A DNA stretch of 64,000 nucleotides from Desulfovibrio desulfuricans (GTDB taxonomy: Bacteria > Desulfobacterota > Desulfovibrionia > Desulfovibrionales > Desulfovibrionaceae), in NCBI RefSeq assembly GCF_004801255.1, contig NZ_CP036295.1, positions 3,062,001-3,126,000 on the forward strand. Reading direction: 5' to 3'. Made by a program: the position numbers and the translations under genes. Positions within the stretch are counted from its first letter, which is position 1, and each line of letters opens with the position of its first letter. Shown here in pieces: positions 1-64,000 of this stretch. The notes under the pieces were generated by a model. It did no database searches, was not told the origin of the DNA, and was given only the letters and a program-made list of their open reading frames with translations.

Positions 1-785
1 TTGCCCAGGGCTACATTCTTGCGCCCCTCGTTGACGCAGCGGCCAAGGGTGCGCCGCTCCACCACGCCCACGATGTCTTCATTATTGTCGCCGTAGACGG
101 GTATGCGGCTGAAGTGCCATGTGCGCTGATCGGTGTAGGCCTGCTCGACCGTCATGTCGTCCGCCAGCTCAAACACCACGGTGCGCGGGGTCATTATTTC
201 GCGCACGCGCTTTTGGTCCAGCGCCAGCACATTACGGATAAAGGCTTCTTCGTAGGGTTTAATGCGGCCCGCCTGACGCGAAAGGCTGGTGACGGCGCGG
301 ATGTCGTCTTCTGAAATAACCGGCCCGGCGGGCGGCGGGGCCACAAGCCGCGTGATCATGCTGGTGACCCACAGCAGGGGCGTCATCACCTTGACCATGA
401 TGGCAAGGGGGCGGGCCAGCAGCACGGCAATGGGCTCCGCCTTGGATACGCCGAGGTTTTTGGGCAAAATTTCGCCCATGGTGAGGATAAGCACCGTAAA
501 GCCCACGGCAAAAACAGACATGTATTCCGACCCGTACACGGACAAAAAAGCCGCGCCCGCCACGGTTGCCCCGGCGGTGTTGGCAATGGTGTTGAGGGTA
601 AGGATGGCGGCTATGGGTTTGTCCACCTGCGTGCGCAGGCTGTACAGCAGCTCGCCTGCCTTGCTGCCTGATTTGCGCAACCGCTCGATGGTCGACCAGG
701 AGAGGGAATAGAGCACCGTTTCAAGCAGCGAACAGGTAAAGGAAACGGCAACAGCAATAACAACAGCCAGAACAAGGGTGAGCAT
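1..785 (-). CDS. CNNM/DUF21 (CorC/HlyC-like) transporter with CBS domain, partial
   Basis: Read from 785 leftward, the frame stays open to the window edge, so the C-terminus is missing. The protein begins MLTLVLAVVIAVAVSF and has several hydrophobic helices typical of the DUF21/CNNM membrane domain. The linker and start of a CBS pair follow; the segment ITR...VISEDDIRAV...REIMTPR is characteristic of the CorC/HlyC group. Family members are inner-membrane proteins linked to Mg2+/Co2+ efflux or homeostasis; the old hemolysin label is not functional evidence. No strong ribosome binding site precedes the start. Over 600 bp of non-coding DNA separate it from the tRNA to its right. Family assignment is firm; the substrate is unknown. 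Confidence 0.85.
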   Translation of the reverse strand, partial: MLTLVLAVVIAVAVSFTCSLLETVLYSLSWSTIERLRKSGSKAGELLYSLRTQVDKPIAAILTLNTIANTAGATVAGAAFLSVYGSEYMSVFAVGFTVLILTMGEILPKNLGVSKAEPIAVLLARPLAIMVKVMTPLLWVTSMITRLVAPPPAGPVISEDDIRAVTSLSRQAGRIKPYEEAFIRNVLALDQKRVREIMTPRTVVFELADDMTVEQAYTDQRTWHFSRIPVYGDNNEDIVGVVERRTLGRCVNEGRKNVALG

Positions 786-1392
786 GGCGAAACATCCGAA
801 AGATTAGGTGCGCGTGCCGCCGTGCAAAACGCAAGGCGACGCTGACTGCCGAAGTTTAGCCTCGCCCGCCCATGTTTGCAATTGGTGCGCAAGGGCAAGG
901 GTATGAGGTACGGGCCGGGCACAGGTTGCAACCCGAACGATGCGGCTGGACGGGGAGATAATCAGGGACCGCAGCCAGGGGGTTCAAGCCGGGACTGGAT
1001 GAATGCGCGCACGGCGGCTATCGTCAAACGCAATCCCGGTAAAAAACCGCCGCAAACAAAATGTAATCCTATAAATCAGCAAAGTTACGACGCAAAAATA
1101 CCTGCCAAAACGCCATGCCGACACAATTTTTTTGAATATTGATAAAAAAATTCATATGCCGCGTATTTACTGCAAGCAAGATTAAGCGTACTATATATTA
1201 CAGTATATTATATTGGTGCTGGCCATGAAAAAAACTGTCCAGCCAGCGTGTACGCGCAGATGGCAAAAATACGCTGCGCGGGCAAAAATAATTTCATTAT
1301 TTACAAACGGCGCAAAACAGCGCCCATGGCTGATTTACGGCAAGGATGCACAGATATGAACGTTGCTGCCATAAAGAATTTTACAAATTTTC
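786..1392. other. Intergenic region without supported gene
   Basis: About 600 bp between the CNNM gene and the tRNA promoter. The right half turns AT-rich (around 1130-1220). There is a small imperfect inverted repeat near 1218-1250 (gctggc ... gccagc). I see no ORF with a credible ribosome binding site or family resemblance. Confidence 0.5.
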
Positions 1393-1421
1393 TTGACAGC
1401 CAGAGGCACAGCGTTTACATA
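1393..1421 (+). promoter_or_regulatory. Sigma-70 promoter for tRNA-fMet
   Basis: A perfect -35 TTGACA at 1393-1398 is followed after 17 bp by TACATA at 1416-1421, about 33 bp before the tRNA 5' end. The position and -35 quality fit a strong stable-RNA promoter; the -10 is weak by consensus. Confidence 0.6.
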
Positions 1422-1453
1422 TCTGTTCTCGCAGCGAGAAACGCTGCACGTGT

Positions 1454-1530
<77 letters not shown>

Positions 1531-1540
1531 GATAATTCAA

Positions 1541-1574
1541 GCCCTTACGTTGAACAAACGTAAGGGCTTTTTTG
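1541..1574 (+). terminator. Rho-independent terminator of tRNA-fMet
   Basis: Arms GCCCTTACGTT (1541-1551) and AACGTAAGGGC (1557-1567) with a five-base loop, followed by a T run at 1568-1573. Confidence 0.85.
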
Positions 1575-1651
1575 TTAGTCTTCCCTATTCCTACCCCTGC
1601 TTCAAATTCATCTAAATTTGCGATTTTATGAGGCTGACGGAGGACGACAAG

Positions 1652-2923
1652 ATGCCCCTATTCAGGCAAACATTCGAAGCAAGCACCCTCAGAAAATTCA
1701 TTCGAAGGAGCGACTTCTGGAAAAAGAATAATTTTTGTGATGATCGATCAGAGTTGGATTGCGTCCTCTCCCAACTATGCGAAAGGATATGGGACATTCA
1801 TTACAAGATTGAAACAAAATTTTTCACAAATCAAAACCAGAAAAGAGTTTACGTCATAAATGACTATGATGATTCGATTGTTTTACGAAAAATTGCATCC
1901 GACATTAAACGCATTTATCAACTGTTCCCTCCCTCGCGTAATGAGATCGTTGAACAAGTAATTTCATTACTCAAAGATGGCTCCAGCTATTCTATTCTTC
2001 GAACAGATATAAAAAGTTTTTTTGAAAGCATTCCGCTTGAAAAGATCATTAGTAAACTTAGCGACGATGGACTCCTATCGCCAAAATCACTGTCAATAAT
2101 AAAAAATTTATACAGAAATGAGGACGGCACCACTTCTTTTAAAAGAGGATTTAGCACTAGCTCTATTTTATCTGAATTATATATGAGAAGTTTTGATAGA
2201 AAAATAAAAGAAATTGATGGAGTATATTATTACAATAGATTTGTTGATGACATTGTCATATTTACAACAAAAGACACAAAGCACTTACTAACTATAATAG
2301 CTACGCTTTTAGGCGAAAATCTAAAATTAAACGAAAAAAAAACATCTATAACAATCCTTCCGTGCGAAAAATACCAAACAAAAGGTTACTACAAGCACAA
2401 AAAATGCAATGAATCTGAACAATGCAAATACAATAATAAATCATTTAACTATCTTGGATACAATTTTACGATACCATGCTTACCCAATAAAGACACTAAA
2501 GAGAGGGAGATTGAAGTTCGACTTTCAAAGAACAAACTAAATAAATATAAAACTAGAATAACAAAATCATTTCTCAAATATGCAAAAGACAGAAATTTTG
2601 ATTTACTCATAGATCGAATTAGCTTTTTGACTGACAACAGTAAAATACCATCTGAACGAAATATTGGAAAGATAATGACAGGCATATACTACACCTACCC
2701 ATTCTTATCCAATCCAGACAATGAGCTCTGTGAGCTTGATAAATATCTTTTAAATTGCATCCACTGTTCCCATAATGCATTTAACGGACAAATTAGGTTT
2801 ACAAGGGAACAACTCAAAGCAATAAAAAAATACACATTTGTGAATGGGTTTAAAAAACAGATTTCGCATTCTGTCACATACGTCAAATTAGCTCAAATTT
2901 GTGAGTGCTGGAAACATGCCTAA
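1652..2923 (+). CDS. drt3a: Defence-associated reverse transcriptase, DRT3a-like (UG3-type)
   Basis: 423-aa reverse transcriptase. I chose ATG 1652 over the upstream ATG 1628 because GGAGG lies at 1639-1643, 8 bases before it. Motif A is LRTDIKSFFESI (Asp about 119), the motif B region is GFSTSSILSELYM (about 166-178), and the catalytic box is NRFVDD (about 195-200). AT-rich composition contrasts with the neighbouring core genes, which suggests transfer. It overlaps the next reverse transcriptase gene by 23 bp, so the two are cotranscribed. From knowledge of the family, type 3 DRT systems pair two unknown-group RTs (UG3 and UG8) with a non-coding RNA and protect against phage. The pair plus the RNA at 4822 match that layout. 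The RT call is firm; the DRT3 assignment is strong inference without a search. Confidence 0.8.
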   Translation: MPLFRQTFEASTLRKFIRRSDFWKKNNFCDDRSELDCVLSQLCERIWDIHYKIETKFFTNQNQKRVYVINDYDDSIVLRKIASDIKRIYQLFPPSRNEIVEQVISLLKDGSSYSILRTDIKSFFESIPLEKIISKLSDDGLLSPKSLSIIKNLYRNEDGTTSFKRGFSTSSILSELYMRSFDRKIKEIDGVYYYNRFVDDIVIFTTKDTKHLLTIIATLLGENLKLNEKKTSITILPCEKYQTKGYYKHKKCNESEQCKYNNKSFNYLGYNFTIPCLPNKDTKEREIEVRLSKNKLNKYKTRITKSFLKYAKDRNFDLLIDRISFLTDNSKIPSERNIGKIMTGIYYTYPFLSNPDNELCELDKYLLNCIHCSHNAFNGQIRFTREQLKAIKKYTFVNGFKKQISHSVTYVKLAQICECWKHA

Positions 2924-4817
2924 ACTAAAAAGCATAAAAATAGGAAAATATAGATGTATTCTAAGTGATACGCTGCCGTACGAGACACTAATCATTTTTT
3001 CAAATGTTGGTTTATTCAGCTATCTGACTACAGCGCAGCATGAAATATGGATAGACCAGCTGCTTGGAATTCAATCAAAAATCATGTTTACCAAGCCATA
3101 CAACTACAACATAAGACATAAACCAACACGCGATAGACTGATCAGCATAATTCACCCCTCTGTACAGATTCAAATCGCTGACTTTTACGACAAATATTCA
3201 AAAAATGTTCTGTATCTTTGTTCCAAGAGTAAACTCAGCTTGCGTGCACCAACTGAAGTAGCAACTAAGTTTTACACAAGGGCATTACCTCACATTGATA
3301 TGACAAACCCGGACCAGTTCGAGGATGAGACAGCTAGCACATATTTCGTCAACAAAAAATACAATTTCATTTATAAATTCTTTACTTCATATGATTTTTT
3401 TAATCTTGAAAAAAAATACTTAAGCTATTCAACAATAGACATACAAAATTGTTTTCCAAGCATATACACACATTCAATAGCTTGGGCTGTGAAAGGAAAA
3501 GAATTTTCTAAGCGAAACATCACAGCAGCGACATTTGAAAGTGCGATCGACAATTTAGCACAACAATCTAATTATCGTGAAACTCACGGCATATTGGTTG
3601 GATCAGAATTTTCAAGAATTTTTGCAGAAATCATACTCCAACGAATTGATTGCAATATCGTACAAAAACTTAAAGAAGAAAATATTATCCTAGATGTACA
3701 CTATTCAATTAAGAGATATGTTGATGACTATTTTATTTTCTTTAACGACTGCGATATAAACAAAAAAATTAACGATGTTATTATTAATGAACTGCAAGAA
3801 TATAAATTATTTATCAATGAATCAAAGACTTCGTCATTTTCTCGTCCTTTTATTACAAATGAAAGCATTGCCAAAATAAAAATTTCTGAATTTATGACAG
3901 ATGCCTTTGCTATTGATAAAGATTTTTTTAATCAAAAAAAATCGCTACCAATACTTAAGCAATCAATTATTTCAAAATTTAAAATGATCATAAAAGAATG
4001 TAATGTAGACTTACATAAAATTTGCGGATTTGCATTATTAAAAATTCTTTTAAATTTTTCTTTAATCATACAAAAGATTCCAAAAGATCAGCAACTTTAC
4101 AAAGAAAATATTCTCAGATTGATAGAATCAACTGTTGATTTTTCTTTTTTTATTTTTGCAATGCATCCAGACAACATTTCTAGCATCAGAATATGCAAAT
4201 TAATCACACTAATTGTTCAAACAACAAAGCACTTCACCCTTCAAGAAGCTGAAATAATTAAATACTATATTTATACAGTATTCATTTCTACCGTTAAAAA
4301 TTTTAGTATTAAAAAAAATACCCCCTCGGTAGAACTATTTAACATTCTTATAACATTTTCGCACTGCGACTTACTAAAATTTTTTGGATCACCCCAACTT
4401 ATGCGCTGCTTTGGCATCAAGTCACCTCAAATTGATACAACAAGATCTGTTCCCATGGATTATTTTTCGCTCACAACTTTAATATATTTGCTGCAAAATC
4501 TCGAGAACGAGCTAGGACTTAAAATAAAAAAGGACATTGAGCATGCAGTTGCGAACTTTGAAGTACCCAATAACTTTTATGAATCATCAGAAAGTGTAAT
4601 GCTTTTTTTTGACATAGTATCCTGCCCCTATTTAAATATCACCAGTCGATTGAATTTTTTTAAACGCCACTGCACGGCGATGCAAACACCACCGTCGAGC
4701 AGGGGTATCCTACACTCTTTTAATTTCGTTAGCACTAAATGCTGGTTTATTGAATGGAGTTCACAAACGGACATTTCTGTTATATTGGCCAAGAAAGACA
4801 TTAAAACACCATACTGA
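2901..4817 (+). CDS. drt3b: Defence-associated reverse transcriptase, DRT3b-like (UG8-type)
   Basis: Second reverse transcriptase, 638 aa from GTG 2901; ATG 2916 is an equally possible start, and neither has a clear ribosome binding site, so translational coupling to the upstream gene is likely. Motif A is YSTIDIQNCFPSIY (Asp about 180), a motif B-like segment GSEFSR lies near 234-239, and the catalytic box YVDD is at about 273-276. A long C-terminal extension of about 330 residues has no motif I recognise; long extensions are common in the unknown-group RTs. The gene is very AT-rich. As I recall, one RT of a DRT3 pair copies an ACACAC template in the RNA while the partner makes the complementary repeat strand; the sequence here cannot show that activity. 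Confidence 0.78.
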   Translation: MSAGNMPKLKSIKIGKYRCILSDTLPYETLIIFSNVGLFSYLTTAQHEIWIDQLLGIQSKIMFTKPYNYNIRHKPTRDRLISIIHPSVQIQIADFYDKYSKNVLYLCSKSKLSLRAPTEVATKFYTRALPHIDMTNPDQFEDETASTYFVNKKYNFIYKFFTSYDFFNLEKKYLSYSTIDIQNCFPSIYTHSIAWAVKGKEFSKRNITAATFESAIDNLAQQSNYRETHGILVGSEFSRIFAEIILQRIDCNIVQKLKEENIILDVHYSIKRYVDDYFIFFNDCDINKKINDVIINELQEYKLFINESKTSSFSRPFITNESIAKIKISEFMTDAFAIDKDFFNQKKSLPILKQSIISKFKMIIKECNVDLHKICGFALLKILLNFSLIIQKIPKDQQLYKENILRLIESTVDFSFFIFAMHPDNISSIRICKLITLIVQTTKHFTLQEAEIIKYYIYTVFISTVKNFSIKKNTPSVELFNILITFSHCDLLKFFGSPQLMRCFGIKSPQIDTTRSVPMDYFSLTTLIYLLQNLENELGLKIKKDIEHAVANFEVPNNFYESSESVMLFFDIVSCPYLNITSRLNFFKRHCTAMQTPPSSRGILHSFNFVSTKCWFIEWSSQTDISVILAKKDIKTPY

Positions 4818-4821
4818 ATTT

Positions 4822-5004
4822 GGGGGAAATGGGTTAGCTTGGGCTGTATACACCCTGTAGGTCTTTCTGAAAACGCTTAGACCGGTGGTGTCCCTTCACA
4901 CTCCTTATTAGTCACCGGATTGCATGCAAGTCCGTCGACTAATCATGGAAGATTCCTACGATTATTTCGTGGGACACACACGATCAAGTTGGCCCATTTT
5001 CTCC
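4822..5004 (+). ncRNA. DRT3-associated structured RNA with ACACACAC segment
   Basis: Directly after the second RT stop codon. Bases 4822-4842 can pair with 4984-5004 in an uninterrupted 21-bp stem, allowing G-U pairs, that closes the whole segment. Inside are further complementary pairs: ttagtc (about 4909) with gactaa (about 4938), cgga with tccg, and aggtct with agacc. The repeat ACACACAC lies at 4974-4981, immediately 5' of the 3' strand of the closing stem, a good position for a template. No ORF is present. Boundaries are inferred from the closing stem. Confidence 0.72.
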
Positions 5005-5290
5005 AATAACTTTTCTGAGATAACTTCTTATTACTTAATTATAACAGAATACTATGCGAATATATTGACCTTACCCCACTGGCAGCTTGGTACTTGACAT
5101 TATTAAAACTAAGATCGCGTGCCGCTCACGATGAAAACCTGCCAAAGGTAAGGCGAGTTTGTATGGGCGTCGCAATCTGACTCTCACCCCCGACTGCTAC
5201 GTGGAGGACATGGCCCTTACTTTATACAGCGCCCATGCATCCTCCCCCCCACGGCTGGAAGCTTGCCGGGCATAGCTGTATAGCTTACGC
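5005..5290. other. Right flank of DRT island, no gene seen
   Basis: AT-rich to about 5100, then returning to core composition. No supported ORF. No repeat of the tRNA-fMet 3' end was found here, so the island does not show the direct repeats expected from a tRNA-integrating element. Confidence 0.4.
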
Positions 5291-5590
5291 ATGATACCCT
5301 GCGCCCGTTGTATTCTGCTGAATCTGTATCACATTCTTGTGGACGGCCTGTTTGATACCGTGCCTTTTGTGTTGTCCTTTATGGCGCTGGCCTACGGCAG
5401 GGACGAAACCGACGTGGGGCTTGTTGTTTCGCTGCTGGGCACGGGCCTGAGCATCGTGGCCGGGCTGGGCACTGGCTGGGTATCGCGTCGGTTTGGTTTT
5501 TCCGGCTCTGTGGCCCTGCTCACCGGTATTGCCGGGGTGGGGTTTGCGGGTGCGGCGCTGTCAGCGCCATACGCGGCAGAGATGGCATGG
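5291..5590 (+). pseudogene. Truncated copy of the MFS transporter gene at 8015
   Basis: The first roughly 95 codons closely match the N-terminus of the intact MFS gene at 8015, including LNLYHILVDGLFDTVP and GTGWVSRRFGFSG. Similarity ends near 5575 in the sequence GAGCGGCGCTG region, after which the frame runs into unrelated residues and stops at 5701. Only two to three of the expected twelve membrane helices remain, so it cannot be a working transporter. It is one arm of a partial direct duplication that brackets the decayed stretch and the chemoreceptor. Confidence 0.8.
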
Positions 5591-6112
5591 CCCCCAAGTT
5601 TCAGGCGGCAAAACACTCCGCGCCAGCCAGCACAAACAAAACGCCGCCCAGCAGGCACAACCGACTCCAGTAGGCCAACCAATCCTTGCCGGGTGGTCTG
5701 ATGCCGCAAAAATCACGGGCTGCAATCATGCCGCAGCGGTAATACCCCCTGCGTCGCACAGGGCTTTGAGCGCGGGCCTGTTCAGCATGCGTATGGTCTG
5801 GGCGGCAGATGCCCCGCCCAGCTGGCAGGGGGTTCTGCCCTGCTGCTGGCGTTGCTACGGGATAAAAACTTTCAGCTTCGGTCGTGGTGACATCCATAAG
5901 GTCAGCCAGCAGCAGCGGTGGCGGCGCATGGACGGTCAAGGGAGGTCAGGGCAGCATAAAACCGCCAGGGCGCTAGGTTGGCATATCGCCTGTTATATCA
6001 AAATATACACAACCGGGCAGAGTAAGCGCGAACGCAACTGACAAGCATTCGCCCAGCCACTGCCGCACCCTATTGTTTTCCTCTGCGCGTCCGTTTAGAA
6101 CTGAGCAGAATA
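5591..6112. other. Decayed sequence between MFS remnant and chemoreceptor
   Basis: No intact gene. On the minus strand short hydrophobic stretches occur in shifting frames, for example WLAYWSRLCLLGGVLFVLAG near 5611-5680. This looks like the wreck of a membrane protein gene, possibly DUF2157-like, with several frameshifts. The plus-strand frames over it have no family resemblance or ribosome binding sites. Confidence 0.4.
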
Positions 6113-6148
6113 TTGGCATACTTTTATACCAATGCAGGGAGCGCGACG

Positions 6149-7923
6149 ATGCTTAAAAATATCTCTGTTGCCAGAAAGTTTGTCATCCTTATCGTTTTAG
6201 TATTCGTTGGCATGACTGGGCTTTTCTCCATCTCAACATATACGATAACAAAATCATCAATTGGATCTGCCACATATCAGTCTATAGACCGCAGCAAGGA
6301 TCTGCTCGCAGATATTTTGCCGCCGCCGCTCTATGTAATAGAAACATATCTTGATGCTCTGCAACTCATCAGCACCCATGACGCGGATGTTCAGGAAAAG
6401 CTGTACGGCTCCATTGCCCAGCACAATAAAGACTTTTTACAGCAGTACAACCGCTGGCATGCCAGTGACATTGATCCGCAGATCAAACTGATTCTTGATC
6501 AGGAGCTCTACCCCACCGGCAGCGCCGTATTTGAGATCATTGAGAGCAAAGTCAAACCCGCTGTTAAGGGCAACAACAGGTCAGAGGCCGAAACCGTCAC
6601 TGACAGCCAGCTTACCCCTGCCTACCATAAACACCGCGAGGTCGTGGTCAAACTGGCAACCCTGCTTGACGTCTATTCCCATAAAGTAGCCGAGGAAGGC
6701 CGCAACGTTGTGGAAGCAGGACGCATTTTATTTACCGCCATATTTATCTTTGGCCTGGGATCATCACGCTCATCTCGCTGGGTATTGCCATGGGCGTTAT
6801 CAAACCGCTCAGAGAATGCATAAAATTTGCAAAAGACATTACCAGAGGTGAGCTCGACTCTCAGATATCGCTGCAACGCAGAGACGACTTTGGCACGCTG
6901 GCAAACAGCCTCAGCGCCATGCTGGCCGAACTGAAGCTCAAAATGTCGCTGGCCGAAGAAAAAAACCAGCTTGCAGCACAAGAGGTCGCCAGGGCCACCC
7001 ATGCCATGCAGGCCGCGCAAGAAGCGCGCGAAAAGGCAGATGCCAACCGCAACAAGATCATTCAGGCAGTACAAAGCCTTGAAGCTGTGGTAGATGTGGT
7101 AGCCACGGCGTCTGAAGAACTCTCAAGTCAGGTAGAGCAATCAAGCCGAGGCGCGGACGAACAGTCTGGACGGGTGCGCGAAACCGCAACCGCCATGGAA
7201 GAAATGAATGCCACCGTACTTGAGGTGGCCAGAAACTCCCAACGGGCAGCCGATGCCTCAAGCCACACCAGGGGGCAAGCGCAGGAAGGAGCGTCTATCG
7301 TTGATAGCGCGGTAAAGGGCATCGAAAGCGTACGGGCGCAGTCGCTTGCCATAAGCGAAGACATGGCCGTTCTGGGCAAGCAGGCCGATGGCATCGGCGA
7401 GGTTATGGGCATTATTGCCGACATTGCCGACCAGACCAACCTGCTGGCGCTCAATGCCGCCATTGAGGCAGCACGGGCGGGCGACGCGGGGCGCGGTTTT
7501 GCCGTTGTGGCCGATGAGGTGCGCAAGCTGGCAGAAAAAACCATGACCGCCACGCAGGACGTGGGACGTGCAGTTTGCGAAATTCAGGAGGGAACCAGAA
7601 AAAACATCTCCAGTGTGGAAACCGTGGTCGCCGCCGTTGAAAAGGCTGCGTCCCTTTCCATACACTCTGGCGAATCGCTGAAGAACATCCTTGAATTTGT
7701 CGATCAGGTGAACGATCAGGTGCAGTCCATTGCCACGGCCAGCGAGCAGCAATCAGCCACCAGCGAAGAAATAAACAAGTCTGTAGAACAGATTGCAACC
7801 ATTTCTGCCGAAACAGCGCAGGCCATGGAGCACGCCGCCAAGTCGGTGACGGATCTCATACAGCAAACCCATGTGCTGCATGACCTTATACAGGATATGA
7901 AGACCCAGAGCCAGGCGGGCTAG
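6149..7923 (+). pseudogene. Methyl-accepting chemotaxis protein, single frameshift
   Basis: Start at ATG 6149 with GGGAG at 6137-6141; the product begins MLKNISVARKFVILIVLVF, a membrane anchor. A periplasmic sensor region follows to about codon 190, then a second membrane segment. The frame breaks at 6757-6760: one base is missing, and reading resumes one frame earlier as [13 protein letters not shown], into a HAMP domain and a full signalling domain. The conserved hairpin tip includes [19 protein letters not shown] (about 7430-7490). The C-terminal half could be translated alone but would lack the sensor. With the frameshift repaired the protein would be about 590 aa, normal for the family. 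A sequencing error is as likely as a real mutation. No CheR-tethering pentapeptide is seen at the C-terminus. Confidence 0.85.
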
Positions 7924-8014
7924 AGACTGCCGCCGCGCGCTGCATGACCTGACGCGCACGCGGTTGCCGGGCTTGTGGCTGGACGCAGACTCTCCCTAAC
8001 GGTATAGCTTGCGC

Positions 8015-9292
8015 ATGATACCCCGCGCCCGCTATATCATGCTGAATCTGTATCACATTCTTGTGGACGGCCTGTTTGACACCGTGCCTGTGGTATTGTC
8101 CTTTATGGCGCTGGCCTACGGCAGCGGCGAGACCGACGTGGGGCTGGTTGTTTCGCTGGGCACGGCCCTGAGCACTGCGGCCGGGCTGGGCACTGGCTGG
8201 GTATCGCGCCGGTTTGGTTTTTCCGGCGCTGTGGCCCTGCTCACGGGTATTGCCGGGGTTGGTTTTGCGGGTGCGGCGCTGGCGGGCGGCATGGTTGCCG
8301 CCGGGGCATGCCTCATGCTGCCCATGGCGGGTTTTGCCACCTTTCACAATCTTTCCTTTTCGTACCTGACGTCCAATACCGAGCGACGCCGCCTTGGCCG
8401 GGTTATGAGCGACTTTACCGCTCTGGGCGATGTGGGGCGCATCCCGCTGGTGTCGTTTGCGGCCTTTGCGGCGGCCTATTCCCTTGGGTCGCTGCCGGGC
8501 TGGCGGGCCGTTTGCCTGGCCTACGCCGCCCTTGCCCTGTGCGCCGCCCTGTGGCTCTTTTGCGCAAAGAGCACCTTTGACGCGCCAGCCGCCCCCGCTA
8601 CGGAAGCGAGCGGCCCGGCCCCCAACGCAGATGCCGCACAGGCCGAGCCATCCCCCGCCGCGCAACAGGCCCCTGAGCAGCGGCCCGCAAGGCGCAACCC
8701 CTTTGCCGCCTTTGCCATACTGAAAAACCGCGCGGTTTTTCTGGCCATGCTGGCAAGCATGCTCAATGCCTTCAGCAATGACAGAATATTTACCTTTCTG
8801 CCCCTGCTGCTGGTGGCCAAAGGCATCGACGCCAAAACCATAGGCTCGTTTGCGCTGGGTTTTACCCTTGGCTCCTTTGCGGGCAAGATGGCCTGCGGTC
8901 GTCTTATCGATATTTTTGGCACGCGAAAAATATTCATCTTCGCCGGGCTTACCCTCACCCTGCTGCTCGGCGCGCTGCTCCACTCAGACAATCTGGCGCT
9001 GACCATACTGGCGGCGCTGGCCATCGGCATTGTCACCAAGGGCACCGTGCCCGTCATCCAGACCATCATCACAGAGCCGGTACAGGGGGCGCAGGCCTAC
9101 GAAGCCATCTTTTCGGTCAATTCCTTTGGCCGGGGCGTCACCAACATCCTTACCCCGACGTTGTTTGGCGGCATGGCCTCCCTGTGGGGCATGGATGCGG
9201 TGTACATGCTGATGGCGGCGGTCGCGGCGCTCAGCATTGTGCCCGTCATGCTTATGGGCAGGCCGGGCAGAACCGAGGCCGACGCGCCGTAA
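8015..9292 (+). CDS. MFS transporter
   Basis: About 425 aa with roughly twelve hydrophobic helices and the MFS loop motif GWVSRRFGFSG after helix 2. A low-complexity Ala/Pro-rich cytoplasmic loop lies between the halves (about residues 190-230), followed by the second-half loop GKMACGRLIDIFGTRK. ATG 8015 is chosen; TTG 8009 is also open, and no strong ribosome binding site marks either. The first 280 bp are duplicated at 5291. Substrate not predictable. It stands alone downstream of the chemoreceptor on the same strand. Confidence 0.85.
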   Translation: MIPRARYIMLNLYHILVDGLFDTVPVVLSFMALAYGSGETDVGLVVSLGTALSTAAGLGTGWVSRRFGFSGAVALLTGIAGVGFAGAALAGGMVAAGACLMLPMAGFATFHNLSFSYLTSNTERRRLGRVMSDFTALGDVGRIPLVSFAAFAAAYSLGSLPGWRAVCLAYAALALCAALWLFCAKSTFDAPAAPATEASGPAPNADAAQAEPSPAAQQAPEQRPARRNPFAAFAILKNRAVFLAMLASMLNAFSNDRIFTFLPLLLVAKGIDAKTIGSFALGFTLGSFAGKMACGRLIDIFGTRKIFIFAGLTLTLLLGALLHSDNLALTILAALAIGIVTKGTVPVIQTIITEPVQGAQAYEAIFSVNSFGRGVTNILTPTLFGGMASLWGMDAVYMLMAAVAALSIVPVMLMGRPGRTEADAP

Positions 9293-9505
9293 CGCCGCTA
9301 CCCGCGCCACCAGCAGGCAAACCGCCGCACTGCGGCAAGCTCGGCAACCGGACAGGCGGCAATACCGGCCACCGGCCCCGCCGCCCATTCCATTGCATAC
9401 TGGCCGCTGCGCACGGGCCGCTGCGGCTCGCAGGACACAAACCGGCCACACACGCATCGCCACCACACCCCGGCACACAACGCGCTGCACGCTACTCACG
9501 GCACG
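9293..9505. other. Convergent intergenic region
   Basis: GC-rich, between the 3' end of the MFS gene and the porin terminator. Nothing supported. Confidence 0.4.
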
Positions 9506-9537
9506 CAAAAAGCGCCCATGATAACCATGGGCGCTTT
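9506..9537 (-). terminator. Terminator of the porin gene
   Basis: Arms AGCGCCCATG (9511-9520) and CATGGGCGCT (9526-9535) with a five-base loop. Read on the minus strand the stem is followed by a T run (9506-9510). It lies 40 bp past the porin stop codon. Confidence 0.8.
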
Positions 9538-9574
9538 GCGGTAACGTAAGGCGGCAATGCCGCAGTTGCACGGT

Positions 9575-11089
9575 CTAGAACTGGTACACAAAGGTAACGG
9601 CGGTGTTCCAGGCGTCGGCGCTGCGGTCGCTCTTGCCGTTCATGAGGCTGTTGCCCCACACTGAGGAGCTTTTGTCGAGGAACAGGGCGTCATAGTTGGC
9701 TTCGATGTACACGGTAAAGTTGTCGTACATCTTGTACTTGGTGCTCAGACCAAATTCCACCAGGCTGTCGTTGCGGGTCAGATACAGACCTTCGCGCCCT
9801 GCGACGGTGTTGTCGTTGGGGGCCATCCAGCTGCCGTTGGCGTTATTGAGCTTTTTCAGTATCGCGGGATCGTTGGTGCCGCCGATGTAGTTGATGCGGA
9901 AGGTGTGGCTGAGGTTGTCCACAAAGCTCATGTCCTTAAGCCTCACGCCAATGCCCCAGGTACCGGTCATGGATTTGCCCACAATGCTGTCGCGTCCCAC
10001 AATGGGGTCGCCGTGGAAGGCAAATTCCGAAAAATCGTTGGGGTTGTTGGGGTGGATGTTGGGCATGCGCTCCGACCCGTTGCCGAGGTTGTCGTCGTCG
10101 CCCGAGGTATACCAGCCGTACAGGCCGGGGGTGCTCCAGTCGAGCTTGTATTCGAGCAGCAGCGTAGCCAGCCAGCCGGAGCGGTTCATGGCCGAATCGT
10201 CGTACTGCACCGAGCCGTACACCACGTCCCACGCAATGCGGAAGGGATCAAACAGCGTGATCTGACCGGGCAGCCCCACCCAGCCGGCATTGCCGTATTC
10301 CGTCAGCCTACTCTTGTGAAAGCCGCCGTACAGGGGCAGCATACCGGCCCTGGGGCCGCCTGCCGAGGCAGAGCTGACGTAGGTGGTTATCTGGGAATTG
10401 TTGACGTTGTTGTAGTTGAGGGCGGGGCCAATACCGGCGTACATGCCCCAGGGCGTAAGGTTAACGCCGTTAAACGTCAGGGGCAGGGTCAGGCCCACGG
10501 CGTCAAAGTTGTCCATGTAGCCGGGGTTGCGGCTGTTGGTGGCCGTGGAGTTGTCGTTAAACAGACGCGCCCAGAAGGCCGTTACGCCCACGTTTTCGTT
10601 AAAGGCGTAAGAAGCGGTGATGCCTGCCACGTCGTCGGCGAGCACCTGGCTGTTGTTGATGTAGTCGGGCAGCTGCATGGGCTGAATACCCATGCGCACC
10701 TTGAGGTCGGTCTGCGGCACGGTCCAGTCAAGAAAGGAGTTCTTAACCTTTATCCAGGTGCCGTCAGCGCCCAGGGCCGAGCCGTTGCCGCTGGCGCCCC
10801 AGTACTGCATCATGCCGCGGTTGTAGCCGCCGATTTCAAAGTGCACCGTGCCGGAAAGATTTTCAGAAGCCCTGGCGTCCAGCTGCAGACGTATCTGCTG
10901 GGCGGCTTCAAATTCGTCTTCAGTGGCGCTGTACCCCGTTCTGCCCCCACCCTCCGTAAAATTGCCGTGCTGACCGTAGCTGAAGTTGTATGCCCAGCGG
11001 CCCTTGGCCGAAAAATCAATGGCGCTTGCACTTCCTGAAAGTGCACACAACATCCCGGCCGCCAGAACTAACACTGCAATTTTTTTCAT
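9575..11089 (-). CDS. Outer-membrane porin (Desulfovibrio homotrimeric porin type)
   Basis: About 504 aa. ATG 11087-11089 (MKKIAVLVLAAGMLCAL) is preferred over an ATG 12 bp upstream because GGAG sits 6 bases before it. An N-terminal signal peptide ends at SASA before IDFSAKGRW. The rest is rich in alternating aromatic and polar residues with many Gly/Asn turns, and the protein ends in TFVYQF, the terminal Phe expected for BAM-dependent outer-membrane barrels. This sequence style matches the large porin family of Desulfovibrio. It is monocistronic, with its own terminator. It would supply small anionic solutes; a link to the adjacent citrate genes is only positional. Confidence 0.88.
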   Translation of the reverse strand: MKKIAVLVLAAGMLCALSGSASAIDFSAKGRWAYNFSYGQHGNFTEGGGRTGYSATEDEFEAAQQIRLQLDARASENLSGTVHFEIGGYNRGMMQYWGASGNGSALGADGTWIKVKNSFLDWTVPQTDLKVRMGIQPMQLPDYINNSQVLADDVAGITASYAFNENVGVTAFWARLFNDNSTATNSRNPGYMDNFDAVGLTLPLTFNGVNLTPWGMYAGIGPALNYNNVNNSQITTYVSSASAGGPRAGMLPLYGGFHKSRLTEYGNAGWVGLPGQITLFDPFRIAWDVVYGSVQYDDSAMNRSGWLATLLLEYKLDWSTPGLYGWYTSGDDDNLGNGSERMPNIHPNNPNDFSEFAFHGDPIVGRDSIVGKSMTGTWGIGVRLKDMSFVDNLSHTFRINYIGGTNDPAILKKLNNANGSWMAPNDNTVAGREGLYLTRNDSLVEFGLSTKYKMYDNFTVYIEANYDALFLDKSSSVWGNSLMNGKSDRSADAWNTAVTFVYQF

Positions 11090-11465
11090 CCCCGGCTCCA
11101 TCTTCGTTTCCTGGTTCAGTACCCAATAACCAACACAACGCGGCTTCCACTTTTACGCATACAGGGGGGGTCGTCTTTCCTAACTCCATATGTGATATTT
11201 TTCCACCTTCTTTTTGCGTTATCCGTGGTTCTTGCGGCCCAAAAAGGCTCTGGGGCGCGGGGTTACGAAAATTTGCGTTCACGGGGCGCTGTTTGCGGCT
11301 TGCCCAAAACAGGCACACAGGCAAGGTCACGTGAGGGCTGCGGTCATTTGCGGGCCATGGGCGCACCTGCTACACTGGGGCGTACACTCACAGGCGCGCA
11401 CCCCAGCACGGGCCAGCCGCCGCAATCCGGTCTGCCCGCCAGCACGACCGCCGCACCGATCCGCC

Positions 11466-13100
11466 ATGCTGCAAGCACTTAAAAACTCAAGCCTGTTCGT
11501 CAAACTCGTCATCATGGTCAGCCTGGCGCTCTGCCCGCCCATGCTGTTCAGCCATCTGGCGGAATCGTACTTTATCAGCAAATATGGTTACGAAGAGGCG
11601 GAAAAAACCGTTTCAAACGTGGCCCGCCTGTCGGCGGAATCGTCCACCGTCATCGAGGGCATGCGCTCGGACAAACCCGAGGCCCGCAAACAGATGACAG
11701 ACTTTGTAGAGATGCTTACCCATGTTTCCAACGTAAAGTTTATTGTGCTCATCGACATGCAGGGCATACGCCTCTACCACCCCGAAGCATGGAAGATCGG
11801 CGGGCACATCGAGGGCGGCGACGAGGGCGAATCGCTGCATGGGCACGCCTACATTTCGTCCGCGCGCGGCTCCTTCGGCTTTTCGCTGCGGGCGTTCCGG
11901 CCCATTTACGACGAGCAGGGCAAGCAGCTGGGCGCTGTGGCCGTAGGCATCATGTCCAAGGATATAGAGGCCAACATGGCCCGGCTCAACGGCCCGCTTT
12001 CATGGCTGTTTGCGCTTTCGCTGGCCATAGGCATCGGGCTGGCGGTGCTGCTTTCGCGCACCATAAAAAAGATTCTTTTCGGGCTCGAGCCGCACCAGAT
12101 CGCGCGCATGCTTGAAGAACGCAACGCCATCCTGCGCACCGTGCGCGAGGGCATTATTGCCGTCAACAAAGAGGGCACCCTGGTGCTCGTCAACGAAATG
12201 GCCGAAAAAATACTGCGCTCGGCAGGCGTAACCGGCCCGCTGGAGGGCCAGCCCGTACAGGACACGGTCCCCGCTACCCGTCTGGACGCCATAATCAAGG
12301 AGGGCAAGCCCGAATACGATATGGAGCAGAACATCAACGGCAGCATCATCATGACCAACCGCGCGCCCATCACCCTTCAGGGCAAGGTTATCGGCGCGGT
12401 GGCGACCTTTCGCGACATGACCGAAGTACGCGTTCAGGCCGAGCGGCTCACGGGCCTCAGCAATTATGCCGAGGCGCTGCGCTCGCGCTCGCACGAATAC
12501 CTCAACAAGATGCACGTTATCTCCGGCCTGCTGCGCAACAAGCGTTATGGCGAGCTTGAGGAATACCTTGAGCACATCATCGGCAGCAAAAAACGCGAGA
12601 CGTCCTCCATAGCCGCCCTGGTCAAAGACCCCATCGTGGCGGGCTTTCTTGAGAGCAAATACAGCCGCGCCCACGAGCTGGGCGTCACCCTGCATATTGA
12701 GGGCGCAGGCGAGCTGCCGCAGCTGTCGTCCAAGGGGTCGCACGCCCTGGTGACCATTGTGGGCAATCTTATAGACAACGCCTTTGACGCGGTTACCTAT
12801 GCGGGCGAAAAGCGCATCACCCTGCATATCGAAAGCGATTTTGCCAGCGCTGGGGGCAACGGCCAGCTTGTTATCAGCGTGGCCGACACCGGGCGCGGCA
12901 TCGCCGAGGAGCATCAGGAAAAAATCTTTACCAAGGGCTTTTCCACCAAGGGTTCCAACCGGGGCATCGGCCTGTACATGCTGCTGCTCACGCTGGACGA
13001 AGTGGACGGATCGGTGGAGATTGATTCACGGCTTGGACACGGCTCGACCTTTACCGTCCGCTTTCCTGCAACTACTCTGGCTGAAGGAGCAAACCCATGA
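11466..13100 (+). CDS. citA: Sensor histidine kinase of the CitA/DcuS family
   Basis: 544 aa from ATG 11466, the usual length for CitA/DcuS; the longer open frame to 11214 lacks family similarity. Order: membrane helix (about 12-30); periplasmic sensor with IRLYHP (about 101-106), the segment that holds carboxylate-binding Arg/His in this family; second helix (about 178-196); cytoplasmic PAS (about 215-320); and the phosphoacceptor box RSHEYLNKMHVISGLL with His about 343. It ends with a HATPase domain (N box GNLIDNAFDA, G box DTGRGI). It overlaps the response regulator gene by 4 bp. Family knowledge: such kinases sense extracellular citrate or C4-dicarboxylates. Position next to the citrate lyase genes favours citrate. 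Confidence 0.87.
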   Translation: MLQALKNSSLFVKLVIMVSLALCPPMLFSHLAESYFISKYGYEEAEKTVSNVARLSAESSTVIEGMRSDKPEARKQMTDFVEMLTHVSNVKFIVLIDMQGIRLYHPEAWKIGGHIEGGDEGESLHGHAYISSARGSFGFSLRAFRPIYDEQGKQLGAVAVGIMSKDIEANMARLNGPLSWLFALSLAIGIGLAVLLSRTIKKILFGLEPHQIARMLEERNAILRTVREGIIAVNKEGTLVLVNEMAEKILRSAGVTGPLEGQPVQDTVPATRLDAIIKEGKPEYDMEQNINGSIIMTNRAPITLQGKVIGAVATFRDMTEVRVQAERLTGLSNYAEALRSRSHEYLNKMHVISGLLRNKRYGELEEYLEHIIGSKKRETSSIAALVKDPIVAGFLESKYSRAHELGVTLHIEGAGELPQLSSKGSHALVTIVGNLIDNAFDAVTYAGEKRITLHIESDFASAGGNGQLVISVADTGRGIAEEHQEKIFTKGFSTKGSNRGIGLYMLLLTLDEVDGSVEIDSRLGHGSTFTVRFPATTLAEGANP

Positions 13101-13777
13101 TTCGCGTCATCATCATTGAAGACGACCCCATGGTGGCAGATCTCGCTGCCGGATACCTGGACGGCATAGACGGGTTCAGGCTTGAGCACACGGCCCACTC
13201 CGGCGAGGAAGGGCTTGAACTGCTGCGCTCGAACCATGTTGATCTGGTGCTGCTGGACGTGTTCATGCCCGGCATGGACGGCATGGAGCTGCTGCGCATC
13301 ATCAAGGCGCAGTTTTTCCACACGGACGTCATCATGATAACCGCCGCGCAAAACAGCGACGACATCCTCAACGCCCTGCGCATGGGCGTGGCGGACTACA
13401 TCGTCAAGCCCTTCACCTTTGAGCGCTTTCGCGAATCTCTGCTCCAGTTTCGCGAAAAGCGCCAGCTGCTCATCTCGCCCGAGGTGCACATCACCCAGGA
13501 GATGCTCGACCGGCGCATATTCATAAAAAAAGAGCGCCCCGCGCCAGAATCGGGCACGCCCAAGGGCATTGACGCGCGCACGCTCAAAACCGTCATGCAG
13601 GTGCTGCAGCAGTACGAAGGGCCGTTCAGCCTCAAGGATATTGAACCGCTGACGGGGATTTCGCGCATTTCGCTAAAAAAATATTTTGACTATCTCATAG
13701 ATACAGGCAGGCTTGGCAGCGTCAAGGATTACGGCGGCCCTGGCCGCCCCGTGACCCTGTACAACTGGATTGCCTGA
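13097..13777 (+). CDS. citB: Response regulator of the CitB/DcuR family
   Basis: 226 aa. Receiver domain with acidic pocket EDD (8-10), phosphoacceptor Asp54 in LLDVFMPGMDG and the conserved Lys in IVKPFTF (about 103). A linker and C-terminal winged-helix/HTH region of the CitB type follow (about 155-226). The start overlaps the kinase stop (ATGA-type junction), so the two are translationally coupled. It probably activates the minus-strand citrate operon, whose leader has two 9-bp repeats 20 bp apart at 20763 and 20783. Regulator and target operon converge, with citG at the far end facing it. Confidence 0.87.
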   Translation: MIRVIIIEDDPMVADLAAGYLDGIDGFRLEHTAHSGEEGLELLRSNHVDLVLLDVFMPGMDGMELLRIIKAQFFHTDVIMITAAQNSDDILNALRMGVADYIVKPFTFERFRESLLQFREKRQLLISPEVHITQEMLDRRIFIKKERPAPESGTPKGIDARTLKTVMQVLQQYEGPFSLKDIEPLTGISRISLKKYFDYLIDTGRLGSVKDYGGPGRPVTLYNWIA

Positions 13778-13823
13778 GGCTGACCGCACGCAATACGGCC
13801 TCGTGCAAAGGGACGTTGCGCGC

Positions 13824-14828
13824 TCAGCTCATGGCGTGGCCGCGCAGCAGCCGCACAAAAACGCTCACGGCCAAAATATCGGCGCAGCCGCCGGGGCTCA
13901 GCCCTCTGCGGGCAAAATCGGCGCTCATGCGGCGTAGAGCGGCCCGCCCCGCTTCTGTACGCAACCCGCCTTCATCCAGAGCCGCCCGCGAGGCAATGGC
14001 CGCATGCCGCAGCCCCTGCAGCCCGCCGCGCCACAGCAGGTTGGTGTCGTCCATGGCCTGCATCAGCTCCAGCAGACAGTGCGCCATGGCCGTGTTGAGA
14101 TCATGCCCCGCGCCGTGCGCCTCCAGCGCCCGCAGGGCCAGCCCCACATGCGGAAAGCCCCGCTCGGCCTCGCCCCTGATGCCCGTAATGCCGTAGAGCA
14201 AAAACATGACTTCGCCCGCGCTGAGCCTACGCCCCAGCCGCGCCTCCAGCTCTGGCCGCGCGTCGCGGGGGCTGAGGCTGTCGGCAATGCCGCAGCGCAG
14301 CGACTCCCTCAGGGCCGCCAGCGGGGCAAAGTCCTGCGCGACGCCGCCCGCCAATGAGGCCGCCTCCTGCCGCAACGCTGCCGCGGACGCGGTCTGTCCG
14401 CTCAGCCGCCCTGCGGCCACGCAAAACAGCCCCATGGAAAATATAAGACCTTTGTGGGTATTTACACCGCCTGTAGCCCGCAGCATGCGCTGCTCCGCCC
14501 CTATGCCCAGAGGGCGCAAATGCGCAAACACCCGCTGCGGCGCAAACCCGCGCAGGGCTTCGCCCAGGGCGTGAGCCTCGGCAAAATAGGGGCGCAGGGT
14601 CCGGGCGCTGCGTACAAAAAGGGGATAATCCATATCGCTGTGCGCGCCGTTGCCGTCAATGCACACCAGCCCCGGCTTGGGGCTGACGGCGGCCTCAAGT
14701 ATGGCCGCGCGCGCGGCAAGCTCCGCCACTCGCTCAGAGGACAGACACAGCGGCAGGCAATCCTGCCCCGCCTGCCGCTGGTTTGCGGCGCACTGTTGCC
14801 CGTCGGTCATGGCAATTACGGCCGACAT
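13824..14828 (-). CDS. citG: Triphosphoribosyl-dephospho-CoA synthase
   Basis: 334 aa from ATG 14826-14828, overlapping the citX 3' end by 13 bp; the open frame extends upstream without family similarity. It contains the CitG signatures VSPKPGLVCIDGNGAHSDMD near residue 45-65, TGGVNTHKGLIFSMG and the C-terminal SPGGCADILAVSVF. The enzyme makes 2'-(5''-triphosphoribosyl)-3'-dephospho-CoA from ATP and dephospho-CoA, the precursor of the citrate lyase prosthetic group. Last gene of the citrate operon. The N-terminal start is somewhat uncertain. Confidence 0.9.
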   Translation of the reverse strand: MSAVIAMTDGQQCAANQRQAGQDCLPLCLSSERVAELAARAAILEAAVSPKPGLVCIDGNGAHSDMDYPLFVRSARTLRPYFAEAHALGEALRGFAPQRVFAHLRPLGIGAEQRMLRATGGVNTHKGLIFSMGLFCVAAGRLSGQTASAAALRQEAASLAGGVAQDFAPLAALRESLRCGIADSLSPRDARPELEARLGRRLSAGEVMFLLYGITGIRGEAERGFPHVGLALRALEAHGAGHDLNTAMAHCLLELMQAMDDTNLLWRGGLQGLRHAAIASRAALDEGGLRTEAGRAALRRMSADFARRGLSPGGCADILAVSVFVRLLRGHAMS

Positions 14829-15457
14829 GCGCGGCCCTGCTTTGCAGACTGCTCCGAAGCCCGTTCCGCAAGTCGCAGCAAGCCGCGCACGGCGGCGAGC
14901 AGGTCTTCCAGGCTGTGCCTCTGCTCGCGACGGCACAGGCTGGCGGGTTGGGAACACAAAAAACACCGGCGCGGCGCATACGCGGCCTGATCAGACCCAC
15001 GGCCCTGACTGTCCGGACTGTCAGGGCTGTCAGGGCGTTCCTTGCCCGGCAATATTTCCCTCGTCCCGTCCCCCGCAGCCAGATGGGCGCGGTTAACGGG
15101 CTGCCCCTGCGCATCCATGACGTCCGCGTCGGCCAGCCTGCCCAGCACGTGACTTTCTTCCACGGCAACCGCCGCTCTTTTGAGGTCAAGGGCGTCCATA
15201 CGCACGGCGGCCACCCAGCCGGGGCCGTCAGGGCCGGAAAGTCTGCATTCGTCCACCAGGCTTCCCCCGGCCTTGTCCACCGCGCAGCACAGAGCCGTGC
15301 GCAACTGGCTCAGGGCGGCGTCCGCGCCGGGCAGATTTTTGCTTGGCCCGGGGATGTTCAGCGTCAGCGAGAGCACCGGGCAATTGTACATGCCAGCCAG
15401 GGACAAACGTTTGTTCCAACGGCGTTCGCGTTCGGCAAGCAGCTGGCAAAGGTCCAT
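14816..15457 (-). CDS. citX: Apo-citrate lyase phosphoribosyl-dephospho-CoA transferase
   Basis: 213 aa from ATG 15455-15457 with GGGAG 8 bases upstream. CitX hallmarks are the RLADADVMDAQGQPVNR segment, which binds the nucleotide donor, and the C-terminal RRCFLCSQPASLCRREQRHS stretch. An insertion of about 18 residues rich in Asp/Ser/Pro (PDSPDSPDS) sits between them and looks like a local repeat expansion. CitX transfers the CitG product to Ser14 of the acyl carrier CitD. It lies between citF and citG, in the order found in several citrate fermenters. Confidence 0.88.
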   Translation of the reverse strand: MDLCQLLAERERRWNKRLSLAGMYNCPVLSLTLNIPGPSKNLPGADAALSQLRTALCCAVDKAGGSLVDECRLSGPDGPGWVAAVRMDALDLKRAAVAVEESHVLGRLADADVMDAQGQPVNRAHLAAGDGTREILPGKERPDSPDSPDSQGRGSDQAAYAPRRCFLCSQPASLCRREQRHSLEDLLAAVRGLLRLAERASEQSAKQGRACRP

Positions 15458-15477
15458 CACAGATTCTCCCGTGTACG

Positions 15478-15509
15478 GCGCGGCGAAGGGGCCTGCCCCT
15501 TCGCCGCGC
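15478..15509 (-). other. Strong hairpin between citF and citX
   Basis: Perfect 14-bp arms GCGCGGCGAAGGGG (15478-15491) and CCCCTTCGCCGCGC (15496-15509) with a four-base loop and no T run. It is probably a processing or mRNA-stabilising element that lowers citXG output relative to the structural subunits, rather than a full terminator. Confidence 0.6.
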
Positions 15510-15522
15510 TTGCGTGCGCCGC

Positions 15523-16929
15523 TTATTTTGTGGCGTATATCTTGTCTACAATGGCGCCGTCACGGTACTCCACAAGACCAACGACCTTTTCGCCGTGCTC
15601 GAAGGTCAGTGGTTTGCCGGTCATCTTCATGGCGGCCTCGTGCAGCTCGGCAATGTCGCACACGGGCAGCCGGGCGTCGCGCAGACGGTCGGCCAGCTCC
15701 CTGCGGGCAGGGTTTACGGCAATGCCGCGCTCGGTCACCAGCACATCGACGGTTTCGCCCCTGGTGGTGAGTGTGGTGCACTTGTCCACCACGATGGGCA
15801 GACGCGCCCGCACCAGCGGAGCCACAATGATGGTCAGCTTGGCCCCGGCCGCGGCATCGTTGTGCCCGCCCGAACCGCCGATAATGTTGCCGTTGGAGTC
15901 GGTGGTGACGTTGACGTTAAAGTTCAGGTCCACCTCGGTGGCTCCCAGCAGCGCGGCATCCAGATAATCCACGCAGGCGCTCTTGCTGGCAGGGTTGGCG
16001 TAGGTGTCCGCCGATATTTCCACATGGCGCGGGTTCTGCGCAATGGACTTCACGCTGCTGAGGTCAAAGCACTGCACGTCAAACACGTTGTCGAACAGGC
16101 CTTCCTCCAGCATTTCGACCATGTACCTGGTGATGCCCCCCAGCAGAAAACCGCCGTGCAGCTTGAGGGCGCGCATGTCCTCCTGCAAAAATATGGAGGC
16201 CGCCAGCGAAGCGCCGCCAGCGCCAGTCTGGTAGTTGAAGCCGTTTTTGAGCAGCCCCGACGCGCGGATGACGGCCTGCGCGCTGCGGGCGATGGCCAGG
16301 GCCACAGGGTCGCGGGTCAGGCTGATGGAGCCGGAAACAATGCCTGCGGGGTCGCCGATCTTGTCCACCACGACCACGTGGTCCACCTGATCGTGGGGTA
16401 TGCTCACGCGGCCAAGCCCGCCCTGCACCAGATGGTCGGTAACGGCAATGACATGCGCGGCGCGTCTGGCGTCGGGCATGGCGTAGCCAAGCGAGCCGCA
16501 GGCCGACGGGCCTTCGGTGCCGTTGATGTTGCCCAGCGCGTCCACCGCCGGTGCGGCGATGACGGCGATGTCGATCTTGAGCGAACCTTCGCCGATGGCG
16601 CGGGGCCTGCCGCCGTGCGAGCGAAACATGACCGGCGTGGGCAGCAGGCCGTCGGTAACGGCGCGGGCCAGCGGGCCGCTCATGTAATCGGTATCAATGC
16701 CGGTGATGACGCCGCTTTTGACATACTGCACAAGGTGTTCGTGCACGGGAAACAACGACGAACAGGCCAGGGTGATGTTTTTGACGCCCAACGAAGCCAC
16801 GGCATCCATGGTCATGTTGACCACATGGTCGCCGTTGCGCAGGTGGTGGTGGAACGACAGCGTCATGCCGTCGGCAAGGCCGCACTGGCGCAAGGCATCA
16901 GCTATTGTTGCAATAAACTTGTTTTTCAT
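15523..16929 (-). CDS. citF: Citrate lyase alpha subunit (citrate:acetyl-ACP transferase)
   Basis: 468 aa from ATG 16927-16929, chosen because GGGGG lies just upstream; a start 7 codons earlier is possible. The sequence is full-length CitF: FHHHLRNGDHVVNMTM near the N-terminus, GIDTDYMSGPLARAV, GGSGGHNDAAAGAKL, and the C-terminal TERGIAVNPARRELADRL. CitF exchanges acetyl for citryl on the CitD thioester. The gene starts 13 bp after the citE stop. Known complex: CitD, CitE and CitF in equal numbers in the cytoplasm. Confidence 0.95.
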   Translation of the reverse strand: MKNKFIATIADALRQCGLADGMTLSFHHHLRNGDHVVNMTMDAVASLGVKNITLACSSLFPVHEHLVQYVKSGVITGIDTDYMSGPLARAVTDGLLPTPVMFRSHGGRPRAIGEGSLKIDIAVIAAPAVDALGNINGTEGPSACGSLGYAMPDARRAAHVIAVTDHLVQGGLGRVSIPHDQVDHVVVVDKIGDPAGIVSGSISLTRDPVALAIARSAQAVIRASGLLKNGFNYQTGAGGASLAASIFLQEDMRALKLHGGFLLGGITRYMVEMLEEGLFDNVFDVQCFDLSSVKSIAQNPRHVEISADTYANPASKSACVDYLDAALLGATEVDLNFNVNVTTDSNGNIIGGSGGHNDAAAGAKLTIIVAPLVRARLPIVVDKCTTLTTRGETVDVLVTERGIAVNPARRELADRLRDARLPVCDIAELHEAAMKMTGKPLTFEHGEKVVGLVEYRDGAIVDKIYATK

Positions 16930-16942
16930 GGCTGCGCCCCCT

Positions 16943-17797
16943 TTAGACATCGGCCAAAAGCAGTATGCGTTCCGCCCGTTTGATAATGGGCAGGTCAATC
17001 ATCATGCCATCCAGTGAAACCGCGCCCTTGCCCTCGGCCTCGGCCAGCTTTGCCGCCGCCATGACGCGCCTGGCCCAGTTGATTTTTTCCTGCGCGGGCA
17101 CAAAGGCGTGGTTTACCCGGTGCACATGATGGGGCGAGATGACGGCCTTGCCGTCAAAACCGAGCTGCACGGCCAGAGCCGCGTCTTTTTCCAGCCCTGC
17201 AAGGTCGGATACAAAGGGAAAGGGCGTATCAATGGCCAGCACGCCCGCAGCCTTGCAGGCCGTGAGCAGGCGGGAGCGGGCATAGGCTATCTCTGCCCCT
17301 TCGGCGGTGCGCTGCGCGCCCATGGCCGCCGTAAAATCTTCCGCGCCCAGCAGTATGCCCCGCAGCTCGGGGCTTGCAGAGGCAATGGCGTACACGTTTT
17401 CAAGCCCCAGAGGCGTTTCGACAATAACCAGGGCCTGCACCTTCTCGCTCACGCCAAACTTGCGGCGGGCAGCCTCGATGGCTTGCGCTATCTGCAGCAC
17501 TTCTTCGGCGCGCTCGATTTTGGGAACCATCACAAAGTTGGTGCGCGCTTCGACAACGGCTTCCATATCCGCCTGCCAGAAGGGCGTATCCAGCCCGTTG
17601 ATGCGCACGGTTATGCCCACGCCCTGCGGCCGCAGCTCCTTGAGCGCGTGGCTCACAAGGTTGCGCGCCGCGTCTTTTTCCTGCCGGGCCACGGCGTCTT
17701 CAAGGTCAAAAATAACCACATCCGCGCCCAGGCACTGAGCGCTGGCAAGCATGCCCGGGTTGTTGCCGGGCATGAAAAGAAACGTGCGGTTGCGCAT
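16943..17797 (-). CDS. citE: Citrate lyase beta subunit (citryl-ACP lyase)
   Basis: 284 aa beginning MRNRTFLFMPGNNPGM, the standard CitE N-terminus. It has the HpcH/HpaI aldolase fold residues FDLEDAV (metal and substrate site), ITVRINGLDT, a VIVETPLGLENV strand and GAEDFTAAMG. It cleaves citryl-ACP into oxaloacetate and acetyl-ACP. Its ATG overlaps the citD stop codon (TGATG), indicating coupled translation. Distinguished from stand-alone CitE-like proteins by its place in a complete cit operon. Confidence 0.95.
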   Translation of the reverse strand: MRNRTFLFMPGNNPGMLASAQCLGADVVIFDLEDAVARQEKDAARNLVSHALKELRPQGVGITVRINGLDTPFWQADMEAVVEARTNFVMVPKIERAEEVLQIAQAIEAARRKFGVSEKVQALVIVETPLGLENVYAIASASPELRGILLGAEDFTAAMGAQRTAEGAEIAYARSRLLTACKAAGVLAIDTPFPFVSDLAGLEKDAALAVQLGFDGKAVISPHHVHRVNHAFVPAQEKINWARRVMAAAKLAEAEGKGAVSLDGMMIDLPIIKRAERILLLADV

Positions 17798-18069
17798 CAC
17801 ATTTTCTCCTTGTAGCGAGCGATGGCCGTTTCCATGCGGGCCTTGATGGTGCATTCCAGCGCGCCCTTGTCCTGAGCGGTCACCTCCACGCCCGAAAGCC
17901 CCGACGAGGCCAGGCACTGGTCAATAACAGCCCGGATGGCCGGCCCAAACTGGTTGATGACAATGCTTGACAGGCTGACGCTGTTGGCGCCGCCGTCAAC
18001 GCTGCTGATGGTGATAAGAATGTCGTTTGATTCCAGTGTACCTGCCAGGGCGCTTATGCGTGCGCTCAT
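17797..18069 (-). CDS. citD: Citrate lyase acyl carrier protein (gamma subunit)
   Basis: 90 aa from ATG 18067-18069 with GGAGG-like sequence upstream. The prosthetic-group site is Ser14 in GTLESNDILITI, the same position as in characterised CitD. The rest (QFGPAIRAVIDQCL ... DKGALECTIKARMETA) is typical. It carries the phosphoribosyl-dephospho-CoA thiol that shuttles acetyl and citryl groups. The gene is coupled to citE by a one-base overlap. Confidence 0.95.
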   Translation of the reverse strand: MSARISALAGTLESNDILITISSVDGGANSVSLSSIVINQFGPAIRAVIDQCLASSGLSGVEVTAQDKGALECTIKARMETAIARYKEKM

Positions 18070-18145
18070 ATATCGTCTCCTCCGGCGGCATGGCCGCCTG
18101 CATGAAATCAACGGACAAATTGCCCCAAACCGTGCTGCCGCCCTC

Positions 18146-19255
18146 TCAGTGGCGGCCCTCATGACTGGTCAGCCGACGCCGCAGCTCGACCCCTTGCCCG
18201 GACCGCAAAAAATTATAGGTGGCCGGGGGCAGCAGGGTCTGGAGTTCACGCCAGTCATCCTCGCTGGCCCAGCCGTGCAGCAGGGCGCGCACGCGCGAGG
18301 CGCTTACCGCCGCTCCGGCTGATTCCAGACGGGGCACCTCCCGCAGGGTCAGCCCGCTGCGGGCAAACTGCTGCGTCATCACGGCATTGTACTGGCGGGT
18401 TACGGGGTCGTAAGGCTCTGTGCCCACAAAACGGATGGAGATGCCCAGATCGGGTGCGATGCGGGTGGCAAAAATGGCGCAGTCAAGGCCCGCGTGCACG
18501 CTGCCGCGCGTTGCATCGGCAGTGAAATAGGCGGGAAAACTGGCGCGCGAAACCATGTACGGACCAGACGGCAGCACCAGCACGTTGGGCAAATGGGCCA
18601 GTCCCTCACGCACAAGGTTAAAGCGCACGTCAAAAGGCACTACAGAGACGTCTTCCTCCACCACAAACACGAGCAGCCGGTGGCAGGCCGCTGCTGCCGT
18701 GCGTGCCAGATATTCATGCCCCCGGGTAAAGGGGTTGGCGTTCATGACAATGGCCCCAAGGTTCGGGGCCGTCTGCCCGTAGCGGGCATTTGCGCCGGGC
18801 GTCGCATCGGGGGCTGCGCCAGCGCCGGACCCCGCCGCCGCAAATGCCGCCACCTGACTGCGCGTTGCTGCCAGCCAATGCGCATAGTCGGGCTGGCCCT
18901 GCTCCAGCAGGGCCGCCTGCCCGCTGCTGGCAACCAGCGTAAACCCGGCTGCCGCAAACTTTTCCGCTTCGCTGGCCTTGGTAAAAATAAAAAAATGGCC
19001 CAGGCCGCGCTCTTTGCCGTGCAGCACCAGGCGGCTCAAAATAGCCGTGGAAACTCCGCCGCCCTGCGCCTGAGGCGCTACGCAAAAACCGCACAGCACC
19101 GCGCCCGCCAAAAACCCGCAGGCGACCATGACCCCGTCTTCGTAATATCCAAGGCCATAGTCGCACCCGGCGGGCATGCCCAGCCCGACGGAGGCCAGCA
19201 GCCTTTGGGCCTCGGCCAGTTCCGTGTCGATCAGTATTTCGCGGTACTCCTGCAT
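18146..19255 (-). CDS. citC: [Citrate (pro-3S)-lyase] ligase
   Basis: 369 aa from ATG 19253-19255, with GGGGAAA just upstream. The N-terminal third is GNAT-like (AQGGGVSTAILSRLV), and the C-terminal part is a nucleotidyltransferase with NANPFTRGHEYLA (HxGH-like site) and SASRVRALL (the ISxxxR-type motif). CitC acetylates the CitD thiol with acetate and ATP to activate the lyase. An Ala/Gly-rich linker (about 145-165) joins the domains. It is the first lyase gene after the transporter. Confidence 0.93.
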   Translation of the reverse strand: MQEYREILIDTELAEAQRLLASVGLGMPAGCDYGLGYYEDGVMVACGFLAGAVLCGFCVAPQAQGGGVSTAILSRLVLHGKERGLGHFFIFTKASEAEKFAAAGFTLVASSGQAALLEQGQPDYAHWLAATRSQVAAFAAAGSGAGAAPDATPGANARYGQTAPNLGAIVMNANPFTRGHEYLARTAAAACHRLLVFVVEEDVSVVPFDVRFNLVREGLAHLPNVLVLPSGPYMVSRASFPAYFTADATRGSVHAGLDCAIFATRIAPDLGISIRFVGTEPYDPVTRQYNAVMTQQFARSGLTLREVPRLESAGAAVSASRVRALLHGWASEDDWRELQTLLPPATYNFLRSGQGVELRRRLTSHEGRH

Positions 19256-19308
19256 GCGCTTTCCCCATGGGCATGCGCCCGATCGGTGCTGCTGTTCAAG
19301 ACAGGCAG

Positions 19309-19340
19309 TCCCCGAAAGGCGCAAGCGCGCCTTTCGGGGA
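19309..19340 (-). other. Intercistronic hairpin between citS and citC
   Basis: Arms TCCCCGAAAGGCGC (19309-19322) and GCGCGCCTTTCGGGGA (19325-19340) form a long GC-rich stem with no T run. It probably tunes transporter versus lyase expression by mRNA end protection or partial termination. Confidence 0.55.
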
Positions 19341-19359
19341 AGCCTGATCGCGTGCGCTG

Positions 19360-20697
19360 CTAGCCAGCGTAAAATACGCGCATGAGGATAACGGCAATGA
19401 CCACCATGGATGCGCCGCCGATACGCGTGGATATCTGCGCAAAGGGCATGAGCTCCATGCGGGACGAGGCCGACAGAATGGCCACGTCGCCCGTGCCGCC
19501 AAGGCCGCTATGGCAGGCGGTAACCAGGGCCGCCTCAACGGGGTACATGTTCAGGAAGCGGGCGGTAAGAAAACCGCACGAAATCATGGAAAGCACGGTC
19601 GCCATGACGGTGATGACGTAGCTGGGCTGGATAACGGCCACCACGTCCTGCCAGGGGGTGTAGCACACGCCGATGCCCACCAGCAGCGCCCAGGTGAGGT
19701 TTTTGGAAACAAACAGGTAAAACTGCTTGGCGCTTTTTTCGACAATGGCCGGCATGATGCCCAAGGCCTTAACGATGGCGGCGGACAAAATCATGATGAT
19801 GGGCGCGGGGATGGGAATGATCATGTTTACCAGCATGCCGAACAGGTAAAAACAGCAGGCGGTAAGCAGACCCATGCCCAGAATGGTCACGTCGATGACT
19901 TCTTTTTCCTCGGTGGGCAGCAGGGTGTCGTCGCCCATGCGCACCAGCTTGCCGTTGCCGGTGCTTTCAGGGTGTTTGATGGCGTAGCGGCGCAGCATGC
20001 CCGCGCAGATGATGGCGGTTACGTTGCCAAGCATGGCAGCCGGGGCCACCATGGCAATAAACTTGCCGGGGTCGACGCCCTGAATTTCGGCATACCCGGC
20101 GGAGAGGGGCAATATGCCCTCGCCTACGCCGCCCGAAATGATGGGAATAACAATGTAGAAAAAGCTTTCAAACACGCCGTGCCCCAGCAGCGTGCCCACG
20201 CCGGTACCCACGATGCAGCTGGCCAGCGTGCCCAGAATGAGCGGCACAAACATGCGCAAAAAGCCCTGGATGAGCACCTGCCGGAGCATGCCCAGGATGC
20301 TGCCCGTCACCAGGCTGGCGATGTAAAAATACAAAAAGTTCGCGCCGCCGCCCTTGCCGCCGGTAAAGTGGAAGATGGCGTCCTTGGCAGGGCCGTCCAG
20401 GATGCCGTAAAAAACCAGCACGGAAGGCACAAAAATGGAAAGGATGGCAGGCCCGCCAATATCTTTGAGCACGGGCAGCCGCAAGCCCATGTCGCCCAGC
20501 AGGATACCCAGGATCAGCATCATGGCGAAACCGCCAATCATGTCCTTGGGCAGCTTGCCGTAATGTGCGGCCAAAAAGACCACCGCGGCAAAGAACACAT
20601 AGACCGGCAGCGGCACTGTACCGATCTTGAAATTGAGCAGCTTGTCCCAAAGCCCTTCGGAACCGGCTTCAGAATGGTTGTTTTCTGCGGTTTGCAT
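19360..20697 (-). CDS. citS: 2-hydroxycarboxylate transporter, citrate type
   Basis: 445 aa, multi-helix protein of the 2HCT family (CitS/CimH/MaeN). The two re-entrant-loop signatures are present as SGGVGEGILPLSAGY in the first half and GLGGTGDVAILSAS in the second, versions of the GGXG motifs. Length and soluble N-terminus (about 20 residues) are normal. It imports citrate with Na+ or H+ and is the first gene of the operon, about 105 bp upstream of citC. Regulation by the CitA/CitB-type pair is likely, given the repeats in the leader. Confidence 0.93.
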   Translation of the reverse strand: MQTAENNHSEAGSEGLWDKLLNFKIGTVPLPVYVFFAAVVFLAAHYGKLPKDMIGGFAMMLILGILLGDMGLRLPVLKDIGGPAILSIFVPSVLVFYGILDGPAKDAIFHFTGGKGGGANFLYFYIASLVTGSILGMLRQVLIQGFLRMFVPLILGTLASCIVGTGVGTLLGHGVFESFFYIVIPIISGGVGEGILPLSAGYAEIQGVDPGKFIAMVAPAAMLGNVTAIICAGMLRRYAIKHPESTGNGKLVRMGDDTLLPTEEKEVIDVTILGMGLLTACCFYLFGMLVNMIIPIPAPIIMILSAAIVKALGIMPAIVEKSAKQFYLFVSKNLTWALLVGIGVCYTPWQDVVAVIQPSYVITVMATVLSMISCGFLTARFLNMYPVEAALVTACHSGLGGTGDVAILSASSRMELMPFAQISTRIGGASMVVIAVILMRVFYAG

Positions 20698-20760
20698 GAC
20701 ATTGACCCTCCGTGGAGTATTTGATCTTTGTCTATGCCGCCGCCGCAGATAAATCTTTTT

Positions 20761-20797
20761 ATGTAAGTTATAAAAAAGTTTCGTAAGTTATGTAACT
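20761..20797 (-). promoter_or_regulatory. Putative CitB binding repeats upstream of citS
   Basis: GTAAGTTAT occurs at 20763-20771 and again at 20783-20791, 20 bp apart (two helical turns on the same face), inside an AT-rich leader about 65-95 bp before the citS start. The second copy extends into a short palindrome, GTTATGTAAC. Spacing and location suit a response-regulator operator. Confidence 0.5.
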
Positions 20798-20901
20798 TTG
20801 CCGTGGTTTTTTATGCCGTCCAGACGGATGCCGGGCGTGGCGCGACAGCCCCGCAGTGCCCTGCCCGGCCTGCGTCTGGCCCAGTGCCTATAGCCCAGCG
20901 C

Positions 20902-21647
20902 CTAGCCCAGCGCCCGCCATGCTATGAATACGCCTATGGCCATGCACAGCCCGCTGACCATGCGCTTGAGCAGTCGCACCGGCACGCGATGGGCTATGTG
21001 CGCGCCCACGCCGATGCCCACAAGCTCGCAGGCCGTAATCCACCAGACTATGGAGTAGGAAATAAAACCGTTGCCCATATGCTTGCCGAGCCGGAAACGG
21101 AAATGACCATCTGCAAAACCTGGCTGGTGGCAATGCACTGCAGCGGCGCATAACTGAAAAGCAGCATCACCGGCACGGAAACAATGCCCCCGCCAGCGCC
21201 GGTCATGCCGCACAAAAAGCCCGTAAACAGGCCGATGCCAAAGAGCAGCAACGTATTGCCCCTGGGGCTGAGCCGCTGGGCTAGCCCCGTGCCCTGCCCT
21301 GCAGGCAGCATGGAATACAGGCTGGAAAAAACGATCAGCGCGGCCAGCACCATATTGAGCGCCTGCGCCGGAATATACGCCCCCACATGCGCGCCCGCGT
21401 AGCCGGACAAAAAACTGCCAGCCACAACCGGCAAAGTGACGCGCCAGTCGATAGTGCCGTAACGCTGATAGCTTGCCGTGGCCACTATGCCCGCAAACAG
21501 AAAGCTGAACAGCGCCGTGGCCATGGCCTCGTGCGTACCAAGCCCGCCAAAATACATGATGGCCGGTATAAGCAGCACGCCGCCGACGCCTGTTGCGCCG
21601 ATAAGCGTACCCACAAGAAAGGACGAAACAGCAAGTGCCGCCAGCAT
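20902..21647 (-). pseudogene. TSUP (TauE/SafE) permease, frameshifted
   Basis: Starts at ATG 21645-21647 (MLAALAVSSFLVGTLIGATG) after an AAGGAG-like site. The first repeat has GVGGVLLIPAIMYFGG and the second GMTGAGGGIVSVPVML, the paired TSUP motifs. The frame then fails near 21072-21078: one base is missing, and the last helices (NGFISYSIVWW ... IAWRALG) continue in another frame to the stop at 20902. Repaired length is about 248 aa, normal for the family. TSUP proteins export sulfite, sulfoacetate and related anions; the site beside the isethionate lyase module suggests sulfite or sulfonate traffic. The break may be a sequencing error. Confidence 0.82.
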
Positions 21648-21799
21648 GAGAAACTCCTTCCGGCGGCTGCGGCATGCGGCAGCGTGCCGGGCTGAGGGTT
21701 TGCCCGGCACGCGCTCGCCGTGTCCGGGCGGGCCGCCCTTCTCCGCCGCTTGCAGACAAAACGCCGCCCCGCTGTTTGGGGCAGGGCGGCGCAAGACTG

Positions 21800-21831
21800 A
21801 AAAGGGCGGGGTCCGGCATAAGACCCCGCCC
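21800..21831 (-). terminator. Terminator of the symporter-amidohydrolase operon
   Basis: Arms GGGCGGGGTC (21804-21813) and GACCCCGCCC (21822-21831) with an eight-base loop. On the minus strand it is followed by TTTT. It separates the operon from the TSUP gene. Confidence 0.8.
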
Positions 21832-21862
21832 AGGGGAGGAGGGTGTTTCAGCCCTAAGGAAA

Positions 21863-23242
21863 CTAAACCGCCGCGTCGGTCACGGTGGCGGCATCATTCG
21901 CGACGACCGTCTTGCTGGCCGTGGCGGGCTTCAGCAGGTCGGTGCGTTCACGCAGGGTTCCGAGCCAGATGGTCGAAATCGTGCTGAGAATGCCCGCCGC
22001 CAGCAGATAGCCGCACAGGTACCAGGGCTGCGAGCCGTTGGCCTGCACCAGCATGGTGGCGATCATGGGCGTGAGGCCCGAGGCGAATATGCCCGAGAAC
22101 TGGTACACAAACGAGATGCTCGAGTAACGCACAGTGGGGTCAAAACTGTCGGAGAACAGGCTGGCCATGCTGGCGTAGGCAGCGGCGTACACAATGCCGA
22201 AGGGCACGATGATGGCAAGGTAGACAAAGAACAGGTTGGTTGTGGCGTAGTTGTGCAGCACCCAGAACACGGGGTAGGACGTAACGCCAAGCAGCAGCGC
22301 GGCAGTGCCGAAAATACGGCCCTTGCTGGTGCGGTCGGCCATGGCGCCCCAGAGGGGAATAAACACGGCCATCACGGCCGAGGCCACAACCACGGCCATC
22401 AGGGCTACCGTACGGCTAACGCCGCAGGTATTGGTAAGATAGGTGAGAGAAAACACGCCAAACACGTTAAAGGCAATACCTTCAACAACACGCGCGCCCA
22501 CGCAGGCCAGCAGTGTTTTGGGGTAACGCTTGAAGGCGTCGAGCATGGGGTAGCGGATTTTTTCCACATGCTCCTTGTGCGAGGCAAAGTCCTGGGTTTC
22601 CTGCACTGAAGTACGGATGTACGCGCCAACCAGCACCAGCACGGCGCTCAGCACAAAAGCCAGACGCCAACCCCAGGCGATGAATGCCTCGTCGGGCAGC
22701 AGCCACGAGAGCATGCCGATCACGCCAGATGCCAGCATAAGCCCGATCGAGAGGCCTACCTGAGGCAGGCTGCCGTAAAAGGCGCGCTTGTTGGCCGGGG
22801 CTGATTCAAAGGCCATCAGCACCGCGCCGCCCCATTCGCCGCCAAGGCCTATGCCCTGGGCAAGGCGGCAGGTCACCAGCAGTATGGGCGCCCAGATGCC
22901 GATGCTGTCGTAAGAGGGAATGCAGCCGATAAGCACGGTGGCCACACCCATGATCTCAAGGGTGAGGATAAGCATTTTTTTGCGGCCGATCTTGTCGCCA
23001 AAATGGCCAAAAACAAAACCGCCAAGCGGACGGGCTACAAAGCCCACGGCAAAGGTGGCAAAGGCCAGAATGGTGCCTACGCCGGGCGAAAACGAAGGGA
23101 AGAACAGCTTGTTGAACACAAGCCCGGCCACCACGCCATAAAGAAAAAAGTCATACCATTCGATGACCGCGCCCATCAGCGAGGAAATAACCACGCGGCG
23201 CAGGTTTGACTTGGCATGTGCGTCATTAACGGCATTGCTCAT
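21863..23242 (-). CDS. MHS-family MFS symporter, candidate isethionate importer
   Basis: 459 aa, twelve helices. Features of the metabolite:H+ symporter branch (ShiA/ProP/KgtP type): the N-terminal GAVIEWYDFFLYG, the loop GHFGDKIGRKKML after helix 2, and RLAQGIGLGGEWGGA in helix 4. It is read with the amidohydrolase (12-bp gap) from a sigma-54 promoter. That promoter shares operators with the promoter of the glycyl radical enzyme genes, so the likely cargo is isethionate or a related organic acid. This is inference from context; other isethionate users have TRAP-type importers. Confidence 0.8.
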   Translation of the reverse strand: MSNAVNDAHAKSNLRRVVISSLMGAVIEWYDFFLYGVVAGLVFNKLFFPSFSPGVGTILAFATFAVGFVARPLGGFVFGHFGDKIGRKKMLILTLEIMGVATVLIGCIPSYDSIGIWAPILLVTCRLAQGIGLGGEWGGAVLMAFESAPANKRAFYGSLPQVGLSIGLMLASGVIGMLSWLLPDEAFIAWGWRLAFVLSAVLVLVGAYIRTSVQETQDFASHKEHVEKIRYPMLDAFKRYPKTLLACVGARVVEGIAFNVFGVFSLTYLTNTCGVSRTVALMAVVVASAVMAVFIPLWGAMADRTSKGRIFGTAALLLGVTSYPVFWVLHNYATTNLFFVYLAIIVPFGIVYAAAYASMASLFSDSFDPTVRYSSISFVYQFSGIFASGLTPMIATMLVQANGSQPWYLCGYLLAAGILSTISTIWLGTLRERTDLLKPATASKTVVANDAATVTDAAV

Positions 23243-23253
23243 GTGTTTTCTCC

Positions 23254-24087
23254 TTATGACAGGCCCAGCACGCGGCGGGCGTTTTCATACATGACCTTGC
23301 GGCGGACTTCTTCAGAAAGTTCGAAGTGCCTGTAGGCGTCAAGGGCGTCGGCCAGTTCCACAAAGGGGTGGGCGCTGGCAAAAAGAACCTTGTCGGGAAT
23401 AAGATCGTTCATGGCGCGTACATACACGTCGACCATGGGCGCGCGCTCATATTCCGAAATATCCATGTACACGTTGGCGTTGCGCAGGCATGTGTAGATG
23501 GCCTCGTTTACAAATGGGTACCCGCCGTGGCTCATGATGATGGTCAGCTCGGGAAAATCCCTGGCAACCTTGTCCACGTCGCGCGGATCCGCGTATTCCA
23601 GAATGGCTCCCGGCACCTGCGGCGGCGGGGCCATGGTGATGAAGACCGGGATATTCAGCTCGCAGCACTTGGCGTACAGCGGGTAAAACCGGGCCTCCGA
23701 AGCGGGGATGTGCGCAAGGTACGGGTCGATGGCAATGCCCTTCATGCCGTAGTCGGCCACCACGCGCTCAACTTCGCGCACCGCGTCCATTTTCTTGTGC
23801 GGATCAATGCCCCAAAACCCCACAAACTTTTCGGGATAAGCCCGGCAAAACTCCAGCACGCTGTTGTTGTTGGCCGGAAACCCGTACGTGGTTTCGCAGT
23901 CACGACCGGTAATGACCCCAAGTGCCACGCCAAGATTGTTCAGGTCGGCCACAATCTCGTCAAGGGGCTGCGGCTTGCGGGCGTCAAAGCCTATGGCCTT
24001 GCAAGCGGCCTTGAACATGGAACTGTTTTTGATGCCGTTGATAATCTCTGGCGTATTTGGGCGAAAGCGAAAATCAATCACGTTCAT
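23254..24087 (-). CDS. Amidohydrolase family protein (amidohydrolase_2)
   Basis: 277 aa. TIM-barrel metal-dependent hydrolase of the ACMSD-like group: DFRFRPNTPE replaces the usual HxH near the N-terminus, so the first metal-site histidines are absent. It has GMKGIAIDPYLAHIP, a MSHGGYPFVNEA His, and a C-terminal LFASAHPFV where the Asp of the usual GSD/P motif is replaced by Ala. The altered ligands suggest a weak or different metal site. It is the first gene of the minus-strand operon under the divergent sigma-54 promoter. Role in isethionate use unknown; it could act on a sulfonate precursor. Confidence 0.75.
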   Translation of the reverse strand: MNVIDFRFRPNTPEIINGIKNSSMFKAACKAIGFDARKPQPLDEIVADLNNLGVALGVITGRDCETTYGFPANNNSVLEFCRAYPEKFVGFWGIDPHKKMDAVREVERVVADYGMKGIAIDPYLAHIPASEARFYPLYAKCCELNIPVFITMAPPPQVPGAILEYADPRDVDKVARDFPELTIIMSHGGYPFVNEAIYTCLRNANVYMDISEYERAPMVDVYVRAMNDLIPDKVLFASAHPFVELADALDAYRHFELSEEVRRKVMYENARRVLGLS

Positions 24088-24282
24088 AATGCGGTTCTCC
24101 TGAACCCGCTTGGGGGGTTGTGCGGCGCTGGCGGCAAATTCTTTTGCCAGATCCGCGCGGGCTGCCGTGCCGGGCCGCCCGTGCGGGAAACAAACGGTTT
24201 CCCATCTCTCTTCTCCAGGCGTTGCTATTTATAAGCCGTTCAGGTCGCCTCCAACCCGCACGACTTGTGATTTTTTTCGTTT

Positions 24283-24298
24283 TGCATGATGTGTGCCA
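24283..24298 (-). promoter_or_regulatory. Sigma-54 promoter, leftward (amidohydrolase-symporter)
   Basis: On the minus strand the sequence reads TGGCACACATCATGCA: the -24 GG and -12 GC are exactly 10 bases apart and the -24 element TGGCAC is perfect. The predicted start is near 24272, leaving a leader of about 185 bases to the amidohydrolase ATG. Confidence 0.8.
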
Positions 24299-24400
24299 GC
24301 CCACAAACCACAATTTTTCGTTTCTTCTATTATAAAAATCAATAATTCTAGCTAGATATATATTTTAATTACATAGTAATTAAGTATACTTATACGCTGC

Positions 24401-24416
24401 GTCGCAAATTTGCAAC
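24401..24416. promoter_or_regulatory. Palindromic operator 1 for the sigma-54 activator
   Basis: GTCGCAAATTTGCAAC, close to the palindrome TCGCAAATTTGCGA shared by three sites in this region. About 135 bp from the leftward start and 295 bp from the rightward start. Confidence 0.7.
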
Positions 24417-24522
24417 AAGCAGGAATGGTTGTCTACTAAGGCAAAACAGCACTTTGTGAAAATAGAAACATGATGATTTTGCTCATGTTAGGAGGGGGTC
24501 GTCGCAGCCTCAAACGGGTGGT

Positions 24523-24538
24523 GTCGCAAACTTGCGTC
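24523..24538. promoter_or_regulatory. Palindromic operator 2 for the sigma-54 activator
   Basis: GTCGCAAACTTGCGTC, second copy of the palindrome, about 170 bp upstream of the rightward start. Confidence 0.7.
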
Positions 24539-24577
24539 GCAATAAATGCCCCTTTTACTGCAAGCCGCTCCTGAGTG

Positions 24578-24593
24578 GTGCAAATTTGCGACC
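24578..24593. promoter_or_regulatory. Palindromic operator 3 for the sigma-54 activator
   Basis: GGTGCAAATTTGCGAC, third copy, centred about 117 bp upstream of the rightward start; a normal distance for an enhancer-binding protein. Confidence 0.7.
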
Positions 24594-24676
24594 GGGGCTT
24601 GTCCAAAAGCGCACTTCCGGCGGCAAACCGAAACTTTTTTTATAAAAGTATAATAATATCAAATAATTATAAATTG

Positions 24677-24692
24677 TGGCATATCGCATGCA
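24677..24692 (+). promoter_or_regulatory. Sigma-54 promoter, rightward (islA)
   Basis: TGGCATATCGCATGCA: GG and GC are exactly 10 bases apart, and five of six -24 bases match. The predicted start near 24702 gives a leader of about 95 bases to islA. Confidence 0.78.
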
Positions 24693-24796
24693 GAGGGGCA
24701 GAACAACCGAGGATTGCCACACCCTTTCGGCGTTCTCCGTGCGGCGGCAACGCGATTGTCCCGCATGCCCCATATTCATATTTCAGGAGTATCGTG

Positions 24797-27292
24797 ATGA
24801 GCACCACCACTTGCGAATGCCGCTCCCCCCAGGAACAGCGTTTGTACGACAAGATCGAGGGCAAGGAAGACAAGTTCCGCAAAACCCACACCCGCGTTTT
24901 CAAGCTGCTGGATCGTTTTGAAGGTCAGAAGCCGCGCATCGACATCGAGCGCGCGCTGTTCTTCACCCAGTCCATGCAGGAAACAGACGGCCAGCCGCTG
25001 GTGCTGCGCTGGGCCAAGGCCCTCATGCACATTGCGAAAAACATGACCGTCTACGTGCAGGATGACCAGCTGCTGCTGGGCCGCGCAGGCTGCGACGGCC
25101 GTTATGGCATCCTGTACCCCGAGCTGGACGGCGACTTTCTTGATATCGCGGTGCGCGACCTGCCCACCCGCAAGACCTCGCCCGCCACAATCACGCCCGA
25201 AGACGCCAAACGCGTTGTTGAAGAGATTGCCCCCTACTGGAAGGGCAAGACCTACCACGAGGCGCTCAACGCCGCTTTGCCCGCCGAGATCCACAAACTT
25301 ACCTATGATGACCCCATGGGGCTCATCTCGCGCTTTATCGTCAACGAAACTTCGTCCTTCCGCTCGTCCATCCAGTGGGTGCACGACTACGAAAAAATTC
25401 TGAAGCGCGGCTTTAACAGCATCAAGCAGGAAGCCCAGGAAAAGCTGGACGCCCTTGACCCCATGAGCTGCAAGGACACCTGCGAAAAGCGCCCCTTCCT
25501 CGAAGCCGTTGTCATTGTGTGCGACGCCATCGTGCTGTGGGCCAAGCGGCACGCCGTGCTTGCCCGCGAAATGGCCGCCAAGGAGACCAACCCCACCCGC
25601 AAGGCCGAGCTGCTGCGCATGGCCGACAACGCCGACCATGTGCCCGGCGAGCCCGCCCGCGACTTTTGGGAGGCTTGCCAGAGCCAGTGGTTTACCCAGA
25701 TGTTCTCGCGCATCGAGCAAAAGACCGGCACCACCATTTCCAACGGCCGCATGGACCAGTATTTCTTCCCCTTCTACGCCAAGGACCGCGCCGAAGGTAA
25801 GATTACCGACGCTCAGGCCACCGAACTGCTGGAATGCATGTGGGTGGGCATGGCCGAATTTATCGACATGTACATCTCGCCCACCGGCGGCGCGTTCAAC
25901 GAAGGCTACGCCCACTGGGAGGCCGTGACCGTGGGCGGCCAGACCACCGACGGACGCGACGCCAGCAACGCGCTGACCTACCTTATCCTCAAGTCCAAGC
26001 GTGAGTTTCCGCTGCACTACCCCGACCTTGCGGCCCGCATCCACTCCCGCGCGCCCGAGCGCTATCTGTGGGACGTGGCCGAAACCATCAAGTACGGTTC
26101 GGGCTTTCCCAAACTTATCAATGACGAAGAAATCGTGCCTCTGTATGTTTCCAAGGGCGCTACCTTTGAGGAAGCCCTGGACTACGCTGTTTCGGGCTGC
26201 ACCGAGGCCCGCATGCCCAACCGCGACACCTACACCTCGGGCGGCGCGTACATCAACTTTGCCGCCGCCGTGGAAATGGTGCTGCGCAATGGCCGCATGA
26301 AGAAATACGGCGACCAGCAGCTGGGCGTCGAAACCGGCGATCCGCGCAAATTCAAAACCTGGGACGAATTCTGGAACGCCTACGTGCAGCAGCACCTGCT
26401 GTTCCTCAAGGCGGCCTTTACCCAGCAGTACATCATCAACAAGCTGCGCGCCCAGCACTTTGCCCAGCCCATGGGTTCGGCCATGCACGACCTGTGCATG
26501 AAGCACTGCATCGATCTGCATCAGGAGCAGATCCCCGAAGGCATCAACCTGGGCTACTTTGAATACATGGGCCTTGGCACGGTGGTGGACTCCCTGGCCG
26601 CCGTGAAAAAGCTGGTGTTTGAAGAAAAAAAGCTGAGCATGGACAAGCTGCTTGCGGCCATAAACGCCAACTTTGAAGGCTATGACGATGTGCGCGCCAT
26701 GCTGCGCTCCGCCCCCTGCTACGGCAACAACGACGAGTACGCCGACGCCATTGGCCGCGAGATCGACAAGATTTCCGTGGAATACGGCGGCAAGTACTCC
26801 ATGAAGGATCTGGGCATCCACAACGACGTGCGCTACGTGCCGTTTACCTCGCACGTGCCCTTTGGCAAGGTGGTTTCGGCCACGCCCAACGGCCGCACCG
26901 ACGGGTTCCCGCTTTCAGACGGCTCCTCCGCTTCGCACGGCGCCGACGTCAACGGCCCCACGGCGGTTCTGCTCTCCAACTACCACACCAAGAACATGGG
27001 CATGCGCGACCGCGCCGCCCGCATGCTCAACATCAAGTTCACGCCCAAGTGCGTCGAAGGCGAGCAGGGCACCGAAAAGCTGGTGTCCTTTATCCGCACC
27101 TTCTGCGACCTCAAGCTGTGGCATGTGCAGTTCAACGTGGTCAACAAGCAGACCCTGCTGGCTGCGCAAAAAGACCCGCAGAAGTACCGCAACCTTATCG
27201 TGCGCATTGCCGGTTACAGCGCCTACTTTGTGGACCTGTCGCCCGACCTGCAGAACGACCTGATTGCCCGTACCGAACACGACGTGATGTAA
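24797..27292 (+). CDS. islA: Isethionate sulfite-lyase (glycyl radical enzyme)
   Basis: 831 aa from ATG 24797, with AGGAG 7 bases upstream. The radical enzyme motifs are SGCTEAR with Cys468 and Glu470, and the C-terminal RIAGYSAYF with the radical Gly at about 806. Arg189 and Gln193 (in SFRSSIQW) and an Arg near 679 (DVRYVPF) fall where the sulfonate-binding residues of characterised IslA are numbered (R189, Q193, C468, E470, R678). This separates it from choline, glycerol and propanediol lyases, which carry GCVE. It cleaves isethionate to acetaldehyde and sulfite in the anaerobic cytoplasm; sulfite then feeds dissimilatory sulfite reduction. It is followed by its activase gene and a regulator, and transcribed from a sigma-54 promoter. 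Confidence 0.95.
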
Positions 27293-27298
27293 CAGCCC

Positions 27299-27337
27299 CG
27301 GACGCGGCTGGCCAACCGGCCGGCCGCGTCCGCTTTT
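27299..27337 (+). terminator. Intercistronic terminator-like hairpin between islA and islB
   Basis: Arms CGGACGCGGC (27299-27308) and GCCGCGTCCG (27323-27332), followed by CTTTTTAT. It sits between the lyase and its activase, so partial termination would make much more lyase than activase. Confidence 0.7.
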
Positions 27338-27354
27338 TATAAAAGGATGGTCTT

Positions 27355-28296
27355 ATGTGTCTGGATGACTGCCAACGCCAAGGCATGGTTTTTAACATAC
27401 AGAAGTATTCGGTTCATGACGGCCCCGGCATAAGAACCATTGTTTTTTTGAAGGGTTGCGCACTTTCATGCCGTTGGTGCAGCAACCCGGAATCGCAGCG
27501 CCGCGAGCCGGAGCTGGCCTTTAACGCCGGGCGCTGCCTGGGCGTCTCCAAATGCGGCCACTGCATTGTGGCCTGTCCCTACGGCTCCATCACCCTGGGC
27601 GACGACGACAGGCTCAACATAAACCGCAACCACTGCGCCGCGTGCCACATGCCCTGCGCGGCGGCCTGCCCGGCCCAGGGTTTGCTGGTTTACGGCAAAG
27701 AGCGTACAGTAGACGATGTATTGAATGTGGTGGAACAGGATATGGCCTTTTATGCCCGTTCGGGCGGAGGCCTGACGCTCTCGGGCGGCGAACCCCTGCT
27801 GCAGGGCGAATTTGCCCTGGCGCTGCTGCGCGAGGCGCGGGCGCGGCGCATCAAGACCGCCGTGGAAACCTGCGGCATGGTCTCCGCTGAAACCATCCGC
27901 GCGGCTGCGGAATACCTGAACTATGTGCTCTTTGACATCAAGCACATGGACAGCGCCGCGCACGAAGCGCAAACAGGTCTGCCCAATACGCGCATCCTCG
28001 AAAACTTTCGCATTCTGGCGGAGGGGTTTCCCGATCTGCCCATTCTGGCGCGCACGCCGGTCATCCCCGGCTTTAACGACAACGAAGAAACCGTGGCGGC
28101 CATTGCCAATTTTCTCAAGCCGTTTGAACGCGTAGAATACGAAATGCTGCCCTATCACCGTCTGGGCACGCAAAAATACCAGTTTCTCGACAGACCTGTG
28201 CCCATGGGCGAGGTAAAACTGGCCGCGGAACACATGAACAGACTCCAGGCAGTGGCGCAGAGCATTCTGGGCCAGAGGGTCCGTATTCCGCACTAA
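27355..28296 (+). CDS. islB: Glycyl radical enzyme activating enzyme
   Basis: 313 aa radical SAM protein. The SAM cluster motif is KGCALSCRWCSNPE with Cys35, Cys39 and Cys42. An inserted ferredoxin-like domain has two Cys sets (CLGVSKCGHCIVACP and CAACHMPCAAACP), as in the activases of the larger glycyl radical enzymes. The segment LTLSGGEPLLQGEFA is the usual GGEP motif. It forms the glycyl radical on the partner lyase from S-adenosylmethionine and an electron. It lies 62 bp after islA, past the hairpin, with AAAGGATG-type spacing before its start. Confidence 0.93.
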   Translation: MCLDDCQRQGMVFNIQKYSVHDGPGIRTIVFLKGCALSCRWCSNPESQRREPELAFNAGRCLGVSKCGHCIVACPYGSITLGDDDRLNINRNHCAACHMPCAAACPAQGLLVYGKERTVDDVLNVVEQDMAFYARSGGGLTLSGGEPLLQGEFALALLREARARRIKTAVETCGMVSAETIRAAAEYLNYVLFDIKHMDSAAHEAQTGLPNTRILENFRILAEGFPDLPILARTPVIPGFNDNEETVAAIANFLKPFERVEYEMLPYHRLGTQKYQFLDRPVPMGEVKLAAEHMNRLQAVAQSILGQRVRIPH

Positions 28297-28321
28297 CACT
28301 TCTACCCCCCCCAGCAGAACT

Positions 28322-29722
28322 ATGGCATGCAGATCTTCCGAGCTTCTTTCAAAACATGTGGAACGCATACTCGACGCCCTGCCCGAAGGCGTTTTTATCA
28401 GTGACGCCGCAGGCACAAGCCTGCGCGTCAACCGCATGTACGAGCAGCTTACAGGCCTCACCCAGGAGCAGATACGCGGCAAAAATGTGCGGGATCTGGT
28501 TCAGGAAGGCACGTTTGACTGCATCCTGAACCCGGAAATCGTGCGCACGGGCAGGCCCACCACCCATGTGCAGCAGCTCAAAGACGGCAAAAAACTGGTG
28601 CTTACGGGCTTTCCTGTTTTTGACGGCAAGGGCGATCTGTGCCTGGTGGTGACCTTTGCGCGCGATGTAACCCTGCTGGCGCAGCTGCAGGACCAGGTCG
28701 CCGGGCAGTGCAAGCTCATCGACCAGATCAACGACCAGCTGGCCTACATAGCGCAGGGCGCCGCCAAATCGCGCGAGCCGGTGTACGCCGGCAGAGCCAT
28801 GGGCGACGTGATCTCGCTGCTGGGGCGGTTTGCCCACACCGACGCCACGGTGCTCATCCTTGGCGAGACAGGCGCGGGCAAGGACGTCTTTGCCCGCTAC
28901 ACCCACTCGCAGTCGGCCCGCAGCGATAAAATTCTGCTCAAGGTGGACTGCGGCGGCATATCAGAGTCGCTCACCGAGTCGGAGCTGTTCGGCTACATGC
29001 CGGGGGCGTTTACCGGGGCATCCAGCAAGGGCAAGGCAGGCTACTTTGAAATAGCCGACGGCAGCACCATTTTTCTGGACGAAGTGGGCGAGCTGCCGCT
29101 CTCCATGCAGACGCGCCTGCTGCGCGTGCTGCAGGACGGAGAGATCATGCGGGTTGGGGCCTCCAGCCCCCGCAAGGTGGACGTGCGCATCATCGCCGCC
29201 ACCAACCGCGACCTGGCCCAAAGCGTTGAGGCAGGAACCTTCCGCCGCGACCTGTATTACCGCCTCAATGTTGCTACCGTGCGCATACCGCCCCTGCGCG
29301 AGCGGCAAGAAGACGTGCGCGCCCTGGCGGAGCACTACCTTGCCCAGTACACCGCCAAGTACCACAAGGCCATGGCCTTTATGGACGTGACCCTCGACAT
29401 CATGTCGGCCTACGCATGGCCGGGCAACGTACGCGAGCTGCAAAATCTTGTGCACAGCCTGGTCATCACGCTCACCGGCCCGCTCATTTCGCCGCGCGAC
29501 CTGCCCCCGCAGATATCGGGGGCAACCCGCGAGCCCTCGTGCTATTCCGAAGACATCCTCGCCGCACGCCGCCCCCTGCGCGACATCATGGCCGAGATGG
29601 AACGGGATTTTCTGCTCAAGGCCCTGGAGGTGCACGGCTCGGTGCAGCGCGTGGCTGAACTTTTTCAGATCAACCGCAGCACGGTGTTCCGCAAGTTGCA
29701 GGGCGCAAGGCGGCAGGACTGA
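28322..29722 (+). CDS. Sigma-54-dependent activator, PAS-AAA+-Fis
   Basis: 466 aa. N-terminal PAS domain (about 12-115), then an AAA+ domain: Walker A GETGAGKD (181-188), the sigma-54 contact loop GAFTGA (228-233), Walker B TIFLDE (249-254) and the arginine-finger region ATNRDL. A C-terminal Fis-type HTH includes VQRVAELFQINRSTVFRKL. No receiver domain, so the PAS domain probably senses the signal. It lies 26 bp after islB. The two sigma-54 promoters and three palindromes at 24.28-24.69 kb are its obvious targets, making it the likely isethionate-response regulator. The ligand is unknown. No strong ribosome binding site is visible at the chosen start. Confidence 0.88.
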   Translation: MACRSSELLSKHVERILDALPEGVFISDAAGTSLRVNRMYEQLTGLTQEQIRGKNVRDLVQEGTFDCILNPEIVRTGRPTTHVQQLKDGKKLVLTGFPVFDGKGDLCLVVTFARDVTLLAQLQDQVAGQCKLIDQINDQLAYIAQGAAKSREPVYAGRAMGDVISLLGRFAHTDATVLILGETGAGKDVFARYTHSQSARSDKILLKVDCGGISESLTESELFGYMPGAFTGASSKGKAGYFEIADGSTIFLDEVGELPLSMQTRLLRVLQDGEIMRVGASSPRKVDVRIIAATNRDLAQSVEAGTFRRDLYYRLNVATVRIPPLRERQEDVRALAEHYLAQYTAKYHKAMAFMDVTLDIMSAYAWPGNVRELQNLVHSLVITLTGPLISPRDLPPQISGATREPSCYSEDILAARRPLRDIMAEMERDFLLKALEVHGSVQRVAELFQINRSTVFRKLQGARRQD

Positions 29723-30660
29723 TGCGGCCGGGCGACATGGCTGGCGGGATTGCTGACGGCCCTGCTGATCGCCCCGGGGTTTCGCCCTGGCTTGTGGCTG
29801 TGCTTACAACGCTGGTCATGACGCTTTTTGCTGCCAACTCCCTGCTGTGCCGCTTTGCCCTTGCTCAGGGGGCGACCTCACAACCTCTTGATCCTGCAGT
29901 ATATACTGGGCTCCGTGTCCTTTCCGGGGCCGGTATGCTCTGGCTGCTTCAACGGCGGCGCGGCGGCAATGCGCTACGCGCGGGCAGCTGGGGCGCAGCG
30001 CTGGCGCTGTTTGGCTATATGGCGTGTTTTTCGTGGGCCTATGTGCGGCTTTCTGCCGGCGCCGGAGCGCTGATCATCGCGGTTGCGGTGCAGGCGGGCA
30101 TGCTTGCCGCCGGGCTGCTGCTGGGACAACGACCCGGCAGGGCGCAAAGCCTGGGCATTGGCATTGCCATGGCGGGCCTTGTCTATCTGCTGCTGCCGGG
30201 GCTGGACGCCCCCCCGGCGGGAGCGGCCACGGTCATATTCTGCTCCGGCCTGTGCTGGGCGGTCTATACCATCTGCGGCAGGGGGGGCAACGACGCGACA
30301 GCGGCCACTGCGGGCAATTTTATCCGCTGCGTGCCGCTGGCCCTTGCACTGCTTGTCTGGGGAGCCTTTTTCAATACCTTGGGCGCGCCCGCAGCCTGGT
30401 CTGGCGCGGGGGTCGCCTGCGCGCTGGCCGCTGGCGCGCTGGCCTCGGCCCTGGGCTATGTGCTGTGGTATGCGGTGCTGCGCTGGCTCAGCGTGCCCTC
30501 CGCCGCCGTGGTGCAGCTGAGCGTGCCGCTCATTACCGCCGTCGGCGGCGCGCTGCTTATGGACGAGGGCCTGAGCCTGCGCCTGCTGGTAAGCGCCCTG
30601 GCCATACTTGGCGGCATTTTTTGCGCCACCGTCCTGCCCCAGCTACGGCGCAGGCTGTAA
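29722..30660 (+). CDS. EamA/DMT-family transporter
   Basis: 312 aa with about ten hydrophobic helices in two EamA repeats. Its ATG overlaps the regulator stop (TGATG), so it is translationally coupled to the sigma-54 activator gene. A soluble N-terminus of about 25 residues precedes helix 1. The family exports amino acids and small metabolites. The coupling suggests a role beside isethionate metabolism, such as efflux of a product or toxic intermediate, but the substrate cannot be read from sequence. Confidence 0.82.
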   Translation: MRPGDMAGGIADGPADRPGVSPWLVAVLTTLVMTLFAANSLLCRFALAQGATSQPLDPAVYTGLRVLSGAGMLWLLQRRRGGNALRAGSWGAALALFGYMACFSWAYVRLSAGAGALIIAVAVQAGMLAAGLLLGQRPGRAQSLGIGIAMAGLVYLLLPGLDAPPAGAATVIFCSGLCWAVYTICGRGGNDATAATAGNFIRCVPLALALLVWGAFFNTLGAPAAWSGAGVACALAAGALASALGYVLWYAVLRWLSVPSAAVVQLSVPLITAVGGALLMDEGLSLRLLVSALAILGGIFCATVLPQLRRRL

Positions 30661-30737
30661 CGCCCCTGCAGGTTCAACCGGGGCGCGGGCGGCGAAAGCG
30701 GCCTGAAACCGGGGCTCCCGCACTGCGTTAACGCACG

Positions 30738-31181
30738 CTATTTTGACGGCGCTGCGGCCAGATTGGCCATAATTGTCTCCAGCACCCGGTAAAAACTCTC
30801 GATCTCGGCGTCAGTAATGCCGAGCAGGGCTTCAGCGCGCAGGTTCGCACCTATGCGCATGATATCGCTTATGACGCCATCGGCCCTGGCGGTAAGGCAC
30901 ACGCGCCGCGCGCGGCGGTCTCCCTCCACGCCCAGGCGCTGCACAAGGCCCAGACGCTCAAGGCCGTCCAGCACGCGCACGAGGGTCGGGCCCTCCACCC
31001 CCACAGAGGCGGCAAGCTCCTTTTGCGGCGCTTCGCCGCCCATGCGCGAAAGGTGCATCAGCACCAGCCAGCGCGCCTGGGTCAGCCCCAGCGGCGACAG
31101 GCGCTCGTCAAGCTTGTTTCGCCACATGCGGGCCGTGCGGCCAAGGGTCATACCGACTATTTCTCTCGTGGAAGCGCTCAT
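30738..31181 (-). CDS. MarR-family transcriptional regulator
   Basis: 147 aa. Winged-helix core with GLTQARWLVLMHLSRMGG, the recognition region QKELAASVGVEGPTLVRVLD, and the wing GLVQRLGVEGDRRAR. The Asp-Arg-Arg of the wing is the family signature. It most resembles the SlyA subgroup. It stands alone, converging on the EamA gene and diverging from the stretch leading to the lipoate ligase. No palindromic operator is obvious in its leader (31182-31260). Confidence 0.87.
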   Translation of the reverse strand: MSASTREIVGMTLGRTARMWRNKLDERLSPLGLTQARWLVLMHLSRMGGEAPQKELAASVGVEGPTLVRVLDGLERLGLVQRLGVEGDRRARRVCLTARADGVISDIMRIGANLRAEALLGITDAEIESFYRVLETIMANLAAAPSK

Positions 31182-31529
31182 GCTGCCCTCATAGGTGTAT
31201 GGCTAAACAGTAGTAGTTATCTATTTGTCAAAGGGTAAAATGTTTGTACATTTTGCAAAATATCCAGCGGCGGCGCCCATGCCGGCTCGTAATACTAACG
31301 ACATGTAAGTATTTACACGCATGCGGCATACAATTGAGGGCGCCCGGCTTTTGACCGGCGTGTTCATACAGGCCGACAGGCTCCTCTCGACAGGCGCACC
31401 AGAGCGCCGCGCAACCAGATGCGCAAAACTTACGAAGTATACTGGCGAAAGACAATGCAGAATGCGCCCAAGGGGCCGCAAGATTCGGTGCTGGGGCGGC
31501 AAAAGTCCCTTTGCCGCCAAGGCCAGAGG
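31182..31529. other. Intergenic region
   Basis: About 350 bp between marR and the 3' end of the lipoate ligase gene. AT-rich near 31200-31260, which would hold the marR promoter. No ORF has support. Confidence 0.4.
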
Positions 31530-32507
31530 CTAAAAAAGACAGTCCAGAAAAATGCGCTCGCCCACTCCCTGGATGTAGGCTTCGATATGCACCAGGGCCA
31601 GACGCCGCTCAAGGGCCGACCGTTCATGACGGCAGCCGCAAAGCATGTCCTCAAGCTCCACCACGTCGCGCACGCCAAAATAGTCGCCGAACAGCCGAAT
31701 GTCGACAATAATGCCCTCGCGCACGTCCATATGCACTTCAAGCACGCCGCCCGGCGTTTTTGCACTGCGCTCAAAGGCATAATTGGGCGAATAGCCAAAA
31801 TTCCAGTACCATGAGCGGTAACGTTCTTCGGCCAAGGCATCAATGGCCGTTATTTCGTCCGGCCTCAGACAGGTGCTGCCGCCGGGCTGGTCGCTGGCAA
31901 CAAATCGCATGAGATAGTCGATGAACGCCTCAATGGGCATGGGCTGGGGCAAAAAATCCACGATATTGCGCACGCGACCGCGCACGCTTTTGACAGACTT
32001 GTCGGTGTATTTGGCCGGGCTGGGCCTGAGCGCGGAGGAGACGGAATCAAGGTTGGCGGAATACAGCAGGGTGCCGTGGTGCAACAGGCGGTCGCGGTGC
32101 GAATGCTGCGCATTGCCCGAAATTTTGCTCTCTCCCACCACCATATCGTTGCGCCCGTTAAACTTGCAGGGGACCCCAAGAGAATTCAGCGCCTCGATGA
32201 TGGGCCCCGCAAACCGCCTGAAGTCCAGCAACCCCGCCTGGTTGTTGAGGCTGATAAAGGTAAAGTTGATGTTGCCCAGATCGTGAAAAACCGCTCCGCC
32301 GCCCGTAAGCCTGCGCACCACGGGAATATGGTTTTCGCGCACGTAGTCCGCGTTGATTTCGGAATACGTGTTCTGGTTGCGGCCGACGACAACAGCCGAG
32401 GCATTGCGCCACAACATAAAGACGTCGGCATCAGAGTTATGCAGCAGCCAGTCTTCTGCCGCAAGATTGAAAGGCGCGTCTGTACACGTGTTATAGATAA
32501 TGCGCAT
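31530..32507 (-). CDS. lplA: Lipoate-protein ligase A
   Basis: 325 aa from ATG 32505-32507 with GGGGG upstream; the longer frame to 32585 lacks similarity. N-terminal catalytic domain: NLAAEDWLL, VVVGRNQNTYSEIN, the RRLTGGGAVFHDLGNINFTF lipoyl-AMP site, and the catalytic Lys in KYTDKSVKSV. The C-terminal accessory domain (about 250-325) is present. It attaches salvaged lipoate to E2 or GcvH proteins through lipoyl-AMP. No partner gene is adjacent. Confidence 0.9.
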   Translation of the reverse strand: MRIIYNTCTDAPFNLAAEDWLLHNSDADVFMLWRNASAVVVGRNQNTYSEINADYVRENHIPVVRRLTGGGAVFHDLGNINFTFISLNNQAGLLDFRRFAGPIIEALNSLGVPCKFNGRNDMVVGESKISGNAQHSHRDRLLHHGTLLYSANLDSVSSALRPSPAKYTDKSVKSVRGRVRNIVDFLPQPMPIEAFIDYLMRFVASDQPGGSTCLRPDEITAIDALAEERYRSWYWNFGYSPNYAFERSAKTPGGVLEVHMDVREGIIVDIRLFGDYFGVRDVVELEDMLCGCRHERSALERRLALVHIEAYIQGVGERIFLDCLF

Positions 32508-32660
32508 TGAACCCCCGCAATTTGCATTGATAGGGAATATCGTATTTTCTACACATTTCCAAGTAATCAGTTCATCCTTTCGCAATGGGCCTGTGTACTC
32601 GTGATGCAGTCTATGAAATTTTACCCCGTTTTCTGTCGCTTATTATCTGGGAACAAATAC

Positions 32661-32714
32661 AAAGGCTTTGGATGCGGGCAGCGTTATCTGCGCCACCAGC
32701 ATCCAAAGCCTTGA
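32661..32714 (-). terminator. Hairpin downstream of the LarA-like gene
   Basis: Arms AAGGCTTTGGATGC (about 32661-32674) and GCATCCAAAGCCTT (about 32700-32713) enclose a 25-base loop. On the minus strand it is followed by a weak T-rich run. Probable terminator of the gene to its right. Confidence 0.6.
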
Positions 32715-32742
32715 AGTTTCTGGCAAAACAACCGTGCAAACC

Positions 32743-34047
32743 CTACGCGCGGGCCTGAAGCTTGGGCAGGGTATTGGCCCCGTGCGGCAGCAGCGTTGCG
32801 CGCAGCTCGCGGCCTCCATTACATTTTTTTGCAAGCTCCAGAGCTTCATCCAGCGTTTTGGTGATGTGAATTTTTGTTTTGGCAAAGTCAGCCGGGTCCA
32901 TGGCGCTGACCATGATCAGGTTGTGCTTTTCGGCCGATTCCGCAAACAGAAAGCCCACGTAGCTGCCTATGGAAAAGTTTTCGCGCAGGTCTTTTTCGCG
33001 CGCCTGCATATTGTCAAAATCGCAGATCTGGCGCTGCGTGTCCGGGCTGCCAAAGCCTTCGGTACAGGCGGAAAGTATGATGATGGTGCCGCCGGGGCTT
33101 ACCACGGCAAGGGCATTGGCCAGCGTTTTGATGGTCTGATAAAAATTGATGTCCTTGGGCGCGCCGCCAGCGCTGGCGATAACCATGGGAGTACGCTCGC
33201 TTACGTCAACGCCGTCAATGGCGTCGACAAGCGCGCAGGCCTCGCGGTGGGCCTGCACCATATCGCCCGCCACTGCCTTGATGATGTTGTAGTTGTCGTC
33301 CACCACCACGTTGAGCAAAAAGCTGGGCTTGGCCAGCAGGGCCGCTTCTTCCAGATCGGCATGAAAAACATTGCTGTTTTCCATATTTGCGCTGCGCACG
33401 GCGGCGTTGGTTCCACTGCCAAAGCCGTTGTTCAGGGCCAGGTTGTGGTGCCGCTGGATGGTCTCGTAACTGGCTATGCCCGGCAGCAGATACTTGGGAC
33501 CGCCGCCGTACCCGGCCAGAAAATGGTACACCACCCCGCCTGTGAGGATAATATGGTCGCTCTCCATGGCGACGCGGTTAAACCACACCTCGGTTCCCCG
33601 GCTGGTCACGCCAGCCTTGACCATGTCGGCCGATTCCCGGCACTTGTGGTCGATGACCGTAATGCGGTTGTAAATATCCTCGGACACGATGGCGATGTGC
33701 TCCTCGCGCGACATGGACCGGTGCGTGCCGGTGGCCGTAAGAATACGGATATCCGCATCGCGTATGCCGCACTTGTTCAGTCGGGCCACGACCGCAGGCA
33801 CGTAGACGCTGGGCGACTGCCACAACCGGGTAGAATCGGGCACCACAAGGCATACGGTCTGGCCGGGCTTGAGCATTGCCTCCAGCCGGGGACTGCCGAT
33901 GGGGTTGTCCAGGGCCTCGTTGATATGTTCAAGGGCGCTTTTGCGGGGCAGGGCAACCAGGTTTGAATGCAGTTCCGCTGCGATAAGACCATTGCCGAGC
34001 TGCACGGAAAATTCCTTGTCGCCGTATTTCATGTAATGCTGTGCCAT
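32743..34047 (-). CDS. LarA-family nickel-pincer racemase
   Basis: 434 aa from ATG 34045-34047. The DUF2088/LarA fold is complete. His109, His175, Lys185 and His201 by my count sit one residue beyond the catalytic and cofactor residues of Lactobacillus LarA (H108, H174, K184, H200). The key segment is YHFLAGYGGGPKYLLPG, where the Lys anchors the nickel-pincer nucleotide. The family racemises or epimerises 2-hydroxy acids. LarB, LarC and LarE, which make the cofactor, are not in this window. With an Ldh2-type dehydrogenase nearby, the substrate may be a hydroxy acid such as lactate, malate or sulfolactate; not decidable here. Confidence 0.85.
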   Translation of the reverse strand: MAQHYMKYGDKEFSVQLGNGLIAAELHSNLVALPRKSALEHINEALDNPIGSPRLEAMLKPGQTVCLVVPDSTRLWQSPSVYVPAVVARLNKCGIRDADIRILTATGTHRSMSREEHIAIVSEDIYNRITVIDHKCRESADMVKAGVTSRGTEVWFNRVAMESDHIILTGGVVYHFLAGYGGGPKYLLPGIASYETIQRHHNLALNNGFGSGTNAAVRSANMENSNVFHADLEEAALLAKPSFLLNVVVDDNYNIIKAVAGDMVQAHREACALVDAIDGVDVSERTPMVIASAGGAPKDINFYQTIKTLANALAVVSPGGTIIILSACTEGFGSPDTQRQICDFDNMQAREKDLRENFSIGSYVGFLFAESAEKHNLIMVSAMDPADFAKTKIHITKTLDEALELAKKCNGGRELRATLLPHGANTLPKLQARA

Positions 34048-34192
34048 GGATCGTGTCCCTGTTTTTTTGCTGTACCGCAATGCAGCGTCTTGACGTTGTG
34101 CTGCGGATACCTGCGCCGCGCACTTCTTCAGGGGTCTGTTATGCCTCATACGAACTTTTGTGAAGGGGGCGCAATTTGCCCGATTTTGCTTG

Positions 34193-34927
34193 CTACCGTG
34201 CCAGGCAAAACAGCGCGTTGCCAGTCATGGCAAGGCCCGCGCAGGCCAGCATCAGATCAATAAGCAGGCGAAATGTAGCCTCGGACATGCCAAGTACAAA
34301 GCGCTTGCCCGCAAACGTGCCCAGCGCCAGCGCTGCCCCTACCACAAGGCCGTTGCACAGCACGGGCAGGGGCAGCCCCCCCACAGCCCCAAAGGCAAGC
34401 GCCTTGGCCAGGTACACGGCAATGGAAGCCGCCGCCTCTGTGGCGAGCAGCGCCCCCTTGGCCAGGCCAAAACCGGCAAAAATGGGGATGGTCAGCGGCC
34501 CGGTGGAATAGACGACGCCCGTAAGGTACCCCACAATCCCGCCAGCCAGCGCCATCTGCCGTGGCCCAAGCCGCATGGCGCGTGTGCGGCTGGCCCGGCG
34601 CAAAACGATGAGCACAAAAAAGAACAGGCCGATACACAGGTTGGAAACGTCCGGGGGCATGATCCATAGCGTACGCACGCCCAGCACCGCCGCAGGCACA
34701 GCGGCGACCGTATACCAGGCAAAAGCCCTTACGTTGATCTGTCGCCGCCAGGCCAGCACGCGCGACGCATTGCCCGCTATGGAGGCCACGGCCATGATGG
34801 GGATGGCCGCCTTGGGGCCAAAGGCCAGGCTCAGCACCGGCAGCAGGATGATGGACGAGCCCGTGCCCACAACGCCGCTTATGGCGCCGGCCGCAATGCC
34901 GCAAAGGCCTATGAGTATGTATATCAC
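34193..34927 (-). CDS. TSUP (TauE/SafE) family permease
   Basis: 244 aa with about eight helices. N-terminal repeat GAISGVVGTGSSIILLPVL and second-half motif GYLTGVVYSTGPLTIPIF are TSUP signatures. TSUP proteins move sulfite, sulfonates, sulfolactate or similar anions across the inner membrane. It is intact, unlike the copy at 20902. It sits 23 bp after the monooxygenase-fold gene on the same strand and 145 bp before the LarA-like gene, so the three may form one unit. Substrate uncertain. Confidence 0.85.
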   Translation of the reverse strand: MIYILIGLCGIAAGAISGVVGTGSSIILLPVLSLAFGPKAAIPIMAVASIAGNASRVLAWRRQINVRAFAWYTVAAVPAAVLGVRTLWIMPPDVSNLCIGLFFFVLIVLRRASRTRAMRLGPRQMALAGGIVGYLTGVVYSTGPLTIPIFAGFGLAKGALLATEAAASIAVYLAKALAFGAVGGLPLPVLCNGLVVGAALALGTFAGKRFVLGMSEATFRLLIDLMLACAGLAMTGNALFCLAR

Positions 34928-34950
34928 CCGCTCTCCCGATCAACCCGTCG

Positions 34951-35262
34951 CTACAGCGGCTCCATATGATCCACCTGATGGTGAAACACGTAGGGATCGG
35001 GCACCAGCTCAAAGCGCTCGTCGTCCGGATAGTGCACCGCCAGCTGGTAATCCTCGCCCGCGAAGGCTTTTACAGCCTCAAGCGATGTCCACCATGTGGC
35101 AAAGAAAAAATGCTCCCAGCCCCGAAAATTCATGCGTCTGACGGCCACTCCCAGGTTGCCCGGCACGCTTTTGGCGTGGTCCTCGCCTGTTTTGCGCAGG
35201 TGCTCGGCAAAAGCCGCGCCGCGCGCCTCGGGAACGCAGCCGTGCCATGTGCGAACAATCAT
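34951..35262 (-). CDS. Antibiotic-biosynthesis-monooxygenase-fold protein
   Basis: 103 aa from ATG 35260-35262 with AAAGGAG upstream. It begins MIVRTWHGCVPEARG and has the ABM-type dimeric ferredoxin-like pattern ending in a Trp-rich helix region (WEHFFFATWWTSLEAVKAFAG). Members include heme-degrading and quinone monooxygenases and many proteins without known activity. It is the first gene of a short minus-strand unit with the TSUP permease. Function not assigned. Confidence 0.7.
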   Translation of the reverse strand: MIVRTWHGCVPEARGAAFAEHLRKTGEDHAKSVPGNLGVAVRRMNFRGWEHFFFATWWTSLEAVKAFAGEDYQLAVHYPDDERFELVPDPYVFHHQVDHMEPL

Positions 35263-35512
35263 GTCTTCTCCTTTTTTTGTTTCGGATCCTGCCTTGGCGG
35301 GCGTGTTGTAAACCCCAAGGCCCTGTGTTACCCAACCGTCATTCAAAATCCATTTTAGTGAATGTTTTGGCTCGCAGGCGGCCCAACGCCTGCGCGTTTT
35401 TTTATTGTTGGGCAAACACCTTGGCATCAGCACATCGCTCCACTCCGGCCTGCAGATACGCCAGTCCTGTCCGCCTTTCAGAACGATTTATGCCAGCATG
35501 CGGAGTACGCAC

Positions 35513-36217
35513 ATGATAGGACCCATTGTGGACAGTGGAGGTCTGTTTGTCGGCGGCATTATCGGCGTCGTCTTTGCCGATATTTTTCCTGAGCGGCTGA
35601 AAAAGGCGCTGCCCTCCATCTTTGGCGTAATAACCCTGTGCCTCGGCACAACCCTTGTGGGCAAGTCCTCGGCACTGCCAGCCGTGACGGTGGCGCTTAT
35701 CCTCGGCACCATGCTGGGCGAAATACTTTGTGCCGAAGCACTGCTGCAAAAAGCCCTGCGGGCCATATTCGGCCTGCTGAAAAGCAAACGCATGGGCGAC
35801 GAAAACTTTTTTCTGATGGTCATAACCCTGGTGGCGGCCTTCTGCTTTGGCAGCATGGGCTTTTTGGGGGCCTTTCATGAGGGGCTCACCGGCAAGCCCG
35901 ACATCCTGCTGACCAAGGCCGCTCTGGACATGTTTACCGGCGTGGTTTTCGGCTCCATAATGGGGTTTTCCGTCAGTCTTATCGCCCTGCCGCAGTTTGC
36001 CATTCTGGCGCTCATCTACATGGGAGCCACAACCATCGCCCCGCTCATGACCCCGGCCATGCTCAACGACTTTACCGCCTGCGGCGGCGTCATCTTTGTG
36101 GCCACGGGCCTGCGCATGTGCGAAATAAAAATATTCCCGGTCATCAACATGCTGCCCGCGATGGCCATCATTCTGCCGCTCTCGCACCTGTGGGAGCTGT
36201 ACTTTCCCTTTAAATAA
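35513..36217 (+). CDS. DUF554 family membrane protein
   Basis: 234 aa from ATG 35513, with GGAG 8 bases upstream; the frame extends upstream without similarity. Begins MIGPIVDSGGLFVGG and has about seven helices, with the family stretches TLCLGTTLVGKS and FVATGLRMCEIK near the end. DUF554 proteins (YdfK/YqgA type) are conserved inner-membrane proteins of unknown function, possibly transporters. Monocistronic, diverging from the monooxygenase-fold gene. Confidence 0.85.
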   Translation: MIGPIVDSGGLFVGGIIGVVFADIFPERLKKALPSIFGVITLCLGTTLVGKSSALPAVTVALILGTMLGEILCAEALLQKALRAIFGLLKSKRMGDENFFLMVITLVAAFCFGSMGFLGAFHEGLTGKPDILLTKAALDMFTGVVFGSIMGFSVSLIALPQFAILALIYMGATTIAPLMTPAMLNDFTACGGVIFVATGLRMCEIKIFPVINMLPAMAIILPLSHLWELYFPFK

Positions 36218-36318
36218 CTGGCCCCGGCAGCCCACCCCCCACGCTCCCGCGGGCTGCCGCCATGACGGGCTGCCAACGGGGATGCCGGCGACAAAACCAG
36301 CCGCAACAACTGCTGCGG

Positions 36319-37317
36319 CTAGCACATGCCCCGCAGCTGGGCCAGCAGGTCGTCGGGCAGGTCAATGCTGTTGCTCTGCCGTGCAGACTGGCTCAGACCG
36401 ATGCGGCGGTCGCCGGGCAGGCGCGCGCCCGGCTGTCCGGTAATAAAGGCAAGCAGGTGCTCCACGCGGTCCACAAAATTTGCCCCTGCCGTGGCTGCCG
36501 GGTCCATTAGCACAAAGCTCTGCCCAAGACGCGGCGGGGGGCCGTCGGGCGTAAACAGCGATGAGGATTCGATGGCCAGCGACGCGCCGGTAAGCCCGGC
36601 CGCCATGATCTCAACCATCAGCGCAAGCGCGTAGCCCTTGGGGCCGCCAAAGGGCAACAACGCTCCCTCAAAAGCCTTGACCGGGTCGCGCGTGGGATTG
36701 CCCTGCGCGTCCACTGCCGCGCCCTCGGGTATAAGCTCTCCCTTTTTGGCCGCCTGCAAAATTTTGCCCCGCGCCAGCAGCCCCATGGAAAGGTCTATGA
36801 CCAGCGGCGGCGCGTCCTTGCGGGGGCAGGCCATGGCCAGGGGATTGGTGCCAAAGGTCACCACTGTGCCGCCGTAAGGCGCGAGCGCCGCCGGGCTGTT
36901 GGCAAAACCCAGAGCTACCAGACCCTGCTCCGCCAGATCCGCCACAGGGAACCCCAACACCCCGGCATGGTGCGAATTGCGCACGGCAAGCAGGGCCACG
37001 CCCTCTTCTTTTGCAGCCTGGGCCGCCACGGGCAGACCGTCGGCAAACGCGCTGAAGGCAAATCCGCAGCAGGCGTCCACAGTGACCACGCCGGGTTTTG
37101 GCCTTTGCACAACGGGTACTGCGTGACCGTCAACCTTGCCGGCGGCCGACTGCGCGGCATAATACGGGATGCGCGAAAACCCGTGCGAGGGCAGGCCTTC
37201 CATCTCAGCCCGAAGCAGCGAGGCGATGGTCAGCTCGGCGTTGCGCTGCCCTACATTGTGCGCTTTCAGGATATTTTCGCCCAGACTTTGTGCTTCTGTA
37301 AGTGAAACGGCAGACAT
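36319..37317 (-). CDS. Malate/L-lactate dehydrogenase family oxidoreductase (Ldh2)
   Basis: 332 aa from ATG 37315-37317 with GGAG 5 bases upstream. It contains the Ldh2 hallmarks HGFSRIPYY, the catalytic stretch NSHHAGVLGF, GTNPLAMACP and GGPKGYALALMVEIMAAGLTG. The NAD(P)-dependent family oxidises or reduces 2-hydroxy acids, including malate, lactate, ureidoglycolate and (R)-sulfolactate. The setting among sulfonate-related genes makes a sulfolactate or lactate role conceivable. The motifs do not distinguish the substrate. Confidence 0.87.
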   Translation of the reverse strand: MSAVSLTEAQSLGENILKAHNVGQRNAELTIASLLRAEMEGLPSHGFSRIPYYAAQSAAGKVDGHAVPVVQRPKPGVVTVDACCGFAFSAFADGLPVAAQAAKEEGVALLAVRNSHHAGVLGFPVADLAEQGLVALGFANSPAALAPYGGTVVTFGTNPLAMACPRKDAPPLVIDLSMGLLARGKILQAAKKGELIPEGAAVDAQGNPTRDPVKAFEGALLPFGGPKGYALALMVEIMAAGLTGASLAIESSSLFTPDGPPPRLGQSFVLMDPAATAGANFVDRVEHLLAFITGQPGARLPGDRRIGLSQSARQSNSIDLPDDLLAQLRGMC

Positions 37318-37752
37318 ATTATCTCCAATTCTGGCTGTTTTTACGTACGGTTGCTTGCATTGCACCAGCACTTTTTGCATACCAGCATAGGGGGCTGAGG
37401 CAAAGGAAATTTAGTGCGCCAGATTCAGGGCTTTTCTATGCGCGATCTATATGGTATTGTTTAAAAGGCACGCTGGCTCCCGCCAGACCGGCACTGCCTG
37501 TTGAGGCCCGTTGCCAGCGATCATGAATGGCAGTCTTGATCAGCGCAACAACGGGAAACAATACGCCCTGTGTGGGAGATTGCGGGCATCTTTTTCCTTT
37601 ATGCGGGAAATTGCTGCTTGACGGCGCGGCCTAGTAGCCATAAGCAAGCTCGCGAAAGGCATTGCTGCCGACGCTCCCCAGGAATACGGCAATCAGGGCT
37701 GCCGCCCCCCATGGGAAATGCTGCCTCACGCAATGCACCACAAGGAAGGATA
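37318..37752. other. Intergenic region between divergent genes
   Basis: About 435 bp holding the promoters of the Ldh2 gene and the DUF4910 gene. No supported ORF. Confidence 0.4.
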
Positions 37753-39027
37753 ATGACGAGCTTCCACGACTTTCTCCGCAGGCTTTTCCCCATATGCCGC
37801 AGCATAACGGGCGACGGGGTGCGGCAGACGTTGCGCATACTGCAGGAAGAATTGCCCAATTTGCGCACATTTGAAGTGCCCTCAGGCTCCAAGGTTTTTG
37901 ACTGGACTGTTCCGGACGAATGGAACATCGCCGGAGCGCGCCTCACCGGTCCCTCGGGCGAAGTCATCGCCGACTTTGCCGACACCAACCTGCACGTCAT
38001 GGGCTATTCCGAACCGGTGGACTGCACAATTTCGCTTGACGATCTGCAAAACCACCTGCATTCGCTGCCCGAAATGCCCAAGGCCATCCCCTACGTCACA
38101 TCGTACTACGCCCGGCGCTGGGGATTCTGCATCTCCCACGAGCAGCGGCAAAAGCTTGCCCCCGGCATGTATCGCGCGGTTATCGATTCCACGCTTGCAC
38201 CGGGGCACCTGACCTACGGCGAGCTTGTCATCCCCGGCCAGTGCGAAAAAGAAATTTTTCTTTCCACCTACATCTGCCATCCCTCCATGGCCAACAACGA
38301 GCTTTCCGGCCCGGTGGTGGCCACGGCTCTGGCCCAGTGGGCGGCGCAGCAGCCCCGTCGCTACACGTACCGCTTTGTCTTTGTGCCCGAGACCATCGGC
38401 TCCATCACCTACCTGAGCCGTAATTACGAGGCCCTGCGCCGCAATGTGGCAGCGGGCTTCAACCTTACCTGCATGGGCGACGAGCGCGCGTATTCGTACC
38501 TGCCCAGCCGCCGAGGCGACACCCTGGCAGACAGGGCGGCCCTGCACGTGCTGCGACATTTTGCGCCCGATTTCAAAAGCTACACGTTTTTGAACCGCGA
38601 GAGCGACGAGCGCCAGTACTGCTCGCCCGGCATTGATCTGCCCCTGTGCAGCGTCATGCGCAGCAAGTACCACGCCTACCCCGAGTACCACACCTCGCTG
38701 GACGACTGCTCGCTGGTAACGCAAAAAGGCCTTGAGGGCAGCGTAAACATCATGACCCGCATACTTGAGGCGCTGGAAGAAAACGTCACCTACGAGCCGC
38801 GCGTGCTGTGCGAGCCGCAGCTGGGCAAACGGGGCCTGTACCCCACGCTGAGCACCAAGTCGTCCTGTACCGAGCAGGTTGATCTGATGATGGATCTGCT
38901 TGCCTACGCCGACGGCAACACCTCTCTGCTCGAAGAGGCCGACATCGTGGGGCGGGATATCTTTCGCTGTGCGGAAACCATGCGCAAGCTGGTTGAAAAG
39001 GACGTGCTGGCGGTCAAAAAATGCTGA
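37753..39027 (+). CDS. DUF4910 (M28-like) aminopeptidase-type protein
   Basis: 424 aa from ATG 37753 with AAGGAAGG upstream. N-terminal region FLRRLFPICRSITGDGVRQTL and FDWTVPDEWNIAGARL are family-defining. Metal-ligand candidates are His in YICHPSMANNELSG with the following Asn-Glu, VPETIGSI, and His in YPEYHTSLDD. The C-terminal winged-helix part is present. Proteins of this family occur in surface polysaccharide and amino-sugar clusters and as peptidase-like hydrolases. No such cluster is nearby here. It is monocistronic with a terminator. The hydrolase class is likely; the substrate is unknown. Confidence 0.85.
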   Translation: MTSFHDFLRRLFPICRSITGDGVRQTLRILQEELPNLRTFEVPSGSKVFDWTVPDEWNIAGARLTGPSGEVIADFADTNLHVMGYSEPVDCTISLDDLQNHLHSLPEMPKAIPYVTSYYARRWGFCISHEQRQKLAPGMYRAVIDSTLAPGHLTYGELVIPGQCEKEIFLSTYICHPSMANNELSGPVVATALAQWAAQQPRRYTYRFVFVPETIGSITYLSRNYEALRRNVAAGFNLTCMGDERAYSYLPSRRGDTLADRAALHVLRHFAPDFKSYTFLNRESDERQYCSPGIDLPLCSVMRSKYHAYPEYHTSLDDCSLVTQKGLEGSVNIMTRILEALEENVTYEPRVLCEPQLGKRGLYPTLSTKSSCTEQVDLMMDLLAYADGNTSLLEEADIVGRDIFRCAETMRKLVEKDVLAVKKC

Positions 39028-39047
39028 TCCGCTAAAGCGGCAAATAC

Positions 39048-39085
39048 AGCGCGGCAGGGGTTTGGGCCTCTGCCGCGCTTTTGTT
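39048..39085 (+). terminator. Terminator after the DUF4910 gene
   Basis: AGCGCGGCAG (39048-39057) pairs with CTGCCGCGCT (39070-39079), then TTTTGTTTT. GC-rich arms and a T tract. Confidence 0.85.
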
Positions 39086-39135
39086 TTGGCGCATCTGCCA
39101 TGTCGCGTCCATCTGGGCGCGCCCCGTGGCGTTTT

Positions 39136-39912
39136 CTACAGATCCCACCCCTGGGTCACTTCCCCGCCCTGCTTGTAGCGGAAGTCGCACACCTTGCCGC
39201 CGCTGGCCAGCGTGGTGGTGCGCGCAAGCCCCGTGCCCTCGGCCCGCGCGGTAGGAAAATCGATCTGACAGGGATAGGGGGCCAGCTCCGGCACGCCCTG
39301 GGCGGCAAAATACTTCATCAGCCCGCATTCGGTGTAGTCCACGCCAATATCAAACCCGATGCCGTCCCCCCTAAAGACAGTCTGCACCCAGTCAAGGGGA
39401 TAGCGCCGCTGCTGGCTGCGCTGGGCCCAGGCCTGCAGCAGGGCAAAATACTGCGGCAAAAAAAATCGCTGCCCGTTGGCGCGGTACAGCTCCTTTTGCT
39501 CCGCGATGCTATACCCGGCCAGGTCATACACGAGCTTGCCCACATCCCTCGCGCTGAAGCCGTGGGGCCGCATGGCCGCATACAGCGCCACATACTGCGG
39601 CCCCACCAAAAAGCTGGGGTAGGTCAGGTTTTCCGGCCCGCCGATGTCAGGCAGGGGCAGCAGGCGCGCGTGAACTTTTTTTGCCTCGGCAAACATGGCG
39701 CTCAGGTCCTGCGCCGGGCGCTGACCGGCCAGCATCTGCTGCGCGCCGTCGCACATACCGGCAAACTCGGCGTTGAGGGCCTCGTCGCTCACAGGTTTGC
39801 CAATACCCTGAGCAATGGACGCCATGCAGGGGCAAGGCAGCAACAGGGCGGCGCACGCTCCCAATGCAAAAGAACAGAACTCGCGGCGGGTAAACCTGGC
39901 TGTGCGGTGCAT
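39136..39912 (-). CDS. ATC hydrolase-family protein with Tat signal
   Basis: 258 aa. Twin-arginine leader TRREFCSFALGACAALLL at residues 8-25, so it is exported folded. The C-terminal half matches the L-2-amino-thiazoline-4-carboxylate hydrolase family: GFDIGVDYTECGLMKYFAAQ, then ELAPYPCQIDFP, then GTGLARTTTLASGGKVCDFRYK. The conserved Glu-Cys and Cys-Asp-Phe pairs are kept. Members are often of unknown substrate; the thiazoline activity is known for very few. Periplasmic location inferred. Confidence 0.8.
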   Translation of the reverse strand: MHRTARFTRREFCSFALGACAALLLPCPCMASIAQGIGKPVSDEALNAEFAGMCDGAQQMLAGQRPAQDLSAMFAEAKKVHARLLPLPDIGGPENLTYPSFLVGPQYVALYAAMRPHGFSARDVGKLVYDLAGYSIAEQKELYRANGQRFFLPQYFALLQAWAQRSQQRRYPLDWVQTVFRGDGIGFDIGVDYTECGLMKYFAAQGVPELAPYPCQIDFPTARAEGTGLARTTTLASGGKVCDFRYKQGGEVTQGWDL

Positions 39913-40255
39913 GACGGCTCCTTTGGCGCAAGGCGGTGCGGTTGCGGCTTACGGTATGATCTGCTTATAGCGGCAGCCGCAACGGCTGTCCATGTGGGCT
40001 ACTGCGGCGAGGCCGGGTTTGCGCCCGGGCAAAATATTTTTTAATTTTATTATATTATATATAAAACATAACTAGTGTTTGTTAATTCAGCAAGATAGCC
40101 TATACGGTTCTACTATCATACTAGCATACCATATTGACACTTTTGCATAACTGGTTCATGCAGTTCTGCTGAGATGCGAAAGACAGGCAATGCAGTGACC
40201 GTTGCAAGGCCATTATTACCTGTTGCCCTTATGATAAGCCCGCCGAGGAACAATC
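39913..40255. other. Intergenic region between divergent genes
   Basis: Contains an AT-rich tract at 40035-40075, a likely promoter zone. No supported ORF. Confidence 0.4.
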
Positions 40256-40744
40256 ATGCCAGTGCCCTTTGCTGTCACGGTGCTGCAGTACCAACAAGTG
40301 CGCCTTGTTGGCGTGAGTATACACACGACCCTGCACAAAGCCCCCGTCGACTGCCCCCGTTTGTGGAGCGATGTTTTTGCCCACCGCATGCCGGAGTTGA
40401 GCGGCAAGGCCCAGAACGCATATCAGGGGCCATCGTACGGGGTTTCTGTCTTTACCGACCACAAGGGGCTGGCCTTCAACTATTGGGCGGCCATGGAAGC
40501 ACCGGACATTGCCGAGCCGCCCATGGGCATGAGCGAAGTTATTCTGCCGGGGGGCTTGTACGCATGCTGCCGTATACCGGCTCCGGGCATGCTCCGCGAG
40601 GCCTACGACTATATGTATGATGTATGGCCGCAAACGGCCGAGGGCTTTCCCGTACAGGTCGACAAACCCTGCTTTGAACGCTACGACAGCCGCTTTTTCC
40701 AGTCTGGCACGCACGATGTGTACGTACCCATTCTGCCCCGCTGA
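40256..40744 (+). CDS. GyrI-like / AraC effector-binding-domain protein
   Basis: 162 aa. The fold class is suggested by QQVRLVGVSIHTTL at the N-terminus, YGVSVFTDHKGLAFNYWAAM in the middle, and the GGLYACCRIPAPGM strand, followed by a C-terminal Glu/Asp-rich end DVYVPIL. The stand-alone GyrI-like domain binds small hydrophobic ligands; no DNA-binding domain is attached. AGGA lies 8 bases before the ATG. It stands alone between a Tat-exported protein and the dioxygenase gene. Confidence 0.7.
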   Translation: MPVPFAVTVLQYQQVRLVGVSIHTTLHKAPVDCPRLWSDVFAHRMPELSGKAQNAYQGPSYGVSVFTDHKGLAFNYWAAMEAPDIAEPPMGMSEVILPGGLYACCRIPAPGMLREAYDYMYDVWPQTAEGFPVQVDKPCFERYDSRFFQSGTHDVYVPILPR

Positions 40745-41110
40745 GCTTGCCTCTGGTTTTCGCATAATCATTTTTCGACCCGCCGTCTGACCAGCACGGC
40801 GGACAGGCCTGCCGTGGCCAGCCAATCCGCGCCCTGCCTGCAGGAAAAACTGAGCCTGCGCTTCTGTGGCAGCGTGCTTTGCGGCAAAATAACGGCGCAC
40901 AATAGCCCGGCATACAAAGGCGAAACCCTGGCCGCAGAGCGGGGCTGGGGCCATACGGAATAGCGGCTTTTTCGCCCCCGCCAGCCTTGCGCCATGCGCC
41001 CGCCCTTGCGCGGCACTTGGCCTCGCCGCCGATTGACGCTAGACTTGCAGTACGGTTGCGTATCAGCATAAGCGCAGCCGTCGCTACCCCACCAGCAAGC
41101 GAGGCGACCC
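40745..41110. other. Intergenic region
   Basis: About 365 bp. Several long minus-strand frames cross it, but none has a start signal or family motif. Possibly decayed coding sequence; nothing supported. Confidence 0.35.
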
Positions 41111-41911
41111 ATGATCATGCCCGCATTTTACATCCCCCACGGCGGCGGCCCCTGTTTTTTTATGGACTGGTCACCGCCGGACACATGGAAGGCCCTTGGC
41201 GACTGGATGCGTAGCATCCCCGCCGCGCTGCCCGCCCAGCCCAAGGCGCTGCTTGTTTTTTCCGCCCACTGGGAGCAACCGCAGTTTACGCTGCTCTCCA
41301 CGCGCGATCCCGCGCTGTATTATGATTACTACGACTTTCCGCCGCATACCTATGAATTGCAGTGGCCAGCGCCGCCAGCGCCGGAGTTTTTTGACCGGGT
41401 GCGGCAGTGCGTGCGGGCAGCGGGCATGACGCTGGCAGAGGACAGCACCCGCGACTTTGACCACGGCGTATTTGTGCCCGGCCTGCTGATGTACCCGCAG
41501 GCGCAGATGCCCACGCTGCAGATCTCGCTGCGGCGCGGGCTCGACCCGCAGGAGCATCTGGCCCTTGGCCGCGCGCTGGCCCCACTGCGCAGCGAGGGGG
41601 TGCTGTTTGTGGGCAGCGGCATGAGCTTTCACAATATGGGGGCCTTCCACTACAGAGACAACACGTCCATTGAGGGCGCGACGATTTTTGACGACTGGCT
41701 GACAAAAACCGTGTGTAACCCGGACGCCGCCTTGCGCAACGCCGCCCTTGCGGAGTGGCAAAAAGCCCCCGGCGCACACTTTGCCCACCCGCGCGAGGAG
41801 CACCTTATCCCCCTGATGGTGATTGCCGGGGCCGCAGGTGCGGCGCAGGGCAAGCTTGCCTGGCACGGCAGGGCCATGGGTGCGCCGCTCTCCGCATTTT
41901 CTTTTGACTAA
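41111..41911 (+). CDS. DODA-type extradiol dioxygenase (YgiD-like)
   Basis: 266 aa of the LigB superfamily. Metal and catalytic histidines appear in YIPHGGGP (N-terminus), LLVFSAHWEQ, RDFDHGVFVPGLLMYP, SGMSFHNMGAF and REEHLIPLMV. The order and spacing match the 4,5-DOPA dioxygenase group, which opens catechol rings with a non-heme iron or zinc site. ATG 41111 has GAGG 6 bases upstream; ATG 41117 is also possible. Substrate in an anaerobe is unclear. It ends 54 bp before the tRNA-Ala that seeds the island. Confidence 0.85.
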   Translation: MIMPAFYIPHGGGPCFFMDWSPPDTWKALGDWMRSIPAALPAQPKALLVFSAHWEQPQFTLLSTRDPALYYDYYDFPPHTYELQWPAPPAPEFFDRVRQCVRAAGMTLAEDSTRDFDHGVFVPGLLMYPQAQMPTLQISLRRGLDPQEHLALGRALAPLRSEGVLFVGSGMSFHNMGAFHYRDNTSIEGATIFDDWLTKTVCNPDAALRNAALAEWQKAPGAHFAHPREEHLIPLMVIAGAAGAAQGKLAWHGRAMGAPLSAFSFD

Positions 41912-41965
41912 GTGCAATAAATACTTGCGCCTCGCAGCCAAAAGGTATAACTGATTTCTCCTCAT

Positions 41966-42342
<377 letters not shown>

Positions 42343-42444
42343 ACCGTCGTCCAGCTTTTTTGAATAGGTGACACACACATTCCTGCTAAACGCTGACAGA
42401 CCTCGGCTGTGTACAACAACCTGAAATATTGATATATTTTACAG

Positions 42445-43524
42445 ATGAATACAAAATTGCGTGCAATATCTCTCTTTGCTGGCTGCGGCGGAATGGACTT
42501 TGGTGCTGAAAAAGCTGGTATTGATATTATATGGGCAAATGAAATTGAGCACGATGCAGCAGAAACTTTGAGACAAAATTTTAAAAATGCAGAAATTGCT
42601 GAAGGCGACATAAAAAAAATTAAGTCGTTTCCTGAAGTTGATATAGTGATTGGTGGGTATCCCTGTCAGTCCTTTTCAATGGGCGGCAATCGCAATCCAG
42701 AGAATGATAAGCGGACTTATCTTTATCTAGAATTTTTGCGATGCTTAAACAATACCTCACCTAAATTTTTTGTTGCTGAAAACGTTTCTGGACTAAAGAA
42801 AATTGACAATGGCTCTTTTTTGCATGAACAAATACGCGTATTCAACGATGCTGGAAAATTTGGATATGATGTTTATTTTAAAGTTGTTGATGCAAAAGAC
42901 TATGGCGTCCCTCAGTCGAGAAAAAGACTCTTTATTGTTGGGATAAGAAAAGATTTAAAATTGCAGTTTAGTTTTCCCGAACCAAGTCATGGAAAAGTAG
43001 GATCCGGGTTGTTAGCGTATGAATCGCATGGGCACGCAATCAAAGGTTTGCCTTCATGGCCTGAAGGCGAATTCTATGAGCGCCCACACGATCCAGAGGG
43101 GCATATGTCATGGTACTACATGTCACGCAACCGCAGAGCACCTTGGGTTGGCCCTTCATTTACGATAGTTGCGAACTGGCGGCATGTTACTTTGCACCCG
43201 GCTTCCCCTGTAATGAAGCTTACATGGTCAAATTTAAGTGATGGATGGAAACAACGGTGGGACTTTACCGATGAACACGATGCTGCGCTAGCGCAGCATC
43301 AAATTATACCTCTCGACACACCGCGTAGGCTTTCATGGAGAGAATGTGCCCGCATTCAAACTTTTCCCGCTAATTTTGAGCCATTTGGGAAGGTTGAATC
43401 CAAATTTACCCAGATTGGGAACGCTGTCCCTCCGCTACTCGCTGAAAAAATCCTAAAACACCTTGTAAGCGGTCGCGGGCTGCAAGAGCAAAAAGTTCCG
43501 CCTCAGCAACTTGCATTAATCTGA
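42445..43524 (+). CDS. DNA (cytosine-5-)-methyltransferase
   Basis: 359 aa with all core C5-methyltransferase motifs: I (SLFAGCGGMDFG, 9-20), IV (GGYPCQSFS with nucleophile Cys74), VI (AENV, 111-114), VIII (VPQSRKRLF, 155-163) and X (TQIGNAVPPLLA near the C-terminus). The target-recognition region lies between about 180 and 300. AT-rich, unlike the core. It converges with the next gene, overlapping by 9 bp at the 3' ends. Together they fit a type II restriction-modification pair; recognition sequence unknown. Confidence 0.93.
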   Translation: MNTKLRAISLFAGCGGMDFGAEKAGIDIIWANEIEHDAAETLRQNFKNAEIAEGDIKKIKSFPEVDIVIGGYPCQSFSMGGNRNPENDKRTYLYLEFLRCLNNTSPKFFVAENVSGLKKIDNGSFLHEQIRVFNDAGKFGYDVYFKVVDAKDYGVPQSRKRLFIVGIRKDLKLQFSFPEPSHGKVGSGLLAYESHGHAIKGLPSWPEGEFYERPHDPEGHMSWYYMSRNRRAPWVGPSFTIVANWRHVTLHPASPVMKLTWSNLSDGWKQRWDFTDEHDAALAQHQIIPLDTPRRLSWRECARIQTFPANFEPFGKVESKFTQIGNAVPPLLAEKILKHLVSGRGLQEQKVPPQQLALI

Positions 43525-44346
43525 CCCCCATTTGGCAGGCCAATATGTTTTTGCCCTATCAGAAGGGGTATAAACGGGAGGCTGCTCTAAATAAAAAATT
43601 GGTGATTTATAAATCGCCTCTGATGCCCTTGGGTAGTATTTTAGTTGTCCCCCAGAAAGGCCGTACCAATCAAAGACAACTTCTCTTGGATTACTGCTAT
43701 CATAACCGCGTAAACATTTTTCAGAAGAAAACTCCCATATTAACCCTGTTGGCAGACTTAAAGAAAAGGAATGTACTTGGTATGAACGTACACCATCTTT
43801 AATTTTACTACTAACTGTAATATACTTACTACTCGCGATATCTAATTTTTTTCCAGGATTGTTATTTTCGTATTTTTGTTTTGCCTCTGTGTGCCATTGT
43901 GTTACAGTTGCTATGATGCACTCACCAACACTTTTAGCTACACTCTGTCTTTTTTCACGAAAAACATTCTCGGTAAGTTGCAACTTTTGAACTATTGGTT
44001 CCCATAGTTTTGCAGGTGAATTGCACAGCTCCATATACACACGCCCCGCATTTTCCAAATCTTCAAGGGCACTAGCCCGTGACAATTCTTTAGATTTTAA
44101 GGAAATTCCATAAGTGTTATTTATATGTGCTGTTGAACTGACGACAACATCAAAAATTTCCTTATTCTCGTTTGCATAGCCAGCAAGAATATCTGCAAAG
44201 ATTCTCTCAAAATCACGCCAACCCGGCCTTGACGAATTATCACTTTCTCTCTCTTGACCGCTTCCATCGCGAAACACACTCATTGACAAACGTAAACGCT
44301 CAAGTTCTCGCGAGTTAGGCTTACGTGTCAAAAAAGGAATAGACAT
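43516..44346 (-). CDS. Probable type II restriction endonuclease partner
   Basis: 276 aa, start at 44346 with GGAGG 7-8 bases upstream. No motif I can name with confidence. The region GWRDFERIFADILAGYANENKEIFDVVV followed by SLKSKELS resembles the acidic-then-ESK/EXK active-site spacing of PD-(D/E)XK nucleases (Asp in FDVVV; Lys in SLKSKEL). It is convergent with and overlaps the methyltransferase gene, the usual setting of a cognate nuclease. Both genes sit between the 346-bp inverted repeats. Assignment rests mainly on context. Confidence 0.6.
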   Translation of the reverse strand: MSIPFLTRKPNSRELERLRLSMSVFRDGSGQERESDNSSRPGWRDFERIFADILAGYANENKEIFDVVVSSTAHINNTYGISLKSKELSRASALEDLENAGRVYMELCNSPAKLWEPIVQKLQLTENVFREKRQSVAKSVGECIIATVTQWHTEAKQKYENNNPGKKLDIASSKYITVSSKIKDGVRSYQVHSFSLSLPTGLIWEFSSEKCLRGYDSSNPREVVFDWYGLSGGQLKYYPRASEAIYKSPIFYLEQPPVYTPSDRAKTYWPAKWGSD

Positions 44347-44357
44347 TTAATTTCCTC

Positions 44358-44703
44358 CATTAGTTGTGGGAAGAGCGAAATATATTAACTCACCCTGGAG
44401 GATAAGGCAAGACGGCCTCTATAAATTTAATTAAATCGCTAATTTACAAGTATTTTTTATACCACACCGAATAAAAAATTCTTTTGCGCCATGAGAGTTT
44501 GACCTAGCGGTCGCATCAGAAATTTGTTGTTATCAGTCGGTTGCAGATATGAAAACAATGCGAACTTCTGAAAACGAACCCATTCCTCCATGCATTCCCC
44601 TAAAAACGAAAAAACCCCCGACCATCTTTCGATGATCGGGGGTTCCTATTTACCTATCTGGTGGAGCTGAAGAGAATTGAACTCTTGACCTCTTGAATGC
44701 CAT
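44358..44703 (-). repeat. 346-bp inverted repeat, right arm
   Basis: Inverted copy of 41997-42342. Its inner end is only 11 bp before the nuclease ATG, so promoter sequence for that gene lies inside the repeat. Its outer end is the tRNA-Ala 3' fragment (44650-44703), shared with the larger repeat to the right. Confidence 0.9.
44650..44703 (-). repeat. att-like copy B: tRNA-Ala 3' fragment
   Basis: 54 bp on the minus strand matching 41997 onward: anticodon loop, T arm, acceptor 3' strand, CCA and flank. It is preceded on its own strand by CCTTAGT, which comes from the recombinase side, so no complete tRNA forms. Confidence 0.9.
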
Positions 44704-44773
44704 ACTAAGGCATGATGCCCCAAACCTTACACCGTCAATGAAATCAGGCTATTAAATGTATATTTCCCGTCCG

Positions 44774-44803
44774 TTTTGATACATTTTGATACATTTTGTA
44801 TAT
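44774..44803 (-). repeat. 10-bp periodic repeats at recombinase 3' end
   Basis: TTTTGATACA occurs twice back to back, followed by TTTTGTATAT, giving three units with helical-turn spacing between the att copy and the recombinase stop codon. Equivalent tracts sit at 54043-54072, 56438-56470 and 58518-58552. Likely arm-type binding sites for the recombinase. Confidence 0.55.
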
Positions 44804-44808
44804 CCCAA

Positions 44809-45402
44809 TCAGATTTCATGTGTAAGGATTTCAAGCACCTCCTTGTCCTCAATGCCCAGGTACCTCATGGTGACACTAGGGGATGAATGGTTGAACCTTT
44901 TGCAGATCAGCTCAAAACCCACACCAAATTTTGTCCTCTGAATGTATCCGAAGGTTTTTCTAAGGGAATGTGCGCCGTAATTGCCTTCAAGGTTTATGGT
45001 TTTGCACCATTCCTTAATCATGCGGTTTACGGTCATAATCGTAAGAGGCTTCTGGTGGCCTCTTCGGGATTGGAATAGGTAATCATCATCATAATGGTTA
45101 GATGCCTCCAGATGCCCTCTGAGGGCCTTGTAGACCTCCCTGTTTATATAAAGGGTGTTGGTCTTTCCGGTCTTGGATTCTCTGATTTGTATGGCTTGTC
45201 CGGGTTTGGCATATTTGACGTGTGAAATTTTGAGTTTAAGCAAATCACCAGTTCGGATTCCGTTGTTGATGCCAAGCGTGAAAAGCAGCAAATCACGGGG
45301 CCGTGATGCAAGCAGCTTTTTAATGGATTGAATATGGGACAATTCTCTGATTGGTTGAACGAGTGTTGATGATCCGTTTTTGGGGTGATTGGGGTTATTC
45401 AT
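44809..45402 (-). CDS. Short tyrosine recombinase (FimB/FimE-sized), copy 1
   Basis: 197 aa, essentially a catalytic domain only. The complete active-site set is visible: Arg50 (NNGIRTG), Lys77 or Lys80 (ESKTGK), His145-x-x-Arg148 (AHSLRKT), His172 (FNHSSP) and nucleophile Tyr181 (TMRYLGI). The length and lack of an N-terminal core-binding domain resemble the FimB/FimE inverting recombinases rather than phage integrases. It ends about 105 bp from a tRNA-Ala fragment. The translation is identical to the copy at 53444, which lies in opposite orientation. It probably acts on the tRNA-Ala att copies; whether it inverts, excises or inserts is not shown. Confidence 0.88.
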   Translation of the reverse strand: MNNPNHPKNGSSTLVQPIRELSHIQSIKKLLASRPRDLLLFTLGINNGIRTGDLLKLKISHVKYAKPGQAIQIRESKTGKTNTLYINREVYKALRGHLEASNHYDDDYLFQSRRGHQKPLTIMTVNRMIKEWCKTINLEGNYGAHSLRKTFGYIQRTKFGVGFELICKRFNHSSPSVTMRYLGIEDKEVLEILTHEI

Positions 45403-45740
45403 GGCATTGCCTCAATGTTAAATTAATATGTAAAATCAGTATATTACTTAACATTGTATGTACACTGCCACTAAATGAAATGAATAATAGATTAAAATGA
45501 TTAGATAAAATGACAGAAGTTAAGTTTTATAAAGAACTTATCCTGAAATTTCCGATAGTTATGTGTAATTTTTCGATTCAGGGAACTTGAAAAAGTTAGC
45601 ATTGGGAATGAGAAAATATCCACGCATTTGAATCTACATGTTGAATAAGTGATTGAATGTTCAATCAAATAACTAGCATGATTTAAAAAAATGTAGATTG
45701 GAAAAAAATTGAATTTATTTTGCAAATTTTTTGATTTTAA

Positions 45741-46165
45741 GTGATTTTGGAAACTGGTTTTCGATAAATTATATTCAAGAAAACGGATATATATAAATTT
45801 GAATATGGACATATAAGAATAGAATGAAATTATTTTGTAGAAAATAGTGATAACTGAGAATTTGAAAAACTTGTTTTTCAAATTTGAAGTTAATCCCGAA
45901 GGGATTTAATGCAAATGAGAAATAGAATGGAAATATGAATTGAATGGATTAAATTCAGATTTTGATTTGATTAATTTGTTTGATTAGAAATCCCGGAGCG
46001 GGATTTAACTTCGAAGTTGAAAAACTTGTTTTTCAACTTCTCAGTTGCAATTTTTATTTTGAAAAGACATTTTAAATGATTTTATACTATTCCATTCTTC
46101 TTAAAGAAGAATTATATACGATTTCTTGTATATAATTTATTGGAAACTGGTTTCCGAAATCATAG
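45741..46165. repeat. Palindrome-rich AT region (left arm copy)
   Basis: Two block types occur on each side of a centre near 45950. Outer blocks (about 45741-45790 and 46109-46165) carry GGAAACTGGTTTTCG-like sequence plus a tataatttat tract. Inner blocks (about 45850-45910 and 45989-46046) contain near-perfect hairpins, e.g. GTTGAAAAAC-tt-GTTTTTCAAC, followed by AATCCCG..CGGGATT. The whole is an imperfect palindrome of about 425 bp. Candidate origin, transfer or recombination structure; no gene is supported. Confidence 0.65.
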
Positions 46166-46350
46166 TTTTGAATAAAAAAGTGATATTTTTTTAAATTTAT
46201 TTTTGTTTTTATTTAGAAGCAATATTAATAATGTGTATTTTATAGATTTAGTGCTGTTTAGAAGCTAAAAAAATTTGAATAGAGCATGAAAAGTAGCAAA
46301 AATGACGAAAAATTATTTTTAAATTTCAAGCAGATAACCACATTTCCACT

Positions 46351-46396
46351 AAAAAGGGGAGGCTTTATACCTCCCCAAAATTCTGAAAATCCCCAT
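46351..46396 (-). terminator. Terminator of the left XRE gene
   Basis: GGGGAGG (46355-46361) pairs with CCTCCCC around a CTTTATA loop. On the minus strand it ends in a T run. A diverged inverted copy lies at about 52363-52407 at the other end of the core, so the core carries its own end repeats. Confidence 0.65.
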
Positions 46397-46418
46397 TCCA
46401 GCCGCATGCGATAAGCAA

Positions 46419-46742
46419 TCATTTGATTTTGAGCTTTGCCTTGATCTGCGTTTCAAGCTCACGAAGAACGTCAACAGGAGCGGCTTGAAGCAGCTTTTTA
46501 ATCTTGTTGATTTGTTGACGGTGCTCACGGTCAGTCTTGGCAAAAATCTGGGCTGGCGTGAAGTTCAGCACCTGCCCAATCTTTTCATAAAAATTGATGG
46601 TTGCATCCGGCGAACCCTCTTCGATTTTTCGAAGTTCAGCAATGGGAATTTCTGCTTTCTCGGCAAGTTGCTCCTGAGTAAGCTTCTTTGCTTCCCGCAG
46701 ATTCACGATCTTTGCCCCAACGATTTTGAAAGACTCCATCAT
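46419..46742 (-). CDS. XRE-family transcriptional regulator
   Basis: 107 aa, start at 46742 with AGGAG 8 bases upstream. HTH at about residues 9-62: GAKIVNLREAKKLTQEQLAE then PIAELRKIEEG. The C-terminal part is a charged helix (REHRQQINKIKKLL). Probably the repressor of the divergent plus-strand operon starting at 46939, in the usual layout for a small integrative element. Confidence 0.85.
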   Translation of the reverse strand: MMESFKIVGAKIVNLREAKKLTQEQLAEKAEIPIAELRKIEEGSPDATINFYEKIGQVLNFTPAQIFAKTDREHRQQINKIKKLLQAAPVDVLRELETQIKAKLKIK

Positions 46743-46938
46743 AAGTCATGCTCCTGTATGATTTTTTTAAAAAATATACAGGGTTATCGGGAAGTACACA
46801 GTTATTTTACGGGAAAGGCGGTCACAATGACCGCCTTTTTTTGCGTGTTTATTTCGTGGAAGGTTAACAATTCAAAAAACCATCGTAAAATCGGCGTAGC
46901 TTTCAAAATTTGTATAACCTTTAACTCAGGAGTTGGAC

Positions 46939-47268
46939 ATGAAAAAGATTGATATTAACGATTTTTGTGATTGCATTGCAGCTAACATGCCTTATGAGGA
47001 CATTAAGGACATGTTTAATATCAAAACAAAGGAGCAATTTAAAAGATATTTGTATGATGCTTCTGCCAAAAAAGGCGAAATTATTAAATATGAATTTCCA
47101 AAAAATAGTAATTCACGCGATATTAGCTATTTAAAAGATGGCAGTATCAAAATTAATGCTAATTTTGTAAATCAGTCACTTAAAAAAATAATGGCAAGTA
47201 ATGATGATGTAAACTTTAATATTAGTTTTGAATGTGAATCAAAACGAATTGTCATTGAATTTTGCTAA
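46939..47268 (+). CDS. Small hypothetical protein of the integrative core
   Basis: 109 aa from ATG 46939, with AGGAG (46928-46932) 6 bases upstream. No recognised family. N-terminal segment DCIAANMPYEDIKDMFNIKTKEQFKRYL looks like a helical DNA-binding or regulator unit; the remainder alternates short strands. AT-rich. It is the first plus-strand gene after the XRE regulator and 48 bp before the helicase gene, so probably an early gene of the element. Confidence 0.6.
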   Translation: MKKIDINDFCDCIAANMPYEDIKDMFNIKTKEQFKRYLYDASAKKGEIIKYEFPKNSNSRDISYLKDGSIKINANFVNQSLKKIMASNDDVNFNISFECESKRIVIEFC

Positions 47269-47316
47269 AACAAAACTGAAATATTCAAAATATAAATTTA
47301 TAATAAGGAGTTTAAT

Positions 47317-48903
47317 ATGTGCTCAAAATCTTGGATTGATACATCTACATTGGATATGCGTAGTGAGGGAATAAAGCAAATCGTAAATGAAACAAATATA
47401 GCACTTGATGTGTTTAATGAAAATCATTTCGCTTGCGAAGAAGGAGGCAAATTTTTTATTTATACAGAAACAAAGGATGAAGATGGTAATTTTAAATTGA
47501 CTCGTCTTTCATATAAAGATTTTGCATTCAGATATAACTGTAATGATATATATGTTCCTTCAGGAAAAAATGGCAATCCCTTCATCAAAAAGGGAATCGG
47601 TTCTTACTGGATGAGTTGCCCACAAAAAAGAACATATAATGGGATTATATTTAATCCAAAGTCCACTAATAGTGATTTTTATAATTTATGGACAGGATTT
47701 AAGATTGATTCAAGCAGTGATGGTGCTTTTCCTCATATAGAGAAACATCTCAAAGAAGTTTGGTGCAATGGAGATGAGGAATACTATGCATACCTCATAA
47801 AGTGGTTTGCTCATTTGGTTCAATATCCATATGAAAAGCCAGGTGTTGCTCTTGTAATAAAAGGGGAAAAAGGCACAGGAAAAACAGGCTTTATCTCCAA
47901 GTTGGCGGATATGATTCTAAAGGAACATTACATGTTGGTGAGTTCTTCTCGTGATATCTATGGTCATTTTAATGCCCAGCAGTATGGAAAGCTATTAATC
48001 ACTTTTGATGAAGCGATTTGGAACGGTGACAAGGGGATGGAAGGAAGGCTGAAATCTTTGATCACTGATCTGAATATCCTTGTTGAAAAAAAGGGCATGG
48101 ATGCAGAAATCACAAAAAACTATGCTCGCTATATTTTGCTGACAAATGAGAAGTTTACAGTTCCTGCAACATATGATGAGAGGAGGTTTTGCGCGTTAAG
48201 AATAAGCAATAAATACAAGCAAGATACTGAATATTTTTCAGAATTATATGATGCAATGGATCAGGGAGAAATCGCTTCATTTTTTGGATTTCTATCACGC
48301 CACAAGTTTAACAAAAATGATGTTTTTACTCCACCAGCAACTAGAGCATTATTTGAAGATGTGCTTGAAAATATGGATTTTTTTGACAACTGGCTTTTTA
48401 ATTTAATTGACGATTACGCAATTAAATACAAAACTTCTGAGCTAATTTATGATATAGGATCTGTTGAAACTATTTCATTTGGAAGATTTGTCAGAACAAA
48501 AACATTATTTGAGAATTTTAGAGACGCAAAAGAGCGTTCTGGGCGATATTCATCAATTTTTACACAGACAAAATTTACTCAAAAATTGACAAACAAAAAA
48601 GATGGTTCTTATAATTTTCAATATGGAAAACATGAAGGGCATAATTGCATATTTTTGCCTACCATTGAGGATGCAAAAAGAATTTTTGAAAAAAAATATA
48701 CTTGCATTGTAGATTGGACAGAATTTAATGAAAAAGGCAATATTCCAGAATATGATACTTTTATAAAAATGCTAAAAGAAAATTTTAGAAGCAGAAGTTG
48801 CAAGAAAAATGCTATAAAAACAGCACATAGCATGTATAAAGATAAACAATTTACAGAAGAATTTGGGCATATGCTTGGCATAGACAATTCAAATGTTGCC
48901 TAG
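47317..48903 (+). CDS. Phage/plasmid-type P-loop helicase (DUF5906-like, SF3-type)
   Basis: 528 aa, AAGGAG 7 bases before the ATG. Walker A is GEKGTGKT (183-190), followed by a Walker B-like LLITFDEA (about 228-235) and a sensor LLTNEKF (about 275). The block LWTGFKIDSS upstream and LVEKKGMDA downstream are typical of the primase-helicase proteins of satellites and integrative elements. No primase active site is seen in this protein; a separate zinc-finger protein at 50495 may supply that part. Indicates autonomous replication of the excised element. Confidence 0.8.
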   Translation: MCSKSWIDTSTLDMRSEGIKQIVNETNIALDVFNENHFACEEGGKFFIYTETKDEDGNFKLTRLSYKDFAFRYNCNDIYVPSGKNGNPFIKKGIGSYWMSCPQKRTYNGIIFNPKSTNSDFYNLWTGFKIDSSSDGAFPHIEKHLKEVWCNGDEEYYAYLIKWFAHLVQYPYEKPGVALVIKGEKGTGKTGFISKLADMILKEHYMLVSSSRDIYGHFNAQQYGKLLITFDEAIWNGDKGMEGRLKSLITDLNILVEKKGMDAEITKNYARYILLTNEKFTVPATYDERRFCALRISNKYKQDTEYFSELYDAMDQGEIASFFGFLSRHKFNKNDVFTPPATRALFEDVLENMDFFDNWLFNLIDDYAIKYKTSELIYDIGSVETISFGRFVRTKTLFENFRDAKERSGRYSSIFTQTKFTQKLTNKKDGSYNFQYGKHEGHNCIFLPTIEDAKRIFEKKYTCIVDWTEFNEKGNIPEYDTFIKMLKENFRSRSCKKNAIKTAHSMYKDKQFTEEFGHMLGIDNSNVA

Positions 48904-48926
48904 CAAAAGAAAATACTCATTTTTAT

Positions 48927-49949
48927 TTAAAATAGATGGGGTTTAACACTCAAGGCACGCTCCTTTTCTCCTTGGAGTTCATGGTAATATGTATCCGCCG
49001 TCATTCTGGTGGAGCTATGTCCTAGGAGTTTGGAAACGGCCTTGAGGTCTCCTCCATTTGCAAGCATGGTCGAGGCAAAAAGGTGCCGAATGTCATAGAG
49101 CCTTACGGGATAGTCAATCTCGGCTTTTTCGAGGGCGCTTTTAAATGACTTTCGGCATTGCTTTATGCCTCGACCATTTTTTTCAATCACATAGGGTGAT
49201 TGAGCTGTTTTGCGTTTTGAAAGCAGCCTTTCTCGGAAATTGGGTGTCATGGGAATCGTTCTGTCTGACCCTGCCGTTTTGGTTCCCCGTATGTGAATTG
49301 TGCCCTGGTTGAAGTCTATGTCCTGCCAAAGCAATGAAAATAGCTCTGAGTTGCCGGGCCGCATTCCAAGCTCCCACTCAACCTCAATGATCCACCTGAG
49401 ATGGTCAGGTGCAGCAGCATAAATTTTTGCGAGGTCTTTGATCGTTAGGCGCATGTCACGCCGTAATTCACGCTTCTTTTGCCAATTCGACATGGGGTCA
49501 TTGGTGGTCAACTCATGTCGAATACCAAACCGGAATATGGCATGTAGGCTGTCCATATACCGGTTTTGGGTAGCTGGGGATTTATTTGTGAACCGTGCTG
49601 CAACAGCCAGAATGTCCTTGAAGGATATTTGGTCAACAGGAAGATGGCAAAGGCAGGGCAGAAAATGCTCGTTTAGCAAAAACTTGAGTGTGCCAATCCA
49701 AGAAGTTGTCTTGTCTTTGACTTTGAGAAAATCAAGGTAGCATTGTCCTAAATCATCAAGGTATATTTGTCGAGAATTTGAAAGGGCCGCAACCGTGTAT
49801 ATATGCCCTGATTTGATTTCCATTTCTCTGTTCAAGGCCAATTCTTGCGCTTCTGACTCGTTTCCGAAATAATCCTTCTTAGGGCTGACAAGCCCTGGCA
49901 CCCGGTACTGGACATACCAGTTGCCAGACTTGGTTTGGCTGACGGCCAT
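48927..49949 (-). CDS. Tyrosine-type integrase of the core element
   Basis: 340 aa, full domain set: N-terminal arm-binding stretch (KSGNWYVQYRVPGL), core-binding domain (about 60-160) and catalytic domain with Arg197 (GMRPGN), Lys224, Arg288, His311 (LLGHSS) and Tyr321 (TYYHEL). The first His of the HxxR box is Tyr285 (YDIRH), a substitution seen in active family members. It is unlike the 197-aa recombinases in size and sequence, so the core has its own integration machinery. Its start overlaps the AlpA-like gene stop. Confidence 0.92.
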   Translation of the reverse strand: MAVSQTKSGNWYVQYRVPGLVSPKKDYFGNESEAQELALNREMEIKSGHIYTVAALSNSRQIYLDDLGQCYLDFLKVKDKTTSWIGTLKFLLNEHFLPCLCHLPVDQISFKDILAVAARFTNKSPATQNRYMDSLHAIFRFGIRHELTTNDPMSNWQKKRELRRDMRLTIKDLAKIYAAAPDHLRWIIEVEWELGMRPGNSELFSLLWQDIDFNQGTIHIRGTKTAGSDRTIPMTPNFRERLLSKRKTAQSPYVIEKNGRGIKQCRKSFKSALEKAEIDYPVRLYDIRHLFASTMLANGGDLKAVSKLLGHSSTRMTADTYYHELQGEKERALSVKPHLF

Positions 49950-50161
49950 TAAACAACCCTCCTAAATCCAGAACGAATTTCTGCATCTATGTTTGCAAAA
50001 ACTTCTGGATTTTTCATCCATGCCTCAAGGTCAAGAACTCTGATTCTGTTTTTATTTGGTCCATATTTGGGTATTTTATACTGTTCCATGATTCTACCGA
50101 AATAAGCAGCATTATAACTACAATATGCTGCTGCCTGTTTAATGGTTAAATATTCGCACAT
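49949..50161 (-). CDS. AlpA/excisionase-like HTH protein
   Basis: 70 aa: EYLTIKQAAAYCSYNAAYFGRIM then KIPKYGPNKNRIRVLDLEAWM, a MerR-type winged helix as in excisionase and AlpA proteins. It directly precedes the integrase gene and overlaps it by one base, the classic xis-int pair. Likely directs excision. Confidence 0.8.
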   Translation of the reverse strand: MCEYLTIKQAAAYCSYNAAYFGRIMEQYKIPKYGPNKNRIRVLDLEAWMKNPEVFANIDAEIRSGFRRVV

Positions 50162-50178
50162 TTTTTTGCCTCATTTAT

Positions 50179-50232
50179 ATAAATATGTATAAATATGTAC
50201 ACAAACATCTTGAATATGTACATAAATATTTA
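50179..50232. repeat. AAATATGTA repeats between xis-like gene and the TGA-interrupted ORF
   Basis: AAATATGTA occurs at 50181 and 50191 (10-bp period), with further variants near 50212 and 50222. Candidate operator or iteron cluster controlling the divergent genes. Confidence 0.5.
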
Positions 50233-50253
50233 TAAAAATGGAGATTTAAAAAT

Positions 50254-50472
50254 ATGGAAAATGAATTAATGAACAAATACTTGATTGATGAAGATTCAAA
50301 TAAGAATTTTATGGATTGAATTATACGAAAAGCAACATTTGAAAAAGACCCAAAGAAACAGTTTATAATGACTTCATGCTTCGATTTTTTGAATGCTGTA
50401 AAAGCTTCATCTAATGAAAAGTGAATTCGTCAAGCACAAAGTGTTGTAGGACAATTTGTTAAAAACTTGTAA
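50254..50472 (+). pseudogene. 72-codon ORF interrupted by two in-frame TGA codons
   Basis: ATG 50254 with GGAG at 50240-50243. The frame runs to TAA 50470-50472 but meets TGA at 50317-50319 (codon 22) and 50422-50424 (codon 57). Reading TGA as Trp gives a smooth protein: NKNFMDWIIRKATFEKD in the first half and SSNEKWIRQAQSVVGQF in the second. Both contexts look like natural Trp positions (TGG to TGA change). Other genes of the core use TGG for Trp. Either two nonsense mutations or recoding; standard annotation would miss it. It lies 22 bp before the zinc-finger gene. Confidence 0.55.
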
Positions 50473-50494
50473 CTTCAATATAGGCGAGGATTAG

Positions 50495-51088
50495 ATGGAT
50501 GTGACTGTGAATTTTGAAGATGTGCTCATACAAGCAAATTGTGATATTTCGGCAAAAAGAGGCAATATAAAATGCCCTTTTTGTAACACATGGTCATTTA
50601 AAATTTATCCAGAGCAATTAGCCAAATGCCATAATGCTTCTTGTGGTTGGCATGGGGATGCAATCAAGTTTTATACAGAGTTTAAAAATATTGATAAAAA
50701 TGAGGCTATTAAAGAACTCGCTGTTAAGTTAGATTTAAAAAAGTCTATTGTTGGGAAAAAAGAGCAGACACTTAAGGAAGCAAAAATTGCACTAGCTAAG
50801 GATTTAGAATTTTTGTCATGGTGCAGACTATATTTTGCATTTTATAAAAACGATGTGGTTGAGCAAAAAATATATGCTGAAAAATGTGGGCTATCAAAAT
50901 CGGCTTTTAGTAGAATATTAAATGGGAATATGGGGAATGCACTTACATGGAGAAAGACGCTTAATGTTTTGAGACAAGAGATTAATATTGAGAGATTAAA
51001 GAAGGATATTAAAAAAGGTGCCAAATATTTTTTAGAGGACATTCCTTTAGAATATGTGACAAAATATAGGATTAAAAAAAGAACTTAG
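50495..51088 (+). CDS. Primase-type CHC2 zinc-finger protein
   Basis: 197 aa. The zinc site is KCPFC (Cys27, Cys30) with CHNASCGWHGDAIKF (Cys45 or His46, Cys50, His53), the CHC2 pattern of DnaG-type primases. No TOPRIM active site follows; instead there is a helical region with an HTH-like stretch KCGLSKSAFSRILNG (about 129-143). It may serve as the template-binding part of a split primase with the helicase at 47317. Starts after an AGGCGAGGA site. Confidence 0.75.
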   Translation: MDVTVNFEDVLIQANCDISAKRGNIKCPFCNTWSFKIYPEQLAKCHNASCGWHGDAIKFYTEFKNIDKNEAIKELAVKLDLKKSIVGKKEQTLKEAKIALAKDLEFLSWCRLYFAFYKNDVVEQKIYAEKCGLSKSAFSRILNGNMGNALTWRKTLNVLRQEINIERLKKDIKKGAKYFLEDIPLEYVTKYRIKKRT

Positions 51089-51151
51089 AAATCTCGTCCC
51101 TTAAGCTAGCTTTGACATGACGAGTTTCCTTTGACCATTAAAATGTGCAGG

Positions 51152-51192
51152 CAAAAAAATGGGGATAGCATGAAAGCTATCCCCATTTTTTC
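51152..51192. terminator. Bidirectional terminator
   Basis: ATGGGGATAGC (51159-51169) and GCTATCCCCAT (51176-51186) with a six-base loop. An A run on the left and a T run on the right let it serve both the zinc-finger gene and the convergent outer-membrane gene. Confidence 0.85.
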
Positions 51193-51208
51193 AATTTATA
51201 ACAGCTAA

Positions 51209-51874
51209 TTAGAATGTAAGGCGAAGTCCAAGACTGACTTCATTCATTGCCGGATTGGTGGTTATGCTGTCGTCATTGTACGAAGTTTTGTTTTTGCCAA
51301 GACCAACGTATCTGTAGGCAAGATCCGCAGAAACATTGTCCGTGAACGCATATGAGCAGCCCGCGCCAACATTCCATGCGAAGACGGTATTCATAGACGA
51401 TGCCGACATGCTTTCGCCGTTTCGTCCATGAATGTCATAATTGCTGTTGATAAAGCCCATGCCGAGACCACCGCCAATATAGGGGGTGAACTTGCTGCTA
51501 TTATGAAAATCCCAGTAGGCATTTGCAAAAAGGGTATTCACATTCCATGTGGCATCAATTGAACCAGTACGAGTGTTCTTCGTGCCGGACCATTCTGTGC
51601 GTGCGCTGCTCCTCATGTCGTACTCGACTTCGACACGAAATGGGGCATTGAACTTGGGGTAAAAGTCGTAACCCGCAAAAACGCCACCGCCTACGGTATT
51701 CTGGCCATAGGTATCAATGCCGAAGTAGTCGAAGTTTTTGGAATGTGAGGTGGCTCCTGTCGATTGGATCGAGTCAAGGAATTTAAGCCCCCCATAAACG
51801 CCGTTAACCTCTGCCATTGCTGGGGCGCTGAGGGCAAAAATCAGAGCAATAGCAAATACCATTCGCTTAAACAT
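51209..51874 (-). CDS. Outer-membrane beta-barrel protein (OmpA/opacity-like)
   Basis: 221 aa, start 51874 with GGAGG upstream. Signal peptide MFKRMVFAIALIFALSAPAMA, cleavage before EVNGVYGG. Eight-stranded barrel pattern with YIGGGLGMGF, NVGAGCSYAF and the terminal Phe in SLGLRLTF. Cargo of the integrative core; it may alter surface properties such as phage adsorption (lysogenic-conversion style), which is inference. Divergent from an XRE regulator that may control it. Confidence 0.85.
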   Translation of the reverse strand: MFKRMVFAIALIFALSAPAMAEVNGVYGGLKFLDSIQSTGATSHSKNFDYFGIDTYGQNTVGGGVFAGYDFYPKFNAPFRVEVEYDMRSSARTEWSGTKNTRTGSIDATWNVNTLFANAYWDFHNSSKFTPYIGGGLGMGFINSNYDIHGRNGESMSASSMNTVFAWNVGAGCSYAFTDNVSADLAYRYVGLGKNKTSYNDDSITTNPAMNEVSLGLRLTF

Positions 51875-51897
51875 AGAATCCTCCCATTTGTAAGCCA

Positions 51898-51936
51898 GTT
51901 ATAGGTATTATTGGCTTTATAAAAATAACCTATAAA
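51898..51936. promoter_or_regulatory. Putative operator between barrel gene and XRE gene
   Basis: TTATAGGTATT and AATAACCTATAA form an interrupted inverted repeat (about 51900-51910 and 51925-51936) at the start of the barrel gene leader. Plausible binding site for the adjacent XRE protein. Confidence 0.5.
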
Positions 51937-52017
51937 CGGCATTCTAGCCCAAGTAAACACTTTTAGTGGGTTTATAGCCATAAAATGTCACTTATAATTG
52001 GCTTTAAGGGGCAAATT

Positions 52018-52335
52018 ATGACTTTTGCTATTCGATTGGGCCAGAGGCTTAAGCAGGTGAGGCGTCTAGGTGGAATGTCACAAGACCAAGCTGCTGAGCT
52101 TGCGGGTATCAGCGGGAAATATCTCGGAGAGATTGAGCGCGGCGAAGCAAATGCCACGGTAATCGTTTTGGCAAAGCTTGCTGACGCCTTGCAAATAGAA
52201 CTGCCGGAGTTGTTAAGCTTTGGTCATGTAGACACACGTGAAAATTTAATCAAAAAAATCAGCTTGTTAATTGAAGGCGTTTCAGATGAAGAACTGGCAA
52301 AAATCTATCGGGCTATTGTTGCTATAATCAAGTGA
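52018..52335 (+). CDS. XRE-family transcriptional regulator
   Basis: 105 aa from ATG 52018 with AAGGGG 8 bases upstream; ATG 51985 is in frame but lacks a site. HTH: GQRLKQVRRLGGMSQDQAAELAG then SGKYLGEIERGEANAT, typical of the Cro/C1 fold. The C-terminal helix DEELAKIYRAIVAIIK may dimerise. Divergent from the outer-membrane protein gene. Confidence 0.87.
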   Translation: MTFAIRLGQRLKQVRRLGGMSQDQAAELAGISGKYLGEIERGEANATVIVLAKLADALQIELPELLSFGHVDTRENLIKKISLLIEGVSDEELAKIYRAIVAIIK

Positions 52336-52680
52336 TTGTTTGTCAGTTTAGTGTGTTTAGTGGATTTCAGGGGAATTTAGGGGAGGTATGAAGCCTCTCT
52401 TTTTATTTGGCTGGGCACTTTTGGTAGTTTGGGCACTTTTTTGGTGAATTGGAGCGAAGGAGAGATGCTTTAATAAAATTATATATTACGTTAAAACTGG
52501 AAATGTGGTTATCTGCTTGAAATTTAAAAATAATTTTTCGTCATTTTTGCTACTTTTCATGCTCTATTCAAATTTTTTTAGCTTCTAAACAGCACTAAAT
52601 CTATAAAATACACATTATTAATATTGCTTCTAAATAAAAACAAAAATAAATTTAAAAAAATATCACTTTTTTATTCAAAA

Positions 52681-53105
52681 CTATGATTTCGGAAACCAGT
52701 TTCCAATAAATTATATACAAGAAATCGTATATAATTCTTCTTTAAGAAGAATGGAATAGTATAAAATCATTTAAAATGTCTTTTCAAAATAAAAATTGCA
52801 ACTGAGAAGTTGAAAAACAAGTTTTTCAACTTCGAAGTTAAATCCCGCTCCGGGATTTCTAATCAAACAAATTAATCAAATCAAAATCTGAATTTAATCC
52901 ATTCAATTCATATTTCCATTCTATTTCTCATTTGCATTAAATCCCTTCGGGATTAACTTCAAATTTGAAAAACAAGTTTTTCAAATTCTCAGTTATCACT
53001 ATTTTCTACAAAATAATTTCATTCTATTCTTATATGTCCATATTCAAATTTATATATATCCGTTTTCTTGAATATAATTTATCGAAAACCAGTTTCCAAA
53101 ATCAC
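52681..53105. repeat. Palindrome-rich AT region (right arm copy)
   Basis: Mirror image of 45741-46165, with the same hairpin blocks. Confidence 0.65.
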
Positions 53106-53443
53106 TTAAAATCAAAAAATTTGCAAAATAAATTCAATTTTTTTCCAATCTACATTTTTTTAAATCATGCTAGTTATTTGATTGAACATTCAATCACTTA
53201 TTCAACATGTAGATTCAAATGCGTGGATATTTTCTCATTCCCAATGCTAACTTTTTCAAGTTCCCTGAATCGAAAAATTACACATAACTATCGGAAATTT
53301 CAGGATAAGTTCTTTATAAAACTTAACTTCTGTCATTTTATCTAATCATTTTAATCTATTATTCATTTCATTTAGTGGCAGTGTACATACAATGTTAAGT
53401 AATATACTGATTTTACATATTAATTTAACATTGAGGCAATGCC

Positions 53444-54037
53444 ATGAATAACCCCAATCACCCCAAAAACGGATCATCAACACTCGTTCAACCAATCAGA
53501 GAATTGTCCCATATTCAATCCATTAAAAAGCTGCTTGCATCACGGCCCCGTGATTTGCTGCTTTTCACGCTTGGCATCAACAACGGAATCCGAACTGGTG
53601 ATTTGCTTAAACTCAAAATTTCACACGTCAAATATGCCAAACCCGGACAAGCCATACAAATCAGAGAATCCAAGACCGGAAAGACCAACACCCTTTATAT
53701 AAACAGGGAGGTCTACAAGGCCCTCAGAGGGCATCTGGAGGCATCTAACCATTATGATGATGATTACCTATTCCAATCCCGAAGAGGCCACCAGAAGCCT
53801 CTTACGATTATGACCGTAAACCGCATGATTAAGGAATGGTGCAAAACCATAAACCTTGAAGGCAATTACGGCGCACATTCCCTTAGAAAAACCTTCGGAT
53901 ACATTCAGAGGACAAAATTTGGTGTGGGTTTTGAGCTGATCTGCAAAAGGTTCAACCATTCATCCCCTAGTGTCACCATGAGGTACCTGGGCATTGAGGA
54001 CAAGGAGGTGCTTGAAATCCTTACACATGAAATCTGA
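53444..54037 (+). CDS. Short tyrosine recombinase (FimB/FimE-sized), copy 2
   Basis: 197 aa, translation identical to the copy at 44809 but in opposite orientation, with the same Arg50, His145, Arg148, His172 and Tyr181 catalytic set. It sits in the right arm of the 1.7 kb inverted repeat and ends 105 bp before tRNA-Ala fragment C. Having two inverted copies beside two inverted att sites would allow inversion of the 9.4 kb between them. Confidence 0.88.
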   Translation: MNNPNHPKNGSSTLVQPIRELSHIQSIKKLLASRPRDLLLFTLGINNGIRTGDLLKLKISHVKYAKPGQAIQIRESKTGKTNTLYINREVYKALRGHLEASNHYDDDYLFQSRRGHQKPLTIMTVNRMIKEWCKTINLEGNYGAHSLRKTFGYIQRTKFGVGFELICKRFNHSSPSVTMRYLGIEDKEVLEILTHEI

Positions 54038-54142
54038 TTGGGATATACAAAATGTATCAAAATGTATCAAAACGGACGGGAAATATACATTTAATAGCCT
54101 GATTTCATTGACGGTGTAAGGTTTGGGGCATCATGCCTTAGT

Positions 54143-54196
54143 ATGGCATTCAAGAGGTCAAGAGTTCAATTCTCTTCAGCTCCACCAGATAGGTAA
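54143..54196 (+). repeat. att-like copy C: tRNA-Ala 3' fragment
   Basis: Direct-orientation copy of the block that starts at 41997, preceded by CCTTAGT instead of the tRNA 5' half. Confidence 0.9.
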
Positions 54197-54199
54197 TTA

Positions 54200-54236
54200 A
54201 AACCCCCGATCATTGAAAAATGGTCGGGGGTTTTTT
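54200..54236 (+). terminator. Terminator after att copy C
   Basis: AACCCCCGATCATT and AATGGTCGGGGGTT with a small loop and T run, a slightly diverged form of the tRNA-Ala terminator. Confidence 0.85.
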
Positions 54237-54282
54237 GCGTTTAACTTCTCACTAGCTTTGATTGACTTATTCTATGCACGAG

Positions 54283-55134
54283 CTACCCTTCAATGGCTTT
54301 GATATATTGCTTTTTCCCTAATATAGAAAGATTTAAAGACTTCAAAGCATCTTTTGCCATAGTCGTCTTATCTTGTCTTTGTAAATTATATTCTGCCGCG
54401 CGCAAGTTTTTCTTGTACTGGCGAGGAACAATTGGTTTTACACTATCTGTATTTAACCCGGTTACAATTCCTGCAGAATGTCCAGTATTGAATGTTTCTT
54501 TTTTCATATTCAAGAAAAATGCATTGCGTGTAACAATTTGTCTGAGATTTGCCCTCGTTTTCTCAGAAATAAAACTGCCTGATATAGTTATATCATCTAT
54601 ATATCGAGAATATCTTAAACCTTTTGGGTAAACATACTCATAAATATTTTTATCAAGTGGAATGCAAAGAATATTAACAAGTGCTGCACTTGTAGGAAAA
54701 CCTTGGGCCAATTCATAGTTGAATGTGGTCAAATTGGTGAGTGTTTGGGCGACAATAGGGCTACATCCAAGTATCTCTTCGTATAGTCGTCTGATTCGTG
54801 ATGAAGGTACATTGGGGAAGCAAGATTTTAAGTCCATGCAGAATTTATATTGTCGCCCGCAGTGGACAGCCGCATTTGTTTTAGCGGAATGCTTTGGAAC
54901 AGCCCCATGCGCGTAAGGACTGATAGGAATCCTATACAATAAATTATGCAATATCTTGTGTTGGATGGCTTTTAATTCGCTTTTTGCATTTGCTATAAGC
55001 CTTCTCTTTCCAGGTTTAGTTTCCTTTTCACGCAAAGAACAATACTTATCCATATTTGAAGCAACACGAATAAGTATTTCTTGTTTTACCTTTATTCTAA
55101 GGCAAAGGTGCGTGATTGTCTTAATATTGAGCAT
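54283..55134 (-). CDS. Retron reverse transcriptase
   Basis: 283 aa from ATG 55132-55134, just after an AAGGA site and the stop of the HTH gene; ATG 55170 is also in frame. Retron-specific signatures are KTNAAVH (the NAxxH motif, about 87-91) and SAGIVTGLNTD (VTG motif, about 224-226). The RT core has CMDLKSCF (Asp about 101), AQGFPTSAALVN and the YIDD box (178-181). It would reverse-transcribe the RNA encoded upstream at 55731-55995. Retrons are anti-phage systems in which msDNA and RT restrain an effector; the partner here is likely the HTH protein, the small hydrophobic ORF, or both. Confidence 0.9.
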   Translation of the reverse strand: MLNIKTITHLCLRIKVKQEILIRVASNMDKYCSLREKETKPGKRRLIANAKSELKAIQHKILHNLLYRIPISPYAHGAVPKHSAKTNAAVHCGRQYKFCMDLKSCFPNVPSSRIRRLYEEILGCSPIVAQTLTNLTTFNYELAQGFPTSAALVNILCIPLDKNIYEYVYPKGLRYSRYIDDITISGSFISEKTRANLRQIVTRNAFFLNMKKETFNTGHSAGIVTGLNTDSVKPIVPRQYKKNLRAAEYNLQRQDKTTMAKDALKSLNLSILGKKQYIKAIEG

Positions 55135-55138
55135 ATCC

Positions 55139-55429
55139 TTAAGTATCAAGTAGAATAATCTGCATAGCATTTTTTTTCATATTCAAAAATATTTTCTTAT
55201 CATCATCTTGCAGCTCTAAAGGGGTATCACACCCAGCAATAAGTAATATCTCATTTGAAATTCCAAGCTTATCTGCAAAATCTCTAAGTTTTGTGATACT
55301 TACATCTCTTTTATTATTTTCAACTTGGGATAAAAAATTTTGCGTGACGCCCAGCATTTTTGCCATGTCACCTTGAGAAATGCCCCTATGGACTCTAATC
55401 AGCTTTAAAACGGCCCCAACTGAACTCAT
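55139..55429 (-). CDS. HTH (XRE) protein of the retron operon
   Basis: 96 aa. HTH at about 4-58: LKLIRVHRGISQGDMAKMLG then QNFLSQVENNKRDVSITKLRD. Its 3' end abuts the RT start (4-bp gap), so translation is coupled. From memory, one retron class (type VI in a published scheme) combines an RT with a Cro/C1-type HTH protein; this gene would fit. It may bind msDNA or act as repressor of the unit. Confidence 0.85.
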   Translation of the reverse strand: MSSVGAVLKLIRVHRGISQGDMAKMLGVTQNFLSQVENNKRDVSITKLRDFADKLGISNEILLIAGCDTPLELQDDDKKIFLNMKKNAMQIILLDT

Positions 55430-55503
55430 ATGTATACCCCATCAGGGATTGTTTGCTTGGCACTTTGGTCTATATCCATTCTACTGATTGCGGTGTATGT
55501 CAT

Positions 55504-55674
55504 TCATTTTTTCAATCTTTGCCATAAATATAGCAAGTAAGATTTAATGACAGGCCATATCAACGCAAACAAAGGAAAGGAAACGTGGGATTCAGAGATT
55601 GTAATTTTACGCAGCCTCAGCCTAAGAGCACTTTTTGCGATGCTCAACCTTAAGTCTACTTCTTTTTTGTGCAT
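55504..55674 (-). CDS. Small hydrophobic protein upstream of the retron HTH-RT genes
   Basis: 56 aa from ATG 55672-55674, preceded by a good AGGAG site (55681-55685). N-terminal 30 residues are basic and helical (MHKKEVDLRLSIAKSALRLR). The C-terminal part SFPLFALIWPVIKSYLLYLW could span a membrane. No family recognised. Its position between the retron RNA and the HTH-RT genes, and its membrane-active look, suggest a toxin or effector. The ribosome-binding-site segment acgtgcaggag is nearly complementary to the 3' arm of the hairpin at 55712-55747, suggesting RNA- or msDNA-level control. Confidence 0.5.
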   Translation of the reverse strand: MHKKEVDLRLSIAKSALRLRLRKITISESHVSFPLFALIWPVIKSYLLYLWQRLKK

Positions 55675-55711
55675 GCTATTCTCCTGCACGTTTTATGGTT
55701 TTCACAACAAA

Positions 55712-55747
55712 ACGTGCAAGGAGTACATGACGTAACTCCTTGCACGT
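55712..55747 (-). other. Perfect hairpin between retron RNA and the small ORF
   Basis: ACGTGCAAGGAGT (55712-55724) and ACTCCTTGCACGT (55735-55747) are perfect complements around a 10-base loop. On the minus strand the stem is followed by TTTTGTTGTG, so it may terminate the retron RNA. One arm is also the a2 strand of the retron RNA. Confidence 0.7.
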
Positions 55748-55995
55748 GATTAGCCGAAGGGTTCTTTCCCACTTCGACCGTTGTGCCAGTATTATCTAGC
55801 CAAAAAACGAAATTGCAGTATCAGACAGAGCAGCACATAGTGTATTCCGCCGAGTATGCCGACCACAGCCGGGTTCCGAGCTGGGGGCATAGCGCCTTCG
55901 TGTACCCCTAAAGAAAGGGGGAGCCGTACAAAGTCGGCTCATAGTCCTCTTACGAGGAATAAGTTGGCTAACCACGCTAATTACAAGGAGTAATC
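55731..55995 (-). ncRNA. Retron msr-msd RNA
   Basis: About 265 nt on the minus strand, upstream of the HTH and RT genes. The 5' end has a1 (GATTACTCCTTG...) followed by ATTAGCGTGG; TTAGC is the usual setting of the branch guanosine (G at 55977), as in retron Eco1. The 3' end has a2 (GCTAATCACG..CAAGGAGT), complementary to a1 over ACTCCTTG and ATTAGC. Between them are stable stems, for example CCCCCTTTCTTTAGGGG and the CCGACC/GGTCGG-type arms near 55850-55870. Exact ends are inferred from a1 and a2. Confidence 0.72.
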
Positions 55996-56252
55996 AAATC
56001 TCTGATTGTCAAAGAACACTGCGGCGAATCACCGCCTTCCTCTTTTCTATATATGGGCAAGGTTTTGCTGTCAATCTTTTTTGCTTTAAAAGCAAATTTT
56101 TTTGACTGAAGCTTAAATCCAAAATCACTACCAAATCATACACAAAATGTTAGTTCAGATTCGATGCTGTAGAGATAAGATGATGGACATCCGCCGTCGC
56201 CTATTGGATCACGCATCACATAAGTATCTCTGGTGCGCAGATGTGAGCCGAG
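55996..56252. other. Leader upstream of the retron RNA
   Basis: AT-rich, presumably holding the retron promoter. No ORF supported. Confidence 0.4.
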
Positions 56253-56316
56253 CAAAGCTAGTGAGAAGTTAAACGCAAAAAACCCCCGACCATTTTTCAA
56301 TGATCGGGGGTTTTAA

Positions 56317-56370
56317 TTACCTATCTGGTGGAGCTGAAGAGAATTGAACTCTTGACCTCTTGAATGCCAT
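56317..56370 (-). repeat. att-like copy D: tRNA-Ala 3' fragment
   Basis: Minus-strand copy of the tRNA-Ala 3' block with the CCTTAGT junction. A diverged terminator lies alongside at about 56280-56316. Confidence 0.88.
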
Positions 56371-56475
56371 ACTAAGGCATCATGCCCCAAGCCTTACACC
56401 GCCAATAAAATCAGGCTATTAAATGTATATTTTTCGTCCGTTTTGATACATTTCGATACATTTTGTATATCCCAA

Positions 56476-56758
56476 TCAGATTTCATGCGTAAGGATTTCA
56501 AGCACTTCTTTGTCCTCAATGCCCAGGTATCGCATGGTGACACTAGGGGATGAATGGTTGAACCTTTTGCAGATCAGCTCAAAACCCACACCCAATTTTG
56601 TCCTCTGAATATAGCCGAAGGTTTTTCTAAGGGAATGTGCGCCATAATTGCCTTCAAGGTTTATGGTTTTGCACCACTCCTTAATCATGCGGTTAACGGT
56701 CATAATCGCAAGAGGCTTCTGGTGGCCTCTTCGGGATTGAAATAGGTAATCATCATCA
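56476..56758 (-). pseudogene. Truncated short tyrosine recombinase, copy 3
   Basis: C-terminal half only, from DDDYLFQSRRGHQK to the natural stop, keeping His-x-x-Arg, His and Tyr but missing the N-terminal half with Arg50 and the Lys. Upstream sequence is unrelated. Two substitutions separate it from the intact copies over this span (K to L near FGYIQRTK and T to A near KPLTIMT). Broken by whatever joined the effector segment at 56759. Confidence 0.9.
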
Positions 56759-56788
56759 GGGGACGCCATGCCTCGCCCTTGTGAAGGC

Positions 56789-57298
56789 CTAGTTGAACGG
56801 CAGCCCAAGAACAGCCAGAAGCAACCAGCAGAATATAAAGGCATGATACAGAGCGGCGATCATAAACATCAGGCAAAGGGGAACCTTGATTAACAGCCTG
56901 GCATTGCCTTGCAGCCTGAATACAAACAGATACAGCAACAATAAACAGATAAATGAGAATATAGCCCCTTGTATGGAAATGAGCAGTGTGCCGGCGGTCC
57001 ATCGTGGCAGCCATCCAAGACCAGCCATATCGATGAGATACCGATCATCAACAACTGTATCGGCGCAACATAAAAGCAGGGTTACAACATACAGCCACAA
57101 GTTCTTTTCCATTTTAAACAGCGTCAGGCAAACAATCATTCCAACAGCGCCCACGGCCATGACAATAGCGGAGGTGTGCTCCTGCACAAAAAGCAACCAG
57201 CCCAGACATGCAAAAAGCAGCGTAATAACAACAGGCCAGTGTGCCTGCCAACAGGCTGAAATTTTGGCTTTTATACTTGCAGATGTTGGGCGTGTCAT
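56789..57298 (-). CDS. Multi-pass membrane protein, possible immunity protein
   Basis: 169 aa, four to five hydrophobic helices: WPVVITLLFACLGWLLFV, AIVMAVGAVGMIVCLTLF, LWLYVVTLLLCCADTVV, IFSFICLLLLYLFVF and FMIAALYHAFIFCWLLLAVL. No family recognised. It is divergent from the putative papain-like effector at 57559 (260 bp apart), and both lie between att copies D and E. Small polytopic proteins beside cell-wall or membrane toxins are often immunity proteins; that role is inference. Confidence 0.6.
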   Translation of the reverse strand: MTRPTSASIKAKISACWQAHWPVVITLLFACLGWLLFVQEHTSAIVMAVGAVGMIVCLTLFKMEKNLWLYVVTLLLCCADTVVDDRYLIDMAGLGWLPRWTAGTLLISIQGAIFSFICLLLLYLFVFRLQGNARLLIKVPLCLMFMIAALYHAFIFCWLLLAVLGLPFN

Positions 57299-57558
57299 TA
57301 TTTATCCTGAATTTAGGATGCTTGCTGAGCGTGGCAGCAAACAAAAAAGGGCCGAAATCTTAATTTTGGGGGAAAGCGGTATTTATGTCTTTATGCCGCC
57401 CATGTGCGCAGCACTTAATAGGCTGAAAAGTATACAATTTAAAATGGAAACGAGATCTATTCTTGGTCCACCAGGGCACAAAAGACTACTGAAGCCTTTC
57501 AGTCTTACATAATCATCAGCTTCTGCTATATTTCCGCCAAAACATCCAAGGAGGAAAT

Positions 57559-58236
57559 ATGCCAGGGAATAATTTCAGTTTCCAGCACAGGGGGCAGGAG
57601 GTTTCAAACCAACCGCGCTTGAGCAATGGGCAGTTCACCTTTTCAGATTCCGTGACCGCAACGAGTGTGGCTTCCCAAGGGCAGCAAGCACTTGAGGCAG
57701 TCATGCCCGTTCATCGGAATGCACCGCTTGAGCAACGCATGTACCCATCCAGCATTGCTGACATTGTAAAAAAACATGCCCATGGCGATCATTCAACCTT
57801 GCAGCCGTATTCTGAAGACCCTGAAGCAAAAGTTCCTTACTATCGTATGGGAGTGAGACCGCTTGAATCTCGCGCTCTATCACGTCGATACGGAGAAAGA
57901 GTCCCTGGGGCTGACCTTCATGTTGAACACATGCACTTTGTTGGCAGTGACGGCAGCAATTTTGGGCTGACATTTGGTGGTATATTTTCTGAATCGATGC
58001 AAGATTTAACAAACTATCAGGTCGAAGCCCCAAAGTATCGTAAGGAATACATAGACAGGGCAAAGATTGAAGTCTACCGAAAATGGGAAGAAAGAAAAAT
58101 TTTAGAGCGATTCAGCCAGGATTATAACCCCTTTACATACAACATACTGACGCATAACTGCCAACAGTACTTTGCGGAAGTTCTCCAGCAAGCACAGGAA
58201 TATGATACACCCGCAAAGCCGCTCGTTCTGTACTGA
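57559..58236 (+). CDS. Putative papain-like (NlpC/P60 or PPPDE-type) effector
   Basis: 225 aa with a strong AAGGAGG site. The C-terminal block YNILTHNCQQYFAEVLQQA contains an Asn-Cys pair (Cys201) of the sort found in permuted papain-like and LRAT/PPPDE folds. Candidate catalytic His residues lie in DLHVEHMHFVGSDG (121-126). The N-terminal 60 residues are low-complexity and polar, without a signal peptide. It might be a secreted amidase or peptidase effector, for example type VI-delivered, or a cytoplasmic deconjugase. Confidence in the fold is moderate and in the role low. Confidence 0.5.
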   Translation: MPGNNFSFQHRGQEVSNQPRLSNGQFTFSDSVTATSVASQGQQALEAVMPVHRNAPLEQRMYPSSIADIVKKHAHGDHSTLQPYSEDPEAKVPYYRMGVRPLESRALSRRYGERVPGADLHVEHMHFVGSDGSNFGLTFGGIFSESMQDLTNYQVEAPKYRKEYIDRAKIEVYRKWEERKILERFSQDYNPFTYNILTHNCQQYFAEVLQQAQEYDTPAKPLVLY

Positions 58237-58355
58237 AGAAATGAACATCCTGCAGACCTTAATCGGTCAGCGCTGTCCGAGGAAATCTAGCCAACTCCCC
58301 CTTGCAGGGCAATGAAAATATCTATTTTAGCATGACGCAAAACACGTAATACGCC

Positions 58356-58392
58356 AAAAACCCCCGACCATTTTTCAATGATCGGGGGTTTT
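58356..58392 (-). terminator. Terminator of att copy E (diverged)
   Basis: AAAACCCCCGATCATTG-type stem on the minus strand with a T run; the same family as the tRNA-Ala terminator. Confidence 0.75.
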
Positions 58393-58394
58393 GA

Positions 58395-58448
58395 TTACCT
58401 ATCTGGTGGAGCTGAAGAGAATTGAACTGACGACCTCTTGAATGCCAT
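58395..58448 (-). repeat. att-like copy E: tRNA-Ala 3' fragment, mutated
   Basis: Minus-strand copy with changes in the T-arm (CTGACGACC instead of CTCTTGACC). The CCTTAGT junction is still present. Confidence 0.85.
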
Positions 58449-58561
58449 ACTAAGGCATCATGCCCCAAACCTTACACCGCCAATAAAATCAGGCTATTAA
58501 ATGTATATTTTTTGTCCGTTTTGATACATTTCGATACATTTTGTATATCCCAATCAGATTT

Positions 58562-58760
58562 CATGTGTAAGGATTTCAAGCACTTCCTTGTCCTCAATGC
58601 CCAGGAGGTAACGCATGGCGGCAACAGGGGATGCAAGGTTTAACCTTCTGCAGATCAGCTCAAAACCCACGCCCAATTTGTCCTCTCAATGTACCCGCAG
58701 GTTTTTCCTGGTGAGCGTGCGCCTGACGACCTTTACAGTTCAGGTTTTGCACCACGCCTT
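58562..58760 (-). pseudogene. Decayed recombinase remnant, copy 4
   Basis: The minus strand shows the recombinase 3' end (LEILTHEI-type ending, then a decayed version of the CKRFNHSSP region) with deletions and base changes, fading out near 58760. Older than copies 1-3. It confirms that the recombinase-att unit was present at this junction too. Confidence 0.75.
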
Positions 58761-58980
58761 GCTTCTGCTGTTTACGGTCACAACCAAACACAAAAGTGCA
58801 AGGGGCTTGCCCCGCGTCCGCATTATGCGGCATTTTGCAAAAATCGTTAAATATCAGACCCATATTTACACATATTAATTTACTATGTCTCTTTTTTATT
58901 GCAAAAGCTCGACTTGCTGTCGCACATGCTATATATCGAGCATGTTTTAAAATATGTGCGTTTTTAAAAGGAAAGCAATA

Positions 58981-59469
58981 ATGAACAAATATAACATCGC
59001 GCTCGCAATGGTTTTTTTGCTGCTCACTGCCTGCGGCGTCATGGAAACATTCTATTCAGACACCATGTGGGCGCCCAAATCCGCGCCGAGCATGGGCGGC
59101 CACTATCCCGAAATGCGGGACAATGCCCGACGCTGCAATAATGGATTTTATACCGGCATGAGTGCCAAAAATATTGACCCACGCATGAGCCAACGCTGTG
59201 AAAAGCTGGATGACGGCAACTCTTTATGCGCAGTTGAAGCCGTCGATACGCGCTATGAAACAGAACGGCGGCAAGAGTATGACTCCGTTGAAAAGAAGTA
59301 CGTCACGAGGTATGTTACTGTAACACATTACTATGTATTTATGATAAACACATACATCAACGACAAGGGCATCATCTACGACTGCCGGGCAGAGAACGCG
59401 CAGTACTGGTGGTCCAAGCCAGAAAGCCCCAAGCCGGGCTCCCTGGCCGACAGACTGCCCAAGAATTAG
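58981..59469 (+). CDS. Small lipoprotein 1
   Basis: 162 aa from ATG 58981 with AAGGAAAG upstream. Lipobox LLTAC (Cys18) after a hydrophobic leader, so a lipid-anchored envelope protein. The remainder has Cys pairs (CNNGFY, RCEKLDD, LCAVEA, YDCRAEN) and an acidic-aromatic C-terminus. No family recognised. First of three consecutive small lipoprotein genes separated by 8-11 bp. Confidence 0.75.
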   Translation: MNKYNIALAMVFLLLTACGVMETFYSDTMWAPKSAPSMGGHYPEMRDNARRCNNGFYTGMSAKNIDPRMSQRCEKLDDGNSLCAVEAVDTRYETERRQEYDSVEKKYVTRYVTVTHYYVFMINTYINDKGIIYDCRAENAQYWWSKPESPKPGSLADRLPKN

Positions 59470-59477
59470 GGGGAGTG

Positions 59478-59858
59478 ATGCGTTATCCTTTTTTTGCATG
59501 CCTGCTGATTCTGCTGCTGTTGCCCGCCTGCGTCTATCTGCAGCGGCCCCTGTGGCGGCCTGAAGCTCTCAGCCCCATAGAGGCCACGCACGAGCAGGGC
59601 GTCAACATGCTAAACACCTGCACGTCGCACGGGTACAAGGGGCAGGCTTTCGCCTCGCTGGCAGAAAGCAAAAACGCCCAGTGTCAGCCCAGTGGTTCAG
59701 GGCAGGAGTGCGCCCTGCTGGTGGTGTACCCCGAAAGCCGCATCTTTTCTTTTGCTGATGCCCGCCGGTACACCGCCACGGTGCAGGCCAAAACATTGTT
59801 CAACATGATGGTGGATGGCGCTGGCAACATAAAGCAGTGCAGAGCTGAAACGGAATAG
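59478..59858 (+). CDS. Small lipoprotein 2
   Basis: 126 aa from ATG 59478 with GGGGGAG upstream. Lipobox LLPAC after the leader MRYPFFACLLILL. The C-terminal half TLFNMMVDGAGNIKQCRAE resembles the ends of lipoproteins 1 (NDKGIIYDCRAE) and 3 (NGEILDCSAE), so the three are diverged paralogues with a shared strand-Gly-x-Ile-x-x-Cys ending. Confidence 0.75.
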   Translation: MRYPFFACLLILLLLPACVYLQRPLWRPEALSPIEATHEQGVNMLNTCTSHGYKGQAFASLAESKNAQCQPSGSGQECALLVVYPESRIFSFADARRYTATVQAKTLFNMMVDGAGNIKQCRAETE

Positions 59859-59869
59859 GGGAAAATACC

Positions 59870-60268
59870 ATGCTCAAATACCTTGTAATGGCGGCGCTGT
59901 TTTGCATGTTGCCCGGCTGCGTTGAAAGTACCCTGCCGCCCCCGCCGCCCCCCATGCCTTTTACTGTGGTGTGGGCTCCGGATGAAGCCCCTGCCGTGCA
60001 GGTTGCGGCAAAGGCCCTGCAGCCCCTGATCGCCGACTGCAACGGCGGAAGGCTTGAAGGCAAAAAAATCAGGGACACCAGCTTGCCGCAAATGACCTTT
60101 TTCAGCAAAACGCTGGAAAATGGCAAAACCCTGCAGGCTGCAAAGCTGTATTATTTGGAGCAGACCGACGTGGAATTTACCACGGCGGCCATGTTCAACC
60201 TGACTGTGGCCAAAAACGGCGAAATTCTGGATTGTTCGGCTGAAAAGGTCATTTATCGCAGCAAATAG
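59870..60268 (+). CDS. Small lipoprotein 3
   Basis: 132 aa with AGGGG before the ATG. Lipobox MLPGC followed by a Pro-rich tether (LPPPPPPMP). Ends with FNLTVAKNGEILDCSAEKV, the paralogous ending of this operon. Envelope location inferred; no function known. Confidence 0.75.
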   Translation: MLKYLVMAALFCMLPGCVESTLPPPPPPMPFTVVWAPDEAPAVQVAAKALQPLIADCNGGRLEGKKIRDTSLPQMTFFSKTLENGKTLQAAKLYYLEQTDVEFTTAAMFNLTVAKNGEILDCSAEKVIYRSK

Positions 60269-60923
60269 CCGGGTACGTTCAGCATCTTGCGTGGCAGCGG
60301 TCACGAGCCTGCGCTGCTGAACGGCTCGCAACCTGCCGCAAAAACTGCCCGCCAAGCGGCCTTGCCCCGTAATGGTGCGGGGCCGCAAGAGCCATCGCAC
60401 GTTTCCACAAGCTCCCCAAACGCAAAACCCCCGATCATCGCGAGATGGACGGGGGTTTTGCGTATCTGCTGGAGCTGAAGAAAATTGAACTCCTGCCATC
60501 CTGACTGCCATTCTACCTTCGCCCCCCGCCGCGTTTCGCTTCTGCCTGGCCTTGCGGGGTGCGCCGTTCGCGGATTTTTTTCACATTACAGCCGCTGGCA
60601 ATCACGCGTTGAGCGACTTTTACGATGCGCGCAAAATGCCGCGCGTCAGCATTTTTCCACCCGCCGCGCAAATACGCTTGCCTATCCGCTGCGGTAAAAG
60701 TAATTATATTGCTTAAGGATACCGCACATGCTTGCGGCATCATCCTTGCCAGCGGGGGCCAGCGTATCCGCGTGGGTCGTTTGTTGTGTCGTACACTGAC
60801 AACCCCGACGCGGTGCTTGCCGCTGTCATTGCCGTTTTTTGCAGCGTTTGCTGTCGCAGTCGTGCGCTGCCACCGCACTGTGCGGATTCCCTGTGTTGAT
60901 GTGCAACCGAAACCGGGGGCAAG
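60269..60923. other. Right end of the island: terminator and decayed att
   Basis: A terminator of the tRNA-Ala type lies at 60421-60461 and the decayed att F at 60468-60515. The remaining roughly 400 bp to the DUF1254 gene hold no supported ORF and probably include its promoter. Confidence 0.5.
60468..60515 (-). repeat. att-like copy F: decayed tRNA-Ala 3' fragment
   Basis: CTGGAGCTGAAGAAAATTGAA resembles the acceptor and T-arm part of the fragment on the minus strand, with several changes and a lost anticodon part. Probably the outermost, oldest boundary of the island. Confidence 0.6.
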
Positions 60924-62396
60924 ATGCAAAAAATTCGTCTTATAACCGCGTGCATGCTGCTGGCGCTTGTGTGTCAGCCCGCTTTGGGGCAGGAACCGCC
61001 CGCTCCTCTGGCGCAGACCGCCATACCCGGCCCCGCCGCCGGTACGCTCATGACGCCAGCATACGTGCAGGCGATCGGGCGGTTGTCCTACCTTTTTGGC
61101 TATCCGCTGGTTAACGTCTACAACCGCTACAGAAAACTGGAGAGCGTCGCTGCCAAGTCGGGCGGCAAAACGTTTTGGGCCGAGGGGGTTCGCCCCACCG
61201 CACCGATAAACCACCTGTGCATGCTGACAGACTACATCAAGCCCACGGCCAATACCGTGTCATGCCCCAATCAGGATGTTGTTTACGGCGCGGGGTACTT
61301 TGGCCTGACCGACGGGGCCGTGGTGCTGCAGATTCCCGACTTTGGCGACCGCTTCTGGATATACGCCCTGTACGACGCCCGTACGGATGAGTTTGGCGCG
61401 CTGGGCAAGCCCTACGGCACGAAGCCCGGTTTTTACCTCATTGCGGGGCCCGGCTGGCACGGCGAACCCCCTGCGGGCATCACGGCCGTGCTGCGCTCGC
61501 CGACAGAGCAGGGCTTTGTGCTGCCGCGTATTTTTAAAGAAGACTCGGCGGACGACACAAAAGCCGTGCAGCCGCTGCTCAACCAGATCATGATGTACCC
61601 CTTGCTGGAGTATACCGGCAAGATGCAGACCACCGACTGGAGCAAAACCCCATCCACGCTGCCGGCCACTGTGCCGGGGCCGGCGGGGGAAGCACCCCAC
61701 GTTGATCCACTGCATTTTTACGAGCAACTGCCCGCAGCGCTCAGGCTTGTTCCCCCTCTGCCGGGCGAGGAGAGCCTCTACGCGCTCATAGACTCGGTTT
61801 TTCAGGCAGCCGCAGAGCAGCCTGATGTCAAGGAAGCCCTGGTGGCCTCGTTTGTCTGCGCAAACAAGGAACTTATAGAGCCTTTGCTGCAGTGGAAGTA
61901 TAACGGCAGACCGACCGAAAACGGCTGGAATTCGCCTGTCAACGGGGCGGCCTGGGGTACGGATTACCTCATGCGCGCGGCCACGGCCAAATCAAATATC
62001 TACGAAAACAGATCAGCCGAGACAAAGTACTTTTTTCGCGATCTGGACAGCAACGGCAAAACGCTGCACGGCGGCAACCAGTACAGCCTCACCTTTGCCA
62101 AGGGGCAGCTGCCGCCCACCAGGGGCTTTTGGTCCATAACCCTGTACAACAAGTATCACCTGTTTAACGCCAATGCCCTCAACCGCTTTTCACTGGGCAC
62201 AAAAAGCCGGGACATGCAGTTTAACGCCGACGGCTCGCTGACAATATACTTCGGCAGCCAGTCGCCCGGCCCGGAGCATGAGAGCAACTGGCTGCCCGCG
62301 CCTGCGGGGCCGTTTTCGCTCTACATCCGCACCTACTGGCCGGAGCAGACGATTCTTGACGGCGTCTGGTCGCCCCCGGCGGTGAAAAAACTGTAA
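60924..62396 (+). CDS. DUF1254/DUF1214 domain protein, exported
   Basis: 490 aa. Signal peptide MQKIRLITACMLLALVCQPALG. N-terminal DUF1254 (YLFGYPLVNVYNRYRKLE, the segment with APINHLCMLTDYIKPTANTV) and C-terminal DUF1214 (GGNQYSLTFAKGQLPPTRGFWSITLYN ... SPGPEHESNWLPAP). This two-domain architecture is common in Gram-negative envelopes; its function is unknown. Monocistronic. Confidence 0.87.
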   Translation: MQKIRLITACMLLALVCQPALGQEPPAPLAQTAIPGPAAGTLMTPAYVQAIGRLSYLFGYPLVNVYNRYRKLESVAAKSGGKTFWAEGVRPTAPINHLCMLTDYIKPTANTVSCPNQDVVYGAGYFGLTDGAVVLQIPDFGDRFWIYALYDARTDEFGALGKPYGTKPGFYLIAGPGWHGEPPAGITAVLRSPTEQGFVLPRIFKEDSADDTKAVQPLLNQIMMYPLLEYTGKMQTTDWSKTPSTLPATVPGPAGEAPHVDPLHFYEQLPAALRLVPPLPGEESLYALIDSVFQAAAEQPDVKEALVASFVCANKELIEPLLQWKYNGRPTENGWNSPVNGAAWGTDYLMRAATAKSNIYENRSAETKYFFRDLDSNGKTLHGGNQYSLTFAKGQLPPTRGFWSITLYNKYHLFNANALNRFSLGTKSRDMQFNADGSLTIYFGSQSPGPEHESNWLPAPAGPFSLYIRTYWPEQTILDGVWSPPAVKKL

Positions 62397-62708
62397 CGCG
62401 CCCTTGTGTGCGCAGATATGGATGCCAAAGGGGGCCGGGGCTGCATGGCTTCGGCCCCCCCCGCGACCGTGCAGCGTGCGCGGCAACAGTGCTGCGGCGA
62501 ACGTGCGGCGTGCGCGGCGGCAGTGCGGCGGCTGTGCGGGGGGGCGTCAGGGCGGCTTGCCTGCGGCGTAATCCGCAAGGCCGCGCCGGGGTGCGATTGC
62601 CGAAAGGCTATAATGTTGATGCGAAACCTGATATAGCCCGTGGATGCTTTTTAGGACGCTCCATCAATTGGGCAAAACTTTTGTTCACGCAAATTTTGCA
62701 GAGGCCAC
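62397..62708. other. Intergenic region
   Basis: Very GC-rich with short repeats of gcggc type. No supported gene. Confidence 0.4.
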
Positions 62709-63356
62709 ATGCGCAAAATATTTTTCCCTCTCTGTCTGTTATTGTTAATGATCATCTGCGGCTGCAACAGCAAGAGCGACTGGCAGGACGCGCCGACACA
62801 GATTGAGGTGGTGGCGTCGGGCACCACGGGCACGCTCGTGGTGTATGCCAATGCCAACGGCAAGCGCGAAGAGCTGCTGCGCACAGATGCCTATGTGGGC
62901 AAAAACGGCTGCAGTACAGAAAAACGCGAAGGCGACGGCAAAACCCCCGTAGGCGTGTACGAGATACGGCGTGGCTTTGGCCTGGCCATGCCCCCCGCCG
63001 TAAACATAGCCTACACCCAGCTGACGGGCGGCGAGCAGTGGGTGGATGACGCAGCCTCTACCCGCTACAACCAGTGGGTAACAAAAGATACCACCCCTGT
63101 GGACTGGAACTCAGCCGAGGATCTGCCCAAGGAGACCGTCGCCTACAGGTATGTTGCCGTTGTTGAGTACAATACCGCCAATATCGTCAAGGGCGCGGGC
63201 TCGGCAATTTTTCTGCACTGCTCGCTGGGCAGGCCCACCTCTGGCTGCATAAGCGTTTCAGAAGAATCCATGAGCAAAATTCTGGGGCTGATAAAGCCCG
63301 GTACGCGCATAGCCATTGCCCGGTCTGACGCCGAGCTGAAAAGCATTGCAAAGTAG
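62709..63356 (+). CDS. L,D-transpeptidase (YkuD) lipoprotein
   Basis: 215 aa. Lipoprotein leader with lipobox MIICG-Cys19. The YkuD domain has KTPVGVYEI and the catalytic motif HCSLGRPTSGCISVS, with nucleophile Cys in SGC and the upstream His. It probably cross-links peptidoglycan or attaches proteins to it at the periplasmic face. Substrate detail unknown. Ends about 115 bp before a bidirectional terminator. Confidence 0.88.
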   Translation: MRKIFFPLCLLLLMIICGCNSKSDWQDAPTQIEVVASGTTGTLVVYANANGKREELLRTDAYVGKNGCSTEKREGDGKTPVGVYEIRRGFGLAMPPAVNIAYTQLTGGEQWVDDAASTRYNQWVTKDTTPVDWNSAEDLPKETVAYRYVAVVEYNTANIVKGAGSAIFLHCSLGRPTSGCISVSEESMSKILGLIKPGTRIAIARSDAELKSIAK

Positions 63357-63469
63357 CCTGCGGGCGGCCCGCAAGCCCCGCTGACGGGCCTGACAGCTGG
63401 CCCAACGCCGGGCATGGTCGCTCGTAAACGGCGCGGCCAGGGCCTTACCTGACGCATCCATGCAATAAC

Positions 63470-63517
63470 AAGGCGGGGTGCTGACGCGGCAAATGCCTTG
63501 CGTCAGTACCCCGCCTT
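63470..63517. terminator. Bidirectional terminator between convergent genes
   Basis: AAGGCGGGGTGCTGACGC and GCGTCAGTACCCCGCCTT are inverted with one mismatch around a 12-base loop. Between the YkuD and SMR genes. Confidence 0.7.
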
Positions 63518-63543
63518 ATGTTGACCGCAGCCCGCAGGCGCGA

Positions 63544-63861
63544 TCAGGCAAATTTCAGCCCGATGACCCCGGCGATGATCAGCCCGGCGGAGACCATGCG
63601 CATGGGCGTAGCCGCATCGCCAAAGGCCGCAATGCCCACCACAAACGTGCCTACCGCGCCTATGCCCGTCCACACCGCATAGGCCGTGCCCATGGGAATT
63701 TCGCGTTGCGCCATAAGCAGCAGCAACCCGCTGCACAAGATGCAGGCGATGGCAAAAAAGAGCCACAACGCGCGGATGCCCTCTTCCGTCCAGCCCAGTT
63801 TAAGGCCGATGGGCCAGCCAATTTCAAGAAAGCCCGCCAGAACAAGGTACACCCACGCCAT
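63544..63861 (-). CDS. SMR-family exporter, Gdx/SugE type
   Basis: 105 aa, four helices. The catalytic Glu is in AGFLEIGWPIGLK (Glu13), and GTAYAVWTGIGAVG is the SugE/Gdx signature that separates guanidinium exporters from EmrE. Such proteins export guanidinium. The 140 bp upstream inside the window show no recognisable guanidine riboswitch. Confidence 0.88.
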   Translation of the reverse strand: MAWVYLVLAGFLEIGWPIGLKLGWTEEGIRALWLFFAIACILCSGLLLLMAQREIPMGTAYAVWTGIGAVGTFVVGIAAFGDAATPMRMVSAGLIIAGVIGLKFA

Positions 63862-64000
63862 AACTTTCAGCCTTTTTACGGGTTAACTGTCACAAGCCGC
63901 AACGGGCTGCCGCCGCCAGTTTGCCGCCGCAACTCACACCGCCCAGCCGCATGCGGCGGCATGGCGCAAGGTTAATGCCCTGAGGCGTGGCGCTTGCGGG

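Follow-up and report, generated by a model that had tools for sequence, protein, structure and literature searches.

How bacterial defence systems turn over more rapidly than the surrounding genome is an open question, and a locus of Desulfovibrio desulfuricans offers a testable arrangement in which fixed tRNA anchors, cassette-sized defence modules and a small recombinase occur together. The window analysed here (64,000 nt of contig NZ_CP036295.1) was initially annotated as containing 1699-nt inverted repeats, each with a recombinase gene, around a replicating core. Hence, the question arises what these arms delimit and how they relate to the neighbouring defence genes. As described below, the layout gives the impression of being made for the exchange of defence systems by the small recombinase.

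Architecture of the island

The inverted repeat with identical arms exists, although its length had been set 11 nt too short. Both arms measure 1710 nt, are 100% complementary and form a perfect inverted repeat around a core of 6149 nt (block M1, Table 1); arm-to-arm comparison gave 1645 identical positions out of 1645. As annotated, each arm carries the same gene for a 197-aa tyrosine recombinase (int197). The initial annotation overlooked, however, that each arm terminates on its outer side in a tRNA-Ala 3' half (45/45 identical) and that M1 is one outward-facing, recombinase-carrying block of a larger island. This island is bounded by two intact, convergent tRNA-Ala(GGC) genes at 41966 and 70437, the latter lying outside the window. 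Across the window plus 14 kb, eight copies of the tRNA-Ala 3' half (att) follow each other in the order + - + - - - + -, while 20 single-base shuffles of the same sequence yielded zero copies. Short AT-rich cassettes, most of them carrying defence genes, lie between att pairs that face inward; in this genome, the pairs facing outward enclose blocks with terminal recombinase arms. In total, the island of this genome comprises three cassettes, two outward blocks (M1 and the older M2) and two small direct-repeat units, att4-att5 and att5-att6. Another inverted-repeat pair, around other cargo outside the window, spans 187 nt at 100%. A 'tRNA-Thr' called by ARAGORN at 56326..56370 turned out to be the att4 junction.

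Table 1. Features of the tRNA-Ala island in window coordinates
Feature	Position	Strand	Remarks
Intact tRNA-Ala(GGC), left anchor	41966..42041	+	att1 = 41997-42041
C1 left inverted repeat: tRNA 3' half, terminator, cassette-specific sequence	41997..42342	+	346 nt, 100%
C5 cytosine DNA methyltransferase, C1 cargo	42445..43524	+	Pfam PF00145; PADLOC DruM2/MTase_II
Type II restriction enzyme, C1 cargo	43516..44346	-	PADLOC REase_II 2e-40; without Pfam match
C1 right inverted repeat, contains att2	44358..44703	-	346 nt, 100%
M1 left arm (att2, recombinase gene, upstream region)	44639..46348	-	1710 nt, 100%
att2	44659..44703	-	within C1 right repeat and M1 left arm
int197 copy 1, small tyrosine recombinase	44809..45402	-	Pfam PF00589
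Pair of palindromic sites upstream of int197	45851..46046	.	155 nt apart, inside 420-bp imperfect palindrome
HTH regulator, M1 core	46419..46742	-	
DUF5906 protein, M1 core	47317..48903	+	helicase-like by AAA-type match
int340, full-length tyrosine integrase, M1 core	48927..49949	-	340 aa
Small ORF, M1 core	49949..50161	-	70 aa; AlpA/Xis-like by eye
CHC2 zinc-ribbon (primase-like) protein, M1 core	50495..51088	+	
Outer-membrane beta-barrel protein, M1 core	51209..51874	-	
HTH regulator, M1 core	51985..52335	+	
M1 right arm	52498..54207	+	1710 nt, 100%
int197 copy 2	53444..54037	+	
att3	54143..54187	+	tRNA-Ala positions 32-76
Reverse transcriptase, C2 cargo	54283..55170	-	best PADLOC model RT_VI, 2.6e-62
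HTH protein beside reverse transcriptase, C2 cargo	55139..55429	-	
att4, closes cassette C2	56326..56370	-	
int3, truncated recombinase arm	56371..56758	-	388 nt, 94.85% to M1 arm
att5	58404..58448	-	42/45; with att4 bounds 2.08 kb direct-repeat unit
int4, decayed recombinase arm	58449..58780	-	
att6	60467..60511	-	38/45; with att5 bounds second direct-repeat unit, 2.06 kb
Block M2	60512..64000, continues past window	.	DUF1254-type, LDT and SMR ORFs by eye
M2 beyond window	att7 at 66135		HD-GYP-like ORF, int5

The earlier suggestion that the arms are functional termini is supported by this arrangement, as they are recombinase-att ends and the second block is bounded likewise. Similarly, duplication of a recombinase-att unit in inverted form fits the sequence, while a single element landing inside such a unit is too narrow a description, since the arms bound one of several modules that lie between the two tRNA genes and mostly alternate in inverted orientation. 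With regard to the core, the annotated integrase (int340) is confirmed, whereas the xis-like gene corresponds to a small ORF with AlpA/Xis resemblance by eye only. Replication of the core appears plausible from its helicase-like and primase-like genes. Its beta-barrel protein shares 57-59% identity with proteins located between convergent tRNA-Pro genes in four relatives. Independent insertion of the core was rejected, no exact direct repeat of at least 10 nt being found between the 250-nt stretches at its ends.

The identity of the M1 arms would also be expected from an assembly artefact or a very recent inverted duplication of one arm, an explanation that we regard as highly improbable. The genome consists of a single 3.25-Mb contig. 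Moreover, the inverted recombinase arms of M2 differ by 4.5% over 381 nt, which is not what a duplicated contig would give. In the related genome G061, both contigs break off 236-269 nt beyond the two tRNA genes, the effect expected of an inverted repeat.

Defence cargo and the small recombinase

Cargo inside the inward-facing copies includes restriction-modification, a retron-VI-like reverse transcriptase (RT) and Lamassu. At least one cargo protein reached a PADLOC E-value of <=1e-10 in 9 of 12 measured cassettes; in the comparison set from M1 and M2 this applied to one of ten proteins, an HTH protein, and a second HTH protein scored 4e-10. For the scanned proteins of C4, C14, C16, C9 and C15 (585-aa protein only), PADLOC returned nothing, and the genes of C11 and C12 were left out of the scan. 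C4, C14 and C16 are hence candidate new defence systems, and inward-facing tRNA 3' halves would provide a simple rule for finding more. The RT cassette C2 lies inside a 513-nt inverted-repeat pair (96%); its RT scored below the cut-off of the NCBIfam retron St85 model, and no retron RNA family was matched by Rfam over 41900-61000. Two tandem RT-like ORFs are also present in the window beside tRNA-Met, without an inverted tRNA copy.

Across cassettes C1-C11, the sequence in common past the tRNA end covers about 35-65 nt (terminator) and then diverges. The inverted repeats of the individual cassettes, in turn, continue for 41-327 nt beyond the tRNA, include cassette-specific sequence and reach as far as the cargo genes. 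This repeat-to-gene comparison omits 4 of 16 catalogued cassettes, namely C9 (embedded within a tRNA-Pro locus), C11 (repeat equal to att alone), C12 (tRNA-Pro) and C15 (right-hand cassette of G064, barely reaching past att). ORFs were picked by hand, small doubtful ones of C2, C6, C10 and C17 were dropped, and for HamA in C6 the start was assigned manually on the basis of the PADLOC match.

The R, K, HxxR, H and Y columns of int197, which hold the catalytic residues, do not vary among 15 aligned relatives. Either int197 or a remnant of it borders att2, att3, att4, att5 and att7 on the outer side, and such remnants are the sole recombinase recognised in the att4-att5 and att5-att6 units. Likewise, int197 or its remnant adjoins att in G021, and in G019 a relative (87%) is found beside a tRNA-Pro 3' half; tRNA-Ala and tRNA-Pro genes have their anticodon stem arms in common. 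At a threshold of 1e-20, no int197 match was obtained in G058, G061, G062, G064 and G070 (with a 42-residue remnant in G064). In these genomes, int197 would have to have been lost or act in trans, which weighs against its role in a cassette exchange. Interpretation of the arms as a composite transposon does not hold, as the gene recognised is a PF00589 tyrosine recombinase and not a transposase.

The paired palindromes upstream of int197 were rejected as a recombination site: they recur in G021 but are not listed upstream of 13 other int197 relatives, the 491 and 605 nt available for L013 and L014 being too short to judge. Furthermore, nine int197 loci outside the genus were scanned with Rfam as potential further examples. 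A tRNA match beside the gene was found in one of them (L013, tRNA-Sec), a tRNA match at the contig start in L008, and two tmRNA matches were below threshold. A second copy of the matched tRNA was not found in L008 or L013, and these nine loci do not establish a tRNA link outside the genus.

Proposed cassette exchange in the light of related genomes

On balance, we cautiously favour the view that tRNA genes here anchor an array of invertible modules and that its defence cassettes are swapped by cointegrate formation and resolution; the anatomy and the inversion are observed, and the role of int197 and the exchange itself are inferred. According to this model, int197 would recombine the att sites with crossover at the anticodon loop. 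Inward-facing pairs would flip but never excise, and a cassette would thus be stably held. A circle of one cassette and one block could integrate at either anchor, and a cointegrate of the form tRNA>[A]<M>[B]<tRNA would result. If the other pair of like-oriented att sites then recombined, M would leave together with A or B, so that one defence system replaces another while the tRNA genes stay unchanged. Such an exchange would have the logic of recombinase-mediated cassette exchange. As a more tentative extension, the locus might represent a natural version of the latter for anti-phage defence, with the convergent tRNA genes as chromosomal docking bay. Here, inverted att sites would hold one defence cassette locked in place, and a carrier block bearing recombinase genes on both ends would import a new cassette, form the cointegrate and depart with the old one.

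Among 79 genomes of the genus, the anchored locus is present on one contig in six (this one included), with one, two or three cassettes. A single cassette between the DODA and AT flanks is seen in G062 (1.4 kb) and in the single-contig genome G070 (3.2 kb), and two cassettes with a block between them in G017, G051 and G064. Inversion of a block is directly visible, as M2 is inverted in G051 relative to G064 and to the present genome (G000) while the flanks keep the same strand. The M2 marker gene occurs at this locus in two other genomes with 76-78% identity (3/79 with this one); elsewhere, six more genomes gave matches of 37-42% only.

Several relatives fit the model less well. In G054 and G013, the DODA-tRNA half is present and an inverted copy was not found within the 10 kb and 4.9 kb read, respectively; in G058, the cassette is closed by a tRNA fragment only, followed by chromosomal-looking genes. 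All three disfavour cassette exchange. The G017 block has a recombinase remnant at one end only, recombinase arms looked for in the G051 block were not recognised, and for the G064 block a similarity of about 80% extends over 205 nt, att included, or over only 23 nt under stricter scoring. These weak or absent arms would likewise count against the model. In addition, it leaves unexplained why the cassette repeats run on from the tRNA end to the cargo genes.

A different explanation, which we consider unlikely, is a defence hotspot turned over by homologous recombination via the DODA-tRNA and tRNA-AT flanks, with RecA flipping the repeats and the recombinase genes as island leftovers. Cassettes could be swapped in this way. 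Flank conservation is seen at each of the six anchored loci (nucleotide identity of 78-97% in eight compared pairs), and cassettes do occur in genomes without an int197 match at 1e-20. A 16-kb inversion at the tRNA-Pro locus (G070 versus G017) has a breakpoint close to a 212-nt repeat that belongs to neither the att sites nor the recombinase arms and, judging from the tandem RT-like ORFs at tRNA-Met, defence-like genes can insert beside a tRNA in the absence of such a system. The hotspot explanation leaves unaccounted for, however, the inward-facing tRNA halves bounding cassettes, the recombinase arms at both ends of M1 and M2 and the cassette identity that stops about 35-65 nt beyond the tRNA.

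Ordinary stacked tRNA islands, i.e. independent integrations at two convergent tRNA-Ala genes with later att-att inversion as the origin of the alternating order and no exchange function, appear improbable as well. Units att4-att5 and att5-att6 are indeed of the ordinary direct-repeat kind, and G021 appears to carry an element of the standard type, which spans the stretch from a tRNA fragment to the like-oriented intact gene and includes an ORF of 414 aa that looks integrase-like by eye. Direct repeats are also found in the tRNA-Pro element of G051, where an int340-like integrase (33% identical) and not the int197 relative adjoins att; the enzyme that really acts on att could accordingly be of the int340 type, which would speak against a role of int197. 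Stacking does not account, though, for G062 and G070, where lone inward-repeat cassettes without recognised recombinase are bordered by intact tRNA genes, nor for the matching cassette ends that reach past att by cassette-specific sequence. The exchange model, in turn, is favoured by the eight att copies, the short stretch shared between cassettes past the tRNA, the alternate cassette states in relatives, the inversion of M2 and the place of its marker gene, the PADLOC-rich cassettes and the position of int197, its relative or its remnants beside tRNA 3' halves, including the 2-kb direct-repeat units.

Relation to known systems

The best reading, by analogy, is that the island may operate in the manner of the dif modules of Acinetobacter plasmids, but from the chromosome and with different sites and a recombinase of its own. 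Plasmid dif (pdif) modules are described as bounded by inversely oriented sites alternating in type (C/D) and as inverting and shuffling; single ones cannot excise, they are proposed to move through a cointegrate whose resolution uses another pair of sites, and antibiotic resistance and toxin-antitoxin genes are named as cargo (PMC13141974). Modules between inversely oriented, alternating sites are found here as well, even though two of the seven neighbouring att pairs are direct. A pdif site consists of binding sites for XerC and XerD with a spacer between them, and the modules are moved by these host enzymes. The sites here, in contrast, are tRNA-Ala 3' halves (45/45 in six of eight) and not pdif sites, and a chromosomal location with two tRNA anchors and conserved flanking genes replaces the Rep_3-type plasmid. 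Moreover, the array itself codes for a small recombinase, phage defence makes up most of the cargo, and the inverted repeats of the cassettes continue for as much as 327 nt beyond the tRNA. If the reading is true, chromosomes would possess the site logic of plasmid dif modules as well, implemented with different sites and a different enzyme. The arrangement is not described in the titles or abstract beginnings among the literature matches listed, subscription papers and preprints being outside their scope.

Integrative elements and genomic islands targeting tRNA genes resemble the locus in the tyrosine recombinase gene beside a tRNA 3'-end att and in the intact tRNA gene that is kept. Direct tRNA 3'-end repeats as in such elements are seen at att4-att5 and att5-att6 but not at C1, C2, C3, M1 and M2; most adjacent att copies are inverted, and the cassettes lack a recognised recombinase. 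The gene cassettes of integrons, too, are short; they are moved by a tyrosine recombinase, and their attC sites are in direct orientation, whereas inverted sites surround the cassettes here. With 24 bits against a cut-off of 265, int197 does not qualify as an integron integrase. Invertases of the FimB/FimE type have about 200 aa with little beyond the catalytic domain and use inverted sites, a combination also seen here. The match of int197 to the tyrosine-type DNA invertase family NF007370 is weak, however, and far below the cut-off (25.3 versus 221 bits), and the sites of the island are tRNA-derived and its modules kilobases long with gene cargo.

Arrangement of att sites around two recombinase-armed blocks

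The initial annotation had described long inverted repeats with one recombinase gene per arm, flanking a core of about 6.15 kb with its own integrase, and these features were confirmed. The arms of this block (M1) are perfect repeats of 1710 nt, and the core measures 6149 nt; a second, full-length integrase (int340) is encoded there, as are DUF5906, CHC2 zinc-ribbon and outer-membrane proteins, plus HTH regulators. A single contig of 3,251,440 bases contains the window. Int197, the small tyrosine recombinase of the arms, comprises 197 aa, is identical in both and matches PF00589 at residues 34-185. Its best NCBIfam matches lie far below cut-off, its nearest solved relatives are XerA and XerC-like, and relatives at <60% identity occur in plasmids and phages, Streptococcus satellite phages included. 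Upstream of int197, a 420-bp imperfect palindrome, mirrored in the right arm, holds two near-perfect palindromic sites separated by 155 nt, whose central bases are CTTG/CTTG here and CTTG/CAAG in the relative G021.

The outer end of each M1 arm is the 3' half (positions 32-76) of a tRNA-Ala(GGC) gene. Eight copies of this half (att) at ≥75% identity were found in the window and the next 14 kb, compared with none in 20 shuffles; the first and last lie in intact convergent tRNA-Ala genes. As att identity starts at the anticodon loop, the sequences suggest this loop as the crossover point. With int197 or its remnants (int1-int5) on the outer side of att2, 3, 4, 5 and 7, the order is tRNA> [C1] <att2-int1-M1 core-int2-att3> [C2] <att4-int3 ... 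<att5-int4 ... <att6 - M2 - int5-att7> [C3] <tRNA. Cassettes C1, C2 and C3 are thus bounded by inward-facing att pairs and blocks M1 and M2 by outward-facing ones; arm identity is 1645/1645 nt in M1 and 95.5% over 381 nt in M2. Two pairs are direct, att4/att5 (2.08 kb apart) and att5/att6 (2.06 kb), and int197 remnants are the only recombinase recognised in these units. At three junctions, where the recombinase flank meets a tRNA half, the sequence scores below cut-off as a tmRNA/tRNA-like end, and one junction was called tRNA-Thr by ARAGORN; it seems that the element side imitates a tRNA 5' end.

Features of the island and its surroundings, with PADLOC matches of catalogued cassettes (att positions are starts)
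Feature	Position	Strand	Content	PADLOC match
Tandem RT insertion	1454-4817		tRNA-Met, then two reverse-transcriptase-like ORFs (431 and 638 aa), low-G+C DNA	
Left tRNA-Ala	41966-42041	+	intact, contains att1	
att1	41997	+		
att2	44659	-		
att3	54143	+		
att4	56326	-		
att5	58404	-		
att6	60467	-		
att7	66135	+		
Eighth att copy	70362	-		
Right tRNA-Ala	70362-70437	-	intact, contains the eighth att copy	
M1 left arm	44639-46348		int197	
Palindrome	45742-46162			
M1 right arm	52498-54207		int197	
Flank/tRNA-half junctions	44659-44721, 54125-54187, 56326-56388			
M2	att6/att7		ORFs labelled by eye: DUF1254-type, LDT, SMR, HD-GYP	
C1	att1/att2		type II restriction-modification	REase_II + methylase
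C2	att3/att4		RT + HTH	RT_VI
C3	att7/right tRNA		Lamassu	LmuA/B/C
C5				PDC-M40B
C6				HamA + HamB
C7			Pfam ApeA_NTD1	PDC-S58
C8			adjoins putAbiC protein (Pfam)	capP-like peptidase
C10				capP-like
C17				methylase + PDC-S19

Occupancy and inversions in related genomes

The island is flanked on the left by a dioxygenase-like ORF (DODA) and on the right by an aminotransferase-like ORF (AT), both labelled by eye. AT is matched at E≤1e-120 in 58 of 61 genomes searched, many of which (not counted) carry a same-strand tRNA-Ala gene after it. The tRNA search sampled 79 genus genomes (61 + 18, covering the higher-scoring rows listed for the former), and at least six of them, the present one (G000) included, carry the arrangement DODA-tRNA> ... 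<tRNA-AT within a single contig. A single cassette lies between both tRNA genes in G062 (1.4 kb) and G070 (3.2 kb), two cassettes separated by a block are found in G017, G051 and G064, and G000, with three cassettes, also carries two outward blocks plus a pair of small direct-repeat units. The locus halves of G054 and G061 are on separate contigs, both contigs of G061 ending 236-269 nt past the tRNA; on the DODA side, no inverted tRNA copy was found within the 10 kb covered in G054 or the 4.9 kb covered in G013. Int197 is matched at E≤1e-20 in six of the 79 genomes.

The blocks of G051 and G064 have M2 genes in common; no int197 was recognised in the former, and the ends of the latter are ~80% alike over 205 nt, att included. 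The G017 block carries three other ORFs (56% G+C), with an int197 remnant at just one of its ends. An M2 marker gene (76-78% identity) is present in 3/79 genomes, G000 included, always at this locus, six other genomes giving only 37-42% matches. M2 of G051 is collinear but inverted relative to G064 and G000, with the strand of AT and DODA unchanged in all three. What the sequences show directly is the anatomy, states with one, two or three cassettes, and inversion of blocks. In G021, the same tRNA-Ala gene is taken by an apparent standard element whose integrase-like ORF (414 aa) was judged by eye (L055:17254-18498, L094); other integrases may therefore also target this site.

Convergent intact tRNA-Pro(GGG) pairs occur in eight of 16 genomes searched (G017, G051, G058, G061, G062, G064, G070, G071), 1.3-18 kb apart (loci L098, L099, L095-L097, L100, L069), some with an outer-membrane protein or, judged by eye, a Dam-like methylase between them. 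At this locus, G064 has an outer-membrane-protein segment in the opposite orientation to that in G062 and G051, and G058 holds a cassette with tRNA-Ala ends between two tRNA-Pro genes. A 16-kb block of housekeeping-like genes is also inverted between G070 and G017 (96-97% identity), breaking near a 212-nt repeat that did not meaningfully match any of the compared recombinase arms and contains no recognised tRNA fragment, which counts against a pure att model.

Cassette boundaries and a proposed model of exchange

In the 12 of 16 catalogued cassettes that were measured, the repeat continues beyond the tRNA end for 41-327 nt (identity 95.6-100%), and in all 12 its inner boundary lies ≤37 nt from, or overlaps, a cargo ORF end on at least one side; the smallest gap per cassette is -128 to +37 nt, for hand-chosen ORFs and with no chance expectation computed. 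Such repeats could arise if inter-arm copying halts where coding sequence starts or, alternatively, if one element inserted at both tRNA genes and then suffered internal deletion. In an all-vs-all comparison of C1-C12, tRNA-Ala cassettes have only ~35-65 nt in common past the tRNA end, terminator included; C12, from a tRNA-Pro locus, and the opposite side of that locus have 527 nt in common. No cargo of ≥120 nt is in common at the tRNA-Ala locus in the 8 of 15 genome pairs compared, with one exception, the right-hand cassette of G064, whose lipoprotein-like block matches the att5-att6 unit of G000. Cassette turnover probably proceeds by exchange rather than homologous replacement.

Inverted att pairs would only flip their content and, therefore, one recombination could not lose a cassette. 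Same-orientation pairs (att1/att3, att2/att4) could release a circle of one cassette and one block, whose formation we infer. Its entry into a tRNA att would give the observed order tRNA>[A]<M>[B]<tRNA, and resolution at the other same-orientation pair would leave tRNA>[B]<tRNA or tRNA>[A]<tRNA; the form tRNA>[cassette]<tRNA occurs in G062 and G070. A recombinase arm at each M1 end would render both att sites of the circle equivalent. Int197 is the presumed acting recombinase, although an int340-type enzyme may perform the recombination instead.

Among the dif modules of Acinetobacter plasmids, C and D types alternate, a lone module cannot excise, and movement runs via a cointegrate and resolution at another site pair (PMC13141974). 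This site logic matches that of the island, whose sites, however, are tRNA halves in a chromosomal location, so that it is not a member. By title or abstract opening among the matches listed, no description of convergent tRNA genes docking inverted-repeat defence cassettes was found.

Defence cargo

At least one cargo protein with a PADLOC match at E≤1e-10 was found in 9/12 cassettes; C4 (Pfam DUF4747), C14 and C16 gave none at this threshold. Among ten M1 and M2 control proteins, the one match at E≤1e-10 is an HTH regulator, a second HTH reaching 4e-10. G+C is 32-41% in C1 to C8 and C10, compared with 55-68% in most 1-kb windows at 5-42 kb.

The tandem ORFs beside tRNA-Met resemble a DRT3-type pair by eye. 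No inverted tRNA copy was found for this insertion, only one weak 27-nt inverted match elsewhere; it is a defence-like insertion beside a tRNA without cassette architecture. A RexA homologue (PADLOC 9.2e-54; L059:4519-5866) adjoins a small ORF that by eye contains hydrophobic stretches, within an element that carries an int197 relative and sits between two tRNA-Pro genes.
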